NCBI GenBank assembly: GCA_030159075.1
Contig: BROG01000809.1
Location: forward strand, 62,001 to 126,000
Direction of reading: 5' to 3'
Source of the DNA: Atrina japonica
Taxonomy: Eukaryota; Mollusca; Bivalvia; Pterioida; Pinnidae
Length of the DNA: 64,000 nucleotides
Shown: positions 1 to 64,000 of the stretch, piece after piece
Layout: every line of letters begins with the position of its first letter
How positions within the stretch are numbered: position 1 is the first letter of the stretch
Position numbers and translations under genes: made by a program
Notes under the pieces: model-generated
What the model was told of the DNA's origin: nothing
The model's database searches: none
Seen by the model: the letters and a program-made list of their open reading frames with translations, nothing else

Positions 1-465
1 AACAACTCTCTCACATAATTTATATAGTTACCTGTCCCTATCATCAATATCGGTAGTCCCAACAAAACCAACAGGAAAACTGTGCTAAGAACTGAAATAG
101 ATATATTTAAAGATAAATTACAAGAAGAATGTTAACAGGCGTATGCTTTCTTGGTGACAATTGTTTTGTGAAATTACATGAAATCTTAAGTAATACTTGA
201 TATCATGTTAGGATAAAGGTAAAAGGATTGGCTAAACGTATGAATGCTTTTACTATTTGTCTTTGATAATTATTCTGTTTTTCCAAACTACATGTCGATT
301 ATGGAAATAAAATAATAATTTAAGTAATGAAATAAAACAACTACTTCTACTACAATTAATTACTACCACTACCACTACCACCACCACCTTCATCATAATC
401 ATCATCATCAATCATCATCATCGAAACGTAAACATATAATTGACGGGACAAACGATGGTACTCAC
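1..465. other. AT-rich non-coding start of window
   Basis: I see no gene here. A short run of CAC/CAT triplets and imperfect CAT repeats lies at about 363-420, next to the candidate exon. The Asp/Gly-rich reading it gives on the minus strand is a simple-repeat artefact, probably intronic sequence beyond the splice donor. Confidence 0.5.
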
Positions 466-637
466 TGTTACTCCATAAAATATGCAGGATATTGGACATG
501 AAATCATAGAGCCCCTCGGAATCTGTGCTGCTTTCCTGTATCTGTGATAGAACAGATCCATATGACGGATTTTCGTATCGCGAATTTTCTGATAAATAAC
601 TGGTACTTCTGCACAAACTTTGCTCGTCATCTAGCGT
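466..637 (-). CDS. Possible internal exon of a host gene (unknown product)
   Basis: Read on the minus strand, this 172-nt open segment is bounded by a pyrimidine-rich acceptor (TTCTTCTTATTTAG at 638-651) and a good donor (GTGAGT at 460-465). It begins in phase 0 with TLDDEQSLCRSTSYLSEN and continues with a Ser/Tyr-rich stretch including YENPSYGS and SSTDSEG. That looks like a cytoplasmic tail with possible phosphorylation sites. I do not recognise the family. Its phase fits the candidate exon at 52152-52370, upstream on the same strand, so both could belong to one long minus-strand gene. Only the splice-like borders and the non-repetitive codon content support this. A chance open stretch is the alternative. 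Confidence 0.35.
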
Positions 638-2164
638 CTAAATAAGAAGAACATCTATTAGATGCAGTTACAAAATGTATGATTAAATTCCTCCTCTAAC
701 AATGATTTTGGTTTTGTTCGGACTGCAAAGTATATACCGATCTATGGATAAGCTATATACCGTTTTCCATATGTCCAATGTGTCAAAACTGTCGTTAAAG
801 GCCAGTGGCATCCCGTTTACACTCAGTACATGTTTGCATGAAATTATATAATGTATGAATCATGAATCTGTTTACGATATTTATTATTACGGACTTTGAT
901 CGTTGTTTGGGCTTTAAGGATAATTTGTCAATATTAGCACACAATAAACTATCAGAGATTCAGTAATGTAGTGTTTTTCTTGCGTGATTTTCAGTTTCAC
1001 CCTCGTCAAAAGACCGACAAAAAATGAAAACGACTGGTCGTTTGGACTACCAAATGTTTCGTATCTCGCCATGGATTCAACACCTGCCTTTCCAGGTCAA
1101 AGGAAGAGGTTTGAATGCATGGTGAAATCCACACTGACGTACAAATATTAAACGGAGAATACGACAACTTTAAAACCGAAAACAATCACATTCACAAACA
1201 AGAGGCCAATGGCATAATAGCTTGATGGCAAAAGTAACACAAAATATTTTTAAATGTTTACTCAACAAAGTTGTTTGTTCAACTTTGAAGGGGAATTTTG
1301 AATTAATATTAAAAGACAGAATAACAGCATAATAACTCCTTACATCCCTCACTTGCTAAACCTCACTTTTGGACCTGCATTGAGTGTTTGCCCAATTGTG
1401 GAAGGCTATATGGGTTATGCCCTCATCCATGGCTATACACCAACATCTTTAAATAGCATGGGTGTCAGAAAGTGTAATTGTTCAACTTTTATACATTTAT
1501 TAAACGAAGATACAGATGCGAAGCACTACACACAACTGTAGTCTACCTGGGTTCTGCAATGCAAAAACACTGGCGATCGGGTGATAGCGTGTAGCTGACC
1601 GATTACATATAACGACTCACTATAAATACCTCCTTTTAAGTTATCTACTAAAACACATGCATGCTATGTTCCAAATAACATTGAGTCAGCTACGTGAGGA
1701 ATCCAGTCTGTGTATTTTGAAATGCTGTCCATTAAATAGAGAAACCTCTAATAAAGGTAAATATATTGTCAAAATAATTTGCAATAATTAACTATGGGAA
1801 AATAGTAACTTTGAAAATGGTATCATAATACACATTTTGGCTTAAAGTGGAGAAGTTCGGCAAAATTTTACCCAGAATGCATTGCATCAGGCAATATAAA
1901 CAAAGAAGAAATGATTTTTATTTAATTAATTTAAAATCAGAAACATTTTATGGGTTTCATTCTTATCTGTAAAAGCATTTGTCTGCATATTTTCACAGAG
2001 GCACGATGCCTAGATTTTCATTAATCGTCTACAACACGTCTTTTTCAAAACTAAGGACCAAAGCATTAGCTAGATTGGCTCCACCCATCGAGCTAAAACA
2101 CATAAACATGAAAAGTGTTACACATAAATATATCATTACTGAGTGGTTAGAGCATTGCTCATCG
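638..2164. other. Non-coding stretch, nothing recognised
   Basis: AT-rich sequence with only short open stretches and no domain I recognise. No repeat shared with the rest of the window was seen here. Confidence 0.5.
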
Positions 2165-2297
2165 ACAGGGAATGCTTACTCCTCCATTGCATCTGATCCC
2201 ACCTCTTGGTTTCCAGAGGTCCGTGTTTGTCCATTTTTACCGGATTTGTATCTATGTCCTGGACTTTCTATTGATTTATACTTTGGTATCTGAGATT
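2165..2297 (-). repeat. Fragment of the 3' part of a Penelope-like family
   Basis: In inverted orientation this matches 36905-37040, the untranslated side of the Penelope-like element at 36905-38690. The shared stretch reads GGTTTCCAGAGGTCCGTGTT here and runs on to a shared motif meaning 'ATCTATGTCCTGGAC'. It is a short dispersed copy with no coding role. Confidence 0.6.
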
Positions 2298-2339
2298 TTT
2301 TATATATCTTTAAACCATTAAAGCGATTAAACTGTTCCA

Positions 2340-3300
2340 ATGATGATTTTTCCCCTGACATATAGTCTAGAATATGATAAAATGTGTGTTAAAATACATT
2401 GTCAAACACGTGAAACGTTGTAGAAGATCTTCTTTTCGAAGTTATTTGTTTTATTAGAATTTAAGTATTCCCATACCTTAAAAATCCAGGTGTACTTCCG
2501 TATGCAATGACCTTTCAAATAAACTCTTTCGCCATATCAAATGTTCATGTACTAATTCTCGATCCTTTACGCACTCAGACTATGTTAAAGTCGACCGATT
2601 TTTATGTGTTATATAATTACTTTTAAAATACAAGACGTGATTTTTGTGGGAAAGTGCATGTATTGTGTAAATATATGATTTTCAATGTTATCATGATACC
2701 TGCAGGAAATCGAATGAATATATAAATGTATAAATGTAAAAAGAATTTTTTCCGATCTTTAATGTAACCCTGAATGCTGACATTGTCAAAATCAAAACAA
2801 CATAACTGTGAATAGTATGCGTACCTCATGTTTTACTATTTTGCCGCCATGTCCGGTGGAGCTGGGCAGTTCATGATCATATGTGTCAAGAATGATAAAA
2901 ATGGGTCAAGATCACCCGATATACCCGGCACGTGGACAAGTTCAGAAACGAATGTTTTAAAATGACGAAAAAGTCCATCTCTGCCTGATTTAGATATGAA
3001 ATTATGATGTACGAAAATAAACGCAAAGGATGATAAGAATAGAATATATATTAACTGCAAATATCACGTGTTTATTGGACACTCAGTAATCTTTGTAAAA
3101 AAAATTACCGAAAGTCAATTTGCAATTCTCAAAGTAATGGCGGACAAACAGTAACTGATATTACGGGTTACGTTTGGCAAGAGTGTTGCAATTTTACACA
3201 TGCATTTGTTATTCTAACCACCAGATGGTCCCTTTGGAACATATATGAGATAAAATGTTACATAAAATGGGCATATAAAATATTTCACCTACGACAGATT
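2340..3300 (+). repeat. Dispersed repeat R1, copy 1
   Basis: About 0.95 kb that aligns in direct orientation with 15495-16402. Shared landmarks include CCCCTGACAT at the start, GAATATGATAAAATGTGTGT, a 'CACCCGATATACCCGGCAC'-type segment and CACGTGTTTATTG near the end. Both copies contain open stretches with similar residues (NIPGTW and KNRIYI in copy 2), but the frames are broken here. The family is not identified; I see no RT or transposase motif. Confidence 0.75.
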
Positions 3301-3604
3301 AGGGCTCCGATGGAACCTATATCAATTGTGAGAAAGTTTGCCAGTTTACTTGGACATTTCTGAGAAACAATGATTTTGTGTCTGGAAGCTGGAGAATACC
3401 GAAATATTTTTAACGATAAATGTCCGAGGGATAACTGAACGAAAATCTTCTCCAATTTTAAGTACCAATGTCTGACACAACCTTCTTCTGAGAATGGTAT
3501 TTAGTGTAATTTACTAACAATTAGTAAACAGTCACTAAATTAACAGTTACTAATCTGGTCTACTAGAATAATAAGAATTGATGGGTAACATTGTGGTTCT
3601 CATT
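3300..3604. other. Non-coding spacer
   Basis: No gene seen. A short segment near 3360-3400 (AACAATGATTTTGTGTCTGG) is also found near 63363 and, inverted, near 63590. It is therefore a scrap of the inverted-repeat element described at 63348-63632. Confidence 0.4.
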
Positions 3605-4850
3605 ACAGTGCAACAAAACGATATTAACGTCATAAACAAATATGTATGGTTATATATCATGAAATCAGAGTAACTGCTAAAGCCGATATTTACGTCATAA
3701 ACAAGTATATATCGTTATACATCAGTAAGATCAGGCTAACCACTAAAGCCGATATTTACGCCATAAACAAGTATGTATCGTTCTACATGAGTGAGATCAA
3801 AGTAACCACTAAATCAGATTTGTGTTTATGATGCAAATATCGGATTTAGAGATTATACGTTATACACAAGTATGTATCTATATAAATCAGATTAGAATAA
3901 CCTCTAAATCCGATATTTACGTAGTATGTATCTTCATACATCAATGACATCAGAGTCATCTTTAAAGCCGATATTTACATTATATACCGGTATGTATCGT
4001 TATACATCAATGACATCAAAGTAACCTCTAAATCCGATATTTACGTCATAAACAAGTATATATCGTTATACATCAGTAAGATCAGGCTAACCACTAAAGC
4101 CGATATTTACGCCATAAACAAGTATGTATCGTTCTACATGAGTGAGATCAAAGTAACCACTAAATCAGATTTGTGTTTATGATGCAAATATCGGATTTAG
4201 AGATTATACGTTATACACAAGTATGTATCTATATAAATCAGATTAGAATAACCTCTAAATCCGATTTTTACGTAGTATGTATCTTTATACATCAATGACA
4301 TCAGAGTCATCTTTAATGCCGATATTTACATTATATACCGGTATGTATCGTTATACATCAATGACATCAAAGTAACCTCTAAATCCGATATTTACGTCAT
4401 AAACAAGTATGTATCGTTATACATCATTGACATCAAAGAAAGCTCTAAATACGATATTTACATCATAATCATTTATGTATCGTAATACATCAGTTAGATC
4501 GGAGTAACCTCTAAATCCGATTCTTACATTATAAAAAAGTATGTATTGTATACATCAACTTACGTTATAAAAAGAAGTATCGTTATACATCAATGACATC
4601 AGAGTAACCTCTAAAGGCCGATATTTACATTATAAACAAGTATGTATCTTAATACATCAATGACTTCAGAGTTACCTCTAAATTTGATATTTACGTTTTA
4701 AACAAGTATGTATCGTTAAACATCAATGACATCAAAGTAACCTCTAAATCCGATATTTACATCATAAACATCAATGGATCGTTATACTTCAGTTAGATCG
4801 GAGTAACCTCTAAGTCCGATACTTACGTCACAAACAAATTTTTTTATATA
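3605..4850. repeat. Tandem array, ~66-bp unit with a 351-bp higher-order repeat
   Basis: The unit contains GTATGTATCGTTATACATCA, ATGACATCAAAGTAACCTCT and AAATCCGATATTTACGTCAT. It recurs with point changes and short deletions through the region. A block starting near 3701 is repeated almost unchanged from about 4052, an offset of 351 bp, so several units were amplified together. The array lies directly upstream of the DNA polymerase relic. Confidence 0.85.
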
Positions 4851-4889
4851 TATTAAAATTAATATTTTTTGATAGGATAAGCCTAGTAG

Positions 4890-7707
4890 GTATTTAACGT
4901 CTCTAAATATATCTACATATTCTATCAGAAACCAGTGAATATTTTAGAATCGAAGATGGGTCTACCACCCTATCAGTAATCCATGTCATACAACCTGTAG
5001 GTAGCGGGGATGGAAAACGAAAATATCATCTCAGTGTTGATAAAAAAAAGTCATGCTGAACAAGAAGAGAAGTTTGATACAGATCAAGATTAAAGATAAA
5101 ACCTGTTTAGCTCGTGCTATTGTAGTTGGTCGTTTTCATTGTCAGAAACCTGGACTTGGAGATGGAGACAAGTACAAAAACTGGCAACGATATTGGAAAA
5201 CTTTGATTTTAGGAGATGCAAGTAGACACACTCTTCAACGACGAGAAGCTCATGCCTTAATGCAACAAGCTGGATGTGATCCCCAGCAAGAGAGTGGACC
5301 TGAAGAATGGCAACGTTTTTAGACTGTGTTGTTACCACACTACCGTTTGAAAATATACGGTCTGAATACCAACGCAAAAGGACAGACATTAAATGTACTG
5401 TATAGTGGTGTAGGATCCGGGGCCCCCATTCACGTCTTATACGATGATCACCATTACGATTGTATAGTATCTATGTCTGGACTCTTGGAATGTAATTACT
5501 ATTGCGACCGTTGTGATGTGGGTTATAATCATGTAGAAGATCACCGATGCCCTCAATGCTGCTTTCGTTGTCTTGCACCGTCGTCCTGTGTTCCCGACAA
5601 CACGATAAAACCTATAGAATGTACACATTGTCAGGGGACATTCAAATCGACTCAGTGTTACAAGAATCATTTGAAACCTTATAGTAGTAATACAACCACT
5701 ACTCCACGTCAGCTAATGACTCGATGTCCCACTTGTCAATTATGGATGAGTAAGAAACAATATACACAACACTGTTGTCAAGAAAAGAAGAAAAAATGTC
5801 ACCATTGTAAACAGATCGTGGATCTAGACCATCGTTGTTTTATACAACGGATCCCTACTCATGATGAATCATCTTCACCCCCTTATTACATTTTCTATGA
5901 TTTTGAGTGTACCCAGGACACCGGATAACACAAACCTAATCTATGTATTGCTCATCGAGTATGTCCCCAGTGTACATCAGATGACTGGTGTGAACAATGT
6001 AAAACCATGGAGGATCATCGTATTACATTCCGAGGTCCAACGACACTCACTGATTTTTTGTCTTGTTTATTTGAAACGACCGTGTATGATGACATACATC
6101 AAAGAGAGAAACGTTTACATGATGGAGCTATAGCGATTGCTCATAACTTTAAAGGGAACGATGGACAGTTTATTTTACATCATCTAGTACATCATGCATG
6201 TGAAAAACCTGATGTGATCATGAACGGTTCTAAGATTATGTCTATGGCGACAGGAAACATCAAGTTTAAAGACTGGTGTAATTTCTTGTCATTTCCTTTA
6301 GTTTCGTTACCTAAATCTTTTGAATTGACTGAACTCAATAAAGGCTACCTTCCGCATTTGTTCAATACAAAAGCTAATGCTCATTAGATAGGAGTATATC
6401 CCCCAGCTATGTATTACAACCCAGAAGGTATGAAACATGATGTCCGTCGTGATTTTGAAGAGTGGTATCAAGACAAAATTCTAAAGGGTGAGATTTTCCA
6501 TTTGCAATGCGAATTAGAAGAATACTATGAATCGGACGTGACTGTTTTGCGACAAGCTTGTATGCATTTTTAAAGCATGTATTTGAAACTAGCCGATGTG
6601 GACCCCTTTGCTGAATCGATTACGTTTGCCAGTATGGGGAATATTGCATATCGTCGCAATCATATGCAAAAAGATACGATTGCTATCATACCTCCGCCGG
6701 GATATCCTTTGGCACGACAGTATTCCACCCTAACATTACGTTGGTTGAGTTGGACGACGTGTGAATTGAATAAATCTATAGAGAAAGGTTATGTGATCGA
6801 TCGTATCTTCGAAGTATGGCATTTCCCTGATCAGTCAAATACTTTATTTCGTAGCTATATTGATCAGTTTTAAGATTAAGCAACAGACTAGTGGTTTTCC
6901 TGCTTCCTGTCAAACAGTAGAAGACCGTCGTCAGTACCTCAAAGAGATTGAAACGAGAGAACAACTGATCATACGAGAAGAAGATGTAGAGAAAATTCCT
7001 ATCTTACGGACCATTGCTAAACTGTTTCTGAACTGTTTGTGGAGTAAATTTGCTCAACCTCGGACACAGTATGTGGAGAGTTACGAAACATTACAACAGT
7101 TACTTCAAGATGACACTCGTGATGTATTACATTTAGAACTGATTCCAAATGACGAAGGCCGTGATGAGCTAGTCATGATGCTGGTGAATTCGAAACAGAA
7201 GGATGACTTTGATGAACCCAATGGTTTTAGCAAGCAATGTAGTGCTAGCAGCCTTTACGGCGTCTTTAGCTCGGTTACATTTCTATGCCACCCTAAAAGT
7301 TTGGGAGAACGTGTGTTATATTTTGATACAGACAGTATCATTTATCAACACGACTACCCAAAGCAGTGGAATCCCACTATAATGAACAGTTTAGGAGGAT
7401 GGACAGACGAATTAGATGGCGATTGTATCTTATCCTTTGTCTCGGGAGGTCCTAAAAATTATGCGTATAAGACTCGTTAGGACAAAACGGTGTGTAAAGT
7501 CAAAGGAATAACTTTTGATAGTCATACCACTTCTACAGTAGATACATTGAAACAGTTGTTATGTGGTCAACAAAAGAAAGTGCTTGTATCGTACCCTCAT
7601 AAGAACAGCATAAAGTAAAAACACAGGCGATGACTAAAGAAGTGCGTGTCGTGTATGATAAGAGACATCGCATGGAAAACTTTTGTACTTTACCTTATGG
7701 TTATTGA
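4890..7707 (+). pseudogene. Polinton/adintovirus-type DNA polymerase B, degenerate
   Basis: This is the relic of the family B, protein-primed-type DNA polymerase that copies Polinton (Maverick) and adintovirus elements. The order of motifs matches the family. A basic segment KKRSLIQIKIKDKTCLARA lies near 5055, then a Cys/His-rich zinc region (5490-5850) and exonuclease motif I (FYDFE, about 5890). These are followed by AHNFKGNDGQFIL (about 6140), ESDVTVLRQAC (about 6530), RRNHMQKDTIAIIPPPGYP, KLFLNCLWSKF, polymerase motif C (FDTDS, about 7322) and GGPKNYAYKT. The C-terminal TLPYGY ends at 7707. In-frame stops occur near 5320, 5925, 6385, 6571 and 7478. Frame changes occur near 6865, 7215, 7290 and 7600. 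Sequence jumps from RWLSW to ELNKSIEKGY near 6760, so the palm region with motif A is missing. Two AATAAA signals follow at 7707 and 7726. Confidence 0.9.
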
Positions 7708-7784
7708 ATAAAGTGAGACTGTTTGAATAAAGTTTAATGCGTATTAGAATCTATGAAACTTTACTTTGGTGTTGTTTTTGTTGA

Positions 7785-7790
7785 TATAAA
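7785..7790 (+). promoter_or_regulatory. TATA box of the putative structural gene
   Basis: TATAAA stands 57 bp before the ATG at 7847, in the short gap after the polymerase polyadenylation signals. Similar boxes precede the BIR and zinc-knuckle genes, suggesting one promoter per gene. Confidence 0.5.
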
Positions 7791-7846
7791 ACAGAAGACA
7801 GTGAAGGGTAGGGGATCATTTATACAGTTTGATCTCAAGTACTCTC

Positions 7847-8883
7847 ATGTCGACTCACGATTCTAAAGATCATGGTAATTTTTACATGACGTTACCTAGC
7901 GATGTTAGTTTGAAAGTCTTTCCCAATAATACCTTAACAGAATTCAAAACTCATTTACCTCAAGCTTTAAGTATGATGGATAGTGAGTGGGAAATAGCTT
8001 TGAGTGAATTGATCTTTCCCAACTTAATAGAATCGATAGGATCCGATGAGAATTTCATAGATGTCATGGTTCCCCTTCACGTTCCTTTGGAATCCGTCGT
8101 GACACCTAAAAATCCCCAGGACCCCTCTACGTATCCTAAGAAAAAGGAAATGAAATATCGTCAACATGAACGTTTTACTGTAGAATTGATTAAGAAACAA
8201 GTCTCGTTAGATGATCCCCAGTTTGATCATGTCATCTCTAAAACTGATACGAAGTCAGGGATCGCTTTAGTAGAAAGTATTTGGAGACTTAAATTTCGTT
8301 CGGGGTTTTACGCGTCTCCTGCTGCTTTAATAGAGATGAAGAGATTAAACTGGGGTTTTCTAGAGCTTTTCAATCTGTTATTGATGGTATAGAAAATCTC
8401 TCTCATAAAAATACTTTTCGATTCAGGTATGACTCAGCTTTAGATCGATTTGTGATTGCGTTTAAAGACCGATCCATCTATTCCGTTCCCTTTTTAATAC
8501 GTTTTCCGAGTCTACTAGGTTATAAACTTGACTTTGAAGCCATTGACATGAATGAGGAGATAACTAAATGGATCGATGTCACACACATGCCACGGTATCC
8601 ACCCGATTTAAATATTGGTATGAGTGGTATTTATGTCTACAGTAACATTGCCGAAAGTCAAATTGTGGGTTCACAATCGTTACCGTTATTACGTGTGGTC
8701 CCTTTTCAAACGGGTCAATCGCTCAATCATCAACATTGGGAACCTTTTCATTACAATTATGTGGGTTTAAATAAAAAGTATTTTGAAACCATTGAAATAC
8801 AACTGAGAGATGACATGGGACGTAAAATTCATTTTCTAGGTGGAAAAGTGATTGCCAAACTTCATTTTCGTCGTGTCATTTAA
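7847..8883 (+). pseudogene. Polinton-associated conserved protein, probably structural, one frameshift
   Basis: About 345 codons in two frames. The first part (7847 to about 8345) has NFYMTLPSDVSLKVFPNNTL near residue 12 and then a WEIALSELIFP segment. The second part (about 8345-8883) ends with GIYVYSNIAESQIVG, LLRVVPF, FETIEIQLRDDMG and GKVIAKLHFRR. I know this combination from uncharacterised proteins that accompany Polinton/adintovirus polymerases in cnidarian, mollusc and other animal genomes. A capsid-associated (minor or penton-like) role is inferred from context, not demonstrated by a motif. One frame change near 8345 replaces the true frame with a short wrong tail ending at 8392. The start was set at the ATG at 7847, just before the conserved N-terminus. 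Confidence 0.7.
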
Positions 8884-8964
8884 TCATAAAATGAAGTGCA
8901 TCACAGGACTTTGGTCAGTTGATGACCGAGAGTCATAGTGTCCACATCGGGTATTGAACTCAAT

Positions 8965-9366
8965 ATGAAACCGTCGAAAAGAGAAAATGAAATGAATAAA
9001 GACGCGAGAAAAGAAGAAATGAAAAGACAAAAGGGGTGGAAAGGGAAGCAACAGAGAGAAGAAGAAGAGAAACAGGGAGAAGAAGAAAAACAGAGAGAAG
9101 AAGAAGAGAAACAGAGAGAATAAGAAGAGAAACAGAGAGAAGAAGGGAAATAGAGAGAAGAACAGAGAGAAAGAATGGGGGAAATGATTGAAGGTCAGGA
9201 AAAGTCAGAAGAACAGAGATGAAGGAAAAGAACAGAGAATGAAAAGAAAGAGGGGACGTCCACGAAAAGTATCCATAGAGAGAACAAAAGAACAAAGAGA
9301 AGAAGAAGGACAGATGGAAGGAGTGAAAAGAAGTAGGGGACGACCACAAAAAGTAGAACAGGAATA
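8965..9366 (+). pseudogene. K/E-rich protein with two AT-hooks, broken
   Basis: Purine-rich coding strand. From the ATG at 8965 the reading is strongly charged, with repeated QREEEEK-type units, and is interrupted by stops at 9121, 9150 and 9219. In a neighbouring frame (about 9239-9366) two AT-hook motifs are clear: KRKRGRPRKV and KRSRGRPQKV, followed by a stop. AT-hooks bind the minor groove of AT-rich DNA, so a chromatin- or genome-binding protein of the element is likely. The repetitive GA-rich sequence is prone to slippage, which explains the frame change near 9215. An alternative view is two overlapping small ORFs. Confidence 0.55.
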
Positions 9367-9367
9367 A

Positions 9368-9620
9368 ATGCCTCATGATATTTCAATGTTTCTACGACAA
9401 TGGTTAAGCGATTGTCGTCAGTCTCCAATGCACGGTGACACTTTTCATTTACAATTAAATGATAATAATGGTAACCGAGCAGAAATGATGTATCGTGTGC
9501 ATAAAGAACAACGACAAGTAGCATGGGATCCTTTTGGGTCATAGTGTAGACGTACCGATGATACAATTTGTGTTTCAGGACAAAAAACATAGCAAAAAAT
9601 ATTACTTTGGTCTGATCTAA
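9368..9620 (+). pseudogene. Small unknown ORF of the Polinton-like element, one frameshift
   Basis: It starts at an ATG right after the AT-hook stop (MPHDISMFLRQWLSDC) and reads to a stop at 9542-9544. A second frame continues from about 9536 with HSVDVPMIQFVFQDKKHSKK to a stop at 9618-9620. The tight spacing between two other element genes, and non-repetitive composition, suggest a real gene with one indel of about 83 codons. I do not recognise a family. Confidence 0.4.
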
Positions 9621-9639
9621 AAATAGATTTTATGGAGCT

Positions 9640-9645
9640 TATAAA
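9640..9645 (+). promoter_or_regulatory. TATA box of the BIR gene
   Basis: TATAAA inside CTTATAAAAAGGGGG, 64 bp before the ATG at 9709. A start of transcription near 9670 would leave a leader of roughly 40 nt. This spacing supports the ATG at 9709 over earlier non-ATG starts. Confidence 0.5.
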
Positions 9646-9708
9646 AAGGGGGTGAGAATCCACATCAGGGACAATTCACTCTCAGACACGGTGGAAAGAA
9701 CATCAAGT

Positions 9709-10236
9709 ATGGAAACATTATTTTCATTGACGATAGATGCTAGTCAGACCGTCACGGATAGTGCTCCCATGAACCGAGACATGATGGATAGTGTACCACG
9801 AACCCATCGGATAGAAGTGGATAGTGTAGCACGAATCCATCGGGTAGAAGTGGATAGCGTACCGAGAGTCAATCTGATAAAAATGACAAGGACTCCACCT
9901 ACCGAAAGGAGACAAGGTGTGACCACTTTTAAACTAAGACCTGCTACCGTCAGAGGGTTATCGTTTCATCAGGAATTAAGAACACCTTTAGCCTTACCTA
10001 ATTTTTGTACGTATGAATCCAGGTACCTGACGTTTAAAGATCATAGGCCCAAATATCTACCGGGACCTAAACAGACAGAATTAGCTAGAGCAGGATTTGT
10101 GTATTTAGGGAACAGTGACCACGTTCAGTGTTTTTCTTGTGGCATCTGTTTAAAAGATTGGGAATGAAACGATAATGCTTTTACAGAACATCGACTTTGG
10201 TCTAAAGATTGTGCTTTCAGTCAACTGGTCATATAA
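9709..10236 (+). pseudogene. BIR-domain (inhibitor-of-apoptosis type) protein, in-frame TGA
   Basis: About 175 codons. The N-terminal third carries three degenerate 10-residue repeats of the type RIHRVEVDSV (about 9784-9870). Residues ~105-175 form a BIR domain: SRYLTF, then LARAGFVYLG, then the zinc ligands CFSCGICLKDWE, and after an in-frame TGA (10165-10167) NDNAFTEHRLWSKDCAF. The pattern is C-x2-C ... H-x6-C, with the glycine and tryptophan positions typical of BIR. BIR domains bind and inhibit caspases or their activators. Oysters and other bivalves have many host BIR genes, so capture from the host is a natural origin. The TGA lies inside the domain between the Cys pair and the His, so the present copy cannot make a full fold. 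No RING domain follows. Its place between other element genes points to an accessory gene of the Polinton-like element. Confidence 0.8.
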
Positions 10237-10306
10237 AGAAAAAATAACCCCTGTGTGGAGCCTCCCCTCTGGGGACATACATGTGGCTGACGGGAAGGAG
10301 TCTAAA

Positions 10307-10312
10307 TATAAA
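10307..10312 (+). promoter_or_regulatory. TATA box of the zinc-knuckle gene
   Basis: TATAAA within AAATATAAAATAAG; a second copy is at 10326-10331. Both precede the ATG at 10380. The first has the better spacing for a short leader. Confidence 0.4.
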
Positions 10313-10379
10313 ATAAGAAGAACGGGTATAAAGTAAAGTGAAGTGTAGTGACCAAACATCATTTGAATCAGTCTTCAAC

Positions 10380-10956
10380 ATGAGTTATCCAGGATTGTCT
10401 CAGACGCACCCAAATTATTCACCTAATTGTACACCGTACATAGAAGGGGCTGATGAACTTTGATGAAGCTCTAAAAACTTTAGACCAGTTGGAAGAAAAA
10501 CACGAAAATGACGCAACCAAGGGAATGTTACGTGATGCCTTGCTATCCACCTTACAGAAAATGAGGGAAGAACTCACGACTATTACAACTAGTCTGAAAG
10601 AATTGAAGGATACACTATATCCAGAAGTCAGAACATCGTATATGGGGTACGAATATAAGCCTTCCCCACAGACTCATCCTTCTTTCATATGTGGTGAAAT
10701 TGGACATTGGTCTCCTAGATGTCCTAAGAATAACGAGTAGGCAACAGCAACAACATCAGTAAGAGTAGAACCTGAGAACAAAGTAGAAAATCGATCTCGT
10801 CAATCGGACCAGTGTTATAAATGTCATCAGTCAGGTCACTGGGCTTATGAATGTCCCGAACAGACTTCAACATGAGTCAAACGTAAACTCAACTTGATGC
10901 TCAAGAAGGGAGGCAAAGCCACCAAGAGAGTGAAAGTGGAAACCGAACAGCATTGA
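10380..10956 (+). pseudogene. Zinc-knuckle (CCHC) protein with coiled-coil-like region, broken
   Basis: It starts MSYPGLSQTHPNYSP at 10380. A frame change near 10454 leads into a charged, helix-prone segment (MNFDEALKTLDQLEEKHEN onward, to about 10620) that could form a coiled coil. Two CCHC knuckles follow. The first is SFICGEIGHWSPRC, where the leading Cys is replaced by Ser. The second, CYKCHQSGHWAYEC (about 10810-10855), is complete. Stops lie at 10738-10740, between the knuckles, and at 10873-10875, before a basic tail ending at 10956. Such knuckles bind single-stranded nucleic acid. The layout resembles retroviral Gag or CNBP-like proteins, but no capsid or RT sequence is nearby, so I place it in the Polinton-like element. 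Confidence 0.65.
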
Positions 10957-11627
10957 TTTTTTTTAGTACTGTTATCATGTAAATACGTTTACTGTCACAG
11001 CGTCAATGAATCCGAACCGACCGTTCTAGGACAAAAGCTAACGTTCTTTTGCTCCGTGCTGTATGGGCAAGATTAATTAGTGGTGAGACAAAGTGACAAA
11101 AGTTTTGTTTGCGTATTGCAAGACTGTTTCATAGTGATGAAGGTTTTAAAAAGTTAATCAGTGTTATCAAAGTTAATGTTCTCAAAGATAATGTTCTCGA
11201 AGTTAATGTTATCAAAGTTAATCAGTGTTCTCATAGTTCATTCTTATGTATTGTACATAGTCACAGGGGGACGGCCCTAATCCTCTGTCGACTATCTAAA
11301 AAGTCGGGGCATTAAACTTATTTAAAAATGATCTGGTGTTTGTGTATTTATATATATGGTGTACACGTCTAGAGTACACTTAGAGTCTAAACCTATTGAG
11401 TATAAGGTGTACATTTAGAGTACACTTAGAGTCCTGCTCTAGTATCTACAAGGTAGACACAAAGGAGTGATCGATATGGTGTAAAAACAAAACTAGAGTA
11501 GAAGGATACCAAGAGTAATCGTGTAACACAGAGTAGAAGAGATACACAGACAGAAAGAGATACAGAGAAAATAAGCGTATACAAAGGATCTATGTTTTAT
11601 TGTATAGAACTTCTCTAATCAGTCATA
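10957..11627. other. Spacer with short repeats between the element and the histone-processed genes
   Basis: No gene recognised. Short repeats of AAAGTTAATGTTCTC type lie at 11155-11235, giving a Val/Asn-rich open stretch that is not a gene. A pair of AGAGTACACTTAGAGTC copies lies at 11371-11432. Confidence 0.5.
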
Positions 11628-11667
11628 GGTTTCTTTTCGTAAAAGTTAGTTGGCCCTGAAAAGGGTC
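11628..11667 (-). promoter_or_regulatory. Histone-type 3' end signal of small gene A (stem-loop and downstream element)
   Basis: Minus strand. The stem-loop at 11652-11667 reads GACCCTTTTCAGGGCC: a 6-bp stem with one A-C mismatch and a TTTC loop. After 11 nt comes ACGAAAAGAAACC (11628-11640), identical to the element behind genes B and C. This is the form recognised by stem-loop binding protein and U7 snRNP in replication-dependent histone mRNAs. It begins 17 nt after the stop codon of gene A. Confidence 0.85.
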
Positions 11668-11683
11668 GTTTGTGTTTTAGGCT

Positions 11684-11968
11684 TTATATGGCATGGCATA
11701 AAAAGCATTTTGTCCGTTTTATCTGCCGTCTTTCTCTTTTTCTTTTTTCAGACTTCACGAGCTCAATCCATTCGTCGATATTCGATAACCAACCCACCTT
11801 TCTTTCCACTGTATCGGCGCATATCATCCATTCTTCTTATTCTTGTACTTCACCCCACATGTTTACACAGTCAGGCATGATCAAGCAATGACTATAGACT
11901 CGAGACATACTCAGCAGGGTGTGACGACACACATCACATGAGCGTTTCTTCTCCTTCTTGTTGAACAT
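11684..11968 (-). pseudogene. Small gene A: Cys-rich basic protein with in-frame TAA, histone-type 3' end
   Basis: A 95-codon frame from an ATG at 11968 to a stop at 11684, interrupted once by TAA at 11837-11839 (codon 44). The first part, MFNKKEKKRSCDVCRH..., has a C-x2-C and two further cysteines. The second part has a helical, Trp-containing stretch, a basic cluster (KSEKRKRERRQIKR) that could be a nuclear signal, and ends KCFLCHAI with another C-x2-C. Paired Cys motifs suggest zinc binding. No family is recognised and it is not a histone. Either the TAA has killed it, or only the 43-residue first part is made. The histone-type stem-loop directly after the distal stop shows that the long frame was once the functional one. 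Confidence 0.55.
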
Positions 11969-12028
11969 CACTTAGTGAAAAACAAAAACCAAAATGGAGA
12001 GTATCTATACAAAAACTATTTACAGAAT

Positions 12029-12120
12029 TATTCTCATAAACCTATGACTCATACTATTGTCTCATAAACCCTATAGCTCATTTTATTGTCTCATAAACCC
12101 TATAACTCATATTATTGTAT
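12029..12120. repeat. Three ~33-bp tandem copies between genes A and B
   Basis: CTCATAAACC, CTATAACTCAT and ATTATTGT recur three times. The copies lie between the presumed 5' end of gene A and the 3' end signal of gene B, where the promoter of gene A is expected. Confidence 0.7.
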
Positions 12121-12140
12121 ACACTGCACATTCAGTTTAA

Positions 12141-12180
12141 GGTTTCTTTTCGTAAGATATAAGTGGTCCTGAAAAGGACC
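12141..12180 (-). promoter_or_regulatory. Histone-type 3' end signal of small gene B
   Basis: Minus strand. A perfect stem-loop GGTCCTTTTCAGGACC lies at 12165-12180, then 11 nt, then ACGAAAAGAAACC at 12141-12153. The stem differs from that of gene C by a compensating base-pair change (GGT/ACC instead of GGC/GCC). This shows the pairing, not just the sequence, has been kept. Confidence 0.9.
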
Positions 12181-12259
12181 GTTGTTTTTGTCATATCTGC
12201 GATGATTCATGCACAGAATCTCTTGTTAAACGACAAACACTTCTCGTCCATCTGCTTCT

Positions 12260-12454
12260 CTACCAAACCGCAAAAACAGAATTGAGAAGTAGAATTCGTC
12301 TCAAGCGAATATCTCCTTTTCTCTGATGAAAGTTCATATTAATATTTCGTAACTTCTCTTTAGTATCACGAATAATCTGCCTAGTGTCATATACAGGCTC
12401 GATTAGAACAGGTTCGTTTTCTTGTTCCATAGTGTACTCCATAGTATATGCCAT
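12260..12454 (-). CDS. Small gene B: 64-residue unknown protein with histone-type 3' end
   Basis: An intact minus-strand frame from an ATG at 12454, starting MAYTMEYTMEQENEPVLIEP. The first third is acidic with a small MEYTME-type repeat. The rest is basic and helix-prone (RQIIRDTKEKLRNINMN, then RKGDIRLRR). There is no signal peptide or membrane segment, and no histone fold is seen. The stop is 80 nt before a perfect histone-type stem-loop. It lies back-to-back with gene C, the two ATGs being 217 bp apart and sharing a promoter region. A TTTAAAA-like box about 15 bp upstream is weak. Its function is unknown. The processing signal implies S-phase, non-polyadenylated mRNA. Confidence 0.6.
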   Translation of the reverse strand: MAYTMEYTMEQENEPVLIEPVYDTRQIIRDTKEKLRNINMNFHQRKGDIRLRRILLLNSVFAVW

Positions 12455-12671
12455 GTTTGACTTTTTAAATTTTTTGTATCACTCTTAGACGAATTTCGCC
12501 TATCACTCTTTGCGTTTTCTTTGGTGGGGTCACGTTGCCAACGACACATAGACCAATCATCAAAGAGGTCAAAGTTGACGAGGCGGAGTACGTTGCGTGC
12601 ACTATACTGCTCATATAAAAAGCAGTGGGCGTCTCATTTCACTGCGCTTCATTCCAAAAGACACAAATAAG
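12455..12671 (+). promoter_or_regulatory. Divergent histone-like promoter between small genes B and C
   Basis: For gene C there is a CCAAT box at 12553-12557 and a TATA box at 12614-12619 (CATATAAAAAGC), 53 bp before the ATG at 12672. CCAAT plus TATA with a short leader is the usual arrangement of metazoan core histone genes, which are also often divergently paired. On the gene B side only an AT-rich stretch (12463-12478) is visible. Confidence 0.55.
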
Positions 12672-12902
12672 ATGGCACAGCCAACTAAACCTATCACCAA
12701 TCTGACGCTTAACAGTCAACTATTTTGGCAGATGAAGCCACACTATGTTGAGATACTCAAGACACTCGCCCATGAATGGGAGCATTTTGAGAAACAAAAG
12801 GCCGGGATGGCGAGATTCTGTGAAGCTGCTGCGGCCCGTGCAGCAGCAGAAACGAGGAGAAAGATGGTGTACTGCGGGGACTTTGGCTGCTGCCGCCTGT
12901 AA
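12672..12902 (+). CDS. Small gene C: 76-residue unknown protein with histone-type 3' end
   Basis: An intact frame, MAQPTKPITNLTLNSQLFWQ at the start. The middle is helix-prone (HYVEILKTLAHEWEHFEKQK), followed by an Ala/Arg-rich helix (AAAARAAAETRRK) and a Cys-rich end CGDFGCC. It has no signal peptide and is neither a histone nor a protein I recognise. The TATA box is 53 bp upstream and the stop is 28 nt before a perfect histone-type stem-loop. This is the best preserved of the three genes, with promoter, frame and 3' signal all complete. A role in nuclear, S-phase-linked functions is inferred only from its mRNA 3' end. Confidence 0.7.
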   Translation: MAQPTKPITNLTLNSQLFWQMKPHYVEILKTLAHEWEHFEKQKAGMARFCEAAAARAAAETRRKMVYCGDFGCCRL

Positions 12903-12930
12903 GTCATAGGGTTTTAACCCTAAAACAAAC

Positions 12931-12970
12931 GGCCCTTTTCAGGGCCACCTTACTTACACGAAAAGAAACC
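12931..12970 (+). promoter_or_regulatory. Histone-type 3' end signal of small gene C
   Basis: Stem-loop GGCCCTTTTCAGGGCC at 12931-12946, flanked 5' by AAACAAAC and 3' by ACC as in canonical histone mRNAs. After 11 nt comes ACGAAAAGAAACC at 12958-12970. No AATAAA stands between the stop codon and the signal. Confidence 0.93.
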
Positions 12971-13309
12971 TTTACTGAACGTATGCAGTTTTTGTATGTG
13001 TTGTGTTATACTGTAGCGGTAAGTCTAACCTATAGTAAGTAAATGTGAGCATTCACTAGTTCTTTTTACTTGATCGATCAAATTTTATTAGATTGAAATT
13101 CAAAATGAGTCAATTCTAAAAATAGTAACATTAAAAACTTGAGAATAAGTTCAGTTATACCTCTGAGAGCGCATTTGGCATTCGATGCTCGAAGAGTCAA
13201 CATCGTCAGAAAACCACTACCAGCATAGGGTGAGTGTTTAATTTTTTTATTTTATATACAGTAGTACAAGAAACGTTATGAAATAATACAGATACTATTT
13301 TCACTGTCG
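12971..13309. other. Non-coding spacer
   Basis: No gene or repeat recognised; AT-rich sequence after the small-gene cluster. Confidence 0.4.
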
Positions 13310-13573
13310 GAACTTTGATATATTGTTGAAACGACGTAAATGAACAACTTCGTACTTCACACTTTTTGACACTTTGTCACTTGTGTCACTTTGAGACTTC
13401 ATAACTGAGAACGTTGCACACGTTGCAAACTTTGAAAACGACACAAACACTTGATCACTTTGACAAACTTTGAAACATGAGAACGGTACACACTTGATCA
13501 CTTTGACAAACTTTGAGAACTACACACACACACACACACACACACTTTATCACTTTGACAAACTTTGAGAACC

Positions 13574-13614
<41 letters not shown>

Positions 13615-13640
13615 ATCACTTTGGCAATCTTTGAGTACGT
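13310..13640. repeat. Minisatellite with CACTTTGACAAACTTTGA units and (CA)n runs
   Basis: ACTTGATCACTTTGACAAAC recurs about five times with variants. (CA)n tracts at about 13528-13551 and 13577-13611 lie inside the units. Confidence 0.8.
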
Positions 13641-13679
13641 TACACACTTTCATGTTCTATGATTCTCTCCTGCCGTGAG

Positions 13680-14260
13680 ATTAGTCAGCCCCTGAAAAAC
13701 TAGATATCCCATGATTCCATAGCCAAGATGGCTACCCTCCCTATACTTCCTGTTTCACAACCCACCCTCCCTCTCTGGTTTAATGCATACATTCCATATA
13801 GAGTCATCGCCCCTTTTGTTTCATCCTTATAGTTCTTACAGAGTGATCTCCCTGTTCCACCTATACAGTCTATAAAGAGTAGTCTTAGTACAAGCCTTAG
13901 TTCAAGCTGAATCGAGCTCAGCCTTCTCGCGATTGCGCATTTGATGATACACGACTCTCACCGACTGTGGCGACACCTACTGCTGGTTTCACAAACCTGG
14001 AAAAACCCAGTTTCGGTTTTAAAAATTCACTCTCAGCTCAAAACTTTAGCCGTTGACTTCTCGTGAACTCACATGACCTCTCGTGACCCCGACCTCTTGT
14101 AACGAAGGCTCTCATTGGCTCATTAGCCAAGATGGCCGCCTCCACAACCTTCCATTTCCTGTCATAGACACGCCTCCGAGCTCAACGATGGACTCTTTCT
14201 CCTTATTGCCATGACAACATGACCTCACTTCCTGTATGACGCACTTCCGGTTAGGATGTC
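13680..14260. other. Non-coding, two similar AAGATGGC-containing segments
   Basis: CATAGCCAAGATGGCTACC near 13720 and TTAGCCAAGATGGCCGCC near 14134 share a motif resembling a YY1 site. Each is followed by TTCC-rich sequence (CTTCCTGTTT and CCATTTCCTGTC). They may be remains of one repeat. No coding sequence is recognised. Confidence 0.35.
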
Positions 14261-14262
14261 AC

Positions 14263-14387
14263 AGGCGGCTCCATAGCACGCCATTTCAATTGACCAATCA
14301 GAAACCAGCAATTTGATGACGTCATCAAAAACCGTTACAAAGCGCCCCCTGGCGGCAAAATTCAAATGGCGTGCTATGGAGCTGCCT
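14263..14387. mobile_element. MITE-like element, 125 bp with 27-bp terminal inverted repeats
   Basis: The left arm (14263-14289, AGGCGGCTCCATAGCACGCC...) and the right arm (14361-14387) match in inverted orientation at 25 of 27 positions. The interior is non-coding. A clear target duplication is not visible, so it could also be a foldback element. Confidence 0.6.
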
Positions 14388-14699
14388 ATTACTACTTACG
14401 CATACGTCGATTTAAAGTAAATCCGGTTACGCCTAACACATTTCACGGAATCGACTTCGTAGAGAGCGTAAGAATTGTAAAAACATGAGATTCATAAGGC
14501 TGAAATGTAAACAATGATACATGGAACAATAAGATATAAAAAAACATTGAATGTGTGAATAAAAATTAAAGCAATATTTTATCTTACATAATTAAATACG
14601 ATAACACATACTTTGCTGGCTAGTAATATTTAATAAAATACCGAAAGTACGCATCTTTGGCGCTCGTACTTCGTAATGATAAAAACTCTTAAAATATCT

Positions 14700-15130
14700 T
14701 GATTGTTGGGGCTCCTGTACCACTTGTTATACTCTTTAGTTAGTATGACCCATTACAGTGACTCAAATATCCGTATAGCTTAGGTAGCTATTGTCGCTCC
14801 TGTGCGACTTGTTCTATTCTTAATTTAGTAAGACTCATTACAGTGAATCAGTTTTCATTATATTATAAACATAATTTTAAAGTTATAATGCTCAAGACGA
14901 TCGTTTCTGCAATTTAGATTTCATCAGTTGAGCTCCAATTTTTAATAGATTTTCTAAAGAGAAAGAGGGATCAGACAAGGCCAAATAATTTCAGTTGAGC
15001 ATTGTGGCTCCTGTGCCACTTGTTATATTCAAGTTAGTATGACCCATTGCAGGGAATCAACTATCTCTTTATCTCAAGTGAGCATTGTGCCTGTGCCACT
15101 TGTTATACTCTTATGTTAGTAGAATCAGTT
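14700..15130. repeat. Imperfect repeats with GCTCCTGTGCCACTTGTTAT core
   Basis: Four copies, near 14710, 14797, 15008 and 15088, each followed by TTAGTATGACCCATTACAG or a variant. Spacing is uneven because another dispersed element sits between copies 2 and 3. Confidence 0.75.
14864..14943 (+). repeat. Dispersed ~85-bp element D, copy 1
   Basis: ATAAACATAATTTTAAAG, then ATAATGCTCAAGACGATCGT and CATCAGTTGAGCTCCAATTT. Other copies are at 30466-30570 and 30738-30815, and inverted at 56632-56710. No coding capacity. Confidence 0.75.
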
Positions 15131-15494
15131 GTCCTTATAGCCAGATCCGTTTCGACTTTTACATAGTTTTACGTCAACAGGTTAGCATGTCTCATATCTG
15201 GTTTGCGTGAAAGTATCAACAACTTTCGACTCTCATGTACCTCATCTCAAACAATTTTATCCAAAAATGAATCACATATTCAATTTATAGTCGAGATCGA
15301 ATTAGAGGATGAAGTTTAATCAATTGTGATTATGAAATATTTGATCTAAAAAGGAGAACAGTAATAATTTACACAAAGTAAATTGCTATAAAAATGACGT
15401 TACTCATAGTGAATTACTGGGATTTTTACCCGACATAGATTTAGCCGATGTATTTGTTTAGTTTTAAGGCGATATATGCTGTCACAATGACTAT

Positions 15495-16402
15495 TTTGTC
15501 CCCTGACATTTAGTCGAGAATATGATCAAATGTGTGTTCAAATACATTGTCAAACATGTAAAATGATGTAAAAGATCTTATCCAAGTTATTTGTTTTATT
15601 AGAATGTAAGTTTTCCCGTACCTTAAAAACTCTAGCTGTATTTCCGTATGCAATGACCTTTCAGGTAAACCTTTTCGCCATATCAAATGTACTTCATAAT
15701 TCGGTCAAGGTATCTCGCTCGGACTATGTTAAAGTCGGCCAATTTTTAAATGTTTTATATTTATTTTCAAAAATATAGGACGTGATTTTGTTTTATTGCA
15801 AAGTGCATATTAGGCATAATATATGCTTTTCAGAAAATCGAATGAATATATGTATAAATATATCAGGTCACTAAAATTAAAATTTCCGATCTTTAATGTT
15901 ACCCTGAATGCTGACACTGACAAAATCAAAACAATATAACTGTGGAAAGTACGCGTACCTGACGTTTTACAATCGTGCCGCCATGCCCAGTGGAGTTGGA
16001 CTGCTCATGATCAAATGTGCCAAGAATGATAAAGCCGAGAATGCGATGGGACGAGTTACAAATGGGTCGAGATCACCCAATATACCCGGCACATGGATAA
16101 TTTCAGAAACGAATGTTTTGAAACGACGAGAAAGACAAACTTTGCCTGATTTAGGTATGAAAGGATTATGTACGAAAATAAATGCAGAGGGTGATAAGAA
16201 TAGAATATATATTAAATGCAAATAGCACGTGTTTATTGATCGTCGTAAAAATTTACCGAAAGTTAATTTGCAATGCTCAAAGTATGGCGGACAAAATATC
16301 GTTGCAATTTTACACATGCATTTGTTATTCTAACCACCAGATATATGACATAGAATATAACATAAAATGGACATGTAAAAAATTTCAACGACGACAGTTC
16401 AT
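15495..16402 (+). repeat. Dispersed repeat R1, copy 2
   Basis: Aligns along its length with 2340-3300. It holds a 105-codon open stretch (15908-16225, including NIPGTWIISETNVLKRRERQ) that is broken in copy 1. It could be the relic of a transposon ORF or a captured exon. No family is recognised, so I do not call it a gene. Confidence 0.75.
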
Positions 16403-16744
16403 ATCGCTTTAAAGTGTACGTTGGGAACCGGCACCCCGGCAAGCAAATCCTAATAATTATGCTGTGTCAAAGAAAACATGCATCGGATTCCAAACACCAA
16501 GTTGCGAAATGTGAGACTGCATGAGACAAGGCAGAAGGCGAGAGTATCAGTATACACTCTGGTGGATGCACAAGTGTTGAGTTAGTACCATAATCCATAT
16601 ATTTGTGTGTGTTTAGAAATAATATAATAATAGTAGATCTATAAAATAGTTGTTTTAAATTTTAAACATTTTAGATACTTACATTAGGTCTAGTGTCTAT
16701 ACTTTTTTATAACAATAACATAGATGGGGGTGGTCAGTCATACA

Positions 16745-16895
16745 TGTAGGTCAGAGTTTTATATTTTATCTCTGGCGGAAGACCGGTGATCTCTTCCCAG
16801 GTAAATTGTAAACGGGTTCTCCCTTCCACCATTAAAACTAGCTGTTGCATATAACTGAAAAATCGTTGAGTGTGGCATAAAAACCACTCAAAATT
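16745..16895 (+). mobile_element. Degraded body of SINE family 2
   Basis: CCAGGTAAATTG, TCTCCCTTCCACC and ATATAACTGAAAAATCGTTG followed by AGTGTGGCATAAA match the body and tail of the better copy at 39848-40080. The tRNA-like head is missing. Confidence 0.6.
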
Positions 16896-16987
16896 CAAAT
16901 TAAATTTTTATCACATAACAGGGGTCAATAGACCATTTATTGTAAAGGGTCCTGTATCCTGTCAGTTGGAAAGTTTATGTCACAATG

Positions 16988-17288
16988 GGTTAAATTGGGA
17001 AAAAGTATGTTTGTTTGTTTGTTGTTGTTTAACGTCCCACTCAAGAATATTTCACTTATATGGAGACGTCATCAAATGCCGGTGAAGGGCTTCAAATTTT
17101 GACCTATGCTCGGCACTTACGGCCATTGAGCAGTGAGGGTTCTTTAACGTGCCGACACTTACTGTGACAAGGGATCTCCAGTTTTTACTTTCTCATCCGA
17201 AAGACAGGAAACCAACCTGTCGCTGGCGGGACTCGAACTCACGACCTCACGATCCATAGTCTACCGACTGAGCCAGGTCGGCTCTGGG
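16988..17288 (-). mobile_element. tRNA-derived SINE family 1, near full-length
   Basis: Minus strand. The tRNA-like head is near 17288 (GCCGACCTGGCTCAGTCGGT, giving the A box), with the B-box region near 17235 (GTGAGTTCGAGTCC). The body includes a GGCCGTAAGTGCCGAGCATA core and the tail is poly(CAA)-like. It matches the copy at 31286-31556. It is a retroposed element, not a tRNA gene. Confidence 0.85.
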
Positions 17289-17964
17289 AAAAAGTAAATA
17301 TATGGTTATTATACTCATACAATAAAGTCAAAAAATATTCAAACTTTTATATTTAAATGGTTTTAACTTGAAGACATGGGAGTTTTGATTGATTGCTACT
17401 TAAAGTTGTGAGTTTCTCATTTGTTGACATACTACATTTGATCTGTACAGTGAACATACTAATACTCTGCCATGAAATTGATTATTGTTTATTTTACAGA
17501 GAGGATGGCTCCTGCAAACATTTCACAATACTGATATTCACACTTTTTTACTTCACTGAGAAGCTTATGGACAGATACACTCATTTTGGAACATAAGTGT
17601 GCCCTCTGTTTGGGACAAACCCAGAATAACTTTATGTTGAACATTTATAGTTTAAAGACATTGCATTATGAGACAAGTGATAAAGGAAAAACTGTTGTTG
17701 TAAGTTTATGCTATGTAGTGAACTGGCATATTTTCCCTAAAACAGCAAAATCTTATGAGTGCATCAGTACACCAGATTGATTTTTTCCTGTAGATGTGTT
17801 TGGAAGGGGGTGGCAGAGCTTTAATAGAGTTCATATTCTCAAAGATACTTAATATTGTTTTATCTTAATCATATATATATTAATTTTGTTGATGTGATAT
17901 AGCACTTCGAAATCTAGATACAGAAGTTTGGTTTCGGGTCATTTCAGGAAGATTGTTCCAAAGT

Positions 17965-18640
17965 CTAGTAGTATAAGGTATAAAAGATACTAGTATTGGT
18001 GAGTCTATAGTTAGGTATTACATAATCATTATTATCCCTTAATGGATATCTATTTATATCTCTAGTTTGTGGAGGTAATAGTTCATGTAGGTAAGATGGA
18101 GTAAGATTATTATGAATTTTATAAAATAAAGTTATTCTTCTCCTATCTCTTCTACTCTCTAAAGTTTCCCAACCAGTTTCGAAATATAGGGCTTGTCTAT
18201 TAACATAACTGGGTAAACCTGTCACAATTCTAGCGGCTTCAAGCTGCACTTTTTCGAGTAATTGGATATGGAAATTTGAACAACCACTCCAAACCTTGCA
18301 TGCATATTCAAGGACAGGGAGAATGAATGATATATAGATAGAATCAATATGGTTCCCCCATTTGGTATTAGCACTTAAAATAACTCCTAGATGTCTGTGA
18401 CTTTCCGACATATCCAAATTAGTTTCACCGAAAATTAAATTAACATTATTATCACGTTCAGTATTAGAAATAAAAAGAACATTCGTTTTATTGGGATTGA
18501 ACGTAATCAACCATTTTTGGACCAGTCACTTATAATTTGTAAGTCGGAATTCAAAACATGTTCTATTTCTAATTTAGAGGATGAACTATAAATCAATGAT
18601 GTGTCGTCTGCAAAAAGACGAGATGTACTTGTTTAATCAT
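17965..18640 (-). pseudogene. Jockey/CR1-like LINE reverse transcriptase, C-terminal part
   Basis: Reading from 18640: RLFADDTSLIYSSSSKLEIE is the RT catalytic motif (FADD). A frame change near 18515 follows, then FNPNKTNVLFIS, SHRHLGVILSANTKWGNHID, ILPVLEYACKVWSGC and EKVQLEAARIVTGLP. These are hallmarks of the thumb and C-terminal region of clade-Jockey type elements common in molluscs. About 25 residues are missing after GNHID. The 5' side is cut by the (TA)n tract. Confidence 0.8.
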
Positions 18641-18642
18641 AT

Positions 18643-18648
18643 AATATA

Positions 18649-18726
<78 letters not shown>
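18643..18726. repeat. (TA)n microsatellite
   Basis: An uninterrupted AT dinucleotide run. Irregular ATAT-rich sequence continues to about 18880. Confidence 0.95.
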
Positions 18727-18728
<2 letters not shown>

Positions 18729-19039
18729 CGTGTATATGTGCGTATTAGTATGTATTGATATATTTATGTGCGCAAGTACATTTATCTGTGCATGTGTATA
18801 TGATATGTGTAAATGTATATATATCTAAATGTATATATTAGCCTAGTATATATAGTATATATATATATATATGTGAAATGTTACACACATTAGCCTAGTA
18901 TGTAGTCATAATATTGTGCATACATGATCAATATGATATATCTGAATATGTAATTTATGTTATAGGATGATTCCAGAGTTCTTCAACTCAATTAATCAAT
19001 ATTGTATTGAGGATAATAAATTCTTTAAAAAAAATAAAA

Positions 19040-19325
19040 TAAAACATGTCTGATAAATATAGACCATTCTCTCTTTTGAGCTGTATAGGGAACGTTTTCG
19101 TATACGTGATGTTCAAACACATTTATAATTGTCTCCAGTCAAATTCGTTGTTACATAACCGGCAGTCTGGTTTTCGACCTGGTCAATGAACTATAATCCA
19201 ACTCATAGACACATATCTCCGTATATATTTCTTGAGATAGACAATAAGGAATTTGCGTGTTTTACGTTTTGTGATATTAGCAAGGCTTAGACCAAGAGTC
19301 AGTAAATTGTTCTAGAGGCAATTTA
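19040..19325 (+). pseudogene. LINE reverse transcriptase, N-terminal RT motifs
   Basis: SDKYRPFSLLSCIGNVFVYV, then HNRQSGFRPGQ, a stop, then a segment ending in FCDISKA (the D-x-x-KAF palm motif). This is the early RT of a Jockey-like LINE. The reading stops near 19300, where a dispersed non-LINE segment follows, and seems to resume near 20455. Confidence 0.7.
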
Positions 19326-19375
19326 CTGACATTTTTATTTAAAACCCCACGACAGATTGTTTACGCCCAGCAATG

Positions 19376-20452
19376 TTGTTAATTTTGTTTTAAATGTTAT
19401 TGTGCTTTGCAAAATACTTATATAAAGTTAATATCTTCCCTTTAATTACGCTTCTTAGAGATTCACTGTTTTCTCGCAATTTTAGTTTGAAGATTAAAAA
19501 ATAATTTTTACTGCTAACGACAATAAATACAAATGGAGTTGCGTACAATTTAAGATAACCTCAGATGAATAAGTTAAACATATGGGTTATTGTCATCTCG
19601 TATCCTTCACAACGCGTACCGTAGTGAATTGGTTGACTCGTACTCATGTTTTAGCTGACTCGTGCCCATCGGTTAACTCATTCGTGCCCGTCGCCTGTTT
19701 GACGGCAGAATTATTTATGAAAGTATACATGTATTTACCAACAAACTAATTACCATAATGTTGTTTGGTATTGAAATGAATTGGCTGCATAAGTACTTCG
19801 CCGACAGAGGTATAATCCAATTCACAAAACGTGACAGGCGGATTATGCTCTTGATTATATTGCTGATGATTCTACTCAAGTTTCGGTTATGACAGTCTTT
19901 ATTTGAAAAAACTTCAATCGTAGGCATGACTTAGCTCAAAAGGATAAAGGATGAGATGGGCACGAATTGAGATGGGTTTACCAACATTCCACAAAGAAGT
20001 AAACACGTCACCATACAGGTAACAAATAAACAAAATACAAAGGACAGAAAAAGAAGGGAGATAGAATCTATAAAGAAAGTGTGCTGTGCGTTTAGGAACA
20101 GAAATAGAGCGTTGAAATGTTTTGAGGATGGACATGAAGCTGAAACAAAATTAATAATATGCCACACTTATTTGAATTCCCACCTGAAGAGATCTCAATC
20201 TGTCAAGTCTATTTATATAACACTTCTGTTCAATCGTGGAGATTCAAACTGGTCGGAGACTACCAATACTTTCTTTTATTTTTATCTGTTCAACTTGAAA
20301 ATGGTAAAAGTGAACGGTACACGTGCGATCGCTAATTAGGGGTGTTTGTATCACGTTGTTTTTATCATTTTCTGACTAACTGCAGTGTGTGTGTACACTA
20401 GATTTTGTTAATATATCTTTAAATTGTATAATGTGTGAATTGGAAAACTTTT
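19376..20452 (+). repeat. Dispersed non-coding family R2, copy A (internally deleted)
   Basis: Shares TTGTTAATTTTGTTTTAAATG and the TGGTTGACTCGTACTCATG segment with copy C (41707-44400). Its end, ACGTGCGATCGCTAATTAGG, matches copy B (to about 33020). The internal part present in B and C is missing. It interrupts the LINE reading between 19325 and 20455, so it probably inserted there. No ORF of note. Confidence 0.75.
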
Positions 20453-20454
20453 TA

Positions 20455-21420
20455 GGATATTTCATGTAGTTCATTTAACTGGTCATGAGCCTTTAACGGA
20501 TCGTATCCAACAAGTTAGATAAAAATCTTTATTTCAACTGTTGAGAGGATCCAAGCATGGTATACAACAAGGGTCAGTAATATGAACCTTACTTTTCTTT
20601 GTACACATTAATGACCTTCCGGATGGACTGACAAGTCTTTTAGCAGACGACACTTCAATTCTCGACCCATCCAATGACCTAAAAACTACTGAGTGCGAAA
20701 ATTATCATGATTTTGATCAAATTAAGCGCTGCTCTGAAAGGTTGTTGGTAAAGTTCAAACCACAAAAGTCAGAAATAGTATTTGGTTCGAATAATGTCCA
20801 GCAAGAGCACATTTCTTTTATATTTTTATATTATTTATATCAGATTTTATTACATTTCTTGAGTAGCTGACCCTTCCGTAACCAATAGGCAATTGAGCAT
20901 AAAAAGTTTAGGGCCCCCTGTCACTAGATTTACTCAACCTCAACTGACTTTTTATGATTTTAAGGTAAATGCACAAAATTTATTCTGTAAATGGACATGT
21001 TTGTATATTAAAGGCATACATTTGTAAAAAATGATGAAAATTATTGCTTATTTGAGGAAAGCATTAAAATTGTTTGGGTACGTACCGTTCTCAATGTATT
21101 TATTCATTTTTACAGGAGCATCATAAGTGTGACGCAAAAATTTATACGTGAATGATGAGAGATAATAATCACTTAAACCCAAAGTTTTACAAACTATTAT
21201 ATAGTCAAAGTAATGAGATGAAAATTGGGCTTGAGTATTGAGTAAATTTAGTGACTTCGGGCCCATTAATTTTTTGTCTAAAATATACCTAATATTTATT
21301 AGACCAATACTTGAATATGGTTCCGAAGTATGAAGCAATACATCAATTAACGATGCCGAAAGGCTTGAATAGAACAGCATAGAAGAACCCGGATTGCCAT
21401 GGGTATCAAATCAAATGTAG
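20455..21420 (+). pseudogene. LINE reverse transcriptase, middle and C-terminal fragments
   Basis: GIQQGSV near 20565, then INDLPDGLTSLLADDTSILD (20606-20665), which holds the RT catalytic motif (here LADD instead of FADD), and KFKPQKSEIVFGSNN. A non-LINE AT-rich stretch follows. Near 21297-21400 the reading FIRPILEYGSEV ... DAERLE gives the LINE C-terminal signature. Several stops are present. Confidence 0.7.
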
Positions 21421-22620
21421 CTGAGAGACACAGCCCGGATCCAAAATCCGTTGGCACAATATAATTTAATACTTATGTATATAATACAAAATGGCATGAC
21501 ACTAAATTACCCTGTTGTCGTTTTGAATCCGACAATTTATTTTAAAAGTCCTTTAAAAGTAAACAGTCTACCAACTAAACATGAAACAATTTCCCTTTAA
21601 ATCACAATTTATAGGTAAACTTCCTCGTTATAACACAGTGCGCTCCCCTACCTTAGTTGGGACGATCAACATTTTCTTGTCTTGGAAAACTTTTTGACGC
21701 AAACTTCAATCATGTGAAGGGTCAAAGATACTTTTATCAAAGTCCATCAGAGAACTTTGATGGATTAGACACTCATCTTATTTTTCTTCAAACTTTGAAG
21801 GATTTCGATGGAATTCAGACAATCAACGCAGATAACCAATGTTTACATTGGTGCATGGATCTCTCCTGCATTATTTTGTCGCTCAAAAACTTTGATAGTG
21901 TGAACAGGCAACTACATAAAAACTTAACCAAATCTTTTACGAACTTTAAACAAACAAAACTTTGAACAGGACTTTAGACATGACTGCAGACTTTTGAAAA
22001 ATGATCGTCATCGTATTAAACTCGTTGATATTAATATATACCAATGTGGAGAGGGAACTGAAAACATGACTTTTAAGCTAAGACATATACACAGGTGGTG
22101 GAATGGTTCTTATACGTAGCATTTAGGCTGAGCTCCTGTTATTGATAGTATCCTGTACGGCGACCCCAATAAAAGTGATAACAATAATGCATTGTCACCT
22201 CGTAAAAAACTATTCCAGGCCGTCTGCGAATAATTGTGGATTCATAGTACGCGCCAGACTACTTTTGTGATTATCAAATCAAAATATAAATACCTGTGCA
22301 ATAATAATGTTTAAATGACAACCTTATATGTTATTCTGACTTTAATCATCTAAGCATGGAATTATTGCATAGAAACAATGTATTTATATACATTGATAGT
22401 TGATAATGAAGTTTATCCAGGAATGTCTTAAGGTGGTACACACTATAGGAAGCCTTCCAACTTCTCTCTGTTATCAACAAGTTCTATATTTACAAAATAA
22501 TAAATGCCTGTGCAATGTCAGCCGGTTTTTCATGGTTTAATCATAGGTATGAAGTTTACAAATTAACAATCGAAATGCCTTAGAGTAATTACTACTGGCA
22601 AACTTTAATGTAGCTCTTAA
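21420..22620. other. Non-coding, nothing recognised
   Basis: A 102-codon open stretch at 21657-21965 contains many AACTTTGA words. It has no domain and no visible promoter or splice sites, so I do not call it a gene. Confidence 0.4.
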
Positions 22621-22624
22621 CACA

Positions 22625-22632
22625 GACAAATC

Positions 22633-22729
<97 letters not shown>
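22625..22729. repeat. (TA)n microsatellite
   Basis: About 52 uninterrupted AT units. Confidence 0.97.
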
Positions 22730-22730
<1 letters not shown>

Positions 22731-23580
22731 CCACTGTGTGGCCATAAAAAGAGAAAACGCTGAAGGTTTCGTAAATAATAAAAATTTTAACTGATAGTTG
22801 TCGGATTCAGGAAATTCCTAAATCACACCCGTGCTTCCATACAAAGGTATAAATCATAACCGAGTAAATATACAAATGTACAAAATATATTTAAAACAAT
22901 GTAATGATCTCTTGAGCAATTAAACTAACTATTTCCACCTGTCCACACAGGTGACAGGTGACACATGGTCGGCTCTCTATTGAAGATATAAAACATGTTC
23001 TTTCAAATATTACAGTCACAATAGATATTAATGAAATTTCTAGCTTTGAAATGTAACAATGAAAAAAAATTATCAAGTATGTTTATAATTATACACTTAA
23101 TTGAAATTACATTTAGATAAAATGTCTAAATATCACAAAATATAATTTTCAGTTAAAAATGTAAATTTAGCACGGTGATATATACGTGATTATGTTATAG
23201 ACAAAATATTGACATGAATATTAAGACAGTTACGTACTTACCTTGTTCTTAATAAATATGTAAATAAATTTTAAATCAATTCATATTTTAACTTTTGTTT
23301 ATTTTACAAGAAAAATATGTTTAAACAGATTGCTATGTAGTTTTAAAAGATTTTTTTCATCCTTACTGGTTTTCTTCGCATGAGATCCTTTTCATAATAT
23401 GATCATCATCATTTTCATCAGTAGCGCAGCAGTTATCGGTAGAAGTCGCTCTAGTTTTCATAATACACTTGGTGTCAACGCTAAGGCGATTTTTACATTA
23501 ATTGGAAATTCGTTTTTATGAAAGTTGATTAGATGATTTATGAATCAAGTTAATTCTAAATGAACAGTATTTTGTATTTT

Positions 23581-23655
<75 letters not shown>

Positions 23656-24605
23656 GAAATTGATTGTGTAATAAGTGAAAGTGAAATGCTATTGGTAAAT
23701 TAAGAAAAAGCAAGGCAAATAGTAATAATGGTAGTTCGAATGAATTCTTAATCACTTGTAAGGATATTTAATGCCTTTTTTGATATTTGAAATTCACAAA
23801 AAAGAATAGCAGATCAAGGTAGGAAAAACTCTTTATGCATTAAAAATGCGTCAGAAAAACATGTAACGATATGATTTATACACATTGTTAGGAAATTCAG
23901 AATATTTAAATATTGGTTAAAGCTCGTTAACACTGAAAATATTACATTAATCGTGTTCTTGTTGCGAGAATATGAAAGAGAATGAAGATATTTGGTTAGT
24001 TAATATTAGAAGAGAACTTAATACAATTGGTCTTGGGTATATCTGGAACATGGATAACATTGGAAATAACAATTATAATATTATTAAAAACATAATTTCC
24101 GAAATATACCAATAGTCTCTATATGGGAGAATAATCGTTTCCTCTAAATGTTTGTTATGCAGGTATCTGATATATAATATTAAATTACAGACATATTTAT
24201 GTAAGAATATTAGGTATATGAAAGAACTAACACGGATTAGGTTATCTGCACATAAATTACAATTTTAATACGGGTGTTATAGTAATATTGACCGTCAGGA
24301 TAGAAAATGTACACTATAATTTAGACGATATAATGGAGGAATTGCATTTTTTTTATTAAATGTCCAGTATATAATGATCTAAGGAATAAATATATTAAAC
24401 CTTACTATCAGTGACGACCAAGTGTGTTCATATTTGTAGAATTATTTAATGCTGATCATGTCAAAGGAATTAACAATTTATGTATTTTTTTGTATTCAGC
24501 AATAATTTTAAGACATAGTCTAATACAACCGTAAACACCAATGCATTATTATGTATCTTACATGAGTTAAACTACCTACGAATAATATTATGTATGTTAT
24601 CGTTT
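22730..24605. other. AT-rich non-coding with a second (TA)n tract
   Basis: A (TA)n run lies at 23583-23652. Otherwise no gene, domain or internal repeat is recognised. Confidence 0.5.
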
Positions 24606-24611
24606 ATTTAG

Positions 24612-25068
24612 GTTTCCGGTTTTGGTAGATTTTGAGTGGTATGTGATAGTTTCCGGTTTTGGTAGATTTGGAGTGGTATGTGATAGTTTACGGTTTTGGT
24701 AGATTTGGAGTGGTATGTGATAGTTTCCGGTTTTGGTAGATTTGGAGTGGTATGTGATAGTTTACGGTTTTGGTAGATTTGGAGTGTTAGGTGATAGTTT
24801 CCGGTTTTGGTAGATTTGGAGTGGTATGTGATAGTTTCCGGTTTTGGTAGATTTGGAGTGGTATGTGATAGTTTACGGTTGTGGTAGATTTGGAGTGGTA
24901 TGTGATAGTTTCCGGTTTTGGTAGATTTGGAGTGGTATGTGATAGTTTACGGTTTTGGTAGATTTGGAGTGGTATGTGATAGTTTACGGTTTTGGTAGAT
25001 TTGGAGTGGTATGTGATAGTTTACGGTTTTGGTAGATTTGGAGTGGTATGTGATAGTTTACGGTTTGC
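24612..25068. repeat. Minisatellite, 37-bp unit, about 12 copies
   Basis: Unit TTTCCGGTTTTGGTAGATTT followed by GGAGTGGTATGTGATAG. Copies alternate between TTTCCGG and TTTACGG starts, suggesting duplication of two-unit blocks. Very high identity indicates recent expansion. Confidence 0.93.
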
Positions 25069-25777
25069 ATTGATTACATAAGACATAATTTACTACAACC
25101 GTAAAGGATATGCATAATGATGACATTACTAGATTTCGGTATTTAGATGTAAATAGATTAGCGTAAACGATAACGATTTAAATAAAACAGTTATATACAG
25201 TCTGACTAATGTTTAGAGTCTTTTATATGAATTATACTTAATTTACATGGTCCCAGATAACACAATATGGGAATTGATTTTACACCTCTGACTTTGTGTT
25301 ATATCGATTACGTCAATGCCTTGTTTCTCATTCACTTCTGGAAACGGAAATAAATGTTTGTCATTATGAATTCAAAACATGTTTAAATGCAATGTGCCCT
25401 GAGCAACATATAGTCATCGTGGGAAATTGTCCAACAGGAGAGATATATATTCGGTGGTAAATAATCTGCCGATATCAAAATGTTAACGAAAACGAAATAT
25501 GTCGGACAAAACAAAAAATGCAGTGATTTCACAAAGAAAGTACCTGTAGACCTAACTCGAGTTACTTTTTTATTTACGTGGACATAGTTTCAGTTCGTAA
25601 ACATATGCTTACTCGTTAACCTGTGGTCAGGATCGGTTTAGACGGTTAGAAACAAAATTCTATTATTTCAGATTATTAAATGAACATGACATTGACGTGC
25701 AAAGTCATTACAGCGATCGTTAATAGTAATGTTCAATATGACTTCATATTATCGCTAAGTTGATTATTAGATTCTGG

Positions 25778-25990
25778 TTGTTGTTGTTGTTGTTGTTGTT
25801 TAATGTCCCAACCAAGAATCTTTCACTCATGGAGACGTCACCAAATTCAGATGAAGTGCTTCAAATTTTGGCCTATGCTCGGCACTTACGGCCATTTAGC
25901 AGTGAGGATTCTTTGACTACTTCACGTACTGTGACATTGGACCTCGGTTTTTACTGTCTTATTCAAAGGACAGGAAAAGCCAGCCGCCTA
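25778..25990 (-). mobile_element. SINE family 1, head missing
   Basis: The tail (CAA)n, the body with CGAGCATAGGCCAAAATTTG and the region near the head are recognisable on the minus strand. The tRNA-like head is absent and the left end is an expanded (GTT)n tract. Confidence 0.75.
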
Positions 25991-26332
25991 CTCCGAAGCA
26001 ACAAGCAAAAGTAAATAGTCCAAATTAGTGAATACCGAAATGGCAATGAATAAGTTACTATAGTTGGATATGTGACCAAAATTGTACATGGTTCCAAACA
26101 GAGTGATGAATCGGGTGTGAACAGAAGTGTGTTTGATTTCCGAACTGAGGGATTTTAATTTTACATGTGTTCATGAGACTTTGAGATAATAGATTGTACA
26201 TTTTTGTTTTCAAATGATTACTCCCCTTTTCAGATTTTCGAGACGAAACTTCACTGTTATACAGATATTGTTATATTGACAAATATTCCTTTACCTTGCC
26301 CCTTTCTAATGTTTCTAGATCCGCCACTCTTG

Positions 26333-26690
<358 letters not shown>

Positions 26691-26699
26691 AGGCGAATC

Positions 26700-29600
26700 A
26701 AACCTGTTCGCCTTATTTGAGCTGCAGCGAATGCATTTACAGCCTTTGCTTCAGAGAAGCTTTTTGACTGGAAAAGAATTAACAAACCATTTGGTGACAT
26801 TCAGGTCAAACCAATTTAACATTATTTTTACAATACTAGTTGCACTCTACTATCACAACATTTCTGGAACCAGTGGTTGTCACAAAATGACCTGCTGAAA
26901 TCTATAATGGTTGCAGTAAATGACAATCTCACAAAGGTAGGTGTAAGGACCCTTGGAATTATCGACAAAGTCACTAAATGCCCCAGGTGGCGCCTGTTCG
27001 AGAAAAACTGTTCGCTTGAATCATTACCCGAGTCAAGCAATAGCAAATATTCAGTAATGGAATTCGAACACGGCACAACTGTTTGATGGTGATCAGCATT
27101 TCCTTTCCATTGACATTCACAAAGACGAAATGTATGACGGCTTTTTACTGAATCAAGTGGTCCAGAACTATATAGCCCGACACAGGCCCATTATCAGTGC
27201 CATCTTGATTATATTAGACATGCAAGCTAAAGACCAAGTTCTTTGATTTCCTAGGTAACCTGAATTATTTCACCAGGCTGCTGTGGTTCCAAAAAAACAA
27301 ATACAATTTCAGATAGAGATTTTAGAGATTTAAATTTATTAGTTAGAATAAAACCTGGTGCATCCTCTATCTGTTATGAATCAACTGTGTTATGTTCCAA
27401 CATAATTTAGGCGACGAGGAGTAAGTTCGGGAGCTCAAAGGGACTAGGAAGCTAAAAAGGAAAAAACAATCAAAGAACAACAAATTCGATAATTAAAGGA
27501 GTCTTGGACTCTTGGCTGGGCTGATGTTGACAAATGAGCTCAGATAATTCACACAATCTGTTCTAACACAAATTAGATTCCACAAAGATGTTCTAAACAG
27601 CCGAGGACCCAGAGAAACGTTTAAAAATCTAAAGTAAAAGCATACATATACCTCTGAGGAGCTTGTGTCCAATCTACAGAAAGTTGTAAAAATAAACACA
27701 ATATCCAACCCCTGTCAACAACACAACTTGGTTCTGGCTGATATTAATCAAGTTTGAGCTAAGCTTGACTCCGCCAAGCAAGCAATGAAGAGCAAAGTCA
27801 TTCTTGGACGCAAGAAACGGTCCATAGCCCAACAAATACCCTCTATAGATCTTTCTTAAATTTCTTTTGGATCTTGTGTGTAAAGAAATATTTAGCACAG
27901 CTAAATCAAATGTCTCCTCTTCTAAGAAATGAAAGAAATCTGTTTAACTCTAGATGAAGAGAGGAGATTGGTGTTAACATTTGCTTGTGTAATGTTTGTG
28001 TAAATTATATAAAAAAATATATGGCCTTACTTTCGGTCACTTACCTTATTATCAAAGTGAGTTTATCTATGATTTTAATAAAAGACAAATTAGTCTTTTA
28101 TGTTCAAAATTAAAAGAAGAAAATAATTATTTTATTGCAGGAACCCCTTATAACTCGGTTTTACTTATTACATATCGCTATTTTATCAACATTCTCTCCA
28201 AATATAGGCTATATATCGATTATTGAAATCTTAATATATCCGCAGCACATGCTCGTATCTTTAAAACCATTGTACCAAAATGATAAGTTAAAGACATATA
28301 ACAAATATACACTGGTTATTTCGAGATTAAGGTTGCTTCTAAATATCGCATGGAACCCCTGATACTACTGGTTAACGAGAATTGGTATGTCAAGAAAACA
28401 AATAAATTTAATTTATTTTGACAACAAAACCAGAACACCAAAGCCATCTTAAAGTTGTTATATCAACTTTTAAACCAATTTAATCAAATAAAAAAATAAT
28501 AATATAGTTTTTGAAACATCCTCAGTGTTTTACTTTTATTGGTCGCCATATTTGTTCAATGTTCTGAATAGAAACAAGTCCCCACAACCGAAATAAAAGG
28601 CAAGTTTGCAAAATCAGTCGTCATTTTCTAACTACAGTCGCATAGAACAAACGTGTGAACTAATGAAGTTTGAGTATAACCCACCTGCATGTCAAAAATA
28701 ATATTAATATCAGCAAAGTTCATTTACTTTATCTGGACATTTAGCCTGCTAATATACAGGTCACAAGTATGTAATTAATCAGTTTAAACACGAGAATATC
28801 AAACATAATTCCAAGTTCCCCATGCGAAAACCGTAAAATTAAAAACAAACAAGAGCTCAAACCACATTGAATATCCTCACTCCCAAAATAACGAATCATA
28901 GACAAGTCAGACCAAGGTTAACTCGGTAATATATATTCGAACACTCGGCTCGTTTTACAGGACCACTTGCACCCATTTCGAAATAAATGATAGCAATGTT
29001 TCATGGCTATGTGTCTTATAACGTTTATTTGTTGTCATCTTTGTAAAAGTATTAGAAGGGGTACCTTAACATTGATCAAGTGTGCGCGACCCGACTGCTC
29101 CCTTTACCGAGTTCACCAGAATGTGTGACGCTATGTAAACAGCACAACAAAAGGAAGCAGATTACTGGTAGGATTTTATTTATTTTTCCGTTGAAAGTGC
29201 ATATTATTTTACGGATACTAAAATAATGATTTTAAAACTTATTATAAAATCTGTTTATTACGCATTTTTATTTAAGTCTTTAAAGTAAAAATTAATGCGG
29301 AATATTTATTATTTGAGTAATGGATATTCTTGATAAGATGTCATTTGTCCATTGTTTCGCTTTGGGAGTACAGGTGTGATATAACGGTCGTTCTGCAGCC
29401 TCGCCTTTTAGAGCGGAATTGCGAGCCAATTTCTATTGATAACATTTAACAAACATGTCTGACTGTGAAATAATAAATGGAGTGTTTCAAAAGCATTTTA
29501 TTTTATTTTTTTCGAATTCAAAACTTGTTTGAAAGTTACGATGACAGATAGTATTAAAACTGATTTGTGTCCAAGAGTTTTTCTGGCTATCAGACAAACA

Positions 29601-29995
29601 CGATTTAGATGTTAAATTCTCGAGAATCAAGAGAATCAATAAATATTTTATGCACTGTGTATTTAGATTTCCCTTCAAATCATATATATCATATATGCTT
29701 TAATGCTTTACATTGTCCAATCAAACTCTCAAATTTATAATTGTAGTTAAAAAAATTATTATAACACTTATGATCAAGTCATGACACTCACGTGTAAATT
29801 ATAATAATTGAGTTCGAAAGCAGCTATTAAAATACGTATTTATTGAATATTTAGTCTAAAACTATTGGCAATATCAAACAAATTAGTTATGTCTTCACTC
29901 CATAGACCACTCCCCATCTGCATTCTGTTATGTGATTTTATCTCAGAATTACGGGTTAACATGATAATCAGTCCATTATTATGATGAAAAACAAA
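26700..29995. other. Long AT-rich stretch without recognised features
   Basis: Short open stretches exist, for example 26877-27086 on plus and 27996-28226 on plus. None shows a domain, splice-bounded exon or repeat that I can support. The segment 26880-27180 has fairly balanced composition and could be a decayed coding relic. Confidence 0.4.
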
Positions 29996-30690
29996 TAATA
30001 TATACTGTCTATATGTAAAGTAAAAATGTTTATGACCAACAAGATACAGTTAAAGTGATGAGAAAGTATTAATATGAACTGGCTACAGTAAAGTAACAAC
30101 GATGATGACAAGATACAGTTAAAGGGATGAGAAATTAATATTATGAACTGTCTGTATGTAAAGTAACAACGATGATGACCGACACAATACGGTTATAGTG
30201 ATGACAAACTGATAATATGTACTGTCTATATGTAAAGTAACAACGATGATGACCAACAAGATACAGTTAAAGTGATGAGAAATTAATATTATGTACTGTC
30301 TATATGTAAAGTAACAACGATGATGACCAACAAGATACAGCTCAGGTGATGAGAAGCAAATTATATGTACTGTCTATATGTAAAGCAACATCGATGATGA
30401 CCAACAAGATACAGTTAAAGTGATGAGAAACAAATAATCAGACTATGCACATGTAAAATAAATATTATAAACATAATTCCAAATATATAATTAATGGTAT
30501 ATTATAATGCTCAAGACAATCGTTTCTGTCAATTAGACTTCATCAGTTGAGCTCCAGTTTAAAATGTATATGTATAACAAAGGTGATGGCCAAAAAATAA
30601 AGTTAAGGTGATGAGAAACAGATAATAATACTGTCTATATGTAAAATTAGAAAGATGGTAACCAACACCAACAAAATGTTTGCTGAACTG
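29995..30690. repeat. Minisatellite, ~75-bp unit, interrupted by element D
   Basis: The unit has ACAAGATACAGTTAAAGTGA, GAGAAATTAATATTATGTAC and TGTCTATATGTAAAGTAACA followed by ACGATGATGACCA. About six copies run to 30440. Element D copy 2 (30466-30570) follows, then one more unit at about 30580-30670. The insertion split an existing array. Confidence 0.85.
30466..30570 (+). repeat. Element D, copy 2
   Basis: TTATAATGCTCAAGACAATC, then GTTTCTGTCAATTAGACTTC and ATCAGTTGAGCTCCAG. It lies inside the 75-bp array. Confidence 0.75.
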
Positions 30691-30737
30691 CGCCATAACA
30701 ATGGTTAATGTCTCAGAATATTATATTTTGTATTAGA

Positions 30738-30815
30738 TAATTTGAAATATTATAAACATAATACCAAAGTTATAATGACCAAGACGATATCGTTTCTGTC
30801 AATTACACTTCACGA
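30738..30815 (+). repeat. Element D, copy 3
   Basis: ATTATAAACATAATACCAAA, then AGTTATAATGACCAAGACGA and a TTTCTGTCAATTACACTTCA segment. It is the most diverged at its right end. Confidence 0.7.
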
Positions 30816-31109
30816 ACTGATAAAAAAAACCAGGCAAATTCGAGGAATTAATAGTCTCTTCCCTACCTATTGATCATATATATAAATTGACAAAATCTGC
30901 TTAGTGACACTAACATTAGTCCAAACAAAAAGTCTGAACAAAATAACAACCAATATGCAGCCCAGGTCTGAATTTTTAACCCCTGAGCGCTTGTATATTG
31001 ACCGTTCTTTGAAGAGTATTCAGCGAATACATTCGCCGACATCCCTATGATGAATGTATTTCACCACTGTCTAGAAGACCCGGAAAACATCAAGCGAATC
31101 CGGACCGGG

Positions 31110-33020
31110 TTCATCACAAATCTAGGAATTACTATGTCGGATTTTTCAGTTGTTTATATGGCAGGAGAGAAAATTGTCGTGTCAATTAGTAGATGTTTTA
31201 GAGAAACCTTTAAGGAACATACAATTAGTAGGATCGTCATTGCGCGTTGTAAATTTCTTATGCCATCGAAAACGTCGTAATATTTAGCCGGCCTGGCTCA
31301 GTCGGTAGCGCGCTCGACTCTTGGTTGTGAGTTCAAGTCAAACCGGCGGCAGGCTGGTTTCCTGTCCTTTGGATGGGAAAGCAAAACTCGAGGTCCCGTG
31401 TCTCTGTTGGTGTCGGCACTTTAAAGAACCTTCACAGCTCAATGGCCGTATGTGCCGAGCATAGGCCAAAATTTGAAGCCATTTACCGGCATCTGGTGAC
31501 ATCTCCATATGAGTGAAAGATTCTTGAGTGGGGCGTTAAAATCAATGAATAAAACAAACGCCGTAATTTTCAAACGAAATTGTACTGTTTGCAAGCACAA
31601 CACAATTGCCATGTATATAGCTATAATTTCAGCCTACTAAAACACGTGTAATTTGTACGATATCGTCATTATTGATTGTTGAATATTTATTTTTTTCTAT
31701 TTTGAAAATAAACGTAGGTTATTTATCTGTGGTAGAAAATACTGCGTCATTTTTCTATGGTGAAAAATATTACTGTGCCTTTTCTAGATCCTACAAAAAA
31801 GTTATCTGGAACACGGGTAATTTTTCCTACTGGTATGGGTGAATAGACCTTTTTGGAGTTGATTTTTTCTGTTACCATTTGTCATAGTAGTATGCAACTT
31901 CAGAGTTCTCCCTGTTAAACATTTTATCTTTTATATATAACCTGGAATCTAGATCTCATGCATTGCTAGATGTCAGGTGTGAAAAACAGTCTACAAGGAA
32001 CTGACGGCACTTGTAGTCGTTACATGAAAGGATTTCAACATTTAAAATCAACAATTAAATCCCAGGAGAAGAACTAAGACACAATATCATTGAATTTTGT
32101 CAATGTCATTTTATTACGAAACCGGAAGCGACCTTGCTCGACATTCTGTTGAGGTCACATGATATGAACACTAACTATTCCGACAAAACTGTACGGAATG
32201 GAACAAACCTAAAAAGTGTAATGGGTATTCATGATTCCTACGTAGCAAAATGATCGAGACCGAGTAGTTTTTCTATGTGCTTGAGAACTAAGTCATTGGT
32301 GTAATCATAATTCCTACGTTATTGTGTATAAATTAGTAAAACGATGGGTATCACTCTTCCAATTGTTTTGGTTACGAGTCAGTCAACCGTAAGCATGACT
32401 TAGCCAAAAAGGATACGAATTGAGATTGGCACGAACTGAGATGGGTCCGAGTTTACCAACATTCCACAAAGACGTCAACACGTTGCCATACAGGTAACAA
32501 ACAAACAAAACACAGGAAAAAAGAAAAACAAGAAGATATATAGAATCGATAAAGAAATTGTGCTGTACATTTGGGAACAGAAATAGAGCGTCGAAATGCT
32601 TTGAGGAAGGAAATGAAGCTGAAAACTAATTGATAATTTGCCACCCTTCCTTGAATTTCCCCTGAAGCAACCTTTATCTGTCAAGGCTATTTATATAACA
32701 GTTCTGTTCAATCGTGGAGTTACAAACTTGTCGGAGAATACCAATACATTCTTTTGTTTTTATCTGTTTAACTAGTAAGTGATAAAAGTATATGTATAGA
32801 AATACAATATTTTTATTTAATTATTAATAATTTTCGATGAAATACTACTTGACATGCTTTCCGTATAGATGTAACAGAAGTGACCGGTACACGTGCGATC
32901 GCTAATTAGGAGTGTTTGTACCACGTTGTTTTTATCATTTTCTGACTAATTGCAGTGTATTTGTGCATTACAGTGTGTCTCTAAATTGTAAAATGTGTGA
33001 ATCGGAGAACTTTTCACGAT
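31110..33020 (+). repeat. Dispersed family R2, copy B (with nested SINE)
   Basis: 31120-31260 matches 43275-43400 (GGATTTTTCAGTTGTTTATA and TAGGATCGTCATTGCGCGT). 31700-32700 matches 43480-44330. Its end matches copy A. SINE family 1 lies inside at 31286-31556 and is absent at the matching place in copy C. Confidence 0.75.
31286..31556 (+). mobile_element. tRNA-derived SINE family 1, full-length
   Basis: The head GCCGGCCTGGCTCAGTCGGT carries an A box; GTGAGTTCAAGTC is the B-box region. The body includes TGTGCCGAGCATAGGCCAAA and the tail ends AATGAATAAAACAAAC. It is inserted in R2 copy B. Confidence 0.88.
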
Positions 33021-33189
33021 ATATTTTATAAAGTATCAATTATCGTGATATATTTCCTATAATTGATAGACTGTAGAGTTTTTTGGAAGGAGACCCGATT
33101 GTTATTTATAAAATAATGTATTATGTAACATATAATTGTGCAAGTGTTTATGAATCAAACATTCAATATTCAAACTTTCCTTACGATGC

Positions 33190-34620
33190 TTAACAGTGCA
33201 ATAGAACTATAGTTAGACGGGGTATGTTTGTTGACTTTTTTGAAGAGGGGCATAACTCTTGCCTTTTTCCACAAGGTAGGAAAAACACCCATTGGCAAAC
33301 ATTTTTTTAAATTATCATGAGGTAAACTTACCCCTTATTACGTAACATCTGGACCCGGTTGCACAACACATCGGTAAATTTAACGTACTGTTAGCCCATT
33401 AGTTTAACACTGGTTAACTTCACGTTAAAGCTAACAACCTGATGTGCAACTGGGTCCTGGTGACTTATATTATCATTTCCAATATCATCTTGACTTAAGT
33501 CAATATTGGACAAAGTTTTATCTGTTCTCATGTTAAAATCGGGGACCTCTACATTTGAATCATTAACAGATTATATATCTGCAAAATATTTATTTAATAA
33601 ATTCGCTTTACATTAATCATTAACTTCTAGATACTTGTTTCGGGATTCAACAATGGAGGTAGAGAATTTACAGTTCCGCTAGTTGAAACTATAACGTAAT
33701 ATAACGTATAAGTTTCCAAAATTCTTTTTTATCATTTGTTGTATAATAATCAATCAGGTTATTAATGTCGAGGTAAAAACTTTCTCTTGTGATTTTTTTT
33801 TATATTATTTACATAATTTCTCTGTCTCTTATAATTAAAAACCTGTATTAACCCCTTCTTTTGCCCTTTTTCTCAACCTTTCCCTTTTTCTGATTTCCCG
33901 CCTTATATCTGTATTGAACCATCGCTTATAATTTTTCCTTACTATAACCTTATTTTTTGGTATGTATTTCTTGGCAACTTCAATATACTTACAATTAAAA
34001 TTCTCACATACACTATCCATGTAATGCGAATCTAAGTAGTTTCCCCGATTAAAGTTTCGAACTTCTTCGTTAAATGCTTGAAAATCAGATTGACATCCCT
34101 TATAAAATTTTTCTTAATCTTACAATTTATGATGATTTCAACCAGTGTTGCATTGTGATCATATACGTTACGGTCAATATCAACAACTATCACAAATATC
34201 ACACATTCCTACCGAACACTTTCAAACGAGAATTAGGTCAAGTTGGTATAAATTACGAGTTATTTATGTCATCTACGATAAATATATTAGAATTATAATT
34301 CATATCATCTCCAATGGATTTTTGAAATTATTCCAAAAATCAGTACTGGAATTTGGTGACCTGTAAACGATACAGAGTAAGAATGCATAGTTGGGAAATT
34401 AAATTTCGGTCCATATATTTTCACCAACATCGCATTCAAACTGACTCAGTCTGTTAACAAGAAGATTCTCGGAAACATATACAACGATCCACCCACACAC
34501 ATACACACCGTGACAAGTGCAATCAGAGCGTATAGGATCTGGATATAACCCACCAATCTGGAAATATATATGTTAATATCGGAATTACTAACATTATCGT
34601 CAAAATACAATATGGGGACA
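33190..34620 (-). pseudogene. Jockey/CR1-like LINE ORF2: endonuclease, linker and start of RT
   Basis: Read from 34620 downward. GYIQILYALIALV and a GVYVCGWIVVYVSENLL segment are the middle of an AP-type endonuclease. VYRSPNSSTDFWNNF (about 34345) is a typical endonuclease motif. YIPKNKVIVRKNYKRWFNTD (about 33920) and the basic RKRERLRKRA belong to the linker. GVFP/LPCGKRQ-like residues near 33260 precede the RT. Many stops and frame changes are present. It is probably the same clade as the RT fragments at 18-21 kb. Confidence 0.7.
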
Positions 34621-36654
<2,034 letters not shown>

Positions 36655-36902
36655 TGTCATACAAAAGGTAATAAAATGAGTTTATATGATAAGGCGTCAT
36701 ACAAAACGTCATATTCATTTATGTATGTCCCCAAAAGGGTCAAAGATGTGTTAATATAAAGATGATATACAAATTGTCAGTAGATATCTTTTTACAAGTA
36801 TGTCATACAAATATATGTTATAAGATGTGTTAAAATATGTCACAAATTGTCATTACATGTGTTAATATATGTCACAAAGGGGCATGTGTTAATATATAAA
36901 AA
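36655..36902. repeat. Left part of a split minisatellite (TGTCACAAAG... unit)
   Basis: Irregular units with GTCATACAAA, GATGTGTTAATATA and ATGTCACAAA. The same units resume at 38690-38885, beyond the Penelope-like insertion. Confidence 0.75.
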
Positions 36903-36904
36903 AA

Positions 36905-38690
36905 ATTCAGATACCAAAGTATAAATCAATACAATGTCCAGGACATAGATACAAATCCGGTAAAAATGGACAAACACGGACCTCTGGAAACCAAGAGGTG
37001 GGATCAGGTGCCAAGGAGGAGTAAGCATCCCCTGTCAACCGGTCACACCCGTCGTGAGTCCAACGTCAAGTCCAATGAAACACGTGATGAGTGTATCCTC
37101 GTCACAATTGGTACAGACGTCTCAACAACCGCCAATGAAAAGGCAACTCAACATTTCACTTAGTGAAACAGAGTAGTCGCAAACAAGACTATTACACCGA
37201 ACGTAAAATTTGCGGAACGTTGACATTAGACGCGGTTTTCGATATCCCTATGTCAATTGTCTGTATATGAAATATTAATATGTTGTACACGCCCTGGCAT
37301 ATCCGATCATTTGTGAAATATAAACTCCATATGCGGGTGACTGAGGGATATTACTACTTAAATGTGGAAAATTTACGATTGGAAAGTCGAAATCGTCGTG
37401 TTTATCGTATAGCTTAGTTGCTGATTTCCCGTCTGTGTTTAAGTTAAGTAAAATGTCTAAGTATGAAGCGTGTGTGCTTGATTCTGTTGTATCTTTAATT
37501 TCTAGTTCGCAGGGATATATCGCATTGACATATGTATGGAAATTGTCATTATTAATTGACAAAACGTCGTCGATACATCTAAATGTCAAATTAAAGGACA
37601 CCGCTAACTTTTTCTTCTTCTGATTCAGCAGTTTCTGAATGAAGTCTGCTCTGTATGAATTAAGAGCAAGTAGGCCAATAAAGGAGCACAATTGGTTCCC
37701 ATAGGAATGCCGACAGTTTGTTGAAAGACCACGTCTCCGAACATTACAAATTTATTGTCTATTAGAAATTCCAGTATGTTTTTATATCAACTTCAGTATA
37801 TTTATGTGTAGAATCAGAGTTGTGTTTTACGAAATAAGTATCCTGGTAGCCAATCACTAGATACTTAAATTTTTGGGTACCACCTTTAGTGAAAAAACAG
37901 TTGTCTATGATGCTTAAAAGTCTTTCTTTTATTTTTTTATGTGGAATAGTAGTGTAAAGATTAGAGAAGTCATAAGTTTTAAAACTGTGATTTGGAGAAA
38001 AATTGTGTGCCTTCAAATTTTCTAAAAGCTGTTTAGAATTTTTAAGTATCCACATCTGATTTACACCGCCTCTGGAATAAGCAACTGTACAGTATTGTTG
38101 AAGTTTCTCCTTAACGGCTGTCAATATCTTGGTAAGGAGTAAAGATAAAGGTTTGGTAGAACATTTGCTGGATCCTGCTATGTATCTTTGCTTATATGGG
38201 GTTTTATGAAGTTTAGGTATCCAGTATAAATGTGGTAGCTCGAAATCGGTATCCGCTGTAGGTATATCAAATGAGCGTAATACGGACACGTGATTTTGAA
38301 GGACCCCGTCCTTTAAAAGTGAGCTACGTGTGTATGTAGGATTTCCAGAATTCGTATTAAAGCCAAGTTCTTCTAATAAATAATTATAGTAATGTGCCTT
38401 ACAAATAAAAACTATATTATTTGAGGCTTTGTCTGCTGGTACCAGTACATATTGGTCATGTAATCTATCCAGTTCAGTTACTACTTCTAGATCATTAAGT
38501 ACAGAGGGAAAACGTGTTTTCATAGTCCCTTTAAGTTTTCGAATACGAGATTTTATCAACCATCGTATGGCTTTCAGTCATTCAGACAAACTGTCTGGTT
38601 CTACGTCTTCATGTTTGGCCCATCGTCTGGCATAATCTTCTACAGAATCCATAACTAATTCTGACGCCAATTAAAGGAACGGGAATGCCA
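36905..38690 (-). mobile_element. Penelope-like element, partial, with broken reverse transcriptase
   Basis: Coding on minus from about 38652 to 37275. The start region has an in-frame TGA near 38570 and then IKSRIRKLKGTMKTRFPSVL. RT motifs in order are LVPADKASNNIV, WIPKLHKTPYKQRYIAGSSK, YDFSNLYTTIPHKKI, GIPMGTNCAPL (across the frame change at 37690-37760), the catalytic RCIDDVLSINND, YLDILLNLNTDGKS and KLYDKHDDFDFPIVNFP. This pattern (PKLHK, DFSxLYTxIP, IDD) fits Penelope-like reverse transcriptases of marine invertebrates. No GIY-YIG endonuclease is seen. The non-coding end (36905-37270) is shared with 2165-2297. Confidence 0.75.
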
Positions 38691-38885
38691 CAAAGGGTCA
38701 TAAGATGTGTTCATATAAGTAGCCTATGTCACAAAGTGTCATATGATGTGTTAATAAATGTCACAAAATGTGTTAATACACGTCACAAAGTGTCATAAGA
38801 TTGGTTGATATAAGTATGTCATAAAGGAACATAAAATGTGTTAATATAAGTATGTCACAAAGGGGTATAAAATGTATAGTTCCTA
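38690..38885. repeat. Right part of the split minisatellite
   Basis: GTCACAAAGTGTCATAAGAT and GTGTTAATATAAGTATGTCA recur. Same units as at 36655-36902. Confidence 0.8.
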
Positions 38886-39043
38886 ATCATCATACAATTA
38901 TACCGATTTCCTCCTGTTAATCAAAGAATATTTTACTACGTAAATGATATAGAGCCAGTCCCACTGCTAAGGATATAACCATTTTATCTCTTTGCCAATC
39001 ATTTAATCTAATTGTAATCAATTTCCACCTCATTTTATAGTTA

Positions 39044-39118
<75 letters not shown>

Positions 39119-39847
39119 TGCAGTCATTGATCTGTCCGTTTATTCTTTCCGACAGCGATGCAATATCTAATTAGGTTTGTCTCAGCATATCATTTTATTG
39201 ATATTTTAACGATTAATTAGATATGCTTGCATTTTTTGCCTTTATGTTTTTATATCAAAAATTGGCATGTTTCTTTTGTGGAGACACTTAGTTCACGTTT
39301 CTAAGGTGGATAGCAAAGGCTTACGGTATCTACATGATGGATAATAACATAGTTCACGACGTTAATTTATTTTATGTTTTATTTTATGAATTAAAAATAC
39401 ATTTTCGAATTTTATTTCAACATTTGATGTTAATCATTAAAGACCTTCAACATAATTTAAGAAGAAAAAGAAATTTTAAAATAGTGGTGAGGTATCTAAG
39501 GGGTAACAGGAGCCTAGGTCTGTACATAAAATGGATGTAGTCAGCGACGGAAGCTGAATGTACAGCCGTTGAAAACTGAATTTGTAATCCCAGTGCTTGT
39601 AAAACTTGCGGATATTGATTCATTTCTAAAATCTGGATTTAAATCAGACCGCGACAAAATGCCAGAGGAGGGCTGCAAAATATTGGAATAAGAAGACGAC
39701 CGCTGATCATATTTCGTCAGTGCGTAACGTCTCACAAATAGTTCATCTATGTATACATACGCGGATCAATGTAGTCAATCTCAGATATGCAAGTATGCAG
39801 GAAAGACGCCTTTACATAGAGTAAATAGGAGAATTTGTCAATAAAAA
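38886..39847. other. Non-coding with a (GT)n tract
   Basis: A pure (GT)n run lies at 39047-39117. No gene or other repeat recognised. Confidence 0.6.
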
Positions 39848-40080
39848 GCCAGGGGCCTCCGTGGTCGAGTGGTCAGAGCATTGCGCTTTAAATCACACGG
39901 CCTCTCACCTCTGGTTCGAATCCCGCTAGGGTCATTTCGAATTATGTGGGAAAGTTTGCCAGTTTTCTTGCGGAAGTTCGGTGGTCTTTACCCGGGTAGC
40001 CGGGGTTTCTCCTCCACCAATAAAAACTGGACGCCATCATATGACTGAAAAATTGTTGAGTGTGGCGTAAAACAAAAATC
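39848..40080 (+). mobile_element. tRNA-derived SINE family 2
   Basis: The head GGGCCTCCGTGGTCGAGTGG contains a good A box. GGTTCGAATCCCGCTAGGG is a perfect B box. The body has CTCCTCCACCAATAAAAACT, and the tail TGACTGAAAAATTGTTGAGT leads to TGTGGCGTAAAAC. The head resembles a serine or leucine tRNA, but there is no acceptor-stem partner and the body continues, so it is a SINE. Confidence 0.85.
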
Positions 40081-40729
40081 AAATCAAAATCAAAGTCAAT
40101 AAAAAGCCTTACTTTTCCTTTCAGCAACTGTATACGGCAAAGAGATTTCATGAAATGGCAAAAAGTATCGATCGTTGACTCACAAGCCCTCAAGTGACTA
40201 TTAGGAAATCTGAGTGACTGGATTCAAGAATCACATGTGATAATTAGGGTTTTTACCACTTCTCAGAACTTTACACTAGCATCATGAGCAATCAGCGTTT
40301 TCCCGATTTGAATTATAAAATCGACGAAACTGAGAAGCAGAACTACTCAAAAAGAAACCCCGACAATACCATCGATATATCTCGAATGAATACTCAATAA
40401 AATATCCCGTATCAGGTGATTTTATACATATCAAACGAAACTGTGTAGTTTATTAATTTCATTTATAGATTCATATACAAAATATTATGTTGCATTGTAT
40501 ATACCATTATTAAATATAATACATCGAATTTCAATTGCAACATCAAATCATCAAATCGCGGATTATGTCCATTATGGTTGATACGAACAGCCACTGAAAA
40601 TAAGGGGGTGCAAAAAATGTTCACAAGTTTAATAGCGTGTATGACCCCTTTGCACCGATGCAATCTTTACACCTTCAACGCATTGAACGAATCAGGTTTT
40701 GCAGAAATGCCTGCGGGATGTTCCGTCAT

Positions 40730-41620
40730 ATGTGCAATACAGGACGAGGCAGGGGATTTGGCTCTTGACATAGACGTCGTTTCATTTCATCCCAAACATG
40801 TTCTATCGGCAATAAATCGGTGACACCACAGGCCAGGGTAGCATATTCACTTTTGGTGTTGTAGATATTCACTAACAACGCGTGTGTTGTGCGGTTGTGC
40901 GCTGTCCTGCTGCAGAATGACGTTATGCTGGTTGATGTGAATGAATGGAATGACACGTTGACGTATAATCTAGTCACGTTAACGTACGCCGGTTAAATTG
41001 CCCTCCACTATCACCAAAGGGGTCCTTCCATATGTTGTAATTCTACTCCAGACTATAACGCTCCCTCCGCCGAATTGGCGGCGCTGAATAACGCAGACGT
41101 GAATGTAACGTTCTTCGGCACAACGGTAACCCCGAACACGACCCGTCACTGCTGTCGAAATCTCGACTCGTCCGCCCTATCTCTGTTATTGAAACGGCGA
41201 TACCTCCTACACCACGCTAACCTCGCAATACGGCGATGCCAGAGCAGAACAGGACGCATATCAGCACGTTGAGGACAGATGCTGGCCTCTCGCAGTCCAT
41301 TTATTACGGCACGAGGACTTATCTTTTGATGTCCAAGGATGATTCTAGCGATCAAAGAAGCCGATTGGAATCGGTTACGCAAATGTGACGTCAGTATCTA
41401 TGTATCTTGCCAACGTGACGTCACACGCGGGCGTCATGATCGTGGGCGGTCACGAACGGTGCCAGTTTGCTGATATCGTCTCCATAAAGCATTTACAGTG
41501 TCAATATGAACTCCAAATTGCCTTGCAACATTGCTTTGAGACATCCCAGCTTCCACCATCTCATGCCAAACATCTCTCAATCAAACTTTTATTCCAAAAA
41601 CCAATGTTTTTCTTTTTCAA
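40730..41620 (-). pseudogene. Tc1/mariner-like transposase, degenerate
   Basis: Minus strand, from 41620. An N-terminal helix-turn-helix region lies at 41430-41600. Then LRNRFQSASLIARIILGHQK (about 41380), ISPRAVINGLREASICPQRA, LAWCRRYRRFN and DESRF follow (first catalytic Asp, about 41160). VILQQDSAQPH appears in a shifted frame near 40905 (second Asp). LLPIEHVWDEMKRRLCQEPN closes it (catalytic Glu, about 40795). Stops and frame changes separate the parts. Terminal inverted repeats were not found. Confidence 0.85.
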
Positions 41621-41706
41621 TACATTAAATACTGTCAACGAATGCAGGAAATTCTAATCGATTACTAACCACTTGTTACTTGGGCTGGCGGTTTTCGCTC
41701 GACAAG

Positions 41707-44400
41707 GTTGTTAATTTTGTTTTCAATGATAGTGTGCTTTGCAAAATGCGTATATAAACTTATCATCTTCCCTTAAATTAAGCTTCTAGGCGATTCACTG
41801 TTTTCTAGCAATTTGAGTAATGACAATAAATACAAACAGAGTTATGTAATATTCAAGGCAACCTCAGATGAATAAGTTCAACATATAGTCCGGCAGAAGT
41901 ATGCCGGAATCGGGAAATGTTATATAAAGAAAATAAAATAAAATAAATTGTTTTACGCATGAAAATTCGCTATTTTTCAAAATTCACCATTTGACTCTCA
42001 TATGGTTGTGAATCATCATCAGCTAAAAATTCTGCCATATCGGCCGCCATTTTGGATTTCACTGAGATGTAATTACTCTACAATATAATGAATGATTTTA
42101 GCGTATTCCTTGACCCCGAAAACATGTGGTTAGACGCCCAAAATATCATCCTAGACCTAACAATATGGGAGTTATAGAAGATTACCTGAAATGGTGGCCA
42201 TCTTGGACGCAATCTTGAATTTCTCAAAACGCTCAAGGGTAATCGAGGTTCATGCGACAGATTCTAAAAGAGGGCATCCTAAACTACTAAAATCGGAAAA
42301 AAAACTTTATATGACATTTCCAGGTTCACTCTAAATTTTGGATTTGGCGATCGGACTAATATGGGTTATTGTCATCTCGTATCCATCATAACTCGTACCT
42401 AAGTGAATTGGTTGACTCGTACTCATGTTTTAGATTATTCGTACCCATCGATTAACTCATTCGTGCCCATTGCCTGTTTTTGGTAGAACTATTTATGTAT
42501 TTCCCAACTAGGTAACTACCATAATGTAGTTTGGTATTGACATGGCATACAACTATCCATAGTAATGAATTGGCTTCAGAAGTACTTCGCTGACAGGCAT
42601 TGTCCAATTCACAAAACGTGAAAGGCGGATTAACCTTTTTATTATCTTGCGGATCACTACTCAGTTTTCGGTTATTAGAATATTTATGTAGAAAAACTTT
42701 TTATTTCCCATTGGATAGTCGTAGGTAGGATAACAAAAAAGAATGACTTTTCTTGTCGGTGTAAATGTAATGTCATTATTCTTTATAACCTAAAATTTGA
42801 ACGAACAATTTTCTAGCGTTTGTCGATTTGATTTTGATTTCGAAAACCAGAGAAATTAAGAACCCCTGAATGTGCATAGATGTTTATATAGATGGGCGCC
42901 CTCATAGTCGTAAAACCACGGTCCGGAATCGGTATACACTTGCCTACCCGTGGTTTCATGTACCCGAAATCACTCGTAGCTAATGGATATTTTTAAATGA
43001 GTAAGTGTGTTCAATTTATCCAATAAACAGTAGTTGTGATCGGCAACGAAAGTCCGTTGATCTAAAACAATTCTGAAATTGTTAAAAGCATCGATCTGAT
43101 TAACTGACTAATGCGCGAGCACCGTTTACTCGCATGGGCTGAGGCTTCATGAATAATAATATGCACGAGTGATTTCGGGCACAGGAAATCACAGGTAGGA
43201 AAGAGCATGCATAGCGATTCCGGACATTGGTTTTAAGACGATGGGGCTCCTTATACTGTTTGTTTACAGTTCATGGCAAATTTGGGAATCACTAAGTCGG
43301 ATTTTTCAGTTGTTTATATAACAAATATTAGTTGTTTTAGAGGAACATTTAATGAACATACTATAAGTAGGATCGTCATTGCGCGTGGTAAACCGTCTTA
43401 GAGGTATATTGGAAGTAGTCTTTGAATTATAATTACTTATATAATTACACTGTTATGCCGTGTGTAATTTCAAACGAATTTTCTATAGTGAAAAATATTT
43501 CCGTACCTTTTCTATATCCGTAAAAATGTTATCTGGAACATGGGTAACTTGTCCTACTGGTATGGGTCAATAGACCTTTTGTATAGTTGATTCTTTCTGT
43601 TATCGTTTGTCATAATAATATGCAACTTCAGAGATCTTCCAGTCAAACACTTTATCTTACATATATGACCTGGAATCTAGATATCATGCAGTGCTAGATG
43701 CCAGATGTGAAAAGCAGCCTACAAGAAAAAGATCGGCACTTGTAGTCGTTACAAGAAAGAATTCCAACATCTATCAACAATTAAATCCCAGAAGTACTGA
43801 GACAAGATATCATTGAATGTTGTCAATGTAAATATTACGAAACTGTAAGCAACGTTGCCCAATATTCTGTTGATGTCACATAATATGAACGGAATGGAAC
43901 AAACCGAAAACGTGTAACGGGTTATCATGATTCCTACGTAAAATAATGATCGAGCCCGGGTATTTTTATTTCTATGTGCTTGAGAAATAAGTCATCGGTG
44001 TAAGCATAATTCCTACGTTATTGTGTACAACGATGGGTACGACTCTTCCAATTGTTTTGGTTACGAGTCGGTCAACCGTAAGCACGAATTGAGATGGATC
44101 AGAAGGACAGAAGGGAGATAGAATCGATAAAGAAATTGTACTGTGCGTTTAGGAACAGAAATACGGCGTTGTAATGCTTTGAGGAAGGAAGTGAAGCTGG
44201 AAACAAATTAATAATTTGCCATCCTTCTTGGGGTTTTCACTGAAGAAACCTCAACCTGCCAAGGCTATTTACATAACACTTCTGTTAAATCGTCGGAGAA
44301 TACCAATGTTTTCTTTTGTTTTTATCTATTTGACTTGAAAGAGTTAAAAGTGTACTAAAAAATTTTATATTTTTATTTAACTTTTAAGTATACAGTTTCT
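41707..44400 (+). repeat. Dispersed family R2, copy C (longest)
   Basis: 41707-41890 matches 19376-19560. A foreign segment (about 41890-42357, starting AGTCCGGCAGAAGTATGCCG) interrupts it. 42358-42700 matches 19565-19925. 43270-44340 matches copy B. There is no transposase or RT, so the family seems non-autonomous. Confidence 0.75.
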
Positions 44401-45650
44401 TTTTTCTGTTAGTATATTTGCCTGTTGCCCAAAATCAATTATTTGATGGTCATGTGTTTGGTTCATTTCTTACGTATTGTAGCTTGTACTGAACCCAGGC
44501 AATCCGATAAATATGTAGTGACTTTGGTCCTGATCAAAATCTTTTTATTCATTATAATTTTATCCTTCTGTTAAATTGTAGTTATATCTTGTATGGAAAA
44601 GTTCAAAACATTGGCCGACACAGAGTCCACAGTGACAAGTACTGCACCAAGTTCTCACTTTGGAACAACAGAACATATATTGTTTTCTTCTTTTATCTGT
44701 AAAAACATGAGGAATGAAAAGTCGTAACGTGGGTTATCTGCGTGATAGGCCTATACTGGATATTTCTTTGCAAATTCATTAAATTTTTTCATTATTACTT
44801 GAGTAAAATCGATCATGTTACATTTTTTCCAAGGGGAAGCATTCACAACGGAGGCCTTCTTAATCCAAACTACATGAGTATACATAGAGAGATCACAAGA
44901 TACCATATAACAATTGTGTCCAGTTCAGTCGGTTGGAATTCAAATATATTATAGTTCTTGTAAACTTGTTACTAAAATTTTCGCATCGTAGCTGTTTGAT
45001 TAACTAACGCGAAACCTGGTATAGGATGTAGGAATTGGCTATCCACTATACGTCGAGGGGTTACGTGGGCATTTTTGCGGCCTGAATTTCTTAATACTTC
45101 TCAGTATTAAGACATTTTCCTCTGTAGCTGTCTATTTTGTATATACAGAACAATGGCGTAGGAAGCAAACCAAAAGTGAGGGGCAATTTTTATTTATTTA
45201 TTTATTATTTTTTTTTTTTTACTTTTTTATGATAATGTTTTGCAATGCATACATCATCAAAAGCAGACTTAGTAATTAAATTTGGAGTGGGTGTAAATTT
45301 AAATCATTCGCCGAGCGGAGAGAGGCGCGAAAATTTTGGGAAATTTGTTTTTAATTTCCCCGATTAAAGGTTTTAAACCTATTTGATCGACTTTCTGGGC
45401 ACGTTTCCCTGCTCACTACGCAAAATTTCAATTATATTCATTGTGGAAGGGTCGTGTTTAACGCATCTAATAAAAACAATTTTTTTTAATTTGGAAGCCC
45501 GTCGAAGCAGTTCTCTGCGTCCGGACGCAGGCTTGCTCCGCTAGTAAATCACGTTGGATCAGCAAAAAAGTTACATAAGTATCCTCCCGACATCTGTTTA
45601 TGTTAAAAATATTTCGTTGATAGACTAAAGCTAGATGATTTTTTTTTTTC
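44401..45650. other. Non-coding, nothing recognised
   Basis: AT-rich. A short inverted repeat TTAATACTT/AGTATTAAG lies at about 45090-45112. No gene seen. Confidence 0.4.
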
Positions 45651-45651
45651 A

Positions 45652-46575
45652 GCCAAGTATTTCATTAAATGACTGACTTATCAAGGGCGGCCCACAGTTA
45701 TTATTATATTGTTATTATTATTTTGTGGAGGGGGTGTGACAAGACGCCGTACACGTGCAATAGGTGCGTTCATTATGTGTAAAGGATTGGATATCATTGA
45801 TCATTTAATTTTCAAATTGTTAGCTGATATTTACAGGATGGAAAATTGTATATATTTTTATCCAATCCAAATTTTGTTTACAAATTAAATTTATATCCAT
45901 ATATGCTGAGAAAAAGAAAATATCTTTACCGATATGTAGGGCAATCTAAATCCACCAAAAAATATATAGGCAAAGCCAAGGTGGATCCAGGATTTCGAGT
46001 TAGAGAGAAGGGAGAGTATATGCTATTTTTTTTTTGTAGTCCCTAATATGAAAGCTCAGGGAAACCTTTTTCTGGATTCAAGAAGTAATGATAATATAAT
46101 AAAAAATTGTATGTGAAAAACGTGGGGGACCACTCCCCAGTTCTTATTCCTATGTTTATTCCGGCCAAATATTTCATTAAATTGACAGACTTATCAAGGG
46201 CGGTGCTAAGGTGTTGATTGTTTGTTGGATTGTTATTGTTTATTATTTGGGGGTGATAAGCCACCATACGTATGCAATTGGTGCGTTATATATGTGTAAA
46301 AATCATTCTTTAGCTGATAATAACACAGGGGAAATCGTATACATTTTGATCCAATGCAAATTTTGTTTGCAAACAAATTTATGTTCATACATGCTGATAA
46401 ACCACAAACGAAATTATCATTTACTGATATATGTACGGCAAACCAAATCCATCAAATCCAAACGGTACAGACAAAGTCAGGGTGGATTCAGGATTTCGAG
46501 TTAGAGGGAAGGAAGAGTAAAGCAATGTTTACCCAGAGCGTAGCAAATTTTAAAAGCTAAGGGACACATTTTTCT
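45652..46575 (+). repeat. Dispersed repeat R3, two tandem copies of ~500 bp
   Basis: Copy 1 starts CAAGTATTTCATTAAATGAC and copy 2 (about 46165) CAAATATTTCATTAAATTGA. Both contain CTTATCAAGGGCGG, a GGTGCGTT segment, CAAATTTTGTTT and a GGATTTCGAGTTAGAG end. A further copy lies near 63150-63830. Confidence 0.8.
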
Positions 46576-46608
46576 GAATTCCAGACGTGAAAATAATATG
46601 AATGAATG

Positions 46609-46745
<137 letters not shown>

Positions 46746-47059
46746 TTATTGTTTATAGAAGTATAATATCACCAGATCGGCAGATGTCAGTCAGTACTGA
46801 TGTTACGACAATGGAAATGATTGCCCTTATCTTTCGATGTGTAGATCTACGGGATAAAATAGTATTTGATGTAAAATTATGTGATGAAATATTTTAAATA
46901 AACAAAGTTCATGACACACGGAAATAGCACACTAGTTCACAATTTAATAAATTTTATATCATGTTGGAAATTTTTAAGATTTTTCAAAAAAGCAAATTCC
47001 GTTTTTGATTGCCGATTCCGCGATTCTGTCCATGATTCATATATATATATATATATATA

Positions 47060-47237
47060 TCAAGAATATTTCACTCATATGGAGACGTCACCAAATGTCG
47101 GTGAAGGGCTTCAAATTTTGGCCTATGCTCGGCACTTACGGCCGTTGAGCAATAAGGGTTCTTTAACGTGCCGACACCTACTGTGAACTCTCGACCTCAC
47201 GATCCAGAATCGAGCGCGCTACCACGACCGGCTCATT
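47060..47237 (-). mobile_element. SINE family 1, internally deleted
   Basis: Head region near 47230 (GCCGGTCGTGGTAGCGCG) and body with GCCGTAAGTGCCGAGCATAG. The middle between head and body is missing. Confidence 0.75.
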
Positions 47238-47764
47238 TATTTATTACATGACTCTCTTATCGTCTAAATTCTGATTGGCTCGTTCCATACTTTCTGTTCT
47301 TACTTAGTCGTTATATAAACCCATTAATCGCTTCGTAGGTTGATATAACAATCCAACACATTGAGATCGTAATGAAAAATAGCACAAGGGAATTCTCTAA
47401 CCGTGGCATGCTTGGCGTTCATGGTATAGCCAATTATCAACGTTGTCTAGCTATATTTAGCGTCAAGGAAGTGCATTTAAGAGGACAGACGACGAAAGTG
47501 TAAACAAATGTTTTCGTCTCGCCTCTGTTGACGACGATGGTGACCAAACCTTATTGGATGTGAAGGATTCTAAAAATACTAGACGTGGAACACATTTAAA
47601 ACTGTCGTATTTTAGTTGTTCATCCGTAATAAGAACACCATATCTCACTAGCCTAATATTTGTCAGATTAAACTGTAGTAATTAAATGTCATGCAATAAA
47701 ATAATTAATGACCTCGGGAAAATATCACCATGTATTAACCTCAAATGAGGTTGATAATTGTATA

Positions 47765-49548
<1,784 letters not shown>

Positions 49549-49618
49549 ATGCAAAAATCAGATTAAAAACATGAAATATGATCCTTCATATTTCATGTTT
49601 TTAATCTGATTTTTGCAT
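49549..49618. repeat. Perfect 33-bp inverted repeat with 4-nt loop
   Basis: The left arm 49549-49581 begins ATGCAAAAATCAGATTAAAA. The right arm 49586-49618 is its exact reverse complement. The spacer is TCCT. The transcript would fold into an uninterrupted 33-bp hairpin. Confidence 0.95.
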
Positions 49619-50980
49619 GGGGAAAACGGTTGTGCCTATGGTCAACAGCAATCCAACAAAAGTTTTGATCTCATCTTTAGAGGTGTCATACCATTGAAGA
49701 GCCCTTGACTTCGGAGGTTAGTGATCATTATTTTGTAGAGTTTGCTCTGCATATAGGTTTGTCTGAGCGACCAAAATAAAAAAACTATCCTCTGTTTCTG
49801 GATGTGTCGCTATTAAAGCGAAATAGTCTACAGGGTCTGATGAAATAGGTAGCCTGTGTGTGGTACCTGTGTGTGTGGCCTTGTAAAAGGTTGAATTATA
49901 TTGGGTCTTTCAAGGTCTTACTAGGCTACATTATATTCATTATTATATTCTTCATTCTCATCACTTTCATCACCGCTGAATTCGAGATCGGACTCAGAAT
50001 TGCTTTCGCTCTCGCTCTCGCTCTCAGCCATCATGAATGCATATAAAGTTATGATATTACGTAACTACGTCATATTAATGACGTCATTATATGAATGACT
50101 TTGAATGTAATACAATGATGTTATTATAAAACTGTGGGGAAAATTTCTCTCTGTATGTGTGCAAACAATTAGCAAAATTTACATGATTTGAAGGACATAC
50201 ATGTCCGTGTTGCAGTCTACCGAGGAAGGACTAATAGAATCTTACACGATTGTTTGTTGTGGCCAAGGGAATCTTTAAACCAGAGGAAAGAACTAGGCCC
50301 ACCAGGGATATATATGCCCTTCCAGGTATAAGAGGGTTAATGTGGTGCTGTGAGCGGTTTTAAGTTATAAGTAAAAATATAAATGTCAGGATGGTGGGGG
50401 AGGATATCCAATGACCCCATCATACACCAATGAATGTCTACCCATAACTAAGATGAATATATATGGTTAGGGGTGGCATTTAAATAGTTTTCAAGAAATA
50501 CATAAAAAAAGTCAATACATAGGCATATAGTCCCAAAAACCCGAAGGCACAGCAATTAACACTAATGGAACCTCCACCAAAATTATCAGCTATCTAACAC
50601 CATCATTAACCGAGTTGGTTCTTGGTGAAAATGAAAGCTTAGCATTGATAATATTTGCAAACAAAAGTAAGTCCAAAACGTAAAAATCAAAACCAAACAA
50701 ATAAAATATTCCCTATTAAACTCCACAACATCAATTCTAGACTCCTAGGAATATCCAGACTAAAATCACCAAGCTAGCACCAATATTAACTGAACAGCAA
50801 GCCTGTAACAAGAACTAAACAAACTCTACAACATAAATGCTAGATCCCCAAGGAACATCCAGGCTAAAATATCACCAACCTAGCGCCAATATTAAGTGAA
50901 CTGTAAGCCGGTAACCAAAACTTAAGTTTGACGTCGTCGCCGTCGGAAATCAACGCCTATATCTCGCTTTAGCGGCAAGA
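49619..50980. other. Non-coding with imperfect ~120-bp repeats
   Basis: At about 50560-50930 a segment with CAAGCTAGCACCAATATTAA, TGAACAGCAAGCC and GGAACATCCAGGCTAAAAT recurs about three times. No gene recognised. Confidence 0.45.
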
Positions 50981-50994
50981 CAAAAATACGGGAA

Positions 50995-51195
50995 GTACTG
51001 ATCGCTGATACCACTTGATCACAAAAACACGAGCAGTTCTGATCGCTGATATCACTTGATCACAAAAACACGAGCAGTTCTGATCGCTGATATCACTTGA
51101 TCACAAAAACACGAGCAGTTCTGATCGCTGATATCATTTGATAAAATCGCTAATAGTACTTGATCATAGAAATACGAGAAGTACTGATCGCTACC
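50995..51195. repeat. Minisatellite, 41-bp unit
   Basis: GATCGCTGATATCACTTGAT followed by CACAAAAACACGAGCAGTTCT, three nearly perfect and two degraded copies. Confidence 0.92.
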
Positions 51196-52151
51196 ACAAA
51201 AGCACGAGGTCGCTATTTCATATATGATATTTAATAACAGATAAGTGTGATTGTTGACATACTCAGTATGTAGTGTATCATGCATCCTATATTAATGGTT
51301 TTATTCACTCTTATCATAGGTAGAGCAATATAATATTACACACTCGTGTATGTTTTCATTTATGTCGTAGCGTTTATCGATTATTGGACAGCTGTTTTGT
51401 TATCTACACATCCATGCTGTAAGTAATTTAAGGATTCGACAGATAGATTGAAAATCTAACAGTTTTACTGTCAAAATTACATATCTAGCTCCGTTAATGT
51501 TCTCAAATCACTGGCTATTTCCAACGCACAAAGACGAATGTGTTTATTTTATAAGCCAACGTACATAATGATAATAGTTAACAAAATTATAATCAGAATA
51601 TCAGAAGTGATGCAGTTGAAGGTGCTGGTCGTAAAACTAAAACCCTTATGGTACTTTTGATAACGACAATGTACAGATGAACAGTACTGGACACTAATTA
51701 TAGTTTTAATAGTCAACACATCATTTAAATAAACAAACAAAAACCGGTAAACTACCACTACAATAAAACATAAATCAAAGGACTGATACTAAAAGCTACT
51801 TACTATTTTGACAAAATAAGAACGGTACTCTAGTTTCTGTGATAAAAGATGGCGGCGTTTATCTTTAATTAATAAAGGTGTTATTATACAATTGAAATAA
51901 AAAAGGCTAAATCCAGATACACCAACTAACATATATTCTTTAGAATATTACGATGTTTTTTCTATAGCATTCGACAACCGAATACAACGTAATATAGATT
52001 TCTTTTACACGATGTAAATTTCTGTATTTCAAAACTGTCTCGCCAACTAAAGGCATCTTTATTTATTAATCTAAATCAAGCGAGAGAGATTAATGGGAAA
52101 TGTAGCATAAATCAAGTAATAATTTGGAATTGATGTTAAAATGAATCTTAC
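51196..52151. other. Non-coding, possibly intronic
   Basis: No gene recognised. If the exon candidate at 52152-52370 is real, this is the start of its downstream intron. Confidence 0.35.
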
Positions 52152-52370
52152 CGATGTTATTGTTGATGATCTTGATGACTCCGATGTTGTTATGGAATGT
52201 CTACCTGAGACATTATTTTCTCTACCATTACTTGATGGAACACATAAATGATGATCCGGTGTATGACACCCTTTCGTCGACTGGACAGATAGTCTCGGCC
52301 CTGAGGACTTTCTACGGGTACGACCACGTGGTTTTCGTATCACTGTTGCCTTTCTTGTTAGCAAAGACAT
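52152..52370 (-). CDS. Possible host exon, Ser/Arg-rich (unknown product)
   Basis: A minus-strand open segment of 73 codons from an ATG at 52370 (MSLLTRKATVIRKPRGRTRR...) to a donor-like GTAAGATT at 52144-52151. The end, SITTSESSRSSTITS, is serine-rich and ends in phase 0, compatible with the exon candidate at 466-637. The true 5' border is unclear. It could be this ATG, or an acceptor such as the CAAG just after it. No family is recognised. The basic Ser-rich composition fits a disordered cytoplasmic or nuclear region. Confidence 0.35.
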
Positions 52371-52639
52371 TATACAGGTTATTTCCTCAGATGTGAAAGA
52401 TTAATACAACTTGAGATCATTTCCATAATCAATCTTTGTAGGTGATAATGCCTCAATGTACAGGTATTCAATGTAAGATGAAGTCACATGACACCTACAC
52501 ATAGACAATACCATACGGTGATAAAATAATGCTTGAAGTAATATTTCTTCCTCGATTATGATTGCATGTCTTAAAAACTGGAAATAAAAGCCATATATCT
52601 ACACCAAAACGTCATATTTTGATACAACAACATGACGAT

Positions 52640-55600
52640 CTAGAGAATTGTAGTTTACCTGTGATATGGTTTTTCTATCAAGTTAATGCATTTTACCTTT
52701 GATGTGGCATTTCTATCCAGTTGATGTATTTTACCTGGAATGTGGTATTTCTATCTATTAGATGCATTTCACCTGCAATCTTATTTCTATCTCTATTTTA
52801 TGTATTTCACCTGTAAAATTATTTCTATCTATTTTATGTATTTCACCTGTAATTTTATTTCTATCTATTTGATGTATTTTACCTATGATATGATCTTTCT
52901 ATCTATTTGATGTATTTTACCTATGATATGATCTTTCTATCTATTTGATGTATTTTACCTATGATATGATCTTTCTATCTATTTGATGTATTTAACCTAT
53001 GATATGATCTTTCTATCTATTTGATGTATTTTACCTATGATATGATCTTTCTATCTATTTGATGTATTTTACCTATGATATGATCTTTCTATCTATTTGA
53101 TGTATTTTACCTGTGATATGATATTTCTTTCTATTTGATGTACTTTATCTGTGATGTGGTCTTTCCATCTATTTGATGTATTATACCTGTGATATCGTAT
53201 TTCTTATCTATTTGATGTATTTTACCTGTGATATGATCTTTCTATCTATTTGATGTACTTTATCTGTGATGTGGTCTTTCCATCTATTTCATGTATTTTA
53301 CCTGTGATTTCGTATTTCTTATATATTTGATGTATTTTACCTGTGATATGATCTTTCTATCTATTTGATGTACTTTATCTGTGATGTGGTCTTTCTATCT
53401 ATTTCATGTATTTTACCTGTGATATCGTATTTCTTATCTATTTGATGTATTTTACCTGTAATGTTGATGTGGTCTTTCTATCTCTTTCATGTATTTTACC
53501 TGTGATATCGTATTTCTTATCTATTTGATGTATTTTACCTGTAATGTTGATGTGATCTTTCTATCTATTTGATGTACTTTACCTGTGATGTGGTCTTTTA
53601 TCTATTTGATGTATTTTACCTGTAATGCAGTCTTTTTATTTATTTGATGTATTTTATTTGAGATATGGCATTTCTACTTGATGTATTTTACCTTTGATGT
53701 AGTCTTTGTATCAAGTTGATGAATTTTACCTGTTATGTTGTCTTTCTATCTAGTTGATGTACTTCACCTGTGATGTGTTCTTTTAATCTATATAATGTAT
53801 TTTACATTTGGTCTCTCTATCTATTTGATGTATTTTACCTGTGATGTGGTCTTTCTATCTAGTTGATTTATTTACCTGTGAATTAGTCTTTCTATCAATT
53901 TGATGTATTTTACCTGTGACGTGTTATTTCTATGTAGTTGATGTATTTTACCTGTGATGTGGTCTTCCTATCTAGTTAATGTATTTTACCTGTATTGTTA
54001 TTTCTATCTATTTAATGTATTTTGCCTGTGATGTGTAATTTCTATCTATTTGATGTATTTCATCTTTGATGTGGCCTTTTTATCTACTGATGTATAATAC
54101 ATGTAATGGTGATGTAGTCTTTCTATACATTTTATGTACTTTACCTGTAATATAGTCTTTTTATTTATTTGATGTATTTTACCTGAGATATGGTATTTCT
54201 ATCTATTTGATGTATTTTACTTGTGATGTGGTCTTTCTATCTAATTAATGTTTTACCTGTGATTGAGCCTTTCTATCAAGTTGATTTATATTTTACCGGT
54301 GATGTGGTATTCCTATCAAATTGATGTATTTTACCTGTGATGTGGCCTTTCTATCTAGTTGAGGTACTTTACCTGTAATATGGAATATATATCTATTTAT
54401 TGTTTTTTACATGTAATGTGTTATTTCTATCTAGATGATGTATTTCACCTGTGATGTGTTATTTCTATCTATTTGCTGTATTTAACCTGTGATGTGTTCT
54501 TTCTATTTACTTGATGTATCTTACTTGTGGTATTTCTATGTAGTTGATGTATTATACCTGATATATGGAATTTCTATTTATTGGATGGATTTTACCTGTG
54601 AAGTGTTATGTCTATCTAGTTCATGTATTTTACCTGTGATGTGGTCTTCCTATCTAGTTGATGTATTTTACCTGTATTGTAATTTCTATTTATTTAATGT
54701 ATTTTGCCTGTGATGTGTAATTTCTATCTATTTGATGTAGTTCATCTTTGATGTGTAATTTCTATCTATTTGATGTAGTTCATCTTTGATGTGTAATTTC
54801 TATCTATTTGATGTAGTTCATCTTTGATGTGTTATTTCTATCTATTTGATGTAGTTCATCTTTGATGTGTAATTTCTATCTATTTGATGTAATTCATCTT
54901 TGATGTGTAATTTCTATCTATTTGATATAGTTCATCTTTGATGTGTAATTTCTATCTATTTGATGTAGTTCATCTTTGATGTGTAATTTCTATCTATTTA
55001 ATGTAGTTCATCTTTGATGTGTAATTTCTATCTATTTAATGTAGTTCATCGTTGATGTGTAATTTCTATCTATTTAATGTAGTTCATCTTTGATATGTAA
55101 TTTCTATCTATTTAATGTAGTTCATCTTTGATGTGGCCCTTTTATCTACTGATGTATACTTGTGATGTAGTCTTTCTATCTAACTGATGTGTTTTACCTT
55201 TGACTAAGTCCTTCTATCAAGTTGATGTGTTTCACCTGTGATGTGGTCTTTCAATCTATTTGATGTATCTTACCTGTGACATGGTATTTCTTTCCAGTTG
55301 ATATTTTTTACCCGTGATGTGTTGTTTCTATCTATTTGATGTGTTTTACATCTAATGTGGTCTTTCTATCTATTTGTTTTATTTAACCTGTGATGTGGTC
55401 TTTCTATCTACTTGATGTATCTTACTTGTGATGGGGTATTTTATGTAGTTGATGTATTTTACCTGTGATGTGCTATTTCTATCTATTTGATGTATTTCAT
55501 CTTTGATGTGACCATTTTATCTATATGGTATTTCTATCTTTTTGATGCATTTCACTTGTGATGTGGTCTTTTTATCGAATTGATGCATTTTACCTGTGAT

Positions 55601-56490
55601 TAAGTCTTTCTATTAAGTTGATGTATTTCACTTGTGATGTGTTCTTTCTATCTAGTTGATGTATTTTACCTGTAATATGGAAATGTTATTTCTATGTTGT
55701 TGATGTATTTTACCTGTGATGTGTTATTTCTATGTAGTTGATATATGTTACCTGTGATGTGGTCTTTCTATTTGATGTATTTTACCTGTAATATTATTTC
55801 TGTTTGTTTGATGTATTTTACCTGTGATATGGAATATATATTTCTCTAGTTGATGTATGTCACCCGTTATGTGTTATTTCTATCTATTTGATGTATTTTA
55901 CCTGTGATGTGGTCTTTCAACTTATTTGATGTATTTTACCTGTGGTGTGGTCTTTCCATCAACTTGATGTTTTTACCTGTGAGGTGGTCTTTCAATTTTA
56001 CCTGTAATGTTATCTCTATCTATTTGATTATTTTACCTGTGATATGGTATTTCTTTCTAGTTGATGCATTTTACCTGTGATCTGATATTTCTATCTAGTT
56101 GATGTATTTTACCTATGATGTGGTCTTTCTATCTATTTAATGTGTTTTACCTGTAATTTTATTTCTATCTATTTAATGTATTTTACCTGTAATTTTATTT
56201 CTATTTATTTGATATATTTTACCTGTGAAGTGGAATTTCTATTTATTTGATGTATTTTACATGTAATGTGTTATTTGTAACTATTTGATGTATTTATCTA
56301 TGATTTGGTCTTTCTATCTAATAAATGTATTTTACCTGTAGTATTATTTCTATTTATTTGATGTATTTTACGTTGTTATGGATGTTATGTGTCATTTCTA
56401 TCTATTCGATGTATTTTACCTGTGATGTGTTATTTCTATCTATTTGATTATTTTACCTTTGATGTGGTCTTTCAATCTTGTTGATGTGAT
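52640..56490. repeat. Large minisatellite, ~38-bp unit, about 100 copies
   Basis: Consensus TCTATCTATTTGATGTATTT, then TACCTGTGATGTGGTCTT. Two homogenised sub-blocks stand out: 52860-53120 (units with ACCTATGATATGATCTTTC) and 54715-55130 (units with GATGTAGTTCATCTTTGATG). A three-unit pattern with a GATATCGTATTTCTTAT variant recurs at 53150-53550. Units elsewhere differ by many single changes and 1-10 bp deletions, so the array is old with local recent amplification. Confidence 0.95.
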
Positions 56491-56631
56491 AATAATATAA
56501 CACCGTCAAAAGCTATGATAGTCATCTTTTTACAGTGCTTACTTTTAAACAGATGTGGCTGTGCATTTAGATTTATTATTTGACCTAATATGGGAACACT
56601 TTCTCTTTACAAAATAAACATCTATTTTAAA

Positions 56632-56710
56632 TTGGAATTCAACTGATGAAATCTAATTGATAGAAACGATTGTCTTGAGCATTTTAACTTTGGTATTATG
56701 TTTGTAATAT
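56632..56710 (-). repeat. Element D, copy 4 (inverted)
   Basis: ATTCAACTGATGAAATCTAA, then TTGATAGAAACGATTGTCTT and GAGCATTTTAACTTTGGTAT, the reverse complement of copies 1-3. Confidence 0.75.
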
Positions 56711-57406
56711 GTATACACGATGAAGGTATTTCAACGATATCCATTAGTTCAGAGTCACACAAGCATGTATACATATAATTTTGTTATTGTCACTCGCGAA
56801 GAGTTCCCACAATTCCGTCTGGAGTATTTACCGCTAACTTCGAAAGTAGAATCTTGCTTCTACTGAAAATATAGTTCATTGTTTTAAATATACAACAAAA
56901 TATGGAATTTGCTGATTACGCGACGTATTCACCGACATAGATCTATGCGTGTTTTGATTATGCATTCACTTGCACTGTGTAACACTGATAAATTTTATGT
57001 TATAAATGCTGAAAACTACATAACAATCAAAGTAATGGAAATGTTTAAATACAGCTTTTTGAGCTAGAAGATAAATCATGTGATCGGCACATTGCATACA
57101 CGAAGTTGTATCGTTCGTCACCTCGTTTCCGTACTTGAATTGTCTTTGTAAACAATTGAGTTCCCGCCTTTTCTTTAAATAATGTCCAGCAAAATATTTC
57201 GGATTGGGGCACCCGGCATGTCGTCACTGATAACTACTGGCGTGAATTTATCAATGGTTACATGTATCAATAAATACGGTCACGGTCCACCAGTCCGAAG
57301 GGTCACTAGTCCGAAGGTTCACCAGTTCGGCCCCGTAGCAATGGCGGATTCATGGGGGCGTACGCTCGGCGAAAACGTTAACTACCCTATTCCTTTCCTT
57401 TCCTTG
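56711..57406. other. Non-coding flank of the Gypsy element
   Basis: An open stretch at 57182-57538 runs into the LTR and shows no domain. CACCAGTCCGAAGGGTCACT has a short internal repeat near 57290-57320. Confidence 0.4.
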
Positions 57407-57955
57407 TGTCGCGATTTATATACATTTGTGCACAAATACATAATAAAACTTCGTTTTATATTATTTCCTTTGTTTGTAGACATATCTTGTGGTACATATT
57501 GTTTCGTGAATAGTTTTGTCACATTTTCAATACCTTAAACCGTTCCTGTAAATAGGTTATGATAGTTAGTAATTAGTTTGTTTCCGAAAAAGCATCCAAG
57601 TAGGATCGAAAATTAAAAATACACTAACCAATCAGGTCTCTGCGTTTTTGGCCAATGATCGCCATTGACAGTCTGTTCATCTAATCAATGAAGGTCTGCG
57701 TTCTATAGTGCATTAGGTTTCCAGAGAGTATATAAAGGGCTGCGAAAGTTTAGTGAGTTAGTTTTTATGCTGGATGCGAATCAAACAACATCAAAGAGAA
57801 AACCAGGTAATTTGATACACTTCTATAAGGTTGATTTGTCACATCACTGTTTTCTAATGAAAACATTTGCTGACTATCAACAATACAAGGTGTAGACTGC
57901 GTTACGAGGCAGAGGTAATTTCTGTGAATTTGGGACTTCTAGTCTACACGCTACA
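57407..57955 (+). mobile_element. 5' LTR of a Gypsy-like retrotransposon
   Basis: It starts TGTCGCGATTTATATACATT and is proposed to end ...ACACGCTACA at 57955, giving TG...CA ends and a length of 549 bp. Its first 186 bp match the 3' copy at 62963-63148 with four differences. A TATA box (GTATATAAAGGG) lies near 57730, consistent with a promoter at the U3/R border. TTTTGGTGGCAGCGG just after it (about 57960) is the likely primer-binding region, though I cannot name the tRNA. Confidence 0.75.
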
Positions 57956-58073
57956 GATATTTTGGTGGCAGCGGTGGGATTCGAGGTTTCGGGAATTTTC
58001 TTTTTCATATTTTTTTTGCATTTTGAATGTGTTGGTTTAATATTGGAGATTTGATATATTATCTTTTGAAAAC

Positions 58074-59279
58074 ATGGCTAAGTGTCTGGCCGATCTCGAG
58101 GCAGAATTGTCTGTCTTGAATAAAGAAGTCGCCGAGATTGAGAAAAGAACTGAAATCTCTATACTCGAGGCTAAAATTCACGAGCTCCAGAAAAGGAAAA
58201 ATGACCTGGAATGTACGTTTTTGACATCAACACCGACAGGAGTAAGACCGCAGACTCGAGAAGCTTGCGATAGGGATTCTGGTTTTGCTACGGCTAGACG
58301 TCCGAGAAAACTGCCGTCAATACCAGTACCGGTAATACAAAAACAAGCAGTTGGGAACCCCATTCTCGGGCTTGCTGACACCGATAGGACCGGAACTGAG
58401 TACCAGCAGCAGACAAATAGCAATAATCGTGATAGTTTGAGCTCGGATTTGACTCGGCGTAAGTCAAACAACTGCGTAAAACCTGCTACCTATGACGGTA
58501 CAGGTCCTTGGATTGATTATTTAACACATTTTAAAGCCTGTGCTGAGATAAACCGTTGGTCTGATAAAGAGAAAGGTTTATATTTGGCTGTGTCACTTAG
58601 GGGTCAGGCACAGGGTGACTTGGGTAACCTGTCCGGTATTGGGAACGATTATAATACTCTAGTGCGAAATTTAGAGGACAGGTTTAGCCCGTCAAATCAA
58701 ACCGAACTTTATAGGGCACAGTTAAGAGATAAAAGACAAAAAGCGTCCGAGTCTCTCCCTGAACTAGGTCAGGAAATACGTAGGCTCACTAATTTAGCTT
58801 ATCCTACTGCACCGAATGACGTTAAGGAGACTCTAGCTAAAGAACACTTTGTGGATGCACTTGTCATTTCAGATATGAGACTTCGGGTTAAACAGGCTAG
58901 GCCGATAGATCTCAACGATGCTATACGTCATGCCGTTGAACTCGAGGCGTTTCAACGGGCCGAGCGAAAAGTCGCTGAGAGTCAAGGATACCTCCGAAAA
59001 ACAACTACACCAGAGGAGAGTTTTTCTGATATGGGAAAATTAACAACAGTTCCCAGCGCACTGCAAAGTAGTTTAGAAAAACTACAAGGGGAGGTACGAG
59101 AATTGAAGGTACGTTATTATAGGACCCCAACAAATAATGACTTGAAAGCAACTAGTAGTAGGCAGTCTACCAATCTGCGTGATAACACTACGGGCAGACC
59201 AAGTTATGGCCAAATACAACGTATATATTATAAGTGTGGTTCGGGCAAACATCTAAAAAATAGATGCCCGGAACTTTAA
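58074..59279 (+). CDS. gag: Gypsy-type Gag, intact, 401 residues
   Basis: ATG at 58074, 119 bp after the LTR. Residues 1-45 are heptad-like (MAKCLADLEAELSVLNKEVA...), a probable coiled coil. Residues ~140-290 form the retrotransposon Gag core, with YDGTGPWIDYLTHFKACAEI and LRGQAQGDLGNL landmarks. The C-terminus has a CCHC knuckle whose first Cys is replaced by Tyr (YYKCGSGKHLKNRCPEL), so RNA binding by it may be impaired. Gag would package the element RNA into cytoplasmic particles. The TAA at 59277-59279 is followed in the same frame by pol. Confidence 0.85.
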   Translation: MAKCLADLEAELSVLNKEVAEIEKRTEISILEAKIHELQKRKNDLECTFLTSTPTGVRPQTREACDRDSGFATARRPRKLPSIPVPVIQKQAVGNPILGLADTDRTGTEYQQQTNSNNRDSLSSDLTRRKSNNCVKPATYDGTGPWIDYLTHFKACAEINRWSDKEKGLYLAVSLRGQAQGDLGNLSGIGNDYNTLVRNLEDRFSPSNQTELYRAQLRDKRQKASESLPELGQEIRRLTNLAYPTAPNDVKETLAKEHFVDALVISDMRLRVKQARPIDLNDAIRHAVELEAFQRAERKVAESQGYLRKTTTPEESFSDMGKLTTVPSALQSSLEKLQGEVRELKVRYYRTPTNNDLKATSSRQSTNLRDNTTGRPSYGQIQRIYYKCGSGKHLKNRCPEL

Positions 59280-59297
59280 AAGCCTGGTATACCTGCG

Positions 59298-62047
59298 ATG
59301 CAAACAAATGGATCTTCTCAGAAACAGGCTACGAATATGCTGAACCCCGAACCCGGTCTGTATGTTAAAATTAGATTCAATGAAATGTTTGCTGAATGCC
59401 TCATAGATACGGGGTCAACGGTCACTATACTGTCGAACAAAGTTTGGAGTTCGTATTTGAATTCTTGCTCAAGCAAAATGAAGTCGGTAGAATTTGATCT
59501 TTTTTCTGCTGCAGGCTCACCTTTTAAAGTCTTTGGGAAGGTGGGAGTTAGTGTGACTCTTGGTGAATATAGAGTGAGCCATGATGTCATAATAGCAGAG
59601 ATTAGTTACGATGCAATATTGGGCTTAGACTTCTTGAAACTTCATAAATGTACGATTGATGTTACCAATAATAACATGCACATCGGGGATAAAACTTTCA
59701 AGATGTACGTAAGTGGTAAGGTAGGGTGTTGTAGAGTAGCGGTGGCCGAACATGTTGCCCTTCCACCTCGCTCGGAAATCATTGTATCTGGTAAGCTTTG
59801 TCTTAATAAAGGAGAAAAGTTTCAGGCCGATGTCGGAATACTGGAACCGTTAGAGAGGTTTGCTACGTCTGAAAAAGGCATGTTGGCCCGAGCATTAGTT
59901 AGAAATGAAGAGAAAGTTCCCTTGCCTGTAATGAATCTCTCTGACGAATCACAAACCATCTACCCAGGAACTGTGGTAGCTCAGTTAAGCCCAGTTGTTG
60001 GCATTGAAAGTCAACAGGTCAAATCTACATTTCAAATGTCCAAAGCCATTCCAAGTCATTTAAAAGACTTGTATGAACGCTCGACAGTTTCATTAACACC
60101 CGAACAAAAACAAAAAGGTCCAAGATCTACTGACGAGATATCAGTTGGTGTGTTTTCAGAAAATGACTCGGACTTAGGCCGAACAGGCATTATCAAACAT
60201 ACAATTGATACCGGTAGTGCTCGGCCCATCAAACAACCGTTTCGTAGGGTGCCCCAACATATGAACGAGGAAGTTGATAGACATATCGATGAAATGTTAG
60301 CCAAGAATGTGATACAGCCCTCGTCCAGTCCTTGGGCTAGTGGCGTAGTATTAGTCAAAAAGAAGGACGGGTCGACAAGGTTCTGTGTTCTGTTGAACAG
60401 TGTCACTGTCAAGGATGCATATCCACTGCCAAGGATAGACGATTCCTTGGATCAGCTGTCGGGATCAAAGTGGTTCTCAACCTTGGACTTAAATAGTGGC
60501 TATTGGCAGGAGGAAATGGATCCATTAGATCAACCCAAAACTGCATTTACCACGAGACAGGGTTTGTTTGAATTTAAAGTGTTGTCGTTTGGCTTGTGCA
60601 ACGCTCCTGCCACTTTCGAGCGGTTAATGGAGACCGTATTGGCGGGACTACATTGGAATATATGCTTGATCTACTTGGATGATGTGATTGTTGTAGGCAA
60701 AAGCTTTGAAAAGATGTCGGAAAATTTGGGCCTGATTTTTGAACGTCTCAGTGAATTTGGGTTGAAGTTTAAAGCAAGAAAGTGTAGATTATTTGCTAAG
60801 AAGGTAGTGTTCTTGGGACATGTGGTTTACGAAAAGGGAGTCGCAACAGATCCCGACAAGATCAGTGAAAGAGTGGCCTTCTCCAAGTAATGATCACGAA
60901 GTTTTGTCGTTTATCGGGTTATGTAGTTACTATAGGCGGTATATCAAAGATTTTGCTACTGTTGCTCAGCCCCTACATAGACTGACTGAGAAAAATAGGA
61001 CATTTGCGTGGACAAATGGATGCGAAGAAGCATTCCAAAATCTGAAACGAAAGCTCATTTCCGCACCAGTTCTTGCTCATCCGGATTTCACTGAACTTTT
61101 CATTCTCGACACAGATGCGAGTGATACAGCCATTGGCGCTGTTTTGTCGCAGAAAATAAATAAAGAGAAGCGTATTGTAGCATACGCTAGCCGTACGTTG
61201 ACTAAGACAGAAAAGAAGTACTGTGTTACTCGGAAAGAAATGCTGTCTCTGGCATTATTTGTATGGGAAACGTTCAGATCATAGTTCACTTCAATGGCTT
61301 CTGAAATTCAAAAACCGTGAGGGACAAATAGCAAGGTGGCTTCAAACATTATCATCGTATGACATGAAAATTGAACATAGACCAGGAAGGCTACATTCAA
61401 ATGTCGATGCCCTAAGTCGGGTGCCTTGCAGACAGTGTGGTCAGTACGGAAGGAACAGTGCAGAACTAAAAGCTAGTCATCATGTCAATGTAGTTGGAGA
61501 AAATGGTGGTAATGATTCAGATGAGTGTAGTAGCATAGCGACATCACAAGAAGGTGATAAAGATATAAGTGAGGTGAAGTCCTGGGTAATGAAAGGAGAG
61601 AGACCACCTTTTAGTGATGTGGAGTCTGGTGGGTACTTTCTGAAGTCGCTATGGAGTCAATGGAATAGGCTGATGAGGTATATGTATATTTTCCAGTCAA
61701 GAAAATTGGACAGTCATCGAAACTCACTTCTTTCTGGAAGGGTCCTTTCAAAATTTTGTCGCGAGTTTCTGATGTGTTGTACAAAGTGGATTGTGGTAGG
61801 AATAATGAACCTCAAGTGATTCATTGTGATAGGTTGCGGAAAAGGGTTAGTCAAAATTTGTCTGGAGAACAACAATGTTCAGATCAAACTGATTCTGATG
61901 AACAGATGGTTGAAGTTGATCATTCTGATTCTTTAGATGATATAGATGATAAAAATGTAGAGAAACGTGTTAGAAAAGAACCTGTGTGGATGAAAGACTA
62001 TATTTGTTCTTTATGTTTTCACATATTTTCACAGGGAAACGATGGCT
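59298..62047 (+). pseudogene. pol: Gypsy-type Pol: protease, RT and RNase H; integrase core deleted
   Basis: 530 codons are open from 59298 to 60890. The aspartic protease active site is CLIDTGSTVTILS (about 59400). RT covers about 60190-60870, with FSTLDLNSGYWQ (palm Asp) and the catalytic YLDDVIVVG (about 60672). A few residues are missing after RFCV. A one-base change near 60868 shifts the frame to WPSPSNDHEVLSFIGLCSYY. The RNase H region follows, with FILDTDASDTAIGAVLSQ (about 61095) and CVTRKEMLSLALF. A deletion near 61262 shifts to DHSSLQWL and the HRPGRLHSNVDALSR end. The reading then jumps near 61670 to VYFPVKKIGQSSKLTSFWKG, the integrase tail, and ends with RVRKEPVWMKDY. The zinc-binding and DDE parts of integrase are absent, so the copy is not self-sufficient. 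Confidence 0.85.
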
Positions 62048-62789
62048 AAGAAGAAAGAAATCCCCTATTTGTCCAGTTTGTAAAAATGGGGTTGAGGGCA
62101 AGTTTGATGAGCACTTGTTAGCCTGCGCCAAGACTCGTGTGACCTGTGATATTTGCGGTACTTCCTTTAAGAAGAATTCATATACGCTGAGACACAAGCG
62201 TCTTCAACAAGGCGATGTACCCAAGACAAAGGCACCGTCAAATTCAGAAAAGGGTGAATCAGATTATACCGAAAAGGTACAAGCAGTCACAGAAAATGTT
62301 GAGGAACCAGGAGCACATAACACAGACCCTTATGATGCAGATGACCCAGACGACAGCTGTGACTCTGACTGGGATAAGGACCCCAGTGATGATTTACCTT
62401 TTAATTTAGATGAGCCATGTGGGACTGGTCGAACAGAACAATGCGACGAGTTAAGCGAGGCAGACAGTCTACTCGAAGGTCGAGTATTTAGGAAAGCTTG
62501 TCTGCCTAAACCTGTCAGTGCCCCCAAAAGAAAAAGTGGTGATGGGGATCACATACGGAATGTTCCCATTAAAAAGAGATCCAGAGTAACAAAGAGTGAA
62601 ACGTGTTTATGTAGGCGAGTTGTTTCTCAGGATGTTGGTGTACAGGTTGGTGAGACGATGTTGGTCAAAGTGGATGTTTCTACACAAAGTGATATATTTA
62701 GAATGTCGTCGTGTACAACCAAGGTTTTCACGGTCGATGGGGAGAAGGTTACTGAGTCCAAAACAAAGGAAACTATTGTGTTTGAGTAG
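62013..62789 (+). CDS. Extra ORF after pol: zinc-finger and acidic protein (ORF3)
   Basis: About 258 codons in a different frame from the pol end, which it overlaps by some 35 bp. The start is uncertain. The ATG at 62013 is the first in frame, but TTCACATATTTTCACAG just before 62035 looks like a splice acceptor, so it may be made from a spliced mRNA. Residues 17-65 hold paired zinc-binding motifs: ICPVCKNG...FDEHLLAC and then VTCDICGTSFKKNSYTLRHK, a C2H2-like finger. An acidic middle (about 62320-62420, DDPDDSCDSDWDKDPSDD), a basic patch (PIKKRSRVTKSE) and a C-terminus of unknown kind follow. It has no membrane segment, so it is not an envelope protein. A nucleic-acid-binding accessory role is inferred. 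Confidence 0.6.
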   Translation: MFSHIFTGKRWLRRKKSPICPVCKNGVEGKFDEHLLACAKTRVTCDICGTSFKKNSYTLRHKRLQQGDVPKTKAPSNSEKGESDYTEKVQAVTENVEEPGAHNTDPYDADDPDDSCDSDWDKDPSDDLPFNLDEPCGTGRTEQCDELSEADSLLEGRVFRKACLPKPVSAPKRKSGDGDHIRNVPIKKRSRVTKSETCLCRRVVSQDVGVQVGETMLVKVDVSTQSDIFRMSSCTTKVFTVDGEKVTESKTKETIVFE

Positions 62790-62962
62790 ACTTTCATATT
62801 TCATATGAATTATATCTCTGTTCTGAAACTGACAAACACTTGCACTGTAAAACACTATTTTACATGAACATTTTATTTCATATTTATTTAGCATTAATTT
62901 GAAATTTTGTTTGTTATGTGGTTGGAAACATGCGGGACGCATGGCATCGGAGGCATGGGTAA
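62790..62962 (+). other. Region before the 3' LTR
   Basis: Non-coding. A purine-enriched segment ending GGAGGCATGGGTAA sits directly before the 3' LTR and is the likely polypurine tract, though it is imperfect. Confidence 0.45.
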
Positions 62963-63148
62963 TGTCGCGATTTATATACATTTGTGCACAAATACATAAT
63001 AAAACCTCGTTTTATATTATTTCCTTTGTTTGTAGACATATCTTGTTGTACATATTGTTTCGTAAATAGTTTTGTCACATTTTCAATACCTTAAACCGTT
63101 CCTGTAAATAGGTTATGATAGTTAATAATTAGTTTGTTTCCGAAAAAG
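62963..63148 (+). mobile_element. 3' LTR of the Gypsy element, truncated
   Basis: The first 186 bp of the LTR, equal in length to 57407-57592 and differing at four positions (about 2 percent). It breaks off after CCGAAAAAG, where repeat R3 begins, so about 360 bp including the LTR promoter are missing. Confidence 0.85.
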
Positions 63149-63149
63149 T

Positions 63150-63830
63150 TGCCCTACATATATTAATCATCGAAGATATCCGATTTTTTCACATAGTGCA
63201 CGCACCGTATGCACGTGTACGGCGTCTTGTCACCCCTTCCCCCCCCCCCCAAAAAAAAAAAATTGGACCGCCCTCATGATCAGTCTGTCAATTCAGTGTG
63301 TAACAATTCTCTCTGGGGTTTCAAAACTGAACAATTCTGAAAAACATAGCCAACTGGGTCATGGAGAAACAATGATTTTGTGTCAGGAAGCTAGATCTGG
63401 CGTCCAAATTAATCTATCAACGAAATACAATTTATTGCTAACAATACAGAGGTCTAGAAGATTCTAGAACGAAACCTTTCACGATTTTGCTTTTTCAGAC
63501 ATTGAATTACGACCTCTTTATCATTAAACATTATTTAGTTGATTAATTAATTCGAAAGCCCGATAAGGTATTTTCTAGCTTCCAGACACAAAATCATCGT
63601 ATACTTTCCCCATGATCCAGCTGGGTATGCTTCCCAGAATTCTTTTTTAGGTGGGGGACGCACGATGTGTTCATTTTGTGTACAGAATTGGATATTATTA
63701 TTAATAATTAAATCTTAATATCTTTAGCTGATAACAACACAAGGGAAACTCGTATCCATTTTAATCTAATGCAAATTTGGTTTAAAAATAAATTTTCAGA
63801 TTAATACATGATGAGAATTTTGGTGTTTCA
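63150..63830. repeat. Dispersed repeat R3, further copies, with a nested inverted-repeat element
   Basis: 63150-63300 matches 45715-45960 in reverse (ACGTGTACGGCGTCTTGTCA), with a poly-C/poly-A tract at 63238-63260. 63640-63800 matches the same family in forward orientation (TTTAGCTGATAACAACACA). A nested inverted-repeat element lies between them. Confidence 0.65.
63348..63632. mobile_element. MITE-like element with ~45-bp imperfect inverted repeats
   Basis: AACTGGGTCATGGAGAAAC, ATGATTTTGTGTCAGGAAGC at the left is matched in reverse by CTTCCAGACACAAAATCATC and TTTCCCCATGATCCAGCTGG at the right. Related scraps occur near 3360-3400. Confidence 0.5.
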
Positions 63831-64000
63831 CGCCAGTTTTTAAGTTTTATAGTGGCTGGTAGTTGTTAGTTTAGTTTAGACATAAATGAGTCATTCTCCA
63901 GCGATGTAAAGCCAATGACAATGTGTTACACCAATGACAAGAAGTAACAGTGAGGACATTTAATTGCCATTTCAATAATTACCCACTTATTGCCCCGAAA
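63831..64000. other. Non-coding end of window
   Basis: Nothing recognised apart from a short repeat of GCCAATGACAATGTG/CACCAATGACAAG near 63910-63940. Confidence 0.4.

Follow-up and report, generated by a model that had tools for sequence, protein, structure and literature searches.

Histone-type RNA end signals behind small non-histone genes of a putative Polinton-type element in Atrina japonica

The genome of Atrina japonica holds hundreds of histone-type RNA end signals, and in the copies that were read they stand behind small non-histone genes. The 64,000-nucleotide stretch analysed here (the window) probably carries one copy, now decayed, of a Polinton-type mobile element. The small genes of this element end in such signals, which would likely route their transcripts through the SLBP and U7 snRNP of the host. 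We give this reading a probability of roughly 0.7. In metazoans, as described in excerpts of two sources, SLBP binds the stem-loop, U7 snRNP pairs with a downstream element, and cleavage yields an S-phase-coupled mRNA without poly(A) (PMC5011920, PMC9756948).

Signals and genes in the window

The original prediction had described three 16-nt stem-loops with a TTTC loop and a 6-bp stem, each followed after 11 nt by the same downstream element. Length and loop were found as described, and so was the element: ACGAAAAGAAACC occurs exactly three times in the window, each time 11 nt behind one stem-loop. The stem has six pairs in B and C, but five in A, where an A.C mismatch occupies the second pair. 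The signals and their genes are as follows.

11628-11640, minus strand: downstream element of A, exact ACGAAAAGAAACC
11652-11667, minus strand: stem-loop A, five standard pairs and one mismatch, RF00032 score 24.3 bits
11684-11968, minus strand: gene A, broken into pieces 11684-11827 and 11837-11968, which lie in different frames
11994-12034, plus strand: remnant of the start of a fourth gene, D, read from alignment to copy L024
12141-12153, minus strand: downstream element of B, exact ACGAAAAGAAACC
12165-12180, minus strand: stem-loop B, six pairs, RF00032 score 35.7 bits
12260-12454, minus strand: gene B, 64 aa, shortened
12455-12671, no strand: space between the divergent genes B and C, with TATA at 12614 (plus) and CCAAT at about 12551 (plus)
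12672-12902, plus strand: gene C, ORF of 76 aa
12931-12946, plus strand: stem-loop C, six pairs, RF00032 score 38.6 bits
12958-12970, plus strand: downstream element of C, exact ACGAAAAGAAACC

A search with GGYYCTTTTCAGRRCC, allowing up to two mismatches, gave three matches in the window against 0.16 expected, and none of 100 shuffles of the window contained three or more such stem-loops. The Rfam model of the histone 3′ UTR stem-loop (RF00032) has a gathering score of 34, which B and C pass, while A stays below it. Between stems B and C one pair is exchanged in a truly compensating way, with T-A in B and C-G in C, in agreement with the earlier claim. The sites also lie close behind stop codons, as had been noted, although the distances of 17-80 nt given then are corrected by measurement to 16 nt (A), 79 nt (B) and 28 nt (C).

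Across the three sites, 26 of the 29 positions of stem-loop and downstream element agree, compared with 3 of the 11 spacer positions (Fisher p 0.0003). The downstream element is purine-rich, and its distance is the same at all three sites. Because the likeness of the three modules runs on to an ACTGA behind the downstream element, they appear to share ancestry. The 5′ end of human U7, used as a stand-in for that of the host, pairs with the downstream element at chance level (72 of 500 shuffles pair equally well or better). The literature consulted on bivalve or mollusc histone ends yielded no mollusc downstream element for comparison.

None of the three proteins is a histone, as the original prediction had it. 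With stop codons read as X, no Pfam histone family matched in six frames of 11500-13101, and on this ground degraded histone genes were rejected as an explanation. The proteins of B, C and D and the pieces of A likewise matched no histone family. The description of the block as three small genes fits C, which at 76 aa is similar in length to the eight C ORFs of other copies (62-81 aa). It does not fit A, which lies in two frames, or B, whose 64 aa compare with 79-89 aa in 10 of the 15 B ORFs elsewhere. Genes A and B of the window are therefore damaged, whereas C has a normal length among the copies.

Genomic copies and a fourth gene

The source genome assembly (832 Mb, 2347 contigs) was searched for the pattern of loop, spacer and downstream element. 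It contains 502 exact matches (257 and 245 by strand), whereas a reversed control pattern matched once (0 and 1 by strand). Most of the 100 matches listed, out of the 502, fall by eye into three spacer classes like those of A, B and C, and the same 100 include 21 places where at least two sites are clustered. In viral contigs the pattern of loop and downstream element was absent, and two proteins of the window had no relative there. Three stem-loop matches in those contigs were judged to be chance, as Rfam gave no support at E 0.01. Prokaryote genome contigs contained no pattern match and no protein relative.

From the matches, a set of 28 loci at 27 places was assembled, consisting of 20 of the 21 multi-site places and eight loci returned by the search, of which L005 and L006 together make up the remaining multi-site place. 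Homologues with conserved stem-loops, for which the original prediction had proposed a search, were found among these genome copies by tblastn and Rfam. By tblastn (E up to 1e-3), C has a relative in 20 of the 28 loci and B in 26, and the two A pieces have relatives in 24 and 27. At the Rfam model's own threshold, 34 sites passed in the ten core loci submitted (of 20), with all four sites passing in six of the ten. The claim that the signals are of the histone kind thus holds for these 34 sites and for B and C of the window, and fails for A of the window.

Three proved too low a number of genes. A looser scan of the 20 core loci found a stem-loop D on the plus strand between A and B in all 20, with TAGAAAAGTAATC or a near variant as its downstream element. 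In three copies (L018, L024, L025) this stem-loop lies 13 nt behind a 119-aa ORF starting MESIYTEA, and in L022 the D ORF encodes a basic protein of 122 aa (pI 10.5). The gene order in the fuller copies is A(-) D(+) B(-) C(+), that is, two divergent pairs, A/D and B/C. In the window, a deletion of about 454 bp at 12034 removed D and its stem-loop except for the start of the gene. A fifth stem-loop lies near the left end in two of four left-end pieces, on the minus strand in both (L034, 3543-3558; L036, 4457-4472). In L034 it stands 96 nt behind an 81-aa ORF, and in L036 no ORF was found ahead of the stem.

In the copies, the stem-loops lie on the coding strand, close behind stop codons and with the downstream element last, at a distance of 11 or 12 nt. 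The stem-loop starts 24-31 nt behind the stop in all eight C ORFs and 5-13 nt behind it in all four D ORFs. The gap is 9-20 nt in 9 of 12 A ORFs and 25-27 nt in 10 of 15 B ORFs; in two more B ORFs the distance is 75 and 95 nt, and a stem-loop within 160 nt is absent from three ORFs each of A and B. The signals themselves vary among copies. In L004, L017 and L019 the C stem-loop has a TTTA loop and the downstream element TCGAAAAGAAACC or one near it, which points to an older subfamily whose signals have changed. In L007, L012, L016, L020, L023, L026 and L028, among others, ACGAGAAGAAACC replaces ACGAAAAGAAACC as the downstream element of B.

A TATA motif within 120 nt upstream is present in all eight C ORFs, in 1 of 15 B ORFs, and in none of the 12 A or four D ORFs. 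A poly(A)-type signal (A[A/T]TAAA) within 150 nt of the stop is found for A (10 of 12) and B (13 of 15), once for D (1 of 4) and never for C (0 of 8). As it lies behind most A and B stops, A and B could also be polyadenylated. In copy L032, two signals of this kind follow shortly after the stop of the element's polymerase gene, and in the window two lie behind the polymerase at 7707 and 7726. None was present behind three other element ORFs tested (one protein of unknown function and two with an AT-hook), so that a split into two gene classes is not clean.

Proteins B and C had no homologue at E up to 1 in a large protein collection. Against solved structures, protein C reached a best E of 0.51 and protein D had no match. 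The predicted model of protein C is mostly helical and weak (pTM 0.42), with a best E of 0.64 in a fold search. Pfam matches of protein C to CHRDL_1_2_C (E 0.0016) and of protein D to DUF1599 and NYD-SP28 were dismissed, all being weak and below their cut-offs. In the copies, the proteins of A, B, C and D all end in a short basic stretch followed by at least one cysteine. This common pattern may reflect a distant common origin or a shared function. The proteins are small, mostly basic and cysteine-tailed; that they bind the DNA of the element is a guess.

The mobile element

The suspicion that the genes are virus-like is supported: the element that carries them is itself virus-like and occurs in many copies. 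Its remains in the window are the following.

4936-14396, plus strand: decayed copy of the putative Polinton-type element, from homology to copies C43 and C62; left terminal repeat missing, right end at 14396
5053-7480, plus strand: gene of a protein-primed DNA polymerase, broken into several pieces (DNA_pol_B_2, E 1.3e-7, 6007-6384; phage DNA polymerase family, E 2.4e-4, 7175-7477)
7847-8883, plus strand: protein of unknown function, ORFs in two pieces (7847-8392 and 8548-8883)
9709-10167, plus strand: BIR (inhibitor of apoptosis) gene, interrupted by a stop codon (BIR, E 7.2e-12; 2.3e-18 with X at stops)
10453-10740, plus strand: piece of a zinc-knuckle (CCHC) gene (zf-CCHC, E 6.3e-4, just under its cut-off)
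13923-14396, plus strand: region of the right terminal inverted repeat, an inverted match to the left end of the copies and a direct match to their right end

In copy L032, DNA_pol_B_2 is found in three ORFs (E 4.2e-11, 4.1e-4 and 4.5e-11). One polymerase piece of the window had no match among solved structures. The protein at 7847-8883 corresponds to a single 242-aa ORF in copy L038, and its piece 7847-8392 has one relative (62% over 55% of the piece). We take it to be comparable to the worm F54H12.2 protein of Mavericks; its structure model was useless (pLDDT 38). A further element ORF matches an AT-hook (L038, 9172-9867; L032, 9341-9922), which would fit a DNA-binding protein. BIR and zinc-knuckle relatives each occur in 22 of the 28 loci, some of which are too short to reach them.

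Starting from the block, four copies were traced outward. Their left pieces begin to match one another 2.3-3.6 kb inside. The right pieces are mutually unlike, except for an inverted match of 758 nt between L033 and L039, which we have taken for an unrelated repeat. Terminal inverted repeats, 0.54-0.68 kb long and 80-92% alike, bound three of the four copies; the fourth (L036/L018) has none, and what lies on its right is unlike the other copies, the right part of the element being absent. Both copies whose ends were read begin with AGTA and are bounded by 6-bp target duplications, AATTAC in C43 (13,046 bp) and CCGGTC in C62 (12,257 bp). A target-site duplication of 6 bp is a defining feature of Polintons/Mavericks.

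Judged by its polymerase, terminal inverted repeats and target duplications, the element is of the Polinton type. It resembles Polintons/Mavericks in its protein-primed DNA polymerase B, in its terminal inverted repeats and 6-bp target duplications, and in its many genomic copies. In contrast to them, no RVE-type integrase, packaging ATPase, cysteine protease or capsid protein was recognised by Pfam in six frames of window positions 4801-11602 and 12980-15478 (X at stops) or in ten ORFs of the copies. We therefore speak of a Polinton-type element and not of a complete Polinton. Its length in two copies is 12-13 kb, as opposed to the 15-20 kb given for Polintons in the part of the description consulted, where nine elements without capsid genes also have no protease and ATPase (PMC4028283). 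The histone-type 3′ ends on small genes are a further difference, being absent from that part of the description.

Several repeats surround or adjoin the element. An array of 66-bp-type repeats (3613-4837) lies directly left of the element copy, where the left terminal repeat should be. The copy is flanked by an old direct repeat whose two units, each about 1 kb long, are 75% identical (2318-3297 and 15464-16397); it was considered as the end of the element and rejected, as it is not that end. Also rejected was the idea that modules A and C mark the ends of a 1.3-kb transposon, since the module stands behind internal genes too and the real ends lie elsewhere. A dispersed repeat, 82-94% alike, occurs at 17009-17283, 25790-25977, 31286-31559 and 47060-47186; it resembles a tRNA-derived SINE, and the same repeat adjoins the element in copies L026 and L038. 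The window further contains a tandem array of 37-bp units (24501-25166) and a retrotransposon (58074-61819) that encodes domains of an aspartyl protease, a reverse transcriptase and an RNase H, which we assume to be Gypsy-like.

Conservation, rival readings and the proposed route

Selection on the proteins was estimated from the ORFs as they stand, as summed dN over summed dS. Pairs with fewer than 40 codons or with dS outside 0.02-2 were dropped, and the pairs are not independent of one another. For C the ratio is 0.22 (8 sequences; all 25 retained pairs below 1); it is 0.44 for D (4 sequences; 6 of 6), 0.55 for A (12 sequences; 46 of 64) and 0.67 for B (15 sequences; 77 of 94). By this measure, protein C is under purifying selection, and A and B, with ratios of about 0.6, are weakly constrained.

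A scan for motif likeness found stem-loops A, D, B and C in 20, 19, 20 and 19 of the 20 core loci; in 17, 16, 15 and 18 of the loci that have the respective stem-loop, every one of the six pairs is a standard one. Since the loci were picked by exact downstream elements of the A, B and C types, the conservation of those classes is inflated in these counts and in the mean pairwise identities over the 20 loci (stem-loops 0.93-0.96, spacers 0.89-0.94, downstream elements 0.94-1.00). The 40 nt before and behind have identities of 0.51-0.85 and 0.70-0.79, values that indels lower because the comparison was ungapped. D played no part in the choice of loci, though its detection itself required likeness to the motif; here the stem-loop has 0.93, the downstream element 0.98 and the 40-nt flanks 0.85 and 0.77. 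As the spacer is nearly as alike as the stem-loop, similarity between copies is by itself not enough to set the motif apart, and it gives no clean sign of selection on the motif alone.

The signals might therefore be passengers from a past capture of histone gene ends, with no present use and alike through recent common descent. The similar spacers, the weak constraint on A and B, and the many broken copies, that of the window included, are all in line with this. However, four different genes carry the signal, and D is kept even though it did not guide the choice of loci. The firmer evidence of conservation comes from C and B. The C proteins have diverged strongly (median dS 0.86), whereas 18 of 19 C stem-loops keep their six pairs, some with another loop base, and B retains a third stem pair of its own, T-A, unlike A, C and D. 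Unused passengers are, in our view, unlikely.

Still less likely, we think, is that the hairpin modules are parts acting at the DNA level, such as pieces of terminal repeats or sites of replication, packaging or recombination, which merely resemble histone 3′ ends. In favour of it, modules A and C are 50-nt inverted counterparts of each other, the C module of L024 has an inverted match (82.5% over 63 nt) in a piece close to the left end of L032, and a stem-loop is present in the left-end region of L034 and L036. Nevertheless, the module is also found behind the internal genes B and D, always on the coding strand and with the downstream element last, and the real ends of the element lie elsewhere. 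The likeness, moreover, goes beyond a mere hairpin to the flanks of the histone model, the loop and the downstream element. That the block represents host S-phase genes or what is left of a histone cluster, with an unrelated insertion next to it, seems very improbable. In the window alone, the block does stand to the right of the recognisable viral genes. The copies contradict such a reading, as the block recurs together with the BIR and zinc-knuckle genes and lies inside terminal repeats and target duplications, and the six frames contain no histone family.

We thus favor small genes of a Polinton-type element that use the histone route. Along this route, host SLBP would bind the hairpins of A to D and U7 snRNP would pair with the purine-rich downstream element. 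Cleavage between the two would leave short capped mRNAs without poly(A), with S phase as the main time of their production and translation. For the polymerase gene, with AATAAA close behind it, ordinary polyadenylation would be expected instead. If the A to D transcripts follow the histone route, their proteins would be made during host DNA copying, and would appear when host replication also lets the element copy itself; this would suit an element with its own DNA polymerase. Processing removes the downstream element from mature histone mRNA, so a reverse-transcribed copy of such an mRNA would not have supplied it; the likelier origin is a capture of histone gene DNA or an evolution in steps.

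Known systems offer partial parallels. Like metazoan replication-dependent histone genes, the genes described here have an RF00032-type stem-loop near the stop, a purine-rich downstream element and an arrangement as divergent pairs of short genes; in contrast, their proteins are non-histone, they lie on a mobile element, and their use of SLBP and U7 is a proposal. The pre-mRNA of human H2AC18 combines stem-loop/HDE and poly(A) signals, and a signal of the poly(A) type likewise follows the stem-loops of A and B. In H2AC18, according to the excerpt consulted, that signal overlaps the HDE, whereas here it follows some tens of bases behind, on a non-histone gene (PMC9756948). Adomaviruses, with histoid genes of which one comes from a Tegillarca clam dataset, are another case of an animal DNA virus drawing on histone biology; as far as the excerpt goes, the protein is histone-like there, while here the RNA end is histone-like and the proteins are not (PMC11071296). 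One library of open-access literature, judged by title and start of abstract, listed no report of a viral, transposon or non-histone use of the histone 3′ signal.

Going further, we lean toward the view that an animal Polinton lineage captured the histone 3′-end code and spread it over its own gene cassette, so timing accessory proteins to host replication via SLBP and U7. This would be the first non-histone, and the first virus-like, gene set known on the pathway. Histone mRNAs have been described, in the excerpt consulted, as a unique class without the poly(A) tail of all other eukaryotic transcripts (PMC12775136). The many diverging natural sequences offer material for testing recognition by SLBP and U7. 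If our reading is true, a mobile element with hundreds of histone-type ends, which stand behind non-histone genes in the copies read, would break the histone-only rule, and would represent a new way for a virus-like element to couple its expression to S phase.
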